From Pseudoscleropodium purum (taxonomy: Eukaryota; Streptophyta; Bryopsida; Hypnales; Brachytheciaceae): a stretch of DNA of 64,000 bases. A model generated the notes under the pieces. It was not told where the DNA came from, made no database searches, and worked only from the letters and a program-made list of their open reading frames with translations. A program made the translations under genes and the position numbers. Each line of letters starts with the position of its first letter. Within the stretch, counting starts at the first letter, position 1. Positions 1 through 64,000 of the stretch are shown here, one piece after another. The stretch spans positions 3,286,001 through 3,350,000 of the forward strand of contig OZ017805.1 of the NCBI GenBank assembly GCA_963969395.1, given 5' to 3'.

Positions 1-600
1 TGGAGGAGATCTTGGAGCTTGGAGGAGCAATCATCGTTTTGTGTCTTATTCACCTACAAACCATATGGTGTGAGTTATTTGGGGCTTTTGTTGGCCTTAT
101 TTTGGGCTGGTTTGTGAGGTTTGAAGTGCATTTTGGGTGAGAGATTGCTTATGATAGTAATCACACCTTGTGAGGGCTGGTTGCATGCTCCTAGTTTGAG
201 TTTGTGCTTAGAAGAGTACATTGAGAGCCCATTGAGGGCTGAGTTGTGTCCTTGTGAGCCTTGTGGAGCCATTGAGAGGCAATTAGGCTACTTTGGAGTT
301 TGGGTGATCCAACTAGGGGTGTTGGAGGCCATTGTTGCCCTTGAGGTGCTGATTGGGAGTAGTAGCCTCCATTTAGGGCTGATTGGAAGTTTGGAGCTTC
401 ATTAGGGTCTGAATTGGTGTGGAGAGGTGGTGATGCACTTGTGAGGAGTGTTGGATCGTTCTTGGGGTAGGAAGGATCTTTGGAGGTCCTTGTGAGGGCT
501 GATTGGTGCCATTTCAGCCCCATTGGCTACCAAGGGATTGTTTGGAGGCTAAATTGTTGTATGGTTTTTGTTTTTGTTTTTTTGTTGTTTTTTGTTGTTT
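1..600. other. No gene recognised; G/T-rich sequence with repeated agggctg motif
   Basis: I see no credible gene here. The plus strand is rich in G and T and contains many loose repeats of the form 'gagggctg' or 'tagggctgattgg' (for example near 233, 378 and 493). It ends in a T-rich run at 559-600. Short open frames on both strands follow from this biased composition. It could be leader or flank of the copia element, but it does not match that element's 3' LTR. Confidence 0.4.
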
Positions 601-604
601 TTTC

Positions 605-905
605 ATTTGTGACCACTTGTATCGGCTGCCGGCCGACACCAGCAGAAGAAGACCCTTCAGACTCTGCATGGGGATAGATGTTCTTTGCCTCCCACACGAT
701 TGACCTTCTCGAGCAGTGTCGCAGGAACACCTTGTCTCCCTCAGGAAACGGAAGAGGCATATCGAGGTTATTTGGAACGTCTAGGACATGAACACGTACG
801 AGGTAGGGATCGCGGCTCACCACCCTTTCTATGACCGCCCTTCCGGAGTAGTATAATCCTTTCCAGTGAAATCCAACACAGTGGGAGCTGCGTCCCCATG
901 CATCC
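605..905 (-). other. Possible antisense coding fragment upstream of copia gag
   Basis: Read on the minus strand, this stretch stays open and gives a protein-like segment, including VGFHWKGLYYSGRAVIERVV and, further on, a P-rich acidic part. It is GC-richer than the sequence to its left. It lies directly against the copia gag frame, which has lost its own start. I do not recognise the product. It may be a fragment of another gene or element joined here by deletion or capture, or a chance open frame. Confidence 0.2.
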
Positions 906-920
906 AGTGGAGGAGAGGGC

Positions 921-3900
921 GTGCGCATCATCGACAAGTTTGATGGAGAGAACTTTGGCATGTGGAAGTTCAAGATGGAGATGATCCTTGCGGAGAAGGG
1001 CTTGTGGGACGTGGTGGATGGGAGTGAGGAGCCTCCAAGTAAAGATGCAGATCCAAAGACCAAGAAGGCATGGGAGAGGAAGGAGAAGAAGGCCTTTGCT
1101 CTCATTTCCATCAACCTTGTGGATCGCCAAATTGCACACATTCGCCATTGCAAGGGACCAGCCCAAGTGTGGACCACCCTTTGCAACATCCATGAGACCA
1201 AGAGCCTCTCCAACCTCCTATTTCTTCACCGCAAGTTCTTCACTAGCAAGATGCAAGAGGAGGACGATTTGTTGGATCACGTCAACAACGTCAAGGCTCT
1301 TGCGGATGAGTTGGCTTGTTTGGAGGCGCCCGTGACTGAGGGAGATGTGGTGATGACCTTGTTGGCAAGCTTGCCATCGTCTTATGAGTTCCTCATCACC
1401 GCATTGGAGACGAGGCCCACCAAGGAGCTGACCATGGAGTTTGTGATCGCATGCTTGATGCATGAAGTGACCAAGCGCAAGGAGAATGAGGCCCAAGGGG
1501 AGGGCTCAGTGCTTGTCTCAAGACATGGCAAAGGAGGCAACACCAAGGCGTTCAAGGAGACAAGGACGTGCTTCAAGTGTGGCAAACCGGGCCACATTGC
1601 TAGGCATTGCAAGATCAACCAAGGGAAGGACAAGGAGAGTGCACACCAAGCTTCTAAAGAGGAGGAAGAGGAGGATTTCGCCTTTGCAGCCAATGGAAGA
1701 GGGGAGAAGGCCAACATGTTCACTTGGATTGTGGACTCGGGGGCCACGCAACATATGACCAGCCATCGAGATGCCTTCCACACGTATCAGCCCATTTTGG
1801 AGAAGAAGATTTATTTGGGAGACAATGGCATGGTGGAGGCCCTTGGCATGGGGGAGATCCTTGTGGAGGTGCAAGTGAAGGGGAAGACCAGGAGGATCCA
1901 AATCCAAGAGGTGCTCCATGTCCCCAAGTTGCATGCCAACTTGCTTTCGGTGAGCAAATTGTCTTTGGGAGGTTTGAAAGTGCATTTCAACATGGTGGGG
2001 TGTGTGGTGCATTCACCAAGTAGAGTTTTGATTGCATCAGCCCCTCGTGAGGGCAACTTGTACCACCTCCATTTCACCAAGGTGAATGGCACTTCCATGG
2101 CGTGTGTTGCCCAAGGATCAGCCCATGAAGACCTTGTGGAGCTTTGGCATAGGAGGCTTGGGCACTTGAATGTGAAGAGCATGAAGAGCCTCCAACACAT
2201 GGTGAAGGGTCTGAACCTCTCTTCTTGCAAGCATGATTGGAGTTCTATGGTGTGCAAGGGGTGCATTGAGGGCAAACAAGTGAGGCAGTCCTTCCCCAAG
2301 GATGGGGCAACACGCGCCACCAAGCCATTGCAACTTGTGCATTCGGATGTGTGCGGGCCAATGAAGACCACGTCCATAAGAGGAGCAAGGTATTTTGTGA
2401 CCTTCATTGATGATTTCTCTCGCAAGATTTGGATGTATATGTTGAAGTCCAAGAGTGAGGTGTTTGGACGTTTTGAGACTTGGAAGGCCCTCGTGGAGGC
2501 TCAATCGGATTGCAAGGTGAAGGTACTGCGATCGGATAATGGAGGGGAGTATGTGTCCAAGGCCTTTGAGGCGTACTTGAAGGCCCATGGCATTGAGCAC
2601 CACACTTCCGCACCTTACACCCCTCAACAAAACGGCGTAGCGGAGCTTGCGAATCGTACCATTGTGGAGATGGCAAGGGCCATGATTTATGGCCAAGGTT
2701 TGAAGCTTGAGCTTTGGGGGGAGGCGGTGTCCAATGCGGTTTACACGAGGAACCGGTGCCCCACCCAAGCGTTGACAAGCAAGACACCGCAAGAAGCTTG
2801 GAGTGGGACAAGGCCCCACATGTCTCACATGCGCACCTTTAGGTGCATTGCCTATGCATTGGTTCCCAGTGCCAAGAGGACGAAATTGGATCCCAAGGGC
2901 ATCAAGTGCCTTTTCCTTGGATATTGTGAGGGAACCAAGGCTTATAGGCTCATGAATGTGGAGACCAAGGCCATCATCAAGTGCCGAGATGTGACCTTTT
3001 TGGAGGATAGAGGAGCTGATCCCAAGCTCTTGGAGATGAGCCCAAGTGGCAGAAGTGGAGGACCAGCCCAAAAGGTGGGCACAACTCCAAGAGTGCACAT
3101 AGAAGATGAAGATGAAGAGCAAGGTGTTGAAGATGAAGACTTTGTAGAGCCCAAGAAGAAGGTGACCACACCTCAAGTGAAGAGATCAGCGGTGGGTTCT
3201 CCAAGCACTTCACCAAGGGAGCAAGAGCAAGATCAGCCCATTGGTGAGGAAGATCAAGGCACGGAGGAGCCACGTTATCCAACGAGGACCCGCAAGCCCC
3301 CTGGAGATTGGTGGCTGAATCACATTCTTCCCCAACAACAAGAAGAACAAGCCAATGTGGCTTTCCTTGGAGATCCATCCACGCTTGGAGAGGTGTTGCG
3401 TTGCGAAGATGCAAGCAAGTGGGAGGTGGCCATGCAAGAGGAGTACAAGGCCCTCATTGACAAAGGGACATGGGAGCTTGCAGCCCTCCCTCCCAAGAGA
3501 TCAAGTGTGAGTTGTAAGTGGGTTTTCTCTACCAAAAGGGATGCTTTGGGTCACATTGTGAGGTACAAGGCAAGGTTGGTTGCTAGGGGGTTTTCCCAAG
3601 TGGAAGGGGAGGACTTCAATGAGACCTTTGCCCCCATTGCCAAGTTTAGCACCATTCGGTGCATTGTGACTCTTGGGGCAACCATGGACTTGGAGATGCA
3701 CCAAATGGATGTGAAGACGGCTTTTCTCAACCCCAAGTTGGAGGAGGTCATCTACATGTATCAGCCCCAAGGCTTTGTGCAAGAAGGCCAAAAGCATTTG
3801 AAGTGCAAGTTGAAGAAGGCACTCCCCGGGTTGAAGCAATTGGAGAGAGTTTGGTATCGAGATATTGATGGCATGTTTGTGAGGAAGGGGTTTCAAAGAG

Positions 3901-5018
3901 GCCACGCTGATCACTCTTTGTACATCTTGTAAAGTCGTGAGCATTTGGTAATTGTGATCCTCTGTGTGGATGATCTGATCCTCCTTGCAAGTAGTATGCC
4001 CAAGATGCTTGAAGTGAAGGCGATGCTTAAGAAGGAGTACGAGATGACCGACCTTGGAGAGTTGAAGTATTGCCTTGGAGTGGAGTTCAAGAGGGATAGA
4101 GCTGCCCGCACCATCACCATGAGCCAACACAAGTACCTTGAAGAGCTTCTCAAGCGGTTCAACATAGAGGAGTGCAAAGCCATAGGTACACCACTTGACA
4201 CGCATGCAAAGTTGCCCAAGCTCACCGATGAAGAATTCGAGGAAGTGAGGGTTGAAATGCAAGGTGTGCCTTACAAAGCAACGGTTGGGTGCTTGATGTA
4301 TGCCATGGTAGCCACAAGGCCTGATTTGGCCTTTCCGGTGAGTTTTGTGAGTCAACACATGTCCAAGTATGGCCCAATGCATTGGGCAGCGGTGAAGCGG
4401 GTGATGAGGTACCTTCAAGGCACACTTGGCATGGAGTTGCAACTTGGAGGTGCCCATGTGACTTTGCATGGGTATTGTGATGCGGATTGGGCGGGTGATG
4501 AGGGGGATAGGAGATCCACCACCGGCTACGTGTTTAAGCTTGGATTGGGTGCCATTACTTGGAATTCCAAGAGGCAGCCCACCATAGCTCTTTCTACAAC
4601 GGAGGCCGAGTACATGGCCATGAGCCAAGCCATGAAGGAGGCCATTTGGCTAAGGCAGCTCTTGGGTGATGTTGGTCTTGCGCAAGAGGGGAGCACACCC
4701 ATCTGGTGTGACAACCAAGGGATCATTGCTTTGGCCAAGAATCCCACCCATCACTCTCGGACGAAGCACATTGATGTGCAACACCATTTCATTTGTGAAC
4801 GAGTGGAGGATGAGGTGATTGAGCTCAAGTATGTGCCTACCCAAGCTATGGTTGCTGATGTGCTAACCAAGGCCCTTGGGAAGCCACAACACCAAAGCTT
4901 CATTGAGAAGCTGGGGCTTTGCACCTTTGACCACTCTCAAAGTGGGAGTGTTAGAGATTCTGTACATACTAGCGTAGACCATGTACAGTTAGCCTTAGGA
5001 GTAGCTTTAGACACTTAG
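921..5018 (+). pseudogene. Copia Gag-Pol polyprotein with one in-frame stop
   Basis: The frame encodes a copia Gag-Pol polyprotein, which packages element RNA, matures itself, copies RNA to DNA and integrates it. Codon numbers count from 921. The zinc knuckle CFKCGKPGHIARHC is at 217-230. The protease motif DSGAT is at 272-276. The integrase zinc-binding histidines are at 410 and 415, with its catalytic triad D476, D539 and E575 (D-35-E spacing). Reverse transcriptase covers about 865-1,020, with DVKTAFLN near 930 and CVDD at 3,963-3,974, where copia usually has YVDD. RNase H has YCDADW near 4,475 and the TEAEYMA and WCDNQG motifs. The frame opens at 870 with no ATG; the first ATG is at 960, inside gag, so the normal start is lost. 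TAA at 3,930-3,932 interrupts reverse transcriptase just before CVDD, and the same frame then continues to TAG at 5,016. The usual integrase QNGVAERKNRT motif reads ELANRT, a further sign of decay. Confidence 0.93.
4939..4948 (+). other. Copia polypurine tract
   Basis: The purine-rich caaagtgggag lies directly before the TGTTAG start of the LTR, the usual place for the plus-strand primer of a copia element. The RNase H frame reads through it into the LTR. Confidence 0.7.
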
Positions 5019-5205
5019 TTAGTGTTAGAGTCCATGGGTATTGCTCGTAGTCAAAGGCAGCCCAATGTAGTTAGTTATCCCATATGGTTTGTGGATAACT
5101 AGGAAAGGCTTCTAGCTTAAGTTGAGCCCACTCATGTGACTTCGTGTATCGTTCTACCATCTAAGTAAAGCCTTTCTCTCATACATGACTTTGTAATCTC
5201 AATAA
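4949..5205 (+). repeat. Copia 3' LTR (right end uncertain)
   Basis: The LTR starts TGTTAGAGATTCTGTACATA after the polypurine tract. About 257 bp follow before the sequence changes to antisense Gypsy gag. I cannot find a matching CTAACA end, so the LTR may be cut on the right. No 5' partner exists in the window. Confidence 0.65.
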
Positions 5206-5208
5206 GTA

Positions 5209-5640
5209 TTACTTTAGAGCCTCTTCTTTAAATAGACCTTGAAAAATGCGCTTCTTTGCCTCAAAGTCTTCTTGATTTGCTATGGTAATGGACTCAAATT
5301 CATAAAACCAATCATCAACATCTTGGCTTCTTTCTCCTTTAAACCTACTATACTTCAAGTGCATGGAAACCACCATGTTGGAACTCCTAAGCTCAGATTC
5401 AACTTGTTCGTCTTCTTTGTCAAATGAAACAAGAACTTCATGAGTGAATATTGGATTTGGTAAGGGTGTAGTATCTACGTCCCCTCCTAGTGTACCCACT
5501 AGTAGTTCCTCTTCTGATTTGAAAAGACAATGTAGCCTTGGTTCTAGGTTAACACTAAGTAAGTTGGGAATAGGAATTTCTTCTCTTCTAATCCAAACAA
5601 ATCTTCTTTCAAAGGTTCCTCCTTTTTCTTTTCTTTTCAT
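5209..5640 (-). pseudogene. Gypsy-type gag N-terminal fragment
   Basis: An open frame of 143 residues starts at ATG 5,640. Its second half contains YSRFKGERSQDVDDWFYEFE and then QGLFKEEALK. This resembles the capsid helices of plant retrotransposon Gag proteins, which have a 'F.G....D...W...F' pattern followed by 'F...L...A..W'. The frame is cut exactly where the copia LTR begins, before the expected tryptophan. It lies about 190 bp after the primer-binding site, a normal leader length. Gag would form the particle shell around element RNA. The call is by pattern, so the lineage is uncertain. Confidence 0.6.
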
Positions 5641-5800
5641 GAGAAAGGTATCCTCTCAATCTACAAGTTCTTCTACTAAATGCAAGAAATTTCAACAACT
5701 AGGTCAACGCATATAATAAGTTTGACACTATTCAAGTTAGAATGATGACTCTTCATAGTAATCCAAATACTAACTGGAATCTCATAAAACTATCCTTAAA

Positions 5801-5819
5801 ATCCCCAATAGCGGTGCCA
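5801..5819 (-). other. Primer-binding site of unit A
   Basis: Eight bases inside the LTR end, the minus strand reads TGGCACCGCTATTGGGGAT. From memory, the site common in plant Athila/Tat-type Gypsy elements is TGGCGCCGTTGCCGGGGAT. The two agree at 14 of 19 positions and all five differences are transitions, as expected for decayed methylated DNA. A tRNA would prime minus-strand synthesis here. Confidence 0.6.
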
Positions 5820-5827
5820 CTTCGTTG

Positions 5828-8800
5828 TGTCATAGCACAAGGAAGCAGACATCCTCTTGTAGATGCTTAAAAGTGACTTAAACACCATTAAAATGACTCG
5901 AGTATTGTTCCCAAGAGATTTAGCTTGTAGTTCCTAAGAAGATGACCAAAATGGGATGTGGAAATCAACTTAACCCAAACACACCGGATGTAGAACCGGA
6001 AAGTGTATACTAAATTCTCAACTACTTCCAATTCTTTATTACCAAAATGTTATAATTTGTACCTATTCACCAACCAAAAAGGAATGTCCCAACATTGTAC
6101 TTTTTCTAGTATTTGTATACGGGTCTAATAATTAAGTAACCAAGTCAAAAGTTTAGCCTCTACACTAGAGGGGGCCGGTATTGGAATTGAGAAAGGATGC
6201 GTTGAATCCTACCCTTCCAGGAATTAAAGTGATTGGAGTTGCACTAAAAAAATAATTAAAAAAATAGAATGAAACTACTTCCTCACAACACATCCAAAGA
6301 TCAATCGAGACTAATAGGTAACACAGGAAACCCCTACCATCCCCATTTTACTACAACAACAAACCTATCCAATTTGAATCCCTTTGGCAAAGATTGGTAA
6401 CCAAATAACTAGAGAAACCCTACCCCTTTGCTCATCACCCCTTTTGGTTGTAATAGGACCTCATCAACACATTAACTAGCATATGTCCGGATACCTAAGG
6501 ATCATATCCAATCTTAAAGTGGCTATTCCACAAAGAAGTTCCCAAGTTTCAAGCAAGACCAAGACTTCACGTCTAGTACACACAATTTTCTGACCAGCTC
6601 AATTCAACTCCCAACACCGGATCCAGATAGAATCCGAGGATTATTCCTCCTTCCTAGTTCAACAAACCTAGCTATCCACACTAAACAATGGTTCTAGCAT
6701 TGTCGACATACCAATATAGTTCCAAGTGATCAATTCAACACCATAATGTGAAAGTTTGTAAATCAATTTGCTAAATGAAGGAAAAATAAAAGTATAAAAA
6801 CACTCCAGCATCAATCTAACTTCAGACCCTAAATAACTAGCCCCTTGGAGACCCTAAAAGCTCCAAAGGAACAAAATAAAGACCAAAGAATGACACATTA
6901 CATTCCCTAATAAAAAATGCACTCACTTCCTACTACATGGCCAATTCTACAAAAAGTGGATCTCAGATCTAAGAAATCTGGATCCGGGAAGTCCAAGTTC
7001 ATCACTACCAAAACCAACTAGCAAGTAACTTTCTAAGTCAAAAACTTTGGTTTCCATCCACCTACCTACTTCTACTCCTAAAATAACTAAAGCTAAGCTT
7101 TCTTTAACTGTTTTGGAGTTGCCTCCACTTGCTTGGATGCCCTCTTTTTAGATGGTTGTTTCCTATTGGCTAAAGCCTTCGTAACATGTGTCACCTTGCC
7201 TTTGCTTGGAATTTGAGTCATCACTTTTCCTTTTTTGCGTGGAGGAGAGGCAAGTTCTGGTTCCAAGTCTTCTTCCAACTCAACCGTACTATCCTCATTC
7301 TTTGTAGTCTCTAAAGACTTGTCTTCCTCCAATTCAAGCTCGATATGTAGAGTCGACTCCCTCGCTCACTTTACAGTCATCTTTTACTTCACTACATTTG
7401 TCACCTTCAGGGAAGGATTGGAAACCTTACTCTTTGGTGTCTCCAAGTCTTCTTCGACTATCTAGGAATGGCTTTTGGTTTGGGATCCAGGTGTAGACCC
7501 TTTTTTGGTTCGAAAGTCAACTCTGCTACTTGGTCAGGTAGATTGCGGAGTATTGTCTTTCGATGTGCTCTTGTCTTTCTGCTCCCTAGAGGTAGGCAGA
7601 GAGAGTGGTGGGGTTACTTTGGAAAGGGTTGCTTTTGTCAACCGGCCAGTTTTTTGGTTTTGGTTTTGGTTTCAAAATAGCCTCCATTATTATAACCCTC
7701 ATCTTGTCCGACATCTACTCCATCTTCTCTCCATAATCAACCAACACTAATACAATTTTGGGACCTAATGTGCCCCTTGTTTGAAAACCCTAGCCTCAAA
7801 CAATTTGGCCTTTTTCACCACGTCATCCGGATTCCCAATGAAGTCTCGGATTTGGTTAAAGGTTTACGTAGACTTAGATGAAAGTCTCTTCTCTCTAATT
7901 GCTTCTTCAGACTTCTACTTTAACCTAACCTAGAGAGCTTTCACCTGATTGGACAAATCCTCTACTTGATCCTCTAACTTCCTTATATTCTTGTCTTAGA
8001 GAAGATTCTCCACTTCTTCATAGATGTCTGATGGATTGGTCTTACCTATCAGCTCACATATTTTCCAAGTCACCTCCCTCTCACTCAAAATAATATCCCA
8101 AATTCCTTTCAATTCCTCTATAACATTACCAATGGAATCATTATTCTGGTCAAGCGCTCAAATATGATCCTTTTTCTCTACCCTTTCAACAACTCTCTTT
8201 CTTTTCTTTTGGAAAGCTACTCTTTCCTTTTCCAAATCTGAAGACCCCTCTCTTGATCCCTCTATTACAACTTCCAGTTCCAGTTTTGGACGAATATTAT
8301 ATTGAAGCATAACCTCAACAGCCTTATATGTCAACCTTTCCTTATTTTTCAACAAATCTAAGGACTGAAAGAGATGGAAGAGAAAAGGGCTCAAGCTAGA
8401 AGGTTTAGATTTCTCGACCATTGAACACATCTTTGCCACTACATCTCGGATTACTATCCCCCAATTTACTTTCCTATCCCTAGATACTATCCCCAAAATT
8501 GTATTGGCTACAGTGACCGTAATTTGAGTAGGTCTTTCTAGATTGAAGATTAAAACCAAAATTCTAACACCCCTCTAAACCTCAAGTTCTTACAATCCAT
8601 AACTACATATCCATCCTTAGGATTCATAGGATTGGAGAACTTGCCATTTTTATATTTTTCCGTTCGTGAAGCCCATCCTTTGCCCTTTTTGGTTGAACTC
8701 TCACAGTTCGCTCCCACTCACTGGACATATCCACCATAAGCTCCTACACCATCTCTTCATCTCTCAAGCTCTATAGAAGTTGCAAAAACCCTTGGCAACC

Positions 8801-9357
8801 AATTCGACGCAGATCCTCCTCCAAGAGTGCCTTCTCCTTCTTGCTCTTTGGTAAGCCAAGGACCACGGACTAGAGGTTAACTAGATGCAAGTCCTCTTTA
8901 ACTTTTGCCTTCACCATCATTCTCAGTGCACTCAAAGATAACCCTTAACTAGTCACTTTCTTTAGTCCAAAAAATATACTTAGAAATCTAAGGATACTCA
9001 CTTAGAAGGCAACTCGCCCTCCTATCTATATACTGGAGACCGGAATCTAAAACTCTCAAAACTCCTTCGCCACAATAAGAAAACAACAGAACAACTCCTC
9101 AAAGTCAAGAAGATCCAAATAGCAAATAAAGAAGGTAAGAGAATGGCCTCCATTTAGTTTTCCTGGTTAGGATTCCTTAACCATTGAATTGACCATTATG
9201 CATTCCAAACGGATTTTCTGTCCATTCAATGTTCCCTTCTTGCTCCTCATTATGTCTATTAGCTTTTGATTTGGTTTTGATTCTGTTTCCGATATTGCCA
9301 AATGTCTTGAAAATGCTTTTAGACAACTATCCTTGATTCTAGTTTGTAGTTAGGACA
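5828..9357 (-). repeat. LTR of unit A (old, 3.53 kb)
   Basis: The downstream end reads, on the minus strand, TTCCTTGTGCTATGACA, and old unit E ends almost identically (TTCCTTATACTATGACA). The upstream end reads TTGTCCTAACTAC on the minus strand and is a decayed match to TGTCGCAGCTTA. In between lies a broken form of the LTR protein gene. Length and layout match the young 3.3-kb copies. It is AT-richer and much more diverged than B, C and D. Confidence 0.65.
7093..8955 (-). pseudogene. LTR-encoded protein gene, old copy A
   Basis: A broken relative of the 552-residue LTR protein described for unit C. Readable blocks on the minus strand include EEDLRRIGCQGF near the start, then at 8,158-8,559 PTQITVTVANTILGIVSRDR and PFLFHLF. 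A coiled-coil part containing RDFIGNPDD follows, and then a basic end at 7,093-7,332 with SPPRKKGK and KQVEATPK. Each block aligns with the same region of B, C and E. Several stops and frameshifts separate them. The basic tail KQVEATP also occurs in E (K*VEGTP) but not in B, C or D, so the old subfamily had a different C-terminus. Confidence 0.7.
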
Positions 9358-11037
9358 AAAAAGTTAGTTGTCCTCCTCAACCATTTTATCTTAATTAAGA
9401 TACCCTATGTTTTGCTAATCCATATATATAGTAATTTTTCTACTTCTAACCCACAAAATCAAAAAAATTTACTAAAAATGAATTTTTTATTTCTAATTCT
9501 ACTTGAAATAACTAAAATTTGTTTTTCTAGGTTCCTACAAGTATCCACAAACATGCATACCTTCTCCAAAAACACACCAATTGGACTTTACATCCCTAAC
9601 AAAGGAAGCTCGAAGATCCCCAACAAAGGAAGCTTATACTACTACAACAAAGGAAGCTCAGACATCGAAAGCGCCACCATATGAGGAATCTGCAACCCAA
9701 GTGCCAACAAATTCTAAAAGACAACGAAACCCAATACTTGGCTCCTACTACAGAAGCAAACCCACCAATTAGAATTACATCCGAGTCCCTCCTCTACTTG
9801 ATACCCAAGACTAAATGATATTATACTCAAGCCCCATGCTATCCGGACCTTGAACCCTCCTTTGATACCCAAGAGCCAAGGAGGATCACCCCCTCCATTG
9901 CTCCATGTTTCATCCTTCATCCTAAACTTTGAAAAATTTTGTTTGCCATATATAATAAAATTTGCAAATTTTGAATTCAGATTTATAATCAGATACCCCA
10001 AATTAGCTAGGCAATATAATTAATTAAAAAATTTAAGCATAACAAACTACTAGGCAATTTTTAACATGTATCTTTTGGCAGGATAATAGAAGGGTCAATC
10101 CTCTCTAAGATCATAAACTATAACCCTCATATCCAAGATCTCACCTTGGTATCCAATACCTCACCATCATAACCAATACCTCAAACCCTCAAAGTATACT
10201 TGGAGACCCAAAATTAATGTATGGTTCCCAAACCATGAAGACGTCTTGAATTAGCCCTTTTTATTTAAGCTTTTTAAAAGTACCAAAATGGCGATAACTT
10301 AGAACATGGTTAAGCATTATATTTCTACATTCATCCATCTTTAGAACCAAAAAATACTTTACAATCATATTTATAGACTTTTCCATACATAATAGATGAT
10401 GTCATCCACATTTTTAATCAAAGTGAATAATTTATGGAAATATGTATTTATTTTTATCTAGCAAAAAATATAATTTCTATTTCAAATGGATCAATCTTAC
10501 CCCATGCAATATCAAATTGTAGAACATATCTCCAATACACTATATTGCAATTTTAGGCATCATCAATAAACCATCCTATATCTTGTTCCTAATTTTCTAT
10601 AGCAGCAAATGGATTCAATACAAATTATAGTTTTTTCAAGGTTGCTATTCCACAAGTCAAGTAGTGTATTGTAGAAGTGATAATTTGAGTGCTTGTTTGC
10701 TTTTTCTATAGATTAGATTCATTATAATTATTTTTAATTCATCTCTTCTCAAATGAAATAAAATACCAATCATAACACATTTTCTTCTACTTTTTTTCAA
10801 GTATTTTTGAAATAGCTTTAGCATTCGGAATATTTTGGTTGTAGGTACCTATCCATCACCGTAGGTCTTCCAAAGTGTGTATTTTCTACTTCTAAAGTGA
10901 ATTAAAATGAAGATATAAAGGATTGAGATCTACTTGTGAAATACAAAATATTTATTTATGGAATGACTCAATGAATGCTTGAAGAGCTCAATTTAATAGT
11001 ACAGTTACCTTATAGAAATTCAATAGGTGTGTTTAAA
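9358..11037. other. AT-rich sequence, no gene seen
   Basis: I find only short chance frames. It holds a small triple repeat at 9,598-9,658 and loosely repeated phrases around 10,120-10,190 ('ccaatacctcac'). Nothing here looks like a conserved protein or RNA gene. Confidence 0.5.
9598..9658 (+). repeat. 24-bp tandem repeat, 3 copies
   Basis: The phrase aacaaaggaagct starts at 9,598, 9,622 and 9,646, exactly 24 bp apart, with variable bases between. The period is a multiple of three, so the frame stays open across it. Confidence 0.7.
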
Positions 11038-11040
11038 GGA

Positions 11041-11374
11041 TTTAAAAAAAGACTTTACTATTGTTTTACCAAATTGGATTAGAAATTAGCTTTGTTACCT
11101 TATACAAATAAAACTATATTTGGGTGGAGGCTTTCCTAGAATTGTATATATTTAAAAAGTTGTGTTAGTAAAGTGTTTGCTATTGGTAACTGAAATTAAT
11201 ATCAATGGCAAAGGGTTACTTGAGGATCATGTCTAAATGATATGTCAAAGGCCTTCTTTGAGGCTCATTTCCAATTCTTTAAACGTGATTCAAAAATATT
11301 TTATTATTTACCTACATACTTCAATTTATAAAAGAAATAGTATGTAGAAGAATAGTAAAGTCTTTTCTTAAATA
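11041..11374. mobile_element. MITE-like inverted-repeat element
   Basis: The sequence at 11,041-11,063 (TTTAAAAAAAGACTTTACTA and on) is nearly the reverse complement of 11,351-11,374 (AATAGTAAAGTCTTTTCTTA and on), giving arms of about 23 bp with one mismatch around 290 bp of AT-rich DNA. No coding capacity. I cannot identify a clear target duplication, so calling it a transposon is tentative. Confidence 0.4.
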
Positions 11375-11428
11375 AATTGTTTATCTACATTCTTGAACAA
11401 TATTTTAGGAATAAAAATATTTTATTTG

Positions 11429-11469
11429 AAAAAAGACTTTACTAAAGTGGGACAATAGTAAAGTCTTTT
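11429..11469. repeat. Perfect hairpin related to the neighbouring inverted repeat
   Basis: AAAAGACTTTACT (ending 11,443) and AGTAAAGTCTTTT (11,457-11,469) form a 13-bp perfect stem with a 13-nt loop. The same arm sequence ends the inverted repeat at 11,041-11,374, so this is a second, compact copy of those ends. Confidence 0.75.
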
Positions 11470-11639
11470 CTTAAATAACTTTAAGTATGTCAGTAAACAA
11501 TTTTACAAAGCAGCAAATCATTTTCAAAATGAAAACAAGGCTAGTACTATAGTAAAATTTATTTATTTTCAATCATCAAGATGATTGAATAATTATTGAT
11601 TAAAATGCATTAAAGTAGAGGACATGATTTTTCCCATGA

Positions 11640-12480
11640 CTTTGGTAATTTACCAAAAACTTGATTTCAAATAGTCTCTTCATTTTCTTAAATTTCACCT
11701 AGAAGTGGATTGAAGAGGACCATAAATGAAATATAATTATTTAAATGAATTCCAAGACTTCTTCTTTCTTCGAACTACAAAGTATAGGGCTTTGAAAATA
11801 TTCCCCAATTTTACACTTCTCCGTAGAAATGGATTGAAAATGACCATGAATGAAATATTTCCTTGAATTACTATACTTTTGAATAATTATAAATTCCACA
11901 ACTTTTGTGGATCTATCTTCTACATGAATTCTACGACTATTTTATTTTGAAGCCTATACAATATAGGGCCCAATTATTTCTCATTTTCTAAAATTTCACA
12001 TAGAAGTGGATTGAAAAGAACCATAAATGAAATATAATAATAAATTCTTATAGTTTTGAATAATTATAACTTCAACAACTTCTTTTGGATGTTTTGGTTA
12101 AATAAATTCTATAACTTCTTATTTTTTGAAACTATAAAGTTTCTAAACCAATTCTTTAAAAATAGACAAAGAACTTCATTCAAAATGACCATGAATGTAA
12201 CGTGCTTTTCAAATTTTTTACTTATGAATAATGAAAATTAGTTAAACTTCTTTTGATCATGTTTATATAAATTCCATAACCTTTTGTTTCTTTGGCTATT
12301 AAAATACAAGCCACAATTTCTACCTATTTTTTTAATTCACATACAAAATAATGGAAAATGCCCACAAATGAAATATTTAATTAAATTCTTATAGTAGAGA
12401 GGGATTACACCTTCTACAACTACTTTTGTCATCATTTAAACCCTAGAATTTTTAGAAACTTATATTCTTATAGTCAATAA
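11640..12480 (+). repeat. Decayed tandem repeat, unit about 170 bp
   Basis: The phrase 'gaccatraatgaaat', preceded by 'agaagtggattgaaaa' and followed by 'ttgaataattataa..tcca', recurs at about 11,719, 11,842, 12,019, 12,186 and 12,361. Spacings are 123, 177, 167 and 175 bp, the first being short by a deletion. It looks like an old satellite-type array. A weaker further unit may lie at 12,541-12,670. Confidence 0.65.
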
Positions 12481-15400
12481 AGATTGATGAGCTTCATCAT
12501 TTTGATTTTGATAAGAGTATTGAGAACTTTGACTTCTTTGAGGTCAATGTTTTATATGAATTACATGACAATTGGTATTCAATCATGGCCATTAAAGAAC
12601 ACAGTACTTTTGAATAATTTAAAAAACTATTCATATAGGAATACATTGAAAATGGGTACAAGTTGAATGTTGTGTGGATTTACAAGTTTAGGGGAATTTT
12701 CTATTTGTACATTTATATGCACTTCTAACTCAATCATATCATTTCATTGATCGACCTATTCGATTTTGAAACATACCTACTACCCTAAATCTTGAACTCC
12801 AAAATGCCCAAGGCCTTTCTTGATCTTCTATGAATTTTTCGGAATTTGAACAAGAAGCAAACATTTAGATAAGGTGTACCAATTATTTTGGAATTATAAC
12901 CTTACAACCCTAAACCCTAGACATATTAGAGAGTAAAAGTAAGAAAATTCTACAATATCACGTATAGATTGAATGGTTATAAAGTTTAATCATAACAGTG
13001 TCAAAACTCCAAACGTGATTTCAAGTTCTTCAATCTTCTTTTTACATTTGAAATCTAGAAAGTCCTAAACCAATAAAATATGAGGTAAGAAGGGCCTAAT
13101 AATATGTAGAATCCTAATGACTTCGTAGCTTTTTAGAATCTATTGTACATATTTTAAAATGAATTTCTAATAAGACCCCACTAAGATCTAGTGTATTTGA
13201 AGCTCATTTCCAAGAGCCATAAATACTACCAAAACTAAGTCTAATTTACAATGCATAGCCTAGTTCAAAATTTTGAATAGAAAAATCATAATCAATCATT
13301 TTCTAATTCATATTTTTGATGCTCAAATTAGACTTCAATAAGAATATTTCAAAAATATATACAACTAAAAAAAGACACTTGGTAAGGTTTAGGGTACTTC
13401 AAAGTATAGTCCACACAAGAATTTTGTGCCTCCGGCATTTATGGGTTCATTCCCCAAATCCTAAGCCCCGTCCTTTGAAACATGGATACGTGTCCTTTTA
13501 ATTTGCTAAAAAGATCTTGAGAGTATATGCCAATCTTGAAATAGTTGTATGATATTTGGAATTGGAAGATTCCCACTTAATATGAGAGTCGGTTAGCATG
13601 TAAGCGGACTGTGTTCGCATATATTGGACACTAATATTTTTTACCCTTCTCGACAAGCAAGGTCATATCATAACATTTAGCAGCCTTCAAGGAGGCTACC
13701 TTTCCTTCCATGGAGGCCTCATCCACATAATTCATCCATTGGCTATAGGAAAAAGAAGGGAAGGCCTAACACAGTATCCAATTGAAGTTAAAAGCTCACT
13801 CTTTGTCTTGCATCTATGTGAAGTATTGAAATTTGAATTGAGCCAGTGACTGCATCCTAGTTGCTAGTTGAACCAAGTGAATATATCTTAGTTTTAGGGT
13901 AAAAAAAGTTATTGAGAACAAAATGGAAAGCAAATTTTTCATCTAAGTTAAGAGTCCTTGTCCCCTTTGGCCTTTAGTTTAATGAACTGAGTTATCAAGC
14001 ATTCACTTAAGTTGTAAACAACAAGCATTCAATTCAACAAGAAAGCATTTAGTTTAAGGTAGTAGGTCCATAAATTGACCACATAAATGTTGGAATTGAA
14101 TTTTGGGGAGGTAAATCTTATTGAAATCTCTTTTGGTGAAATTACCTTAAAAGACAAAAGGACCCTAAAGCCTAATCCAAGTTGTTTCATATTGTTTGGA
14201 GATTTATAGAATTAGTTAAGAAATTTTGAAATTGAAATAGCTAAATGCTATGAAATCGCCCACCACCAAAAATGTACATTCATTTGTTTGTACATCTATG
14301 AAGGCTATGAAAAAATATCATTCATGTACAAATACAATTCAAGTGGTGGGTGGTTTTAGAGCATGTGTGCTTTTAGAACCTCCTACTTCAATTGCATGAG
14401 TGGCCAAAATGTCAGATGAGCATGCAAAACTTGACATTTTCATTTCTACTTTTTTCCTATTTGCCATAGTACAAAGTCTTTGAAAAAAAAGCAAACATAT
14501 AAAGTTTGGGTGCTACTTTAGAAGTACTATATGCTTGGATCAATTTTTAAAAATAATAATAATTCAAATTCTATTTAAATAAGGCTTGTAATGAAGTTTT
14601 TTAGAAATTATAATGTGGCAATACCTTTAAAAGACCAAGGGATTTTCCAAGGATAGAAATACAATCAAAAATTGTGATTTCTTAATACATTATCTAAAAA
14701 AAATATATAAATTTTTCTTTGAAACTTCAAACTTATAAAATTGAAGTACAATAATCCAAAAGGATGTAGAAAAATTTTTAGCTGACTTGACCTTGTGGAT
14801 TGAAAGATTATACCATTTGAAGTGAGAATGTATTTTTCATTTTTGTAATAGACGATTAGCAAACTTTTGAAGTAAATTTTTTGCTCTATATGTAAATAAG
14901 GATTTAGAGCATTCATAAATATATTGTATTGTATTTATTCATAGAAAATCATCATTTTAGACAGTTTTTGTAGAAAAGTGAGCTTGTAAAGTGCAATTGT
15001 CTTATTGTTTCTGGTTTTGGTTTAGGTTTATAGGTTTAGGTGACCCAAGTGGGTAGGTGGAACATCCCTTGTCAAGGCTTTTCCTACCAAGAGTTTGAGA
15101 AACAATTATCAAATTGCAATATATAAAGTCATAGTAGTGAAATATTCAACAAACCATTGTCATCACATATATTAATAGTACCCAAATTACACCAATATGT
15201 GTATTATATCAATGTCAAAAAATTTAGTAGTTGTAAGATCTAAATCAAGATCACTATTTAGAACTATTCCAATGAATTCAACATTCTTATAGTCAAATAT
15301 CTAGACTATAATCACTTTATGATATATCTCAAATCATGTAAACTAAAGCATTATGATTTAATAGCCCTTCAATAGTGATTTTGTCTTGCATTTTGAAAAG

Positions 15401-16140
15401 AGCCCATTGGAAAGAAATTCACTAAGGTTGTGGACCTCACTTGTCCCCATGGCCAACACAATAAAAAATTGGTGCATTAGTTGTAGACAAGGTATCTTAA
15501 GCCCATAGTAGCTTATTATCACTTGTTTACAGTAAATTGAAAACCAAGAAACTCAACCAAGAAACAAGTATACCAAAAACTATTGTTTAATACACACATC
15601 ATGGAATCTAAAGTGACTTGTGACGTTGCCAAGTTTCCTCAATGTTTGGTTCCGACACCCACACAAGTCACTTCTAAGATGCACCAAACAAAGTCAATAC
15701 TTTACACTGAGCTCCTTTGTTGAAAAATCAACCTTATATTCCCCTTTGGCTAAATTAGCTGATTAGGCATGTCTTCTTATGCAATGTCAAATTATCATGG
15801 CATGGTCAAGTTCACAGCTTTTACTCGAGACTTCATTTCTCAGTTAGGTAGGAGGTCCTCACTTGGAAATTAATGACTTAGTTTATATACCACTAAGTGA
15901 GTTTAACTTACATGGTAATTAATCTATTTAGTTAGTATATAGATGTATAAGTACCTGCTTCTAATTTTGAGATATAGGAGTTAAATGGAGGAGAAGATAG
16001 GGTTCTGAGGCAATTATCAATTTAATCCATCAAATTGGATTGGTACTCCAAGCAGTTGAAATTGCCACTTAGTACTTTGATGCCATATTTAACTACTTTT
16101 GGATTTTAGGGGGAAATTCGGACTTTGTCATGGTATAGTT
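12481..16140. other. AT-rich sequence, no gene seen
   Basis: No open frame above about 85 codons and no recognisable protein pattern. It contains a small hairpin at 14,257-14,353. Otherwise I see nothing to annotate. Confidence 0.5.
14257..14353. repeat. Small hairpin with CGCCCACCAC / GTGGTGGGTGG ends
   Basis: The outer arms CGCCCACCAC (14,257-14,266) and GTGGTGGGTGG (14,343-14,353) are complementary. Inner segments 'aatgtaca..tttgtacatc' and 'catgtacaaata' also partly pair. The ~97-bp unit could be a tiny MITE or a foldback. No target duplication is evident. Confidence 0.45.
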
Positions 16141-16314
16141 CATCGAGAGATCTCTTCATATGAGAATTTCAAAGACTACAATGCCTTCCAAAGTAGGAAT
16201 AATAAAAACTAATAGAGAAAGAAACCAATGAATATGGAATTTCTCCAACTGCAATAAGTGGAAGCCGTTTTTATGGCATTTTAAATAAACTAGACATTTG
16301 GAGATCTTCTGATA
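16141..16314. repeat. Palindrome cluster 1 (CATCGAGAGATCTCYCGATG family)
   Basis: Two copies of the dispersed palindrome lie at 16,141 (CATCGAGAGATCTCTTCATA) and 16,295 (CATTTGGAGATCTTCTGATA), 154 bp apart, about three times 50. Weaker traces occur near 17,047 and 17,608. Confidence 0.7.
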
Positions 16315-17645
16315 TAAGTCCCATAGCATTACAAAAGCACCAATCAAGTGTCAAGGCAAATGCAATGAGAAGCACTTGGTAGAATGGAATCAAATATCAA
16401 TATATAGTGAAAGTGAGTTGACTACATTTTATTCATGACACATAGAAAAATCAACAAAGACGTGCTTTTCACATGAAACAAAGGCATTGCCTATTGTATC
16501 CAAGCTAGTTCATTTGATGTGAGGGTTTTTAAAGAACACTCAACTCCTTCCATATATAATAAGGACATTGCATATTTAGAGGATCTTCATCATCCTTTAT
16601 ACATATGGAGGGTTCTAATATGCATACGCGTGGCCAATTGAGAGGATTTAACTCTAGCAATACAATAATTTGATCCCAAAGAATCCTATGCTATCGAGGA
16701 CTATTTAAGAGATGCTTCAGGATTTCACTACAATTTGGATAGGGAAAATTCTTGTTAGGCTTTTCAACAGCGACAATGTAATAGAAATCCATTCAAAGTG
16801 TTGGTTGGAAGAAGACATTGAAGAAGCTCTACCAAAGTTGAGGTATGTATGTAGGAGAATAGGTCATAGAAAGTGTGCTCAACCAAATGTTGGAGGAGAC
16901 TGTGGAAGCCATTAGGTATAACAATATTTTGAGGAATATCTACAACATCGCCCTTAATACATAAATTGCTAATCAGTACAAGGAGGATCACCTTCTGCAT
17001 AGTCCAACCTCATCACACAAGTCAATTTCCGTAAGAAAACCTCCTATCATCAAGAGTTCTCCCAAATAGAGAAGGATTGCAACATTCATGTTAAGTGAAA
17101 TAATTAACACACAGATTAGTGAATATGACTTTCCATTCATACTAGTGCAAGGAAATTGCCAAGTATAGATTGTATTTAGTACTTCTAAGTTAAAAACAAA
17201 GGACACTAACAATAAATAAGGACTGAAGTTTCATGCATTTGTCAATAGAAATGGAGCTATAATGTACAAACCAAACAAAGTGAAGTGAGACATCCCAATA
17301 GAAACTCAAAAAGGATTACTAAGACAAGACCAAATTTCACATGCAATTGAAATTGCGTGTCCATTTGCAATCACGGAAAGAACATTTATTGAAATAAAAA
17401 TTTAAAGTGTTTAATCCAATAGTCTGAGAACACTAAAGCAGAGTATTTAGTACTATATCAATTTCTCAAAATTTAACATTTTGGAAGAAAACATGTTGAA
17501 CATATTACATCTAAATATACAATCAAATTTACAATGAGATTTACATTATCTACCAATGTACATATATGTGACTCCCTCTAAATTGCCATGACACATAAAG
17601 ATCAGTATCATGAGACTTCTCAATGAGGCAAGAGATGGAAGAGAA

Positions 17646-18086
17646 TTAGTCTTTCATAGTTCCCTTAAAAATTCTGAAGCCCTCATTGGATAGAACATCG
17701 ACGAGTTTTTGACCGCCAAGTAGAGGGTGATTCTTCACATATACAGGGACAACATTATTCAATCTAAAGAGCCCATCAAGCCAAGGCCACAAAATCACAT
17801 CCAAGAAATTGTCACGTTTGTCACCAAACCAAGATTAAAGAAATATAGAGCTGTAAAGATCATTAAGAAGGTTCTTAACAAGATTATTGTCAACTAGAAG
17901 TATATTCTCTAAAGACAACGAACCAACAAAGTGTGCAAATGTTGCAAGATCCTTCAAAAAGATGGGCTTATTTGGGGCAATTGGTGCTCTATATGTTGAT
18001 TGCGTGCATGCTACTTGTGTAAAAATAGTAACGTCTCGTTGACCAAACGAGGCACCTTGAAGCAATCTATCTAACAACGTGTCCAT
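17646..18086 (-). pseudogene. Unrecognised coding fragment, C-terminal part
   Basis: A minus-strand frame of 146 codons starts at MDTLLDRLLQGASFGQRDVT and ends with FRIFKGTMKD before TAA at 17,646. A single in-frame TAA near 17,836 splits it, and the sequence on both sides is protein-like (for example LFRLNNVVPVYVKNHPLLGG after the stop). I do not know the family. It lies on the same strand as the fragments at 18.5-21.0, 25.3-25.7 and 32.6-33.1 kb and could be the end of the same gene. Confidence 0.5.
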
Positions 18087-18542
18087 ATTATGGGTAGCAA
18101 CACTATTCTAGAATGCTACTTTTGCATTTTTATGAAGCCAATTTAGGAAACCTGTCACACCTGATCCAAGCTAAATATAGAGTTTGCTACGCATGAAAGT
18201 CATATGTAGAAGAACTCTATTAACATCAAGGATCACTATATACTGCTCAAGAGGTACCTTTTCAATTGTCCTTGGTAGCACTACCATCTCCAAATCACAA
18301 TTTGCAGCCGACGGAAACATCACTTTGCTAGGGAAGACTCTACTCAGCATGGTAGGCGAGGCACTCCATCAAGTAATAAATGGAGTATATAACTTCAAGC
18401 ACCTTTGGCATCGACCTCTACAATCCCTCTAGTCCCATCATCCAAATCCTCATTGATCGACACAAGCATAGGTTCCACTTTGATGAACTCCTCCACCACA
18501 TCATTCTACGGACCATGTTCAAGGGCGAGTTAATAAATGTTC

Positions 18543-19500
18543 TCATAAAGAAAGGAGTTTGCGAGCCTTATAGCCTCTATTTCTTGACCTTCTAGTACTT
18601 AGAGAGCGGTTGCTATTAGTATAAAAACATGAAAATGTAGCAAGGTCCTCAAATCTATCTCTAAAAGAGTTCCACTTTGAATGCCCTATTGTAAAAGGTA
18701 ATCCAAAATTAGTAGGAGTCACCTTGAATGCCTCTACCTGTGGCCTCATTTGATCCAGATTTGCCAACGTATCCTCGACAATATTGTCGGGCATGGCTTT
18801 AGAAGCAACTATGACAAAGAAATTGGACATCGGGACATCTTCCAATCCACTAGCGCTTGTTTCCAGATGTACAGGAATCTTCTCTACAAACACAGAGACC
18901 AACTCAACCCCATGGGCTTGCCTTGTAGTAACCTCTAGTACTAGGGTTGTTTGGGGGCCAAATTCAAAATCCCACGTAAGAATAACTAGTACAGCATAGG
19001 AGACTAGAATCATAGCTGCCTTAGTAGCTTTGGGATTAAGAGGTGAGGGGCTAGCAACATTCTTTTTTGTCTCCATCCTAGACTTCTTCTGCCCACATAC
19101 CTCCAATTTACACCTTGTAGGCCCTTACTTTGTAGAAGAGAATTTTGTAGGATTCTTCAATTTCTTTGGTGGCACTATGGACTCAAGGGACTTTTCTTGC
19201 AAGTAGTGAGCAAGGTAAGTAATTGAAAAGGAATGGCACAGTAGATGAAAAAGAAGGGCTATTTCAACCGGAGATTTCACAATGTAAGGCAAGGAGAACT
19301 CACCTTTGTGATGGTGATGGGAAGACACTCATCTTCACTATGTGAGGAATAACCCTCATTAGTTCCAATAGGAGTCTCCCTAGTATCTGAACTCCGATTG
19401 TCAACATCCGCATCACCATCTTCTTTGACATTCTTGTCACCCTCAACATCCTCTTCGTCTATCAACGTGTCTAATTGGATGATATTAGTCCCAAATCTAT
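18543..19500 (-). pseudogene. Unrecognised coding fragments with a splice-donor-like junction
   Basis: On the minus strand, an acidic segment (contains EEDVEGDKNVKEDGDADVDN) ends at 19,304 in AAG followed by GTGAGT, a perfect donor consensus. A second open stretch at 18,543-19,106 (187 codons; contains FGLPFTIGHSKWNSFRDRFE) would follow after an intron. The product is not recognised. An acidic patch followed by a mixed globular part could suit a nuclear protein, but that is a guess. Stops flank both pieces, so the locus is probably decayed. Confidence 0.4.
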
Positions 19501-20397
19501 CTATTTATTGTCAATGCTATTGATGTGGCCTGCTTGAAGTCTACAAGTTCTAGTACTTTGGCACTGGACCACTAATACCAAGAAAACAAGAAAAGTCAAA
19601 TACTACTCGGACATACTAGAGTGTTAAAATGAAGAAAAACATTGACTACAATACTCACTAATCCAAGAAAAGTGAATTCTACACCACCAAAGATATTGAC
19701 AACCACCATGTTATCAATCATATGATCACTAAAAATTGCTAACGCAACGATGACTGAAAACTAGGGCTTTGGACAATGTCTATAGCAAAGTTTTGTTCCC
19801 TCTAAATCCTCTAATTTGTAGACTGCCTACATAGGGGTGTTTCCTGGAAAGAAACTATTGAAGCAACTCTAGCGCCCTTGCTCTTTATTGTACCCAAACA
19901 AGAACACAAAGAAGACATTATAGTCTCACTCATTAGTAGGAGAGGGAAAGCCTTCTTCGAACATTGCAATGTAGTTAATGACATGCCAATTCTAAGCCCT
20001 TACTTTTGCTTCTTGTTTTTGTTTCTATAGGTGGCACAAGATTTTATAAAATCCTTGCACGTTTGTAATTAAAACCGTAGGAGACTATGCTCTCAGTAAA
20101 GATCTCATTGAGTCTTTGTATTCAAGGGCATCAAAAAGCTTTTTTAGCTTATAATCCTCAAGTAATATTGCCCGTAGTCCAATGGTGGTGACCTCAAATA
20201 GAAACCAAAAGTACAAAAGTTTCTTCCCCTCTCCCCACTAAGACTTTAATTTTGGGTCTACTAGAATATCACTAATGTCCCACTTGTGGTTGTCCATAAA
20301 TATGCACAAGTAATTTTCTCCAAAATTTGTTGCAATGGACACCTCAACGGCCACTTTGGCATGTGCATCCATATAAGACTACCAGAGGGCCTCATGG

Positions 20398-20989
20398 CTA
20401 CTGGACAATTGTTTGGTTTACAAGTCTTATTAAGGGGCCCTCTAACCACTCCTTCCCAAGAAGTATGCCGTTAGCCTTGTCAATCCATGATTCAAGTTGC
20501 TCCCGCGTAATTTTCTTCTCCACCACAAATGCATCCCACTCTATTGTAGTATAAGCTACATACTCAAACTTCTTGTTGAGAAGGTGAAAGCCAAGGTAGT
20601 GGTTTATCAGCTCGTTCTTCATTGCCCGAATCAACCTTTCTCTGACTCGTGCAAAAGGGAGAGGCATGAAGTCCATGAAGTGGTTTTGCCCATGAAGTCT
20701 ACTTCGGCTTTGTACTCTTCATGCAAATTCTCTCGGTTTCCACCAAGTCTGCTAAGTAGTTTACATCTTCTATACGAAGTTCATACAAAGCTTTGAAGTC
20801 AAATAGCATAAATGGTTTGCGTTTGGCTTTGAGGTTGATCCCGTAGTTGTTAGGAAGGTTATAGTTTAAGTACTTGTACTTGATTTTTAACCACCTCTTA
20901 ACGTCGGCATCGTTCTCTAGGAAGAGGAGTAGAATTTTGGGTTCCATAGAGTAAGTCCCCTTCATACTCGTGAAGATGGTTGCCATCAT
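20398..20989 (-). pseudogene. Unrecognised coding fragments next to LTR B
   Basis: Two minus-strand open pieces follow each other. The first, at 20,699-20,989, begins MMATIFTSMKGTYSMEPKIL and contains YKYLNYNLPNNYG. The second, at 20,398-20,676, contains ERLIRAMKNELINHYLGFHL and TREQLESWIDKANG. They look like real protein sequence in one gene, separated by a frame change around 20,690. I do not recognise the family. LTR B is inserted only 8 bp upstream of the first codon, so any promoter or earlier exon is now cut off by 3.3 kb. Confidence 0.45.
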
Positions 20990-20991
20990 TG

Positions 20992-20996
20992 AACTA
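20992..20996 (+). repeat. Target-site duplication AACTA of LTR B (left)
   Basis: AACTA directly precedes TGTCGCAGC and is repeated directly after GCTGCGACA at 24,300-24,304. A 5-bp duplication is typical of LTR-retrotransposon integration. Confidence 0.85.
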
Positions 20997-21269
20997 TGTC
21001 GCAGCTTAAAATTTTGATTTTCTTAGTATACACCAAAATAGGAACGGAAACTAGTCATTAGCTAACCGGATCCGATTAGGTGGGGAAGGAAAACTCAGAA
21101 TTAGCACGGAACGTGAAGTAGTGGGCTTCTTGGATCTAATCCGGTCAGGAGTAACTAACGACGGAAACGGAATGCAACACGGATTAGGTCTAGGACCGGA
21201 TGATGATGATGAACCGGATTATGATGGTAAACCGGATTCATGATGACAAACCGGAAAGGGTCCAGGGAC

Positions 21270-21277
21270 TATATAAG
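21270..21277 (+). promoter_or_regulatory. TATA box 1, upstream of the LTR ORF
   Basis: TATATAAG lies about 190 bp before the ORF start. Unit D keeps CTATATAAGG at the same place and unit C has CTATAAAAGG. It probably drives transcription of the LTR-encoded protein gene. Confidence 0.6.
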
Positions 21278-21447
21278 GAGGAGCTTTCACTGTTGCACCC
21301 CCTTTTAGAAACTCAACCTTGAGCATGCGCGGTTGAGTTTTTGTCGTTTGTGCGTCTGTGCGTTTGTGTTCTGTTCATTTTGATTCCGGTTGAGATCGGA
21401 GAGAGGAAGTGAGGAACGGGACGTGCGGCTAGAAGAGAGTGAGGTAG

Positions 21448-21453
21448 ATGTGA
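21448..21453 (+). promoter_or_regulatory. Minimal upstream ORF (ATG-TGA)
   Basis: A start codon followed directly by a stop sits 6 bp before the ORF's ATG at 21,460. Unit C has the same arrangement and D has lost it (ATTGAA). Such start-stop uORFs can lower translation of the following frame, but function here is only inferred. Confidence 0.4.
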
Positions 21454-21459
21454 GTGGGA

Positions 21460-23118
21460 ATGCCTCCGCTACGTAGGTCGAGACAAGCGAGTCCCTCTGC
21501 AAGTGAGGTGAAGCTCCGGAAAGTCATTCCGGTTATTCCCTCCACAGAGCCGGAAAAGTCTCAACTCATGGATGATCTCAAATCCATGGGTTGCGTAGGG
21601 TTTGCCGAGAAACCTTGGGGTTTTAGGGAGGAGAGAATGGTCAAGGAGCTCCTCGGAAAGTTGTCCAACCAGTTTGACAACACCGTGAGGGGAACTCCCG
21701 TCAGCTGGAACGAGGGGATGTGGAGAGCGGTTTACGGTTTCCGGGCAGGAGGTTTGGGAATGGCGAGCCGGAAGGATGAGTTTGTCCGAGGGAAGTTCAA
21801 GGGAGCCGTCAACCCGAAGGACGGATACGCGGTCGAGGATTGCTTGGATGACCGACACCGTCGGCTCCTGCAATTCCTGGTTCCGGTTCTTCACCCGGAA
21901 AAGCCGACCAGGGTGACGATCACCCTCGGCAACACCATTTTCGGTGCCCTCAGTGGTACCCGGAAAGTGGATTGGGCACGGATCATTTCCGATCTCGTGG
22001 CCCAGCTTGTTAGTAGGGTTGGGAAGAAAAGGGCCACTCCAGTGTGCCCTTATCTCTTCCACCTCTATCGGGAGAACCAAGTCCTCACCGATATGGAGGA
22101 CAGGGCGTGGAAGACGTAGGAAGTGCTCCTGAAGTATGGGGAGTCGGAGACGGATGATGAGGCGGAATCCGATTCCGGGTTAGACCGGGAGTCCAGCGAG
22201 GAAGAGGAGGAGCCGATGCCGCCGATCAAGCGACAGAAGCTGACGCCTCCACACAAGCGCGGGACGCCTCCCGGTCAAGACAAACCGGCCCCGGAGGAGA
22301 AACCGGAAGCCGAGAAGACCAATTCCGGAGGAGATCCGGATATGCAAGATCCGTTCAACGGTCTGATCAACGTCCTCTGCAACATCAGGGCGGATTGGGA
22401 GGTCAAGCACAGGACGCTTGCGGCAATCGGCAAGTTGGTGGGTGCGGCACCGGACAGCAAATTGGTGGAACAAGTGGCGGAGTGCATCACGAATCCGGAA
22501 GAGACCCGGAAGCAGGAAGCAGAGATCCGCCGGTTGCAGGAGGAGGTGGATAAACTGAAGGCAACTCTTTTTGCCTATCAGGAAGACGTGACGGCCGCCC
22601 GGGAGATGGCGGAAGAGACTCGGAAGATAGCCGAGCAGATCAAGGCGGTCCTGGGAGAGACCGGAACGGCCGCTGCCAAAGCAAAGCTCTTCGACGAGAA
22701 GATCCACGAAGAGAAGAAACTATCCGGTTCCCGGATGGTCCGGATTCTCGCGGACTTCGCTGAGCAGGTGGAGACGACAATGGTGGAGGGGCGGAAGGCA
22801 GCGGACCGGATCGAGGAGAGCAGCCGGAAGCTGACGGGAGCGACGTGCGACAAAGGTATTCACCTTTCGAACATCTCTCTACCGGATCTCTTTCCGGACG
22901 CGACCATTCAGAAGGATAGGAAGGATTGGACTCCTGAGTCCAAGAAGTCTGCACGGACTGGGACTCCGGGCACGAGACCGGATATCACCATCGACCTGGA
23001 GTCTCCACCCGGACCGAATCCTGCGGAGGGGGAACGGGTCCGGAATTTGAGTGAAGTCTTCGAGGAGCTAGTCCCGGAGGTCGGAAGCCCGACGATAGGA
23101 TCTAGAGTTGTAGGGTAG
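21460..23118 (+). pseudogene. LTR-encoded protein gene, copy B (one nonsense codon)
   Basis: A 553-codon frame from ATG 21,460 to TAG 23,116. It matches copy C along its whole length with no length change. Codon 220 is TAG (22,117-22,119) where C has CAG. Domains as in C: basic N-terminus (MPPLRRSR), conserved block at about 45-230, acidic stretch followed by IKRQKL, and a coiled coil at about 350-450. As it stands it would give a 219-residue product covering only the N-terminal domain. No function is known to me. Confidence 0.8.
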
Positions 23119-23268
23119 ATAGGATTTTAATTTCAGTTAGGAGTAGGAGCGGATCCGGATCCGGATCCGGCTCAACAGTATTAGGTTAAACCGGAAATTA
23201 GATTAGGGTGGCGGCGGACCCCACGGGTTTTCCGCTCCTTTTTGTGCTTTTAGGGTTTTTACCCTTTG

Positions 23269-23277
23269 TATATAAAT
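23269..23277 (+). promoter_or_regulatory. TATA box 2, downstream of the LTR ORF
   Basis: TATATAAAT lies 150 bp after the ORF stop and is conserved in C (near 27,420) and D (near 58,022). In an LTR this is the expected place of the promoter that makes full-length element RNA, about 1 kb before the LTR end. Confidence 0.5.
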
Positions 23278-24299
23278 CGGTTCCTGCGATGGGAACTGGG
23301 AGTTGTTCATTTTGCAAACTTCTTGTACTCTTCTATTCCCTTCGTTGTGTATCTCTCTCCAGCTCGACAGGATTGTATGATGTGGAGTTAGGATAGTACG
23401 AGTTGGTTTGTAAGTGATTTCTCCCCTTGGTGTTTATTTTCCGATCCTAGGTGCATGTGAGTAGGTACCGAAGAGTTGGGAGTGAACTTAGTTCCTCAGC
23501 ACGTCTAGAGTTTGAGATTCCGGGTGAGAAAGCCGTTGTTAGGCTAGGCGGGTAGGGAGGGATTCCTTAGCTGCGCTAGAACTCCCGGATGGGAAATCCG
23601 GTCGAGTGTCCGATCTCCTGTGAGGTCTCACCACCCGTATGGGTAACGGAAGAACTTTAGTTGATGTTGGAACGGACGGGTGCACTTGTAACCACCTGTC
23701 TTCGCACGGATCGGAAGTAGCATCAAGGTCATTGTAGTACGAGAGGGTCGAGTGTGGGGTCTTTGTGTGACCTACAACCCGGATTTCTATCTGGGTTGTT
23801 GTGAAGGACCAAACCGGATCCGGATTAGCTTAGGAGTTTAGAAGGTAGGACAGTGGGTCTTCAGCCACTATAAGTCACGGAAGGAGTGGTGGGCCTACCA
23901 CTCTCAAAATTAAGCGGCGACCCCTCTGATGGTGAAACAGAGGCAAAACCAAACCGGATAGGATTACGGGTACAGGATGACCATCCGGACCGGATTGGTC
24001 AGAACGGATTTCTAGGATCGGAAGTTGTGAGATCCTGGGATTTGGGTATTTGTACGGACCGGATAGTTAGTAGGACCGAAAGAAGGAGTAATCCGGTCTA
24101 TAGTTATCCGGTGTGGTGGTATTTTTGGTTCTAGATCTAGGACCGGAAAGTAAGATTGGCATACTGACTGAGCTTAACTGCTTAATAGAGCTAGATACTT
24201 CACAGGATCTCGTGGGTTCGATCTTTAGAGTCACTTAGTTATACTCTAGAGCGATTTTTGTGAGTATAATGGGGAATTGACCTGCCCTGTGCTGCGACA

Positions 24300-25289
24300 A
24301 ACTATATGCCTGCCCATGAGATAAAGTCTATGAGTTGCCAATGACAGAAGGAAAATACTAGAAGCATTTGTCCTCAAGATAGCGAGAGATCTCTCGATGA
24401 TTGTTATGGACCTAATATATTGAACTTCAAGCAACAACAAAATCATGTTTCTATCATTCATTTACACGCTCATATTGTCATCAGGAGATCTTTCAAAGGC
24501 TATCAGGAAGCCTTTCAAGTGATAAACTAAATAGTAACAAACATCTAAAAGCACTCATATGATCATTGAGTCAACTTTTGATCACCGTCTCCATTTTTAT
24601 GAACTAAAGCTTAACCACCAATACAATCCTAAGCCCAACATTCATACATGTGCTAAAATGATCATCGAGAGATTTCCCAATGACTACCATGGCCAACTAG
24701 GATATGACTAAAACGTCAATCATAAAACTACCCTGAATATTTACAAATATGCTCCTCTGAACAATGAGAGATCTCTTGATGAACGTCATGGCTATTACAT
24801 ATTGTACTCAAAATGCAAATCCAAACATCGACAATAGATTTAATTGATACTCTTTGAAGTTGGCTCTTTCCATGAAGGATGGTTGTAGGCTTTCCATGTC
24901 CTTCCACTTTATGCGTGCCTGAATTAGTTGCTTTGTGAAGTTTTGCTCCCTCTACACTCTAGCAATGTTTTAATTTAGTGCCTTTGAAAGATGCATTATC
25001 TCCATAGATTTAGACATAGGTGCCCAAATTGGAATTGTATTGAAGTTTGAGGCCTCCACTTTATTGCACTCAAGGATTTTACCTTTCTCCATGAGATTTT
25101 TGTAGGCTTGGACTATATGTTATCTTCCAATAATGTGATAATGCGTTGTGGTTTTTAGTTGGTCTTTCTTGGGGGTAGAATCAAAGTACTAAACCTTCCC
25201 ATCTAGACCATATCGTCCGTACTTCAATGGAAGTACAATAATGTATTTGTACTCTGACTAATAGTCTGCATCAATACACATTTAGTTTG
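24300..25289. repeat. No gene; palindrome cluster 2
   Basis: The stretch between LTR B and the next coding fragment holds four palindrome copies at 24,380, 24,479, 24,663 and 24,762 (gaps 99, 184 and 99). Three are followed by similar tails ('gatgattgttatgg', 'aatgactaccatgg', 'gatgaacgtcatgg'), so the repeat unit is longer than 20 bp. The rest has no protein-like frame and could be intron of the minus-strand locus. Confidence 0.65.
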
Positions 25290-25721
25290 TTATCCCCAAC
25301 AACCAACTTTGTTGTATCTTCTATAGACAAGCAACCCTGGTGGAGCCCTATGTAGGTAGTTGCAGTGAACACACACTAGTTCACCAGAAATACAAGCCAG
25401 TGGCTTCTTGATCCACTTGTACATCGGCTCGAAGACTTGCTTGTATAATGCATTCATAGCCTTCATCTCAAGTAGCGTCAACTTTTTCACTTCAATTTTT
25501 GTCATATTCATGCACTTGTAAAGGCTTAGATTGGCCGATTTTTCCTTTTTAGCACTCCCATTACCTTCAATTTCTAGAGTGTCCTCTAGTTCATCCACAA
25601 TAGATTTGCGTTTTTGTCCTTTCTTCTTCAAGGATGGCACTACTAGTGTCAATGCGACTTGAGTGGATTGAGAAATTGACTCTTGCCGTTCTTCGTCAAT
25701 GATGTCCCACTCCATTTTCAT
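25290..25721 (-). pseudogene. Unrecognised coding fragment next to LTR F
   Basis: A 143-codon minus-strand frame. It starts MKMEWDIIDEERQES, has a lysine-rich basic segment (KKKGQKRKSIVDELED) that may be a nuclear localisation signal, and ends with a cysteine-containing part (ISGELVCVHCNYLH). LTR F lies immediately upstream. Across F, the minus-strand coding sequence at 32,633-33,140 seems to lead into this one, so F probably split one gene. The family is not recognised. Confidence 0.45.
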
Positions 25722-26394
25722 TTTCTCTAGACTCTAGTAGTGGATGGTGTCGCATGCGTAGTCTAGGCATAAGTATCTTTACACAGGAAAACGTAGTAAG
25801 ATGACACACATTATCATCCCAGGGAATTCTAGATGCCTTTCCAAACTCCACTATTTGGATGATGGCTTCTTCTTTTTTTGACTAATGTCTTTCACTTTCC
25901 TTTTTCGGAATCACTACTATTCGGATTCCAATCCGAATCTAGTATAACCTAGTTTTCCAATTTTGCCCCTTAACAAACTAGTTTTCAATTCTTTTGTTTT
26001 ACCATCAGAGGGTCCACTATTGATCTTTCGAGGGGTAGGGACTTCACCACTCTTGTCTATTCACTACACAAACAAAAGCAAAAAAAAACCCATCCAAGTA
26101 CTCAAGGTGTTGTAGCGCAAAAAGTACATCTAGATCCTCACAACATCTTGGATGGCCAATCTAGAATGTAGGTCACTCAGGACTACGTTCACTTCTCTTT
26201 ACTACAACAACAGATCTCAGATGTCCAGAACTAACAAGGGGGTAATCTTTCTAGGTGTAAGATGGATCCTAAGGTTGGAAGACCTTCTGGTGAGTAGGAG
26301 TTTCCTCTGATGGTCGCTAATCTCTATACATAATTGTTTCCAATTCTGGATCTGGACTCATACCACTCTTCACTAAAAATCGGTGAATTTGTCA

Positions 26395-29300
26395 TGTCGC
26401 AGCACAGGGCAGGTCAATTCCCCATTATACTCACAAAAATCGCTCTAGAGTATAACTAAGTGACTCTAAAGATCGAACCCACGAGATCCTGTGAAGTATC
26501 TAGCTCTATTAAGCAGTTAAGCTCAGTCAGTATGCCAATCTTACTTTCCGGTCCTAGATCTAGAACCAAAAATACCACCACACCGGATAACTACAGACCG
26601 GATTACTCCTTCTTCCGGTCCTACTAACTATCCGGTCCGTACAAATACCCAAATCCCAGGATCTCACAACTTCCGATCCTGGAAATCCGTCCTGACCAAT
26701 CCGGTCGGAATGGTCATCCTGTACCCGTAATCCTATCCGGTTTGGTTTTGCCTCTGTTTCACCATCAGAGGGGTCGCCGCTTAATTTTGAGAGTGGTAGG
26801 CCCACCACTCCTTCCGTGACTTATAGTGGCTGAAGACCCACTGTCCTACCTTCTAAACTCCTAAGCTAATCCGGATCCGGTTTGGTCCTTCACAACAACC
26901 CAGATAGAAATCCGGGTCGTAGGTCACACAAAGACCCCACACTTGACCCTCTCGTACTACAACGACCTTGATGCTACTTCCGATCCGTGCGAAGACAGGT
27001 GGTTACAAGTGCACCCGTCCGTTCCAACGTCAACTAAAGTTCTTCCGTTACCCATACGGGTGGTGAGACCTCACAGGAGATCGGACACTCGACCGGATTT
27101 CCCACCCGGGAGTTCTAGCGCAGCTAAGGAATCCCTCCCTACCCGCCTAGCCTAACAACGGCTTTCTCACCCGGAATCTCAAACTCTAGAAGTGCTGAGG
27201 AACTAAGTTCACTCCTAACTCTTCGGTACCTACTCACATGCACCTTGGATCGGAAAATAAACACCAAGGGGAGAAATCACTTACAAACTAACTCGTACTA
27301 TCCTAACTCCACATCATACAATCCTGTCGCGCTGGAGAGAGATACACAACGAAGAGAATGGAAAGGTACAAGAAGTTTGCAAAATGAACAACTCCCAATT
27401 CCCATCGCAGGAACCGATTTATATACAAAGGGTAAAAACCCTAAAAGCACAAAAAAGAGCGGAAAACCCGTGGGGGTCCGCCGCCACCTAAATCTAACTT
27501 CCGGTCTAACCTAATACTATTTAGCCGGATCCGGATCCGGATCCGCTCCTACTCCTAACTGAAATTCAAATCCTATCTACCCTACAACTCTAGATCCTAT
27601 CGTCGGGCTTCCGACCTCCGGGACTAGCTCCTCGAAGACTTCGCTCAAATTCCGGACCCGTTCCCCCTCCGCAGGATTCGGTCCGGGTGGAGACTCCAAG
27701 TCGATGGTAATATCCGGTCTCGAGCCCGGAGTCCCAGTCCGTGCAGACTTCTTGGACTCAGGAGTCCAATCCTTCCTGTCCTTTGCCATAGTTGCATCCG
27801 GAAAGAGGTCCGGTAGAGAGATGTCCGAAAGGTGAATACCTTTGTCGCACGTCGCTCCCGTCAGCTTCCGGCTGCTCTCCTCGATCCGGTCCGCTGCCTT
27901 CCGCCCCTCCACCATTGCCGTCTCCACCTGCTCGGCGAAGTCCGCGAGAATCCGGACCATCCGGGAACCGGATAGTTTCTTCTCTTCGTGGATCTTCTCG
28001 TCGAAGAGCTTCGCCTTGGCCGCTGCCGTTCCGGTCTCTCCCAGGACCGTCTTGATCTGCTCGGCCACCTTCCGAGTCTCCTCCGCCATCTCCCGAGCGG
28101 CCGTCACGTCTTCCTGATAGGCGAAAAGTGTTGCCTTCAGTTTATCTACCTCCTCCTGCAACCGGCGGATCTCGGCTTCCTGCTTCCGGGTCTCTTCCGG
28201 ATTCGTGATGCATTGCGCCACTTGTTCCGCCAAGTTGCTGTCCGGTGCAGCACCCACCAACTTGCCGATTGCCGCAAGCGTCCTGTGCTTGACCTCCCAA
28301 TCCGCCCTGATGTTGCAGAGGACGTTGATCAGACCGTTGAACGGATCTTGCATATCCGGATCTCCCCCGGAATTGGTCTTCTCGGCTTCCGGTTTCTCCT
28401 CCGGGGCCGGTTTGTCTTGACCGGGAGGCGTCCCGCGCTTGTGTGGAGGCGTCAGCTTCTGTCGCTTGATCGGCGGCATCGGCTCCTCCTCTTCCTCGCT
28501 GGACTCCCGGTCTGACTCGGAATCGGATTCCGCTTCGTCATCCGTCTCCGACTCCCCATACTTCAGGAGCACTTCCTGCGTCTTCCACGCCTTCTCCTCT
28601 ATGTTGGTGAGGACTTGGTTCTCCCGATAGAGGTGGAAGAGGTAAGGGCACACTGGAGTGGCCCTTTTCTTCCCAACCCTACTAACAAGCTGGGCCACGA
28701 GATCGGAAATGATCCGTGCCCAGTCCACTTTCCGGGTACCACTGAGGGCACCGAAAATGGTGTTGCCCAGGGTGATCGTCACCCTGGTCGGCTTTTCCGG
28801 GTGAAGAACCGGAACCAGGAATTGCAGGAGCCGACGGTGTCGGTCATCCAAGCAATCCTCGACCGCGTATCCGTCCTTCGGGTTGACGGCTCCCTTGAAC
28901 TTCCCTCGGACAAACTCATCCTTCCGGCTCGCCATTCCCAAACCTCCTGCCCGGAAACCGTAAACCGCTCTCCACATCCCCTCGTTCCAGCTGACGGGAG
29001 CTCCCCTCACGGTGTTGTCAAACTGGTTGGACAACTTTCCGAGGAGCTCCTTGACCATTCTCTCCTCCCTAAAACCCCAAGGTTTCTCGGCAAACCCTAC
29101 GCAACCCATGGATCTGAGATCATCCATGAGTTCAGCCTTTTCCGACTCTGTGGAGGGAATAACCGGAATGACTTTCCGGAGCTTCACCTCGCCTCTAGAG
29201 GGACTCGCTTGCCTCGACCTACGTAGCTGAGGCATTCCCACTCACATCTACCTCACTCTCTCCTAGCCGCACGTCCCGTTCCTCACTTTCTCTCTCCGAT

Positions 29301-29698
29301 CTCAACCGGAATCAAAATGAACAGAACGCAAACGCAGAGACGCACAAACGACAAAAACTCAACCGCGCACGCTCAAGGTCGAGTTTCTAAAAGGGGGTGC
29401 AACAGTGAAAGCTCCTCCTTTTATAGTCCCTGGACCCTTTCCGGTTTCTCATCATGAATCCGGTTTACCATCATAATCCGGTTCATCATCATCATCCGGT
29501 CCTAGACCTAATCTGTGTTACATTCCGTTTCCGTCGTTAGTTACTCCTGACCGGATTAGATCCAAGAAGCCCACTACTTCACGTTCCGTGCTAATTCTGA
29601 GTTTTCCTTCCCCACCTAATCGGATCCGGTTAGCTAATGACTAGTTTCCGTTCCTATTTGGGTGTATACTAAGAAAATCAAAATTCTAAGCTGCGACA
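26395..29698 (-). mobile_element. Unit C: 3.3-kb LTR with intact ORF, nested in unit F
   Basis: On the minus strand it starts TGTCGCAGCTTAGAATTTTG and ends CCTGCCCTGTGCTGCGACA, 3,304 bp, one base longer than B. By eye it is over 90% identical to B but lies in the opposite orientation, with about 2.1 kb between them. The 5-bp flanks (TGTCA and ATTAC) do not match, unlike B and D. Its insertion was therefore followed by a small deletion, or it arose by recombination between elements. Confidence 0.75.
27577..29235 (-). CDS. LTR-encoded 552-residue protein, intact copy C
   Basis: The only uninterrupted copy. I choose ATG at 29,235 because B and D keep it, and a GTG further up is not a plausible plant start. 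Residues 1-15 are basic and serine-rich (MPQLRRSRQASPS). Residues 45-230 form a conserved block with KPWGFREERMVKELL, HPEKPTRVTITLGNTIFGAL, KVDWARIISDLVAQL and PYLFHLYRENQVLT. Residues 228-255 are very acidic and are followed by IKRQKLTPPHKRG, a possible nuclear signal. Residues 350-455 are rich in E, K, A and L with heptad-like spacing, a likely coiled coil. The tail is proline-rich. It has no zinc knuckle, protease, polymerase, integrase or RNase motif. The block loosely recalls domains called 'putative plant transposon protein', but I cannot confirm that. A DNA- or RNA-binding accessory role for the retrotransposon is an inference. Confidence 0.8.
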   Translation of the reverse strand: MPQLRRSRQASPSRGEVKLRKVIPVIPSTESEKAELMDDLRSMGCVGFAEKPWGFREERMVKELLGKLSNQFDNTVRGAPVSWNEGMWRAVYGFRAGGLGMASRKDEFVRGKFKGAVNPKDGYAVEDCLDDRHRRLLQFLVPVLHPEKPTRVTITLGNTIFGALSGTRKVDWARIISDLVAQLVSRVGKKRATPVCPYLFHLYRENQVLTNIEEKAWKTQEVLLKYGESETDDEAESDSESDRESSEEEEEPMPPIKRQKLTPPHKRGTPPGQDKPAPEEKPEAEKTNSGGDPDMQDPFNGLINVLCNIRADWEVKHRTLAAIGKLVGAAPDSNLAEQVAQCITNPEETRKQEAEIRRLQEEVDKLKATLFAYQEDVTAAREMAEETRKVAEQIKTVLGETGTAAAKAKLFDEKIHEEKKLSGSRMVRILADFAEQVETAMVEGRKAADRIEESSRKLTGATCDKGIHLSDISLPDLFPDATMAKDRKDWTPESKKSARTGTPGSRPDITIDLESPPGPNPAEGERVRNLSEVFEELVPEVGSPTIGSRVVG

Positions 29699-30229
29699 AT
29701 TACCGTTTCAGTAATTCAAAGGCACCACGCGCAATTCTCTCGTCTTGTATCTAACATCATTACAATAGTACACCCTCAATCAGCTCAAGTTATCCGAAAT
29801 CAAGATTCCTCCTCACCCATTTTTTTCACATCTCAACACTCAAAACAACAAATCAACACAATCTGAAGATACGATTGGAATCAGAAGGTTCACCAAGTGA
29901 CTCAAATTAAAGAAGGGAATGAAATACAACAAAATAACTACTAGGATGGAATGAGAGGGAAACAAACTTGCCCGTCCTTAAAAACCAAAATCAAAACCAA
30001 AGTCAACGCCTAAAAAGCCAAAAAGGCACCCTGGAAATCAAGGCAACTAACTAGTGAACAACCTAGGATATCTAGAACATCCACAACCCAATTGTCTCGA
30101 CAAAACTGGAACCTCTAAAACGATCCGGAACCTGGATTCATGCTTAGAAATCCTATTCTTAATAACAATCCTACCTACCTACCTATACTCTATCTATTTT
30201 GCCATGCCTTTTTGGAGCTGCTCCTACTT

Positions 30230-32170
30230 TAACTGCTTGGAGTCTTCACCGAAGCCTTCACTGGCGTATTCTTTGTTGATGATCGAGTTTGGGGCTTCCG
30301 TGAAACCTTGGGAGGCCAATCTTCCGATTTCGTTTCTTCCTCAGATTCGGACTTCAATACCTCTTCTTCCGACTCCTCAATCTCTTATATCTCCACGTCT
30401 TTGACTTGTAGTGATTCATTCAATTCAATCTCAACACGATTCCGTTTCGGTGTCGACTATTGCATATGAGAAAAATCTTGCGGATGAGATCGAACTAGAT
30501 TCGTCATTACTCCAATCCGTGCATCAAAGTTGCTACAAACCATCAATTCAAGTACCATAAACTTTCAGGTCATGACTTTCCCAGGTGGTGGGAAAATCGG
30601 GACGAAAAACGCTTGTTTTACCAAAATAGACTTTCTACTTGTCCCTTTCTCCGGCTCAGGTCCTACTAGTCCTGATGGAGTCCGTACTTGGCTACTTGAG
30701 GGTCCTGCAACTGGAGTGAAGATAGACTTCAGTTCCTCCGATTGGAGCTGGATCGGGCCACTCAAAGCTTGTCGGATCAAAGTCTGTTGAACTGAAGTAT
30801 CCCGGAATATGCTCTTAGAGACTTCCAGAAATTCTTCTAAGTCGATAGCCCATTTTGGATCTAGCTATCCCAGCAACCTCCACATGTCCTTTAATACAAT
30901 CCCCATCCAGGCTTCAAAGTCGACCATGATCTTCACCATCCTAGATCCGGTCATATGCGTTTCCTTTGCCAACCAGGTAATGTAGAGCTTAACTCATATC
31001 ACCGTATGTTCCAAAACCATGACGAGTTCCTTGAAGTTGTCGACAAGTCAGAGAGCCTCCATCTCCTTTCATTTTGCTGTGTTCAACTCCTCCTCTGTCC
31101 ACTTGAGTTGGGACTTGAAGCTATCATTTTCCTCCTCCAGCTTTTGGATTTGTTCCTCCTTCTATCAAAACTCCTCCGGATTCGAGTGTTTCTAGATCTC
31201 CTCCAAAATTTGGTCCGGCTCTACCTTGAGTTTGTTTGCGATAAGAAGCATGTGATCCTCCAAGTCGCCATACATTTGTTTGGCCTATTGCACCCACTCG
31301 ATTCTGGCTTCAAAGAACTCGAGCTCTTACGGATGTTCCGGATCTAGTATCGGTTCCTTCCGTTTTGGTGTTGGCGCCTTCCCCTGTGTCGTTGGATCTA
31401 TGTACTTTCTACGTTTCCGGTCCACTACTTCTTCTTCCTCTTCTGGTTGTTCTTCTTCAGATTCCTTCTCCTCCTTCTCCGACTCTTCTATGAAGCCATA
31501 CTTCAGGATCTTGACTCCAATGTTGTATTCAATCATCTCCCTGGTACTCAAGACCTATTTGTGGTAATAAATGTAGAACAGATATGGCATGATAGGGTTG
31601 TGCTTTGCTTGGCCTACATGCTCTGCTAGCTTGCCCACGACTCCTTGAATCACTCTTCTCCAATAGACGATCTAGTCCTCCAAAGCCCCGAAAATGGTGT
31701 TGGCCACTGTGACCGTAATGTAGGTAGGCTTTTCCGGATACAAAATTGGAATAAGGAAATTTAGTACTTGTCTATGCCTCTTGTTTTTACAATCGCTAAT
31801 GGCAAATCCCTCCTTTGAGTGGGCTTGACTCCGGAACTTTCCGGTCAAGTATTTGTCCGCTTTTTCAGCTAGTCTGAGTTCATTCTTCTTAAACGAATAG
31901 ACATCTGTTCAAATGTCTTTCGTCCAAGCTACGAGTCGACTTCTCACTGTCAACTTGTACTGATTTGGAACTCCGTAAATGAGTTCTTGAATCATCTCCT
32001 CGTTCTTCATGCTCTACGGCCTATCTAACAACCCGACACATCCGATACATATGAGGTCCTCCTCTTATTGCGCTTGGTAACCCGGATCAGAAGGGATAAC
32101 CAGACAAATCATCTGGGCTATAACTCTTGATTTTCGTATAGCCAAGTCGACAGCCACCGCTATGAATCTC
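30230..32170 (-). pseudogene. LTR-encoded protein gene, old copy F
   Basis: Decayed relative of the unit C protein on the same strand. Recognisable blocks: CIGCVGLLDRP and EEMIQELI near 32,000-32,050, YPEKPTYITVTVANTIFGAL near 31,700, GVVGKLAEHVGQ then MPYLFYIYYHK near 31,600, an acidic stretch with KRRKYIDPTTQGKAP at 31,380-31,490, and a coiled-coil region after that. The acidic-then-basic linker is kept although its sequence differs from C. Several stops and frame changes make it non-functional. A segment at 30,565-30,780 stays open (71 codons) in the C-terminal half. Confidence 0.65.
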
Positions 32171-32632
32171 TGACAACTAACAAACCTAATTCGCTACTCC
32201 TCCTTTTGTTTCTTCCTATCTCAGTTGCTAATTCACCACTCTTTCTCGCAACTATACGTTCATCAAGTTCAATAAGGAGAAAGGGAAAAAAAGAGGAGTG
32301 GCGGTAGATTTAAGTACCCGGTGCGTGGCCAACAATTCCCGATGGAGAATAGGTAGATGGTTGTTCCCCTAACGGTCTCCTAGTTTCGTAGATCGGAAAT
32401 CTAGAATGTAGGTTTGGGAAATCCGGTACTTTTCTAGATTCCGGATCTATATCGAATTTGTTTCCATAACGTTACTAAGGGTTTTAGCAATCCGGAAACT
32501 GACTATTTCTATTATAGTTGTAGTATAGTGGAAATATCTAGAAGTTACCAAAAAATATGAAATTTGCAAATCTATCTAATCCAAATTCTAGACTAACTTA
32601 TCCGGTTTGAATTTTCGTACTCCCACAAATGG

Positions 32633-33140
32633 CATTTGTTGGAGTTCAGCATTCTTTTTTGGATTACGATCTCACACATTTCCATATTGAAGACGTCATA
32701 ATTCAAGAGTAATCTATAAGTTAGAGACTCATCAAATTTTGGCATTTTCTCCTTCACAACGAGAAGAATTGTGGAATAATTGATTTTTTGCAACTCTACC
32801 ATATTGAGCCTTGTGGTTGGGTGTACTCTATCCATATATTTCAACTTTGGATGTATCCAAACATCTTCGTCGAGCCCTGCTTTCCATTCAATGCCCCAAT
32901 CTAAGAGTTTTCAATCGCATCGAAAAACAACTGTTGGACGGTGGTCACCATCATAGTGAAACTTGTCCACCTAGGAATCAATGAAGGCAACAAGTTTTTA
33001 GGCAAGACGCCGGTTGGCCACTCTTGGAGGACATCATCACTATACATTAACACATGTGAGAGTAAGACAATTTCATTTTTTGTAGCATCCCTAGTCAAGA
33101 ATGAGTTGACTAGATATAGTTTATCAAGGAAGTTAATCTA
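32633..33140 (-). pseudogene. Unrecognised coding fragment upstream of LTR F
   Basis: On the minus strand, a segment with LMYSDDVLQEWPTGVLPKNL leads to a stop near 32,900. The same frame or a neighbouring one then continues with LKYMDRVHPTTRLNMVELQK and VFNMEMCEIVIQKRML until LTR F begins. The amino-acid texture is protein-like. Family unknown. Together with the fragment at 25,290-25,721, it seems to be one gene split by F. Confidence 0.4.
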
Positions 33141-33179
33141 AAATTTATGGAGGTGGGAACTTCCAAGGCTAGTACACTA

Positions 33180-33790
33180 CATCTAGAGATCTCTCGATGC
33201 TCTTTATCATTTAATGTACTTTGTGTGAAGGGCGCCACTATATCAATTTTGCACATCCCGAGATCTCTTGATGAGTAATGTGAGGTTTAAATCTACTTGC
33301 TCAGTAAAGGCATGTGCAAGTTCTATGTTAATTGAACTAGAAATTTTCTATTCATTCTAGCAACCTACATTGTTTTACTTCAAGACTATTTGTCATGAGA
33401 TCTCCGGATGACCCATTTGCACTTACTATGCATTTGAATAGATTGTTGCCCAAAAATGAAGTCCAAATGATTGTAGTTTTTAGAAATAGTTATCGAGAGA
33501 TCTCTTGATAGTACATCACTTCAACAGCCATTTAATCTGTCATCTAGAGATCTTCCAATGATCTTTTCTTGCGAGCTCATTTTCATTGTTTTCCATTAAG
33601 AGATCTCTTATTGATCTTCTCTATGTGACTTTTATAGGCTTATGTATTAAGAGATCTCTCAATGATTTTATTTCTTCCCCCATAGATTACAAGATTCTGA
33701 GATGGGTTGATTTGGACTATTCATTGTCAAGAGACCATCAATGATAGGATATTCTAATTCTAGCAAGTCACTATTGGGAGATCATCAAAT
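33180..33790. repeat. Palindrome cluster 3, spacing near 50 bp
   Basis: Copies at 33,180, 33,254, 33,391, 33,491, 33,541, 33,594 and 33,645, with a weak one at 33,771. Gaps are 74, 137, 100, 50, 53 and 51. The last four units share tails ('aatgatcttttctt', 'ttgatcttctct', 'aatgattttatttct'), so this is a decayed tandem array with a period close to 50 bp and the palindrome as its best-kept core. Confidence 0.7.
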
Positions 33791-33799
33791 GCACGAAAA

Positions 33800-35823
33800 T
33801 ATGTCTCGTAATATAAAAAATATGTCCCATGCGGGAATGGGACCCTAAACCCAAATGCCCTCAATTACAACGATAGAGTTGTGCCCTAAACCCTAAAAAC
33901 TTACATTTTCATTACCTGAATTTATTAGTTTCACTCACAAGGGCTATTTGCAATTCTTGAATGACATTTCTAGATAAAACAAAGTGTAATTGGAGTGAAA
34001 GCAATCTCTACTTATTAGTTATTCTACACCCACTGCACTGCTATGTCCTATAAGGATGATGCCATTGTCCAGAATTCAAATCTGTGCCCGATGTTTGGAG
34101 CGCCTGATGTATGGATCTGTGTACAATTTTGTAACCATTCAATGGCACAGTAAGTGATTAGTCGCGCTCTAATTAAAACAAATTAGGATTCATAGAGTAC
34201 ATTGAGCGTCTATTACAAACTTATAAGATATACTTCATTATATATTCAATATAGTCATTGAACTATTGCATTCTATATTGTAGACACCCCTCACCTCTTG
34301 ACTAGTATCTAGTAAAATTAGAACGCAACATATGTAATGTAGAAAATAGTACACCTAAAATAGTGCACCTAAAATTCTATAGGAAATACTACACTTAGTA
34401 AAATTTAAACCTGACCTATGTAATGTAGAACATATTACAATTGAAAGTACTACACTACTTCTATGGCCTCTTTCCTAAAACAAAGACAATTTTCTTTCAC
34501 ATTGTATGAAACCTCAAATTGAACAGGAATGAAAGCATATGGAAACACCAACTTCATAAAGAAGTGGAAAACTTGCTTACTCACAATCAATCAGACACTA
34601 ATTTCAATTGACGTAGTTTCTTCTACTAAGCAATGGAACTTATAGTGATTTATTGAGACCATTACCTTTGGAACTCAGCGGAAATACTTGCTGCGAAGAA
34701 GCCTTAAAACCTACAATTGTAGTACTACCACTGAAATCAAAGACTGAAGCTCCAACAATATTTGACTTGAACTCCGGCTTAAGATCCTAGAATAAACAAA
34801 ACAACGCTATCAATTGTTGTAGAAGTCAAATGTAATTGTTGTTGCAAAAGCCGTGGGCGCACTAGAGCACATACCAAAACTATTGATGATGGAAACCAAA
34901 TGAATACTAAACCTTGGAGATGAAGACCAAAGTTCAAAATTTTTCCTTCCCATACAAAACCACATGCCTTGTCACAACAATCAAAACACAATCCTTCAAG
35001 CATGCAACTTTCACAATCTCACAAAACTCAAAGATGGTATTACTAGAGTTTCAAACTTTCAAAATTATATACCTAACGTTCCTATTGTAGAGAGTTTGGT
35101 GATGCGCACAACTATCAAACACCACACCTTCTAGATCCAATTGCTAAGGAAGAGGCCACTCAAAAACGAAAGCTATCAAATTGGCTTGTACATAAAAAAT
35201 CACATCCACTCCCCCCTCCACATCCCCCCTCCACTTCAAGGTAATCAATTTAGAACTCCAATACGGAACACAACCGTGGAGCAAGCAAAACCAAAACTAT
35301 AGCTCACTTGAATGAACATAAATTTACACAAACTTACATGAACTTGGATCTCCCCCTCTAGTTTTCCTTCCACACTACTGTCAAAGTACAATCTATAGCT
35401 AGTACTTTGAAGAATACAACCTCACCAAAAAAGCCAACGTGGTGATGAGCAAACCTAGGTAAACGAGCCAGCGTGGTGAAGAACCGAAGTTTGTGCGACA
35501 AACGTGAGAAAACACAAATGTGCTTGCACTGTAGCCATCTAAAGCAAAATTGCCTCCCAACAAGAGCTACAACAAGACAAGTAGAGTAGGGCCGAAGGAA
35601 GCATTCATGATGCCATTCACACTCCCTGGTAATGATGGCAGTAGTCAGTCTTCTCAATATTGATGAGCAGTTTTACGGGTGTAGGGTTATCATGAGCAAT
35701 TGAGAGTTAAATACAAATTAGTGTAGGGTTTGTAAGGTTAAGGGTTTTTAAGATTTAGTGTTTAGGGTAGAATTAAGTTAATATTTCATTTTTCAGCGAT
35801 TTGTTCTATTCAATTTATACATA
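33800..35823. other. No gene recognised
   Basis: Two minus-strand open stretches, at 34,779-35,003 (74 codons) and 35,358-35,657 (99 codons, rich in F, R, H and C), have no recognisable pattern and many flanking stops. They could be exons of an unknown gene or chance frames. No other structure noticed. Confidence 0.3.
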
Positions 35824-36443
35824 CAATTGCTTGCACAAGTATTAGTATACTTTAGAAATTTCCATAACTAATTGAAAAATTAAATTTTCTTAAGAAATTT
35901 TGAACATGTTGAAGTTTAAGTAACATACTTATATAAAATGAGTTTTCAAAGATTTAAAAATCCTTTTCAACATTTTCAAGAATTTAATCAAAATTAGTAG
36001 TACAAAAAAACTTTTAATAGAAGTACAATTTGAAAAAGATTTTTCTATACTTGAAATGAGAACTCTTCTTAGAATTTCGTAGTAATATCTCTTCAAAGTT
36101 TGAAATTTTATTGAGTAAAATATTATTGACTAAAGTTTGACTCCAAATTTTTATGTTTCCTTTAATTCACTCCTAAAATCTCTAGAAATTGTGAAACAGT
36201 TGTAAAGTGTGTATAATGTTTATATATGGTTTTTCATCTTTTCTTGGAGATGTTTGGAGTGAATTATAAGAAATGTAAAAATTTGGAATCAAACTTTAAT
36301 CAATAATATTTCACTCAAAAAAATCCCAAACTTTCATGAATTGTTACAAAAAAACTCTGAAAGGAATTCTCATTTCAAGTATTATCTACTAAGAGAAAAT
36401 TCTTAAAATTTCTGAAGTGCCTAAATACTTATGCTTGCCACTG
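35824..36443. mobile_element. Foldback/MITE-type element with Tc1/mariner-like ends
   Basis: Long inverted arms: 36,040-36,187 pairs with 36,245-36,385, and the outer ends also pair. The right end read inward is CAGTGGCAAGCATAAGTATT and the left end is CAATTGCTTGCACAAGTATT. Both are flanked by TA (35,822-35,823 and 36,444-36,445). TA duplications and 'CAGTG..TTGC..AAGTATT' ends are typical of Tc1/mariner elements. The left arm has about 165 extra bases. No transposase is encoded, so it would depend on one elsewhere. Confidence 0.65.
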
Positions 36444-37069
36444 TACTTTATACATTTAATACATGGGAATCCCTTTAGCATTTGGGAGTAGGAGACAATT
36501 ACAAATGAGAGGTAACTAGTAGAATTAAAGAATTTTGAGTCCAAATCATTTGATATGAAATGTTCAAAAAATATAAATTCATGTAGAAGTCCTTCATTCC
36601 ATCATACTTAAACAATTTAGAAATTTTGTTCAATATATTACTTCTTTGGAAGTCAAATTAATTTTCTTGCAAATGTTTGAAATCAATCTTTTCCATGTAT
36701 ATGATATTTGTACATCACATCATTATGTTGGCAAAAACCAATCATGTAGTATACCAGTCAAAATCAAAATAAATGATTGATATATATCAAATATTAATTA
36801 CCATAATTTTACAATATATATACAATGAATTATAGTCATGTACTCTAGTTATATCATATATCATCATATATACATTAAATCCTTATGCAATACATGAACA
36901 AAATCTTATGGAAATCTCTCGATAATCAAGAACTAATTACCATAAATTTCACCATGTAGGTAATCTTTTTTACTAAGAAAGTGTATTTGATTGAAAAATA
37001 TTGATTCCAAATACATATGAGGCATTTAGTATTCAATCATACACAATTCTAACAATACTAGAAATCCAA
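36444..37069. other. AT-rich sequence, no gene seen
   Basis: Nothing beyond one weak palindrome copy at about 36,907 (TATGGAAATCTCTCGATAAT). Confidence 0.4.
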
Positions 37070-37690
37070 TTTGCTTTCCAATCTAATCTCCATTTGTTGT
37101 CTAAAACTAAGATTGGATTTTCAAAAAAATAAAAGGTAAATCCTAAACCTCACAAATCTTAAAAATGAAAGCCCAAAACATAATAAAAGGAAGGTTAGCT
37201 CCATTATACAATGATGAGAATCAATTGGCTTCTTTTAGAAATCCCCATCTATTGTCTAAAAAAAATGTTTAAAGAAAATGTAGAAGGCACCCTAAACCTC
37301 ACACATTGAAAATGAAAGCCCAAAATTTGGGAGAAGAAAGCTCCATTACAGGATGAAAAGAACCAATTGGCTTCTCTTAAAAATCCCCATCTAATGCCTA
37401 CAAAAATGTTACAAAAAATGGAGAAGGACTCTAAAACCTCACACTAATAGCAAATGAAAGAACAAAATCCTAAACCCTAAACTCCATTATAAGATGAAAA
37501 GAACTAGTTTTTTTTTTTCTTAAAATCCCCTACTATTGCTTAAAAGGAAACTTTAAAAAATCATGGCAAGCAAATAGATTTTACCTCAAAGAAATTGAAA
37601 ATAAAAAAACAACACATAGGATAAGAAAACCACATTACATGATGAAAAGAGCTAGTTGGCTTTCGGGAAATTTCATATTCAAATTGTGTG
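37070..37690 (+). repeat. Tandem repeat, unit about 140 bp, 4-5 units
   Basis: Units start with 'aattggcttctyttaraaatccccatct' and end with 'ctccattayargatgaaaagaac'. Starts are near 37,080, 37,223, 37,364, 37,504 and 37,654 (141, 140 and 150 bp apart). The inner 'cctaaacctcacac..gaaaatgaaagcccaaaa' is also shared. An old, diverged satellite-type array. Confidence 0.75.
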
Positions 37691-37723
37691 CATTAAAGGA
37701 AATTGATGTATATTCTACACATT

Positions 37724-37743
37724 CATTTAGAGATCTCTCGTTG
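37724..37743. repeat. Palindrome copy CATTTAGAGATCTCTCGTTG
   Basis: Single member of the dispersed palindrome family, about 35 bp beyond the end of the 140-bp array. Confidence 0.65.
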
Positions 37744-39326
37744 ATTTTTCACATTCCAATCAATTTACTTTTGCAAGCTTGAAGTGGAACTGAACCTAAG
37801 GAAGTGAATATACATCCAAGTTGGATGTAATATTATTATTTTCATTGTTTTTACAAAATTTGGAATCCATGAGTAATATTTCCAATAGAAATAGCATAAT
37901 GTAGAGAAATGTACCTAATACATTTCAAACAATATTAGATTAAAGATATGGCTTACATTATTTTATAAATTTGAATCTAATGTCTATAAATAGATTGAAC
38001 TACACGCCCCAAAAAATATAAGATGTAGTAAGAGAATCTTGTAGGATTTTAATGACCTCGGGAATGAAATGGAGCTACAAAGTTCCATTAAAAAACAAAA
38101 AGATGGAGGTGTCACATGCTTACCCTAGAAGAAAGTGTAGTGACCACTTAGAAAAAGTGAATGTCGCTAAACGTAGTCATGCAACTAGGAAAATGGTGCT
38201 ACATTTAGCTCATTTGTGGTAAAATGTAGTGCACATGTCAAGCTTTAGGATGATTGACCATAGTTTATTTAGCCCTAGACATTTTATTTAGTACTTGAAA
38301 TGAATACATGAATAGAATACATACTAGGAAGCTCTTTATAAAACATAGGAAGATCCATCTTAATTTGAAAAAAAATTAATACTTCTACATGTGACATCAA
38401 AACATCTATAATTCACTTTCAAAAGGAAGAAAATAATGTCCCTAATATCTTGGCTAACTTCATCAACATAGTCCATTTCAGACAACTATATATTATAGTG
38501 AACTCAAGACATCTCATTTCGCCTAATTGTTAAGTCTAAACTTCTTATTCATGAATTATTAGAAATGGATGGATATAGTAAATGTATACTCCAAATATGG
38601 TTTAAGAACTCTTAAATTGGATTTGCAATTGTTAATCTTTTATTACGGTGAAGCAAAAAGAAACTTAAAGTACCAATTGAGTGTGACATGTTGAATACCA
38701 TACAATTCATTTGAGTCTATGAAAAAATCAATTACAATAAGATATTCACCCTGTACAATAATGATTCTTTGAAGATAGACCAATAATATGCATTAAAAAC
38801 GAGTTTTAAATTTTTTTTAAAAAGAAATGGCTTACATTGCTTGCAAAACAAGATTGTAAAAAACTTCCTCAAGACAAATAAAATAATTCAAATTAAAGCT
38901 TCACATGTAGACAAACATATAATTCATGAGAAAAAAATACAAAGAATTTCAATTTAATTTTTTGAGGATTTCTTGTGCTACATATAATCTTTAATTTTGA
39001 GCTTATTGTGGCATAACTTTTGCTTTTGGGCACCCATTGAAATAAGAATTGAATGTCCTCAAAGTTGTTCTTAAAATACAAAACTTGGAAAAATCTCACA
39101 AACTATTAATAAGAAATGAAATAGTTCAACCCAAAACCAACCTATAGTCTAAAAGACCTTGGATAGGACACTTGGGAATTTAGACTTCATCTTCATCCGT
39201 ACCCACAAGTAGTATGAAAGTAAAAATGAATACTATATTCTTGAAAATTCTAAACCATTAAACCCGAAGAAATTACTATTCCCCCTCATAACCATGACTA
39301 GACTCTAGAATTATAAGTCCCAAATT
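37744..39326. other. AT-rich sequence, no gene seen
   Basis: Only short open frames. I see no repeat or protein pattern worth naming. Confidence 0.45.
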
Positions 39327-39418
39327 CTAAACCCTAATCGAGAAAAACCTAAACCCTAAACACTAAATCTTTAAACTGTAAGCAAGTATTCTAAACCCTA
39401 AACCCTAAACCCTAAAAC
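39327..39418 (+). repeat. Interstitial plant telomere-like repeat
   Basis: Runs of CTAAACCCTAAACCCTAAAC occur at 39,391-39,418, with shorter ones at 39,327 and 39,348-39,365. This is the Arabidopsis-type telomere unit (CCCTAAA) in degenerate form. Such short runs are common inside plant chromosomes and do not mark a telomere here. Confidence 0.75.
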
Positions 39419-40011
39419 TATAAGCAAATATAACGATATGAATGGATCTGAAGGTAAAGGTTATAAACAAGAGGTACATAATTGTGAAAAGGTTACATTC
39501 AAGCATTCCAAAGTGCACAAAACACTACGTGAAAATTTCATTGAATTTAAATTTTTACAACTGCCTCATATGACCTTGAATTTGAGTAACAACAACAATC
39601 TCATATGACCTTGTAGAATATCAAGGTACCCTAAGCATCCAATATGGGTTGATAATGCATATTGAATTCACACACAATAGAATTTAAACAAAAATCCGCT
39701 ATCCATCAGTGCCATGAGTGCATGGTCGTAGTTCCAAAATGTAGGCAATGTGGAAAATGAAAGGTTGTACAAAATACCTCAACACAGTCAATGAAGCATG
39801 AAGTTCAAGACATAAATCAAGAAGCCACCCATGACCATTGGTTTTGTATCCTTTCTTTTGCAAAGGAATTCCGTTTCACTCTATTATTGAAAAATAAATA
39901 AAAATGTATGTCAAGGTTGGAATTCAAGATCACACATAGTCACGCACACCCTCCAAATTGTCAATAATGCACTATTTTGAGAGCATAGTTAATATTCCAA
40001 ATCACAGAGCA

Positions 40012-40031
40012 TATTCGGAGATCTTCCCATC
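40012..40031. repeat. Palindrome copy (TATTCGGAGATCTTCCCATC)
   Basis: Diverged member of the palindrome family, followed by 'atgactatcgtcaatgg', similar to the tails in cluster 2. Confidence 0.55.
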
Positions 40032-40885
40032 ATGACTATCGTCAATGGTGCATTAACTTTAAGATTTTAGTCAATACAAGTATTAATTGAGAAACAACAC
40101 TCAAGATCCAAATCTTGAAAAATGTAATGCGAATACAAAAACTACATTGATTAGTCTAGAAATTGTCCCCCTCAAAATCTTGGTAGGGACCACTTCTCTA
40201 CAAGCCTGTGCACCTCTATCATAACCCACGAAGTACCTTGAGCTCGTTCTTTTGTACACGTGAAGAACCTTTGTTGGCGTGGGAGTTGCTAGTCCACTAT
40301 TCCCAACGCTGCGATCAATTGTGGATTCTAAGGAAGAAAGATGTGATTGCAAGTCCGTTAAGAGGTATGCTTTATTCCAATCCTTGCACTTCTTAGTTCA
40401 ATAGTTTCAAGTTTCTAGATTTGTTTCAAAGTAGCACAAGATCCTCACACATCTAGAATGTTGAGACTGTCCTAAAAAATGGGAGTGAGGATTTTAGGAT
40501 TTTAGCACAAGAGATCATGAGTTTCCAAACCTTGGTAACCTTAAACCGATTAGGATAGTTGCATCGGAAATATCCATGTGATCAAAACCACAGGCTCCAT
40601 TGATGGATACTAGTGGATTGTCACTAACATTAGCTTGTATCTTCGTTACAAGCTGTGTGATCTTAGTTCTACCATTTCCGTAATTTCATGCTTATAAACA
40701 AGCAAAAGTTTTGAGTGGCCATCCATCCACCTACAGGTTCCTGGAACAAGTAAAGAGAGATCAGGGATAGGCCCCTAACCCCGTTCCAATCATAAAGCAA
40801 ACTCTTGTAAAATACTCGTATAAAAAGAAACTACATCTTGGGGTCACTCTATGGTGGCACATGCAAATCATACTCCTAGAGGTTG

Positions 40886-41123
40886 CATCGGGAGATTTTC
40901 CGATGATGGTTCAAGAGTACTTTGTGTATAATTTCTATTGTGCAATCTCTTAATGACATCGTCGTTCGATCTTTTGATAACACCAACATGTGATCTCTTG
41001 ATGAAACCATCATGCAATCTCTTAATGACTCTAACATGCGATCTCTTGATGAAACCATCATGCAATCTCTTAATGACTCTAACATGCAATCTCTTGATGA
41101 AACCATCATGAGATCTCCCGATG
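40886..41123. repeat. Two palindromes bracketing an exact 24-bp tandem array
   Basis: A full palindrome at 40,886 (CATCGGGAGATTTTCCGATG) and another at 41,104 (CATCATGAGATCTCCCGATG) flank eight units whose 'atct' core falls at 40,945, 40,969, 40,993, 41,017, 41,041, 41,065, 41,089 and 41,113, exactly 24 bp apart. Units alternate between 'ctcttgatgaaaccatcatg' and 'ctcttaatgactctaacatg', giving a 48-bp higher-order period. Each unit keeps the right half of the palindrome. A 24-bp period keeps both strands open, so frames here are not genes. Confidence 0.85.
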
Positions 41124-41910
41124 TATAATCCTCCTAATGACAAAAACGTTGTAATACATACCCTTTTGATGTTTACAATGCTTGTTATTGAAATTGTTGT
41201 ATTTGTGGATCCCACTACATGTGGTCTATTGAATACTACATCAAGAGACCTCAATGCGTGCACTTGTGCACAAGCATGAGCTCTTTATATTCCAGCCTCA
41301 TCAGAGTGAACATAATCACTCGATAGGTTTTCTTAGTACATGCAATTTTATTGTGTGGTTCAAATTGAATCCAAGATTTTGAGTCAAGAATTAAATTTGG
41401 GAGTTAATGTAGTATGGTGCATGTTTTGGTGTTGTGATATTTGCTATAACTTACCTAATTATATTCTTACATGTTCTAGATTGCAAAGGACTCAACGAAC
41501 TCATCATCGAGCAATCAGAAGTTCTTGGATATTGGATTATAAAATGAATTTGAGCACTGAATCAGTCAGGGCTGCAATGATAACTTTTACAAGTGATGTA
41601 CCTAGTGTTGACAGTGATTCTCAAGAATTGTGTGCTACATCTCTTCCATTCGAGAATGGTAATATAGTAAAGTTGTTTTTTCCTAGACATAGAGAAATGG
41701 GAGAAGGTAATATTTTGGAGGTATGTCCGCAAGGCTAGTGGTTTGGTGTGCCAATCCCAGTCCACCCTTGGATATATGTTCTTGTACGAGTTCATGTGGT
41801 AATACCAGTAGCTTTGGACTTCCAAGTGGATCCTCCTCATAGGGGCATGAATAGATTGGAGGATGTGGTAGATCGGATAGTACTTTGGAGGGCTGCTAAT
41901 GTTGTCATGA

Positions 41911-41930
41911 CATCAGGAGATCTCCCGATG
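41911..41930. repeat. Palindrome copy CATCAGGAGATCTCCCGATG
   Basis: Nearly perfect copy inside the open part of the DUF7869-like pseudogene, where it reads in frame as TSGDLPMD. Confidence 0.8.
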
Positions 41931-42809
41931 GATACTTGTCCTTATATTTGTCAAGAGGCGTAGTTAGGGTTTGAGGTTCATCTATAGTTGTGCTTCTCTT
42001 TTTTGGTTGAATAAACTATTGCAAGCCAAATGATCATTTTCAGAAGAAGACCCTTGGCAAGGACTATGTAGGTGTTATAGTGCTTGACTTTTTTGTGGGT
42101 AACAAAGATGTCCTAATGACTCATGCTCGGTGGCCACTTTTGAGTTGTTGGTTTCCAAATCATCCGTCTTTGAAGGAAACTCCTGATTATTTTGTAGCCT
42201 TTTTGGATGTTCAAGCCCCTCTTGCTTATCTTGGTGGTAGGCAAAAGGCACCTTATTACTTCGTATTTCAAAAACCTGATCTCAATGTAAAGAACAATAT
42301 GTTCACAAAACAATGGATGAGGAAATTCAGAAGGTGAGTTTTCAAAAATGTTGTGACAATCGGTGCTACCAATTTTTACTACCTGAAAATACGCTAAAGG
42401 TTAGGTAGAAATTCTACCTGAAGTCCTTTGAAAATTGATGATAATTTGGTATCGCTATGGGTGGGCACTTGCACCTTTTTCTTGGTAATCAAAAACAAAA
42501 ATAAATTACGGTGGAAGGAATAGAGATTTATGCTATAGCATGGTACATCATTCACGGAGTTCCAAAGTCAACATTCCTTAATTACTTGTTCAAGTACAAA
42601 GAAGGTGTACTTTTAGGGACACATGGAAATAAAGGAATTAGGTGCCTAAGGATCCGAACTGTTTAGGTTACAAGAATTATGAAGGCAATCATTGACGACA
42701 ACATGGACTAGATGCTCGATCAAATGTGTTGCATAAGAAACAGGAGATTTGACACCTTGAAATTTCTTCTTGCTGGGAATAATTGGAAGTAGGTTCAAGC
42801 TAATGTACT

Positions 42810-42857
42810 CATTGAAAGATCTCACACTAGGTTATTTCATTGGGGGATCTTTTGATG
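42810..42857. repeat. Two palindrome copies in a putative intron
   Basis: CATTGAAAGATCTCACACTA (42,810) and CATTGGGGGATCTTTTGATG (42,838), 28 bp apart, lie between coding blocks of the pseudogene, before the acceptor-like TTATTTGCAG. Confidence 0.6.
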
Positions 42858-44931
42858 GATCATTGATGTATGCTGTAACATAGGTAATATTTTGTATATT
42901 GTCTAAGAGGTTTACTTTGTAATTTGTAATTAGTCTTAATGCTCTTCTCTACGTTCAATTTATTTGCAGCTAAATGGGGATTATGCTTTGCCTCGAGTTT
43001 GCCAATCAACTATTAGTAGAATTAAGAAGTAACTCTTCAACAATGTGTCTATCAAGCATGTTGGGAGTTCTTTTGCAAAATGTAGTATGTGCAACCAACT
43101 TCAGTAGTTTATCTTGAAATCACACAAAGGAAGCCCTGAGTATGTTGAGTTCGTGAAGCAAAGAATTGAGCATTTGAATCATCAAACGTCTTGAGGATGC
43201 CTGTACGCCTTTTGGCATGAGGAATCTAAGCGGAACCCGCAAGAGGTATTGTGTATTATTCATGAGTAGATGGATACAACTAAAACCACTCTCCCGAGGA
43301 TGCTAGTGACAACAAAGGCCACGCAAGGTTTGAGGCAACTCCTGATGAGCATCACTAGAATGGTGACTCATGGTCACATCAATGGTGCATATGCTCATTA
43401 TGCTTTGTCTTGTTGGCTTGGGGATTCAAACTTCACAATCTCATCCTTGGTGAGGTTATTTCGCCAATTAGAAGGTCTACCAATTTGAGAAACCAGCGAT
43501 CTCTTTTCATATCCGCCACAAATTGTATGTTTGAGGAACTATTGAGAAGAAAGTCTAGGTGTATGGACACTTTAAATTTGATAAAGCTTGAAGCTCGACG
43601 TGGATTCGTCCTACTTTCTAAAAAATTGTATCTTCAGCTTGACAACTTTGCAAAGGATAACAAGAATCAATATCTTATGGTATTCTTATCCTTACTCACT
43701 GCACAAGGTGTCTTAAGAGAAATTCAGGTTGGTTTCCTACTAGTGGGACAAACTTATGAGGACATCGATGTGTACTTTAGTCACCTCTCGAAGGCCTTGA
43801 AGAGCACAAACACTTTTGTTGTTTTTGACCTCATGAGGGCCTTCATGCAATCCTAGGATCTTTCATTTATGCCCGAGTTCATTCAAGAGGTGGTGGATTT
43901 TAAATTCTTTGTGAAGGAGTATCAAAGCAATGGTTCAACAAGGCTAATTGGATTGGGCAAGATGCATCTTTTCAAATTCTATGTGCATAGTGATGGAGTC
44001 CTTGTTATGAAATATAAAGAGTCAACAATTGATGCACATTAGCTACCCTTTGATGAACCTTCTTGATGCCTTTGGAAGAAAGATTGCAATGGTTTTTTGA
44101 TGCTCCCAACAAAATATCTAAAGCCAGTTCCATTCAAACCTATGCGGGGCAGCGAAGTTTCCAAAGTTACAAAAAATCAAAAGAAGGCTATTGAAATGGT
44201 TCGGAAAGCTATCCTTAATAAAGGGTTCATGTTGTTAGGGTTGGAGAAATATATCCTATACTAGAAAAATGGAATGTCAAAATGTGAAGGATTTGTAGTT
44301 GCCTTCGGTCCTTACGTAGATTACTAGAAATGTGTACTGTATGAGTTGAAGGAACCACTACCTGAGTGTCCTCCAGAATTGGTTAAAGGCTTTTGGCCTT
44401 TACATGATTGGAGGGTTACAAATAATGAAATACTTCTTGGTAGATCCAGGCTAAATCCTTTGGATATCATTTTAGAAGAAGAGGAGCCAAAACCTTACTA
44501 TGGCCCCACTAATGAAGTACCACAGGAAAGCTTTAATCTTTAGCTTGACATACGATTGGGCTCTTGGGTTCTTCTAAGACCTAATGACCTTACAATTTGT
44601 GATGTTTGGTAAGGAAGAGCATTTCCCCCCGTATGTAGAGCAGTAGGAGTTGTGAATGAGGGGAAGTTTTTGATTCAATATTGGCAACCAGACAGCTCTG
44701 GAGCTTCACTTGAATATAGGTACTGGAATTTTTGGTATGGTAAATGGATTGTTGAGAATACTCCCCCCATCTACGTCTATGCGTGTTGTATACTTTATGA
44801 AAATTGGTCCAAAATAGTAGATCCAAAGTCACGGACTATTCTTGAAAAAAATAGAGAGGCTACATTGGCAAATTTGACTAGGGCAAATGTGGTTGACCTG
44901 TGATGGAATCTTGTATCTAGGTCATTGGAGT

Positions 44932-45210
44932 CATCGAGAGATCTCCCGATGTATTATTTTCCACTCGTGCACTATGTGGATGGTGTTCACTGTATATGGT
45001 CCTTAGTAAAGTTTTTAGGGTAATTATATTTTTTGGTTATGAATTGTGTTTATGTTATCATTATTTTTATGCAATGAAGAGTGGATTATAATGTGACTCC
45101 TATTCCTTTGTTGTGTCCTCTTGAGTCTATATCACAGTCATAGTTGATGCTTGCACCCATTATTGGGACTTGAATCTAATTTACATCAATCATCGAGAGA
45201 TCTCCCGATG
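44932..45210. repeat. Two best-conserved palindrome copies
   Basis: CATCGAGAGATCTCCCGATG occurs twice, identical, at 44,932-44,951 and 45,191-45,210, 259 bp apart. Their flanks do not match ('gtcattggagt..tattattttcc' against 'ttacatcaat..actaatccta'), so the shared unit is just these 20 bp. Confidence 0.9.
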
Positions 45211-46715
45211 ACTAATCCTAAACCAACCTTTTGTTGTGAGAATTGGTGATTATTGTTTATGGTTCTGAATGAATTTCTTAGTTTAATTCTCTGATCTTGT
45301 TGTGAATGTTTTTTAGAGTATCCTTATTTATACCAGATGAAATGTCCATCATGATGTTTCTATTGCTTCGTGGCAACCTCCAAAGTTGTTAGCATAGTTG
45401 ATGTTGACGATGGGGTGAGATTGGCTTATATATTCTCTCCTCTATGCATTTGGTTTGTTAAGTTCTTTCAAATGTCATGAGACATTTCAAGTTCAAGGAA
45501 TATTTTGTTTTAATGCCACATGAATGTTAATTTCTTTGGTGTAGTCTTGACATTTAAGCATGGATGACTCCTTCCTTAGTATTCCTTGTTGTATAATCAA
45601 CGAGTTCTAAAATAAACAAGGCATTGATTATTTATCCTCCATGTGTCCATCTAGTTAATTATAGCTTCATAAACATAAGTTGTATTGTTTGTTTATGGCA
45701 TATTAAGACAATCATTTTGATTAAGCCATTTTCCTAACGACGATAGATTCCCATTGGGAGATTTCTAGATGTAATGCCCCTTTCACCTTGCATTCTAAGA
45801 GGTATTGGAGCATTCACTTTGTCATTCAAATTTGATTCCTCTTAAGAATGAGTAAGTCCCCTATGTTGCTAATTTATATTAGGGGGACCATACCTCTTAT
45901 ATTTTAAAAGATAGGATGATGGTCCCATTGTGAATGATATTTCAAAGTGGATGATCTTAGATATGACTCTTACATAAGCACTAACATTAAGAGGATTGGT
46001 TCACTTTCACATGTAATAAAAAACTAAATTGATGAATATTATAATGTTCATCAAGGGATCTCTCGATGAAAGTATAACAAATTTTGAAATTTGTAGAACT
46101 ATCCTCCTAGCAATATTGTCAAAGAAGATGAATTCTATAGTTATATTGGGAAAACTCTCGATTTATATCCTATACCGATGCATCACAGAATTTGTGCATT
46201 TGTGAATTCTAGACTTTTAATAGTCCAAAAGTAGTTAAATATGGCATTTTGCCTTTTAAAAAGGTATTATATCTCGCCCTAGTACTCAAGGTCAAGTATA
46301 AGTTGATTATGTAATCCATTAGTACTTAATAAATAGTACCAATATTTAGTGTGTATATAAGGGAAAATAAAAGCCTTTTTTATACATATTGTATTTTCTC
46401 TTTTATAATGGTGCTATATAATATCTCAAGAAAGAAAGAAAAGAAGAAGAAAAAATACTAATGCAATGTATAAAAATTTACCACCATATTACATATACTA
46501 TTTTTCACTTATTTGGTATATCAAAACTACCAAAGGGATAGTTAGATAGATATCCAATAGTATTTATATGTGTACTTAGAGGGACAAAAGCCATAGTATA
46601 CACAAATTTTTTATATTTCCTAGTGATGAAAGGAGTATATATCAATCAAGTATTAGAAAACTAATACTAGAATAAAATTGTATATGTATTCATAGGGGCA
46701 TAAGCCTTATTATAC

Positions 46716-46716
<1 letters not shown>
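45211..46716. other. No gene seen; two further palindromes
   Basis: AT-rich sequence with palindrome copies at 45,752 (CATTGGGAGATTTCTAGATG) and 46,049 (CATCAAGGGATCTCTCGATG). A loose repeat of 'aaagcc.t..tatacat' occurs near 46,368, 46,586 and 46,701. Confidence 0.5.

Positions 46717-46793
<77 letters not shown>
46717..46793. repeat. (TA)n microsatellite, about 38 units
   Basis: An uninterrupted run of alternating T and A. It can extrude as a cruciform and is often misassembled or polymorphic in length. Confidence 0.95.
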
Positions 46794-46795
<2 letters not shown>

Positions 46796-48321
46796 GATTT
46801 ATTTATTTATTTCCTTTTGTCCAAGATAGTACATGGACCAATGGAGAGTATTTCATGGCAAAAGGACAACTTATCACTTTACAAAGCATGACTTAGTGTT
46901 TGGGGTTTGGGATTTAGGGTTAAAATCCTTCCTTGTGTTCATAAATCTTATGATTGCTTGACAACAAGTGCACCCTACGATGAAGGTAGATTTATTACAT
47001 TGAGTACCAAATCTTTTCTTGTTGTTTGAATTTTCTTTTTGTTTAGCCTATTTAGAATTTTCAAGATTTTGTATAATGTAATTGGCAATATTTTGGTAAT
47101 TGTAGCTATTGCCTTCCTACTTTACTACACTACAAACTTAGTATTATGGAAGATTTAGAGAATCTTGTTTTAAAAGGCAAAAATCAAGGCTGACTTTTCA
47201 AAATTTTGCTTTACTCATGTTCAATGAAGGCATTGTTATTAATATTGAAATAAAGAAGGCCATACTATCTAGTGGAAATCAAGGTTTTACAATGAAGTCT
47301 GAAGGCTTTACAGTATAGGATAAGGAATATTATTTTCTTTTCTTTTTTTCTTTTTGGAAACATTTGGATAATATTTTTTCTGGTATTTTTCTTCTTTAAA
47401 TTTTTTTTTTCCTATTTTCATCATCATCCTCTTTTCGATTAGTTATTGTTAATCTTTTCTACACTTTTCGAATATGTCACTTTATAACTCTTGAAAATTT
47501 CATTCTATACTATATTTAATGATATTTTGATTTATTTTAACAGATTTGACTTGAGTGTAGAATACTGCTAGAGAATGTTGCGTAAAACAAGAATGTAGAT
47601 AGAATATATAAGTATGGGCTTTTGTTTAATTCTCTCAACCTACAATTATTGTACCAGTTTTCTAGAAAAATAGCACGTGAACAAGGAATTCAACCACTCT
47701 CTAGCAATCTAAAGTCCCTCCATTAATGATACATGTGGCTACTTTTTATAAATAAAGATTTTTCTTCTAAAATAATATGCAACTATTTTGAATCTTCCTG
47801 CATTCCTTCCCACTTTCGGGTGCTACACTATCTCCTCTCGGGCAAAGTTCTTCACCGCATTTTCTCTTGTTCTATTTTCTTGGCTTGTGGTTGCTTTTAG
47901 TTGATGTTCAAGTTGTGTTTGCACTAGCAACCTCCCGAAGCTTATCATTGTGCTTGTGTTTTGTGTCTTTAGCTTAACATTTGAAACTTTGCAACCATTT
48001 TGCTGTGAATCAACTAAGAGCAACCCCGACTTGTATGAGATTCTATTGACATTGTGTCTTACATTCTTACGTGTATAATGGAGTTGACGTTCATTCTTTT
48101 GTCATTAGGATGTTTCACAATTTTTTTGAAGACGATGATTACAGTGAATGCAGTTCAAATGAATATGTATATTTTGATTCCATGTCAACAATTTTGTGAA
48201 TCTTTGCACTTTTTGTTTCAGTCTTCAATGCTTAGTTTTGCAATTTGCTACTTTGTTATGTTGAAGGAAATTTGTACATGTCCTAATACATGCACTAGGT
48301 TTTATAGGATTACATATTTCT
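46794..48321. other. AT-rich sequence, no gene seen
   Basis: T-rich tracts near 47,340-47,420. Open frames are short and have no protein pattern. Confidence 0.45.
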
Positions 48322-48885
48322 GAAGACCTATGTCAAGGAATTCAATTCAAGTCAAGTTGAAGAACGGTTTAGAATATTAGATTACCAATAATGTATTTTG
48401 GGAGATTCTACTCACTTCGAGTTAAAATGAATTCCAAATGATGTGTTATTGGTGGAAATATAATATCAATGAGTCATAATTCACTAAGTAAGACTGATGC
48501 AATTTACTGAATACCTACGTTAGGGAATTCAACTCAAGTCAAGTTGAACAGTGTTTAAAAAGATTAGAGAAATAGTAATGTATTTTGGAAGATTCTACTT
48601 GATTCAAGTTAAAATGAATTCCTAATGATGTGTTGTCGGCAGATGTATAATCTCTATTAGTCATAATGCACTAAGGAAGATTGATGCAACTTTTGGAAGA
48701 CCAACATCGTAGAATCCAACTCAAGTTGAGTTGAATAGCGGAAGAAAAAATTAGAGTTCTTGTATTGTATTTAGGAAGATTACACTTGATTCAAGTTGAA
48801 TTGAATTCCTGATGAGGTGTTATCAATGGAAAAAATTTTCTATTAGTTATAAATGACTATTTATGACTGATGAAATGTCTAGAGT
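48322..48885 (+). repeat. 187-bp tandem repeat, 3 units
   Basis: The phrase 'gaattcaaytcaagtcaagttga' ends at 48,360, 48,547 and 48,734, exactly 187 bp apart. Each unit continues with 'aatgtattttgg.agattctac.tgattcaagtt.aa.tgaattcc.aatgatgtgtt' and ends 'aagaytgatgcaa'. Unit length is in the range of nucleosome-size plant satellites. Divergence between units is moderate. Confidence 0.85.
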
Positions 48886-49072
48886 ATCAAAACTGAAATT
48901 GGTATAGTAATTCTTTTATAATGAAATTGGATTTAACACAAGTCTCGTTAAATGGCAAATTTATTTTTTTCCGCTCTAATTTGTAGGATATAGTATATTT
49001 TCAAATCTTAATTAGACTATTTTTGCATCCAAACAATAAGAATATTATGTTATAAATGAATTGCAAATTACT

Positions 49073-49304
49073 GAATGAATCATCATTGAATGAATCTTTG
49101 AATGAATCATCATTGAATGAATCTTTGAATGAATCATCATTGAATGAATCTTTGAATGAATCATCATTGAATGAATCTTTGAATGAATCATCATTGAATG
49201 AATCTTTGAATGAATCATCATTGAATGAATCTTTGAATGAATCATCATTGAATGAATCTTTGAATGAATCATCATTGAATGAATCTTTGAATGAATCATC
49301 ATTG
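49073..49304. repeat. 27-bp minisatellite, about 8.6 units
   Basis: Nearly perfect copies of 'gaatgaatcatcattgaatg' followed by 'aatcttt'. The 27-bp period keeps one frame open on each strand (SLNESLNES on plus, MIHSKIHSM on minus). These frames follow from the repeat and are not evidence of a gene. Confidence 0.95.
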
Positions 49305-49878
49305 TATTGGTCATTTAACTCGATTTGAGTTAAATTGAGTGAATAGAGGTTTTAGTCAATTAGATATTTTTTTCTTATTGATGTCTTATTTTTGTATGAG
49401 ATTGTCGATGTTATTATGACAAAGATCTTTTTTAATCTTTAAAATTGGAAGTAACCATTCTAATCAATGCAAGTTGAATTGCAATATGATATTCTAATGG
49501 AGTTTCAGTTTATCAAATAGTGTCAAAGCAACTAAAACTTTGTATACTACGTGGTATTGTACAATTATTTGAGTAGGATGATTGATTATTCAATTTTTCA
49601 TTTTCAATACTATTGAAGTTGGCATAATACATATTGTAGTATCTACATTTCAAGCAAGGTCAACTCCTATATTTTATCATGAGAACTTTTACTTTGTGAG
49701 TTAGATTATTGGACTTTATTTTGTGGATTCCTATTGGTATTAAACTTGTTTAACACATTTGAATTATAATTCAACTTGTCTTCAATTGAATTAGTATTAT
49801 GTATCACTATTACATTTAGATTGGAGTTAATAAGAAAATGTTCATTATTCAATATTTTTTTCTACTTGTGTAGGTATT
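49305..49878. other. AT-rich sequence, no gene seen
   Basis: Nothing recognised between the minisatellite and the second DUF7869-like pseudogene. A possible acceptor (CTTGTGTAG) sits at 49,864-49,872. Confidence 0.4.
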
Positions 49879-52625
49879 ATGGAATTTGCACGGAATTCTG
49901 TACAAGAGTACTCTTCCGACAAAAGGGAGATAAAAAATCTTCCTAAAGGAGTTGATATTCTTGAATGTGAAGGCATTCCTAGATGTCTCTAGATGATGAA
50001 GAATGTTGACCTTCACAATGTGGATAGAGTGCATGTGGCCAAGGAAATTTGTCACAACGTTAACTCTAACCTCGTCATTGGATCTAATGGTCATCCAAAT
50101 CTCAAAGTCTCTAAATGTGGCAAATGTTCCGAACGATTGGAAGTACTCTTTGCAAGCTTAGCCGATTCAACATGTATTCTTTGAATGGAGCAAGCCTTTG
50201 CGATCGCAAGCTTTGTGATAAGTTCAACTGTTGGCAAGCAAGCCTCTTGGAATCACCTCTTTGGAAACGAGACCGTATACAAGCACTGTCAAAAATCCTC
50301 AAGTTTAGACTAATAAAATGGCCAAGGAATTACTAATGTAGTAGTCAATCAACTCAATTTCTAGCAAAGTCTGTTGCTCAAAGAACTATATTTGGCCTTT
50401 TTCAAAGAAGAAGATAAAGGCATTTTGGAAATGCATGTATCAAAACATCACATTTGATTTCCGGTACCACATGAAGTTGGATGTACATTGGCAAGTCCAT
50501 CCTAATGTTGAAGGGAAGAAAGTGGTCACTATGGAAGGGATCGATGCTTATTTGTCAACTTCGCATCATATTGCAGGTGTGTTAGAGACCACATTCCATC
50601 GTTTCCAAGGGTTTGCAGCCAAGGGTGAATCAACACATCCTCACAAGAATTTGAGCACACTAAAGCTTCAAAAGCATATGATGCAAGCCGATATAATATT
50701 AGAGTGTTTGCTTGAAAAAGAGGCGGATCATATGCTACATCGCATGCATACTCTTCTATCCGGGAAGAAGGTGTTATCAAAGGTTTTGCTAGCAATCTTC
50801 AAATGGAAGGAAACTATTCCCGAGGTCAATGCAACAAATGCAATGTTTGGGTTGAAATAAGTCTCTGTTTCAAATATCAAGAAAATCAGGAAAAGGAAAT
50901 TCCCCGAATACAGTGCTAAGAAACTTGGAGATAATTTTGCACAATGTACTAAATGTAATAGAGAAACTTTCAGAAGGACCGCTTTTCTACCTTTGTGTAA
51001 GACATGGACTAGGCTTTTGGAAAAGCATTTGGTCAAAGCTTGGGCCTATTGAGACCAATATTACACAAATTGTTTTCAAGTCAAGTGCTTACCTTCATGA
51101 ATGCTTGACAATTATGTATGATAAATCAGATATACCAAAACGGCTTTTCTTGTATTTTCACATAAAAGCAAGAAATTGGATGGAAAACTTCTAATCTCCA
51201 TGATGGTTATGATTGCTCACAGGCATGCTGATGTCTATTATGCACATTACTTCTTTCATGACTCGAACTACATAGTAGGGGCTTTGGTAAAACTCTTCTA
51301 TGACATTCAACTACCTCTGAAGCACTCATCTCAGGAATTGTTCACTAGGTTAGGCTCTATTCCTTTATTTTGTGCGATACTACAAGGAGCAAACATGAGC
51401 AATTCATCCCTTTGACAACTACCCAAAGCCCCAATTGCTGCAACTCCTCTACCTTTGGTTTTGAACATGTAGATGGACAATGCAAGGGGAGACAACAAGA
51501 ATACATTTGTGTTTTTGTTTTGGTCTTTCCTTATTGCTAAGCACATCTTCTATGAGGTTTATATTAGTTTCATGCTTGTCGGCCAAATACATGACAATAT
51601 TGATGCTTTATTTGGGAGGTGGAGTATGAAGTTGAAGAAAGAGAGCTTTTTTACCATCCCATCTCTCATAAAGTCCTTCATGGCTATGGATTCCATACCT
51701 ACAATTCTTCACCTTATTAAGGAAGTGCTCAATTTCAAGGCCTTCATATAAGGCTCTTTTTTTTGGGTGGAGGTGAATCACTTATTAGCCACACAAAGGC
51801 ACAATAATTCATGAACTTCGTAGGTGTCCCTATCATGAAGTACAAGCACTATTGCAGAAACAGTGATTGGCTCCCAATAGAAGGTGAAGGAATCAAGTTG
51901 TGGCAAGAGGATTTTGGAGGACAAAGTTTTTAGCCTTGTGGAGAGCTAATGCATGCAATTCACCTCCCAATGCGGAGCATGGGTGACATTTATAAGGGCT
52001 TATTAGAATTCATCAAGTATTGGAAGACATTATGTGATGAAGATGGAAGTGGAGAGTACAAGAGACGATTTGAGCATTTGGTATTCTACTAGCTTATAGT
52101 AAATGTAAGCTTGAAAGAACCAATTGAACCATCTATGACTTTAAAAGACACCTTTTGGCCTTCTTCTCAAGTAGAAAGGACCAAGGGGGACAAAATTGAT
52201 TAGGATGGTCAGGTTTATGAGGAGTTTGTTGAGATGATGCCATTGTGGGCCAACTTTGTGATCGCCCATTGCCAAAATTCCGTGTGGCACATGACGTTTA
52301 TAAAGGATATTTTGTTGCTATTCGACTTGCTAATGGTGATTCCAAGCCTATATGGTTTGTTGGAACCTTGTCTGATCCTTTTGTTAATCTAGATCATCCC
52401 AATTGTATTCTCATTCAATATTTTTGCCCCACGTTGTGGGAATGAAATGTTCAAAAGTACTATATTAGTTGGGACTCCACCAAAAGATTGCATTGGAAGG
52501 TGGACAAAACTCAAAACCTGGTCTACGAAGACACAAATTCTTTGATGACGGCCTAGAAGTCTAGGGTCAAGAAAGACACAATGGATTATGTAATCAATGG
52601 GAGCTTGGCTTTGAACAACTCTAAT
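49879..52625 (+). pseudogene. Decayed transposon-associated gene, copy 2 (DUF7869-like)
   Basis: Broken relative of copy 1 on the same strand, about 8 kb downstream. The best open part, 50,435-50,860, contains PNVEGKKVVTMEGIDAYLST and ends NAMFGLK. Then follow FAQCTKCN, RYTKTAFLVF, MIAHRHADVYYAHYFFHDSN, and at 51,473-51,751 MDNARGDNKNTFVFLFWSFL and FMLVGQIHDNIDALFGRWSM. SLKEPIEPSMTLKDTFWPSS matches the 'KEPLPE...FWPL' part of copy 1. The last part (52,245-52,620) includes DHPNCILIQYFCP and a 'W.VD' segment. Order of blocks is the same in both copies. The many frame changes indicate a long-dead gene. Protein similarity between the copies is low to moderate by eye, so they are not a recent duplication. 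Confidence 0.6.
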
Positions 52626-53926
52626 TGAGCATATAGATGGCATCGTGAAGATATTTTCTATTATGTATGGGCAATTACATTTGTTAGTATGTATTACATG
52701 TTTTCGTTCCTTGTTTTGGTATAGCATAACAATATAATATTTCATATTAAGTATTGTAGTACATGGTTTAGATAAGAGTATTATAATTTGATTTCATTTC
52801 TTTTTATTGAGATTGTTTGTCCTATATTGTATAAAGTACCTTGCATGGCAAGTGTACTTATACATAGTTTTTAAATATAAATATATATTTGTATATATAT
52901 TATGAAATTATTTCTATCTATATTTGAGTCATTTTTCTTATTTATTGAATTCATAAATGTTTTAGGAAAATGTCAAATAATTACAAAAATGAGTAGTGGG
53001 AAGGACCACCTTTCATTTGTTAATGCATTAAACACTTGTTACAGTTTTTGGAATGGGGTTGGTTAGTTGTTACAATTTTCTTGCCATTCAAGCTCATTGA
53101 GCAATGCCAAACCATGTATATCTTATAGTCATTCAAGTTTGTATTCATACTCATAATGTATAAATACCATATAAATATAATGTATCGATACAAAAGTGAT
53201 ATGTATACAATACATATATCCATACTTATATATACTATATAAAATACAACAAAATTGTATACAAGACCATATAAGCCTTGTACCAAACTTCAAGTCTTTT
53301 CAAGTCTTCCAAATCTTCTTAAAAAAAACATCATCAAACTTTGATTTAGCACCAAAGTTGCATACAAGCTCCAAAAGAAATGTGCTTTAATTTTTTAGAA
53401 AGCTACATTAATGTTGTGAAAATCATCAAATTTTCAAACGTAGAAGAGTTATTGTTCGAATTCCATAGCAAAATGAAAAATATACCTCCACTTGCTTAGG
53501 CACACCCTTTTACTTTGGAAAACGCCTTGGTTTCATATAATTTCCAAATGCCTTGTGTGATAAGTCTTTAAAAAGATAGAAACATTATTCATAATTCCTC
53601 CAAATCTTAGCTCCAAAATCCAAAAATCTTGTCATTCATACTAAGTCAAAGTTGATACACCCTCCAAGTTTTAAACTTGTGCAGCTATTCTCCACTCTCT
53701 CACTTTTATGGCTATAACTTCTCTTTCACAACTCCAAACTAAGTGTGCTATAGCTTCATAGAGAGATATTAACTTTTTCTACCTACATGCCAAATATCAA
53801 ATTCAAAAACTTTACAATAAAACTTCTACAAGCTTTCAAAGCTATTGCCCTCAAAATTAATTAGTTGTTGACCCTACTTCACTCTTTCAAGCATAATTCT
53901 TACAAATCAACTTCAAATGAGGCATG
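52626..53926. other. AT-rich sequence, no gene seen
   Basis: Composed of AT-rich low-complexity stretches (for example 52,860-52,920 and 53,150-53,250). No gene or repeat identified. Confidence 0.45.
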
Positions 53927-54555
53927 TGTGGAAATTTGGAAAATGAGAATGAAGTTACTTCAAATGGAATTTGAAGTAAAGGGGCCATTACTAGTATTTT
54001 ATTTTTTTTTAAGGATTAGAAACAAAGAAGTTACTAGTATTATGGATTAGGAAAACATAGAATCTCTTATTGAGATAAATTGGTTAAGGTCTTAAGGAAG
54101 AAAGTAGGTTTTTCGTCTTAACCGGAACTAGAATCCGAATACTCAGCCAAAATAATTCTAAAATTTTTTATAGTATTGGAATCAGATTTGGGATTCGTTT
54201 GGAAGCTAATGGACATAGATGGAAGAATAGGCAAAACGTTCAAATGAATAGAAGATTTGTTGAAATGGTACAATGGTAACATCCAACAGCAGTAGGAACT
54301 GGAAATCCAAGAAGAGAAAGGAAGGTTGTTTTCCCTCCTTGTCACACTTGTTTCTATATCTGGTTGCGCTTTAGACTTTCTGGTTGTATTTTCTTGCTAA
54401 CAAAAGGAAGGATTTGAGAGTTTCGAATTCTGGTTTCCGAGAATAAGGACAAGAAGAAGAGTTTCCATCTAAATGGGCTATCGTGAGGAAGTTGGATGTT
54501 TCTAGACTTGAGGAATTGGAAAGGTGGTGAGGTAATCCCGAATGAAGCAAAAGAC

Positions 54556-56400
54556 ATGGTAAAGATGGAGGTTGAGGAGGAACCGCATTCGGTTATCCTT
54601 CGGGCAATTGTTCCAAGCATTCTTAAGGACAAAGAAGAGAGGGCACAACTTGAATCAGACCTATGTTAGATTGGATGTCAAGGGTTTTTCCAACTGCCAT
54701 GGAATCTTCGTGATGTAGCCATAGTGCAAGAACTGATGGAGGAACAATCTAACAAGTGGTAGCTAATAAGGAGGGTGCAGCCATTGGAGTGGATGTCTGA
54801 GTATTAGGGGATTGTGTATTACTTCCCTAATATTAGAGAAGGATGGGCTTCCCGGACTAACAAGTTCGGGAGTGGTAAGTTCATGAATTCAGTTAATCCC
54901 AAGGATGGGTTTGTAATCACAAATTGTGAGGACTTGAGGGAGAGAAGAGTTTTGGAGTTCTTAGTTTCGATCCTAAACCCTAAGAGGCCCAACAAACTTA
55001 TAGTTACCTTAGCCAACATCATATTCAGAGCCCTATTTGAGGACCTGAAGGTGAATTGGGGAGTAGTAATCTAGGATGTAGTGGCCAAGATGGTAGGAGT
55101 AGTTGGGAAATCTAAACCTTCCGAGCTTAGTCCATTTTCTACCACTTGTATGAATCCTTAGATATTTTGAGAGAGAAAGAGAAGTCAACATATAAGGCTG
55201 CTCTAGTTATGCTAGAATTTGACATTCTTGAGGAAGCCAGAAAGGAAGAACAAGGAGAGGAGTCCCTAGAATTGGAAAAAAAAGAGGTAGCTTCTCATGA
55301 GAAAGGGAAAGGAGAGGTTCAGTGTTCAAAAGAAAAGGACCTAATTTGGAACCTAGACCAGAAGAGCGATGCCTTACGAAAAGTAATAGAAGAGTTGAAC
55401 CAAATCAAGAATCACATCACCATTGAGAGAGAGGTCACCAAGAAGATGTGTGAGCTGATGGGGGTTGGACCTTTGGTACTCTATTCAAAAGTGGAGATCC
55501 TTCTCCAAAACAAGGATGTCCGAAAGTTAGAAAAATGGATAGAAGAATTAACAACTCAAGTGAAAACCTTTCAAGATAAAGTGAAGTAGAAGTTTGAGGA
55601 GGTAGAAAAAGAGAGAAGGCTCTCTCCTAAGTCCGTGGAAACTCTTAACTGGATCCAAGACTTCATTGGGCATCCTAGAGATGAGGTGAATAAGGCAAAG
55701 TTTTTTAATGTGGGTGTTTACAAGGAGAGGTTGCAGCTACTTCCAAAACTAGTCTCATTCCTTGTGAGTTATACCAAAAAGATGGAGAGGACATTGGATG
55801 AGATGAGGTTAATAATGCAAGCGGGTCCTAAATCGGAAATGGAAAAAGGATCCGATTGATTGAATAGAGCAACGCCTTCTTGGTCAATTCCTATCTCCCC
55901 ACTCACTTCTAAGGAATGGAAAGAGAGGGGCATAGAGGTTACTTAGCCACCAACTCGTCCTAATAGCAAAGTAGAGTCTAAAACTAGAAAGGGATCTACA
56001 CTTAGATCCTAGACCTAGAGTCATTAAAAGTTAGAGGAGGAGAGTTTGGAGACGCCAAAGAGTAAGGTTTCTAGTCCTTCCCCAACCCATGCCTAGTACA
56101 ACCAAGTGCAAGCAGATCACAAAGAGATCTAGGGAGCATAGCCCAAATGTTGTGCTTGACTTGGAAGAAGAAGAGGAGTCTCTAGAGCTACTAGAGACAA
56201 AGGCAGTACAATTGAGTTAGAGGAGGAAACAAAATTGGAACAGACCTCTCCTCCTCAGAAGGAGAAGAGCAAGATTCCAGTTTCGACTAAAGGTAAGGTA
56301 GTACGTGGAGGCAAGGCGCAGCCAGTCGTAGGCAGCTAACAAAGAAAGGGGCTGCCAAATAAGTGGAGGGAACTCCAAAATGGGCCACGAAATCTTAGGG
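54556..56400 (+). pseudogene. LTR-encoded protein gene, old copy E
   Basis: Starts at ATG 54,556 (MVKMEVEEEPHSVILRAIVP). Conserved blocks are IGCQGFFQLPWNLRD (54,670-54,715), then at 54,814-55,074 ASRTNKFGSGKFMNSVNPKD and NPKRPNKLIVTLANIIFRAL, then LKVNWGVVI before TAG. A coiled-coil part at 55,146-55,589 and IQDFIGHPRDEVNKAKFFNV at 55,650-55,710 follow. Stops and frame changes are frequent. AT-rich codons, yet the same amino-acid pattern as GC-rich copy C. It is closer to A than to B, C or D. Confidence 0.7.
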
Positions 56401-56990
56401 TTAGTTATTTTAGGAATAGAATTAGGTAAGCGGAGAAAAAAACTAGGTAGGCACTTCTGTGTAGATGTACTTGGACATTCGGATTCGGATTTCTCAGATC
56501 TGAGATCCACTTTTGGCGGGTTTTATTTGTATATTAGAAGTCAACGGTTTTAGAATTAAGAGAATGTGATGTAGCATTCCTTTGGCCTTGTTTTATTTTC
56601 TTAGAAGCTTTTATGGTTACCGGGGGTGTTAGTTATTTAAGAACAGATTCTAGTTTGAAACTTTGGACATTTTTAGACTTTGGTATTTTCTTCCATTGGA
56701 TAAAGCTAAACTAATATTTCTACTTCATCTTGTTGAGTTTGTCACTTGATGTTGTGTTGGTATGCTGGCAATGCTAGAACCATTGCTTAGTGTAGGTAGA
56801 TGGTTTTTGTTGAGTAAAGAAAACCAGAAGTGGCCTTCTGATTCTAGTTGGATCCGGTTTCTAGTAGAAGACTTAATGTTATGGGAGGAATTTGACATAC
56901 TAGACAGGTGACTTGTTTGGACTAGTTATCGTGAGACTTCTGTATGGGATAGCCGCATTGAGATTAGGAGTGATCCTTAAAGGTTAGAGT

Positions 56991-56995
56991 ATATG
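56991..56995 (+). repeat. Target-site duplication ATATG of LTR D (left)
   Basis: ATATG at 56,991-56,995 is repeated directly after the unit at 60,267-60,271. Confidence 0.85.
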
Positions 56996-59900
56996 TGTCG
57001 CAGCACAGGGCAGGTAAATTCCCCATTATACTCACAAAAATCGCTCTAAAGTATAACTAAGTAACTCTAAAGATCGAACCCACGAGATCCTGTGAAGTAT
57101 CTAGCTCTATTAAGCAGTTAAGCTCAGTCAGTATCCCAATCTTACTTTCCGGTCCTAGATCTAGAACCAGAAATACCACCACACCGGATAACTATAGACC
57201 GGATTACTCCTTCTTCCGATCCTACTAACTATCCGGTCTGTGCAAATATCCAAATCCCAGGATCTTACAACTTCCGGTCCTGGAAATCCGTCCTGACTAA
57301 TCCGGTCCGGATGGTCATCATGTATCCGTAATCCTATCCGGTTTGGTTTTGCCTCTGTTTCACCATCAGAGGGGTCGCCGCTTAATTTTGAGAGTGGTAG
57401 GCCCACCACTCCTTCCGTGACTTATAGTGGCTGAAGACCCACTGTCCTACTTTCTAAACTCCTAAGCTAATCCGGATCCGGTTTGGTCCTTCACAACAAC
57501 CCAGATAGCAATCCGGGTTGTAGGTCACACAAAGACCCCACACTCGACCCTCTCATACTACAACGACCTTGATGCTACTTCCGATCCGTGCGAAGACAGG
57601 TGGTTACAAGTGTACCCGTCCGTTCCAACATCAACTAAAGTTCTTCCGTTTACCAACTAAGGCGGTAAGACCTCACAGGAGATCGGACACTCGACCGGAT
57701 TTCCCACCCGGGAGTTCTAGCGCAGCTAAGGAATCCCTCCCTATTTGCCTAGCCTAACAACGGCTTTCTCACCCGGAATCTCAAACTCTAGACGTGCTAA
57801 GGAACTAAGTTCACTCCCAACTCTTAGATACCTACTCACATGCACCTAGGATCGGAAAAGAAAACACCAAGGGGAGAAATCACTCGCAAACCGGCTCACA
57901 CTATCCTAACTCCACATCATACAATCCTGTCGCGCTGGAGAGAGAGACACAATGAGGAGAAGAGGAAGGCACAAGAGATTTGCAAAATGAAGACTCCCAG
58001 TTCCCATTGCAGGAATGGATTTATATACCAAATGTAAAAACCCTAAAAGTACAAAGCGGAGCGGAAAACCCGTGGGGGTCCGCCGCCACCCTAATTCAAC
58101 TTCTGGTCTAACCTAATACTGTTGAGCCGGATCCCGATCCGGATCCGCTCCTACTCCTAACTGAAATCAAAATCCTATCTACTCTACAACCCTAGATCCT
58201 ACTGTCGGGCTTCTGCTCTGCGGATCCAGTTGCTCGAAGACTTCACTCAAGTTCCGGTTCCGTTCCTCCTCCCCAGGGTCAGATCCGAGTGAAGACTCCA
58301 GGTCGATTGTAATATCCGGTCTCGTGCCCGGATTCTCAGTCCGTGTTGACTTCTTGGACTCGGGAGTCCAATCCTTCCCACCCTTCGGAACGGTCGCATC
58401 CGGAAAGGAATCCGGTAGCGAGAGGTCCGAGAGGTGTATCCCCTTGGAGCACGTTGCTCCAGTCAGCTTCCGGCTGCTTTTCTCAATCCGGTCCGCAGCC
58501 TTCCGTCCCTCCATCATCGCCGTCTCCACCTGCTCAACAAAGTCGGTGAGAATCCGGACCATCCGGGAACCGGATAGTTTCTTCTCTTCGTGGATCTTCT
58601 CGTCGAAGAGCTTCGCTTTGGCAGCGGCCGTTCCGGTATCTCCTAGGATGGCCTTGATCTGCTCGGCTATCTTCCGAGTCTCCTCCGCCATCTCCCAGGT
58701 GGCCGTCACGTCTTCCCGATAGGCAAAGAGAGCTGCCTTCAGGGTGTCCACCTCCTCCTGCAACCGGCGGATCTCCGCTTCCTATTTCCGGGTCTCTTCC
58801 GGATTGGTGATGCACTCCGCCACCTGTTCCGCCAACTTATTGTCCGGTGGCGCATCTACCAACTTTCCGATCGCCGAAAGCGTCCTGTGCTTGACCTCCC
58901 AATCCGCCCTGATGTTGTAGAGGAGGTTGATAAGACCGTTGAACGGATCTTGCATTTTCGGGTCTTCCCCGGAAACAGTCTTCTCGGCTTCCGGTCTCTC
59001 TTCCGGGGCCAGTTTGTCGTGACTGGGAGGCGTCCCGCGCTTGTTTGGAGGCGTCAACTTCTGTCGCTTGATGGGCGGCATCGGCTCCTCCTCTTCCTCG
59101 CTCGACTCCTGGTTTGAACCGGAATCGGACTCGGCCTCGTCATCCGTTTCTGACTCCCCATACTTCAAGAGGACTTCTTGAGTCCTCCACACCTTCTCCT
59201 CCGCGTCGGTGAGGACTTGGTTTTCCCGATAGAGGTGGAAGAGGTAAGGGCACACTGGACTGGCCCTCTTCTTCCCAACTCTACTAACGAGCTGCGTCAC
59301 GAGATCGGAAATGATCCATGCCCAGTTCACTTTCCGGGTACCACTTAGGGCACCGAAAATCGTGTTGCCAAGGGTGATCGTCACCCTGGTCGGCTTTTCC
59401 GAGTGAAGGACCGGAACCAAGAACTGCAGAAGCCGACGGTGTCGGTCATCCACGCAATCCTCGACCGCGTATCCGTCCTTCGGTTTGACGGCCCCCTGGA
59501 ACTTGCCTCGGACAAACTCATCCTTCCGGTTTGCCATTCCTAACCCTCCTGCCCGGAAACCGTAAACACCTCTCCACATTCCCTCGTTCCAGCGGATGGG
59601 AGTTCCTCTCACGATGTTGTCAAACTAGTTGGACAGTTTTCCGAGGAGTTCTTTGACCATTCTCTCCTCCCTAAAACCCCAGGGTTTCTCGGCAAACCCT
59701 AGGCAACCCATAGAGGTGAGATCCTCCATGAGTTGAGACTTTTCCGGCTCTGTGGAGGGAATAACCAGAATGACTTTCCGGAGCTTTACCTCGCCTCCAG
59801 AGGGACTCGCTGGTCTAGACCTACGTAGCGGCGGCATTCCCCCTTCAATCTATCTCACTCTCTCCTAGCCGCACGTCCCGTTCCTCACGTTCTCTCTCCG

Positions 59901-60266
59901 ATCTCAACTGGAATCAAAGCCTACAGCACACAAATGCGAAAACTCGACCACGCGCGCTCAAGCTCGAGTTTCTAAAAGGGGGTGCAACAGTGAAGGCTCC
60001 TCCTTATATAGTCTCTGAACCCTTTCCAGTTTGGTCATCATGAATCCGGTTCACCATCATAATCCGGTCCTAGACCTAATCCGTGTTGCATTCCGTTTCC
60101 ATCGTTAGTTACTCCTGACCGGATTAGATCCAAGAGGCCCACTACTTCACGTTCCGTGCTAATTTTGAGTTTTCCTTCTCCACCTAATCGGATCCGGTTC
60201 CCTAATGGCTAGTTTCCATTCCTATTTTGGTGCATACTAAGAAAATCAAAATTTTAAGCTGCGACA
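56996..60266 (-). mobile_element. Unit D: 3.27-kb solo LTR nested in unit E
   Basis: On the minus strand it starts TGTCGCAGCTTAAAATTTTG and ends ACCTGCCCTGTGCTGCGACA, flanked by ATATG on both sides. It is close to B and C in sequence. A 15-20-bp segment with two ACCGG-type motifs in B and C near the 5' end is missing, which explains the slightly shorter length. It is inserted in the 3' part of old LTR E in opposite orientation, so it is younger than E. Confidence 0.8.
58179..59837 (-). pseudogene. LTR-encoded protein gene, copy D (two nonsense codons)
   Basis: The frame from ATG 59,837 to the stop at 58,179 is exactly as long as in B and C (553 codons) with no frameshift. Two codons are TAG: 59,625-59,627 (codon 71) and 58,782-58,784 (codon 352). 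Both are CAG in C. Domains as in C. Amino-acid changes relative to C are scattered (for example RPASPSGG for RQASPSRG). Its upstream start-stop uORF is mutated, while the TATA box CTATATAAGG (near 60,003) is kept. Confidence 0.8.
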
Positions 60267-60921
60267 ATATGCTAGTCAGCTCGTGAAGAGGTTCTACTAC
60301 AATTGGAAGTGGGAGTTAGTATCCAGATACAATTTGTATAATTAACCAATTATCTTCTCATTGCTTGAGGGAACTAAGGCTTGGCTAGGTCTGTCGTTGT
60401 AGTAAGTGGGGGAAGTAGAGATTTCTTGTGTGACCTTTTGGTTTGGATTAAACATCTAGATGAGTTGTGAGGAAATACATGCTTCTTTGTTTGTGTACGT
60501 TGTTGTAATATAGCGGAACTTTAGTCACTTAAACATCTAGGAGGATAAGATTTACGCGTCCTTCCTTAAATCTAAGAGTAGATCTTTCTAATTTAGAGGA
60601 TAAACTTCTAACTTGGTTATTGAAGACTGAAATCAAAAGAGGTACAATGCTCAGACATTCTTTCCTTGTTATTGGAGAGTATGAAACAATATAGTTTGGG
60701 AAGAACATAGTGGTATCAATCAAGATATAAAATCTAAGACCATCCGATTGGGTACTTGGTAGGTTCTTGGGTTTGGTGAATTTGGATTTCCATATCCAGT
60801 TCCGAACACTTTTAAGGAATTACAAACTAAATCTCTTAGGAATGTTACACAAATCACTTAATAGTGTTTTTGACACATTTTTATATTAATTGAAGAATTT
60901 GTGCTTCCTTATACTATGACA

Positions 60922-62700
60922 ACATGTCATATATTTTTTAAACCAAAAAAAGAAAGATACACATGCTACCTAAGTTTCATTTAATTTCAAGCTTCATACA
61001 AGTTTCTCTCCTCTTCTTTATACATGACTCACTCTAAACTCTCCAAACTAATTATGAAAGGAGACAAAAGAGTTTGACCCGTTATCCCCTTTCCAAGGCC
61101 ACATCAACCCATACTTAAGCCACATGGGCACTCAAACTCTAATTAGTCATCTCCTTTTACCATTTTCCCACCTTATCTACTCTTTTACTTACTCTTACAA
61201 ACCCCTTTTGTCAAACTACTACTACAATCTTCTTTGGCTTCACACCTAACAAATAAGTTTTGAAACAAAACTTTTAAGTATCAATCCAAACCAATTAGGA
61301 TCACACATATGTTTATTAAAGATAAAAAAAGAAAAAAACGTATCAAGAAGAAAATCACTCCATTTTCAAAAACTTGAGGATGCGTTTGATAGTATATGCA
61401 ATATATTCCATACATTCTGCCTTAGTTTAAAGATTCACTAGTCCTTTTAACCAACGTTAATGTCCATGACTTCTTTTGATAGGCCTGACTATACAGTAAT
61501 ATTGATTGTCATTAAGCCCTTCAAAACTCCCCTCAAATGTCATCTCTTTGCTTTTTAGGCTCAATATATACAATTTGCAATAGAATAACTAAAGTCCAAG
61601 CATCCTGTTGAAAGTTTCTGTGCCATTGCTACTCTACACAAGGCTATTTTGGCGGGCAAGAAGGCCTAATTTCTCCTTGTATATGCTTCTGTGACAGAGC
61701 AAGATCCAACAGTGAAAGAGGTTGATCCAGGAGTTGAGATAAAAAAAATTCAAACTGTGGATTTGATTGAGGTTCATCATCTTGAAACTCAATAAAACCT
61801 CTCCATTTCAATATATTGAATTCAAAGCAAAAAACAAAGAAAGAAGAACTACGTCAAGCTGATGAAGATTTGAGTAGTTCACTTTCATATATATTATTGG
61901 CAAAAAGGCTTCACTTTAAAGCTTCTTCATGACGTGTCACTCTTTGCATTATCAAACTTATTGAAATTCATATAAATATATATTTTTATGTATTATACGA
62001 ATTTGCAATGCAACATTGTCAGTCCCCACGCCGCTTTTTTCTTGGTACAATGAACCTTTCAGTACCCTAACTTTCGAAGAAATCGAGGAAGACGAGCCAC
62101 CAATAAGAGACGAGGGCAAGTTAACGTATGAAATAGAATGAGATAATTGTGTAGCACTTTTGGGGCGAAAAGTGAAGCCTATGGAAGTGGCCATATAGAA
62201 AATATAAATCATCTACGTGTTTTTTTCATATAGAGGAGGTTTTTTGAAATTGGTGTTCGCTTCTTTGGTTTCCAATTTAACTGCTACATTAATTTGTCTC
62301 AAAAACCAAGTCTAATAATTTTGTAGTAGCCTCCCAATTACAATGTACTTCTTATGTATGACTATAGTTCTTATTCTAGTAGCGCCTCCTAAATTGATGT
62401 ATAACTATCGTGCTACCAAAACAAGAATTGCAGTCATACATGAGAAGTATGATGTTCTAGTCATACATTAGTTTAGAAAATGTTGCATAGTTGAATTTGT
62501 TGATAATTAACTGGAAACTGCCACATTGCACACATTAGACTGCCATATGGTGGCATATGGAGGCTCAAATAGTTGTAAGAAACCTAAACCACTTCTATGG
62601 TGCTGAATGCGAGATAGAGAGTTGGTCAACCTTTACCGTAATGCACGCTCTTGCATTTTGTTTGTCCAACCCTGTTGTATGGCATTGGAGTCCTTGAAGT
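60922..62700. other. AT-rich sequence, no gene seen
   Basis: Short frames only. Nothing recognised on either strand. Confidence 0.45.
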
Positions 62701-62719
62701 CATAAATTTGTATTTGCAG

Positions 62720-64000
62720 GACAAAAGATTTAAATCCATAGAAGAAACTAGTAGTTCAAGCGACCGATCGGGGAGGGGGATATATTGTAAGGAAGAGCTC
62801 AAGATTGCACAGTCAAAGTCATACGACGCTCCCACCTCGAAGAAACATTTGAGGCAAGAGTACGCGTGTTAGAGGAGGGGCAAAATGTATGTAGATGCAA
62901 TTTTGTCCTCCGATGAGACGAAAACAAGGAATGAAGGTATTGCTGCAAGTATGATGAATCTAACAATAGTGTGTGCACATGTTCAAAAGAAGGCAACCTT
63001 AAAGGTTCCACTTGTAGGTAATTGGGCCTTCTTGCGGTGTGGGCCTTCTTATACATTGACTAGGGTTTGTTGACATCATCGTAGTGGATAGTGGTACCTT
63101 CAACAATTGCAATCTATAAAGGCTACATTATGATTTGCTTTGTCAAGAAAGATGCCAATTTGCAGTTGGTTGCTTCCCATAGTTCAAATAAAACTCTCAA
63201 ACGGATAAGCAAATTCGACTTAGGATTTTGGTGCTTAGTGCTTATCTACATGATGGAAGGGCAATGCTATACAAAGAAGGACATGAGCGGATTACAAATG
63301 ATTTTCAACATACTATCAAACATGGATGCAAGTCTTTGACTCAAAGGATGAAGACTTGGATGCCGAGGAGAGCTCCTTTGACAAAAGGTAGAATCGCAAG
63401 AGATTCAAGGTATGATCATGCTCTTCAATCAAAATTCAACACTTGTAGTCTCTGGTTGCATAATATACACCAAAAGCACCATAGCAACTAAGGCTTGGTT
63501 ATAGTGGCAATTGGCAGTGGGTGCCTAGCAGTTAGTGGATGCATCTTCCGCTAGTGCTGCCACTGTAGTGGGGTCTTGGGCCACATCTTTCCTCAACTTC
63601 CTATTTAGATAGGTGGACATGGAATTCTCCAGGGAAAGACTTTAACAATGTAGGCAAAATGTCCGGAGATAGCGCTAGAAGGGCATTGCAATGTCTGAAG
63701 CACAGTGTCTACAATGAGGGGAGAAGGGACTGCAACAGGGCTAGCAAAAAACCCCACAACATCTTAGTCATTGATGAAGGAGAGATTGATGTAGGCTGTT
63801 TGGGGAAAAATGCCTAGGATAGCTCAATGAAGACATATGTGCCACACATTTTTGACATGAATATTATAGATTGGGAGAAACAAAAGTTTCAATGTCTGCA
63901 AAAGTTGAGGGATACCCTAGACAATGACTTTGGATACTTGGGCAACAACTTGAACATGTTGAGTTCTAAAAATACCATCAAGAAGTTTTTGAAAACAGAG
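62720..64000 (+). pseudogene. Possible broken gene running off the right edge
   Basis: An acceptor-like TTGTATTTGCAG at 62,708-62,719 precedes an open stretch of 50 codons with SIEETSSSSDRSGRGIYCKE. After frame changes, protein-like text appears again at 63,228-63,490 and clearly at 63,660-64,000 (contains YVPHIFDMNIIDWEKQKFQC and then RDTLDNDFGYLGNNLN) with one TAG near 63,818. The last stretch is still open at the window end. Family not recognised. The spread of stops suggests decay or small introns. Confidence 0.35.

What the first reader, a model, noticed from the sequence alone, without database searches (positions are those of the whole stretch)
20997..24299. A family of 3.3-kb LTRs that encode their own ~552-residue protein
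Six units (A 5,828-9,357; B 20,997-24,299; C 26,395-29,698; D 56,996-60,266; E 53,927-60,921; F 25,748-32,627) share ends TGTCGCAGC...GCTGCGACA or decayed forms of them, a size of 3.3-3.7 kb and one long ORF. B and D have perfect 5-bp target duplications, and E and F have 4-of-5 matches. A is followed by a primer-binding-like site and a gag-like ORF, so the units look like LTRs. LTRs normally carry no long gene, the sag gene in the MMTV LTR being a known exception. A Gypsy LTR with a conserved coiled-coil protein between two promoters would be unusual.
Basis: partly seen in the sequence, partly recalled or inferred. Interest (0 to 1): 0.9.

Follow-up and report, generated by a model that had tools for sequence, protein, structure and literature searches.

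The report
Retrotransposon whose LTRs encode a protein
This jumping gene, apparently from a plant, carries a conserved protein gene inside each of its two long end repeats, and the protein's predicted shape and a short DNA motif packed into the same repeats suggest that it may help the element resist silencing by its host.

The parts
20997..24299 (+). Unit B: solo LTR, 3303 bp, ends TGTCGCAGC...GCTGCGACA, 5-bp duplication AACTA (20992-20996 and 24300-24304)
21460..23118 (+). LTR-protein ORF of B, 552 codons plus stop, one internal stop codon at 22117-22119
21270..21277 (+). TATA-like box 1 (TATATAAG; TATAAAAG in C), about 190 bp upstream of the ORF start, kept in B, C and D
23269..23276 (+). 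TATA-like box 2 (TATATAAA), about 150 bp downstream of the ORF stop, kept in B, C and D
21195..21255 (+). 18-bp tandem repeat carrying ACCGGAT (3.3 copies)
26395..29698 (-). Unit C: LTR copy 97% identical to B, nested in F, no target duplication
27577..29235 (-). LTR-protein ORF of C, intact, 552 residues from its ATG
56996..60266 (-). Unit D: solo LTR, 90% identical to B, nested in E, 5-bp duplication ATATG (56991-56995 and 60267-60271)
58179..59837 (-). LTR-protein ORF of D, 552 codons plus stop, two internal stops
5828..9357 (-). Unit A: decayed 5' LTR in ORF sense, 3530 bp
7777..8881 (-). Remnant of the LTR protein in A, three frames
5802..5819 (-). PBS-like site 8 bases after the LTR end of A, 13 of 18 to TGGCGCCGTTGCCGGGGA (tRNA-Asp type; name and sequence recalled)
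5212..5655 (-). gag remnant downstream of A on the same strand; 59 homologs, 28 with PF03732
53927..60921 (+). Unit E: decayed LTR of the A lineage, interrupted by D
54592..55907 (+). Remnant of the LTR protein in E
25748..32627 (-). Unit F: decayed LTR of a third lineage, interrupted by C
30892..32160 (-). Remnant of the LTR protein in F, same domain order

Best explanation
The units are LTRs, in the copies fetched mostly solo LTRs, of a Ty3/gypsy-like retrotransposon group about 12.5 kb long. Its 3.3-3.7-kb LTRs each contain, on the gag strand, a gene for a 552-residue, probably nuclear protein: a globular alpha-helical N-terminal domain, an acidic stretch with a basic cluster, long helices that look like a coiled coil, and a disordered tail. 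Shown here: LTR structure, the ORF on both sides of gag at two loci, its presence in three LTR lineages, purifying selection on inherited variants, two TATA-like boxes around the ORF, and dense short motifs across the B-type LTR. Inferred: box 1 drives the protein mRNA and box 2 the genomic RNA, so the ORF lies in U3 and every LTR, solo LTRs included, is a self-contained gene. The protein binds the (A)CCGGAT motif repeated in its own LTR and counters DNA methylation or silencing of its family, as VANC proteins do for Arabidopsis VANDAL transposons. The confidence below is for the whole chain; the LTR-with-ORF part alone I hold at about 0.95.
Confidence: 0.48

Rival explanations
1. LTR-encoded transcriptional activator: the protein binds the repeated LTR motif and recruits the transcription machinery to TATA box 2, like a retroviral trans-activator, with demethylation only secondary.
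For: Motif copies lie around both TATA-like boxes; a run of five or more D/E in 113 of 151 homologs and basic clusters in 143 of 151.
Against: The nearest fold, VANC21, is reported to remove silent marks rather than to activate primarily (PMC5735166, passage); the motif is spread over the whole LTR rather than at a promoter.
Confidence: 0.23
2. Accessory structural protein: a coiled-coil, gag-like factor for particle assembly or nuclear import that happens to be encoded in U3; the motif enrichment is a by-product of LTR repeat growth.
For: Long helices; extra ORFs next to gag-pol are known in plant gypsy elements such as Retrosat2, though internal (PMC3485330, abstract and passages).
Against: I saw no capsid-like match among the rows shown in the fold searches, which does not exclude one; no CCHC, protease or RT motif in 151 homologs by a simple pattern scan; does not by itself explain 22 motif copies against 0.85.
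Confidence: 0.16
3. The unit is not an LTR but a DNA transposon or a stand-alone mobile unit with TGTCGCAGC ends.
For: The 39 fetched copies are solitary with their own flanks; the best PBS match is 10 of 18; flanks shared between copies fit single-unit insertion.
Against: The protein ORF flanks gag on both sides at fixed spacing and the same strand in two loci, and upstream at that spacing in six; A is followed by a PBS and gag. A transposase with these ends was not searched for.
Confidence: 0.04
4. LTR and ORF are real, but the ORF is a passenger without function.
For: 18 of 42 copies have a broken ORF.
Against: dN/dS 0.24-0.25 below each of 600 neutral simulations; pN/pS is lower in shared than in single variants; conserved over relatives at 26-74% identity (15 homologs).
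Confidence: 0.03

Closest known systems
VANC proteins of Arabidopsis VANDAL (Mutator-like) transposons, e.g. VANC21
   Same: Encoded by the transposable element; predicted domain resembles the DNA-bound VANC21 structure; short motif enriched across the element's own DNA, partly as tandem repeats
   Different: Carried by an LTR retrotransposon, inside the LTR itself; no detectable sequence similarity or DUF1985/DUF287; activity untested
Mouse mammary tumor virus sag gene in the LTR
   Same: A long protein gene inside the LTR (recalled)
   Different: Unrelated host and, as far as known, unrelated protein; recalled, sequences not compared here
Rice Retrosat2, RIRE3 and RIRE8 (gypsy, ~3-kb LTRs with extra ORF0)
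   Same: Long LTRs, inverted TGT...ACA ends, an extra fast-evolving ORF (PMC3485330, abstract and passages)
   Different: ORF0 lies upstream of the gag-pol ORF and is treated apart from the LTR, not in it; sequences not compared here
Sunflower Tekay elements with an additional ORF
   Same: An extra protein in a plant LTR retrotransposon, discussed in connection with VANC
   Different: Described as structurally similar to dsRNA-binding proteins (PMC12844716, passage); position and sequence not compared

Membership tests
LTR retrotransposon | TG...CA ends and short target-site duplication | tested here: met
   34 of 39 fetched copies with exact 5-bp duplication; B and D in the window
LTR retrotransposon | Primer-binding site directly after the 5' LTR | tested here: met
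   A: 13 of 18, 8 bases after the LTR end. Not found after any of the 39 solitary copies (best 10 of 18) and not tested at the two full-length loci
LTR retrotransposon | Two LTRs in direct orientation around gag-pol | tested here: met
   By protein coordinates at two loci around gag; the DNA of these loci was not read and pol not seen
Ty3/gypsy (Metaviridae) | gag of Retrotrans_gag type | tested here: met
   28 of 59 homologs of A's gag carry PF03732; A's own fragment has no direct Pfam match
Ty3/gypsy (Metaviridae) | RT-RNaseH-integrase order in pol | not tested
   A's pol is not in the part of the window read, and the full-length loci could not be fetched
VANC anti-silencing proteins | VANC domain fold | tested here: inconclusive
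VANC anti-silencing proteins | DUF1985/DUF287 sequence signature | tested here: not met
   Not among the Pfam matches shown for 25 and 10 family members
VANC anti-silencing proteins | Short target motif repeated in the element's own noncoding DNA | tested here: met
   A motif is strongly repeated in B and D; that it is the target is not shown
VANC anti-silencing proteins | Sequence-specific binding and loss of DNA methylation | not testable with these tools
   needs bench or methylome data
VANC anti-silencing proteins | Encoded by a VANDAL (Mutator-like) DNA transposon | tested here: not met
   Encoded in an LTR flanking gag
Retrosat2-type ORF0 | Extra ORF internal, between 5' LTR and gag | tested here: not met
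   ORF lies inside the LTR in solitary LTRs and on both sides of gag

The most novel reading that the evidence does not exclude
[quoted passage not shown] Every solo LTR with an intact ORF then stays a complete, family-specific de-repression gene, and the many solo LTRs become a standing genome-wide source and sink of the factor.
Probability: 0.4. Interest if true: 0.93.

Novelty: new variant of a known kind. Interest (0 to 1): 0.82.

Why it matters
LTRs are thought of as promoters and terminators. Here they carry a conserved gene, so solo LTRs, usually regarded as relics, could keep expressing an element protein. If the protein is an anti-silencing factor, sequence-specific anti-silencing, described in the passages I saw for DNA transposons (VANDAL; a review adds Spm and MuDR proteins, PMC10706983, passages), would also exist in retrotransposons. 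A January 2026 paper leaves open whether additional ORFs of LTR retrotransposons modulate their epigenetic landscape (PMC12844716, passage).

Tried and rejected
DNA-transposon reading: favoured for a while because the 39 fetched copies are solitary; dropped.

L020 as a 3' LTR (purine run upstream, no duplication): dropped, because the 8 kb upstream (L040) holds a 740-residue ORF that resembles the DUF7869 stretches of the window by eye and no gag-pol that I could see among its nine ORFs of 80 or more residues; Pfam was not run on them.

LTR end plus PBS pattern: two hits, and the reversed control pattern also has two, so the count alone means nothing; a longer pattern gives the same two places with no control hit, and both lie next to gag. 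The 1.2-kb stretch I read near one of them holds a B-type unit on the opposite strand, probably a nested insertion, so it neither supports nor refutes.

Searches without relatives: viral contigs, genome contigs, PDB by sequence (weak coiled-coil matches or nothing), Foldseek PDB and viral (nothing at E 0.001). In the two VIA-align lists no capsid protein covers the N-terminal domain, which does not exclude one.

Literature searches for a plant LTR-encoded protein or a retrotransposon anti-silencing protein: in the listings I saw none by title or abstract start (one search returned no paper). Most listed papers were not opened, many subscription papers are not held, and a phrase search can miss them. 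Neumann et al. (PMC6317226, passages) does not use the phrases I searched. One search was meant to find solo-LTR ratios in mosses; I opened none of those papers. Of PMC12859917 I saw passages.

Corrections: my notes say 14 of 18 for A's PBS and 35 of 39 exact duplications; one search gives 13 of 18 and 34 of 39. L003 is also exact if a 14-bp duplicated end is counted, and L033 matches 4 of 5.

Full report
WHAT IS THERE. The window holds six units that end in TGT...ACA and measure 3.3-3.7 kb without their inserts. B, C and D are one young family, 89-97% identical. A and E form an older lineage, colinear at 64% DNA identity; F is a third. C lies in F and D in E. All six encode the same protein: intact in C, one stop in B, two in D, decayed in A, E and F. 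B and D have exact 5-bp duplications.

WHY THESE ARE LTRs. In the sense of the ORF, A is followed after 8 bases by a site matching 13 of 18 positions of the tRNA-Asp-type primer site (recalled); three places in both strands of the window reach 13, and the two others lie inside the ORFs of B and C. Then follows a gag ORF: 59 homologs, best E 1e-21, 28 with PF03732; the fragment itself has no direct Pfam match. The genome search answered late. It scored 40 of 1132 candidates for B: B itself and 39 other near-full copies at 96-98% identity. These are not strictly the closest, because C (97%) is not among them. I fetched all 39: 34 have exact 5-bp duplications, L003 too with a 14-bp repeated end, L033 4 of 5, three none; the best PBS score is 10 of 18. 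Four pairs of copies lie in related stretches offset from each other (L013/L016, L008/L026, L027/L035, L036/L039), so that one copy's flank runs on uninterrupted where the other is inserted, with overlaps of 2-5 bp at the junctions.

THE DECISIVE TEST. gag gave 90 matches, the LTR protein 150 of 2103 candidates, with E's domain as query. Six of the 90 gag loci have the LTR protein 2547-2564 bp upstream on the same strand; three have it exactly 5885 bp downstream; two have both, with LTR-to-LTR periods of 9216 and 9233 bp. By my arithmetic unit B predicts about 2550: some 2246 bp from the matched domain to the LTR end, plus about 300 bp from an LTR end to the gag match, taken from the locus at C40:13485761. 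Other neighbours within 10 kb: the gag most like A's (C49:3464446) has the protein 1808 bp upstream on the same strand; one is same-strand at 4557; four are on the opposite strand; and solitary copy L032 lies 5852 bp upstream of another gag. A's own remnant is not among the 150. The counts are lower bounds. Hence elements of about 12.5 kb carry the ORF in both LTRs. Their DNA, and pol, were not read.

THE MOTIF. The noncoding part of B holds 22 CCGGAT and 16 ACCGGA, against shuffle means of 0.85 and 1.04 and maxima of 4 and 5 in 200; D holds 18 and 13; 36 kb of other window sequence holds 3 and 2. Over whole units B has 31 and D 27 CCGGAT, where no 6-mer at all exceeds 14 in 200 shuffles. Copy L001 has 14 ACCGGAT; 127.7 kb of flanks from 32 of 39 loci (seven with nested or neighbouring units left out) have 10. 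In F (ATCTAG 15, CCGGAT 10) and A (ACCAAA 19) the commonest words exceed their own shuffles but not the highest count of any 6-mer in shuffles (16 and 25); E shows nothing clear. A's word could be the same motif after methylation decay, which is a guess. Motif CpGs are less often mutated among young copies (38 of 868 against 216 of 2395), but not in the comparison with D (4 of 21 against 12 of 59). VANC21 and VANC6 bind different short motifs that form tandem repeats in noncoding regions of their own elements (PMC5735166, PMC10398659, passages).

SELECTION. dN/dS is 0.247, 0.251 and 0.239 for B-C, B-D and C-D; neutral simulations give medians of 0.61 and 0.65 and minima of 0.37 and 0.41 in 300 runs each. 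Among 40 copies compared with L001 (D left out), pN/pS is 0.58 for singletons and 0.41, 0.23 and 0.30 for variants in 2-3, 4-12 and 13+ copies; 14 nonsense variants are all in at most 3 copies; one of 40 copies has a frame-changing ORF length. 24 of 42 copies keep the 552-residue ORF. So the protein seems to matter to copies that propagate.

MECHANISM. TATA-like boxes lie about 190 bp upstream of the ORF and about 150 bp downstream of it in B, and at matching places in C and D. The simplest scheme is a protein mRNA from box 1 and genomic RNA from box 2, with the ORF in U3. The protein would bind the motif array of its own LTR and keep it free of silencing. The promoter, binding and anti-silencing steps are inferred.

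NOVELTY. Protein genes in LTRs are known from MMTV (recalled). Extra ORFs of plant gypsy elements that I saw in print are internal (PMC3485330) or compared to dsRNA-binding proteins (PMC12844716). My searches (listings) showed no plant LTR-encoded protein and no VANC-like protein in a retrotransposon; this is limited to open-access text and to the phrases used. I class it as a new variant of a known kind.

Noticed in passing
window 921-5018 +: A Ty1/copia element with gag, integrase and RT in two long ORFs, next to the gag remnant of A and probably interrupting that element.
   Followed up: partly
window 43359-43853 + and 51473-51748 +; L040 4696-6918 -: Fragments of a DUF7869 protein family and, elsewhere in the genome, a 740-residue ORF that looks related by eye: another mobile-looking gene.
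   Followed up: no
window 49072-49304: 27-bp tandem array, 8.6 copies at 100% matches.
   Followed up: no
window 26395-29698: Unit C is nested in F at a colinear site but has no target duplication (TGTCA/ATTAC), unlike most copies; unexplained.
   Followed up: partly
L003: A copy whose 3' end repeats 14 bp (CCTGTGCTGCGACA twice) inside an otherwise exact GCAGG duplication; may record an unusual integration end.
   Followed up: no
L036, L039, L034: L036 and L039 lie inside or against units of the opposite orientation, giving palindromic clusters; L034 lies beside part of another unit in the same orientation.
   Followed up: no
G000 contig C49: 43 of the 62 best matches of E's domain (counted) lie on C49, the 12.7-Mb contig that also holds the window. 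Old copies thus cluster there; it may be a low-recombination region such as a sex chromosome (guess).
   Followed up: no
units B, C, D: Synonymous sites in the ORF diverge several times more than the flanking noncoding LTR (dS 0.29-0.33 against 6-8% for the pairs with D), so the noncoding LTR may itself be constrained.
   Followed up: partly
P0181: One homolog of the LTR protein carries a source's name 'rRNA processing protein Krr1/Pno1'; probably a naming error, not checked.
   Followed up: no
G000, gag matches: A large set of near-identical gag ORFs of 537 residues, with many matches at the same score, points to a recently active gypsy family.
   Followed up: partly
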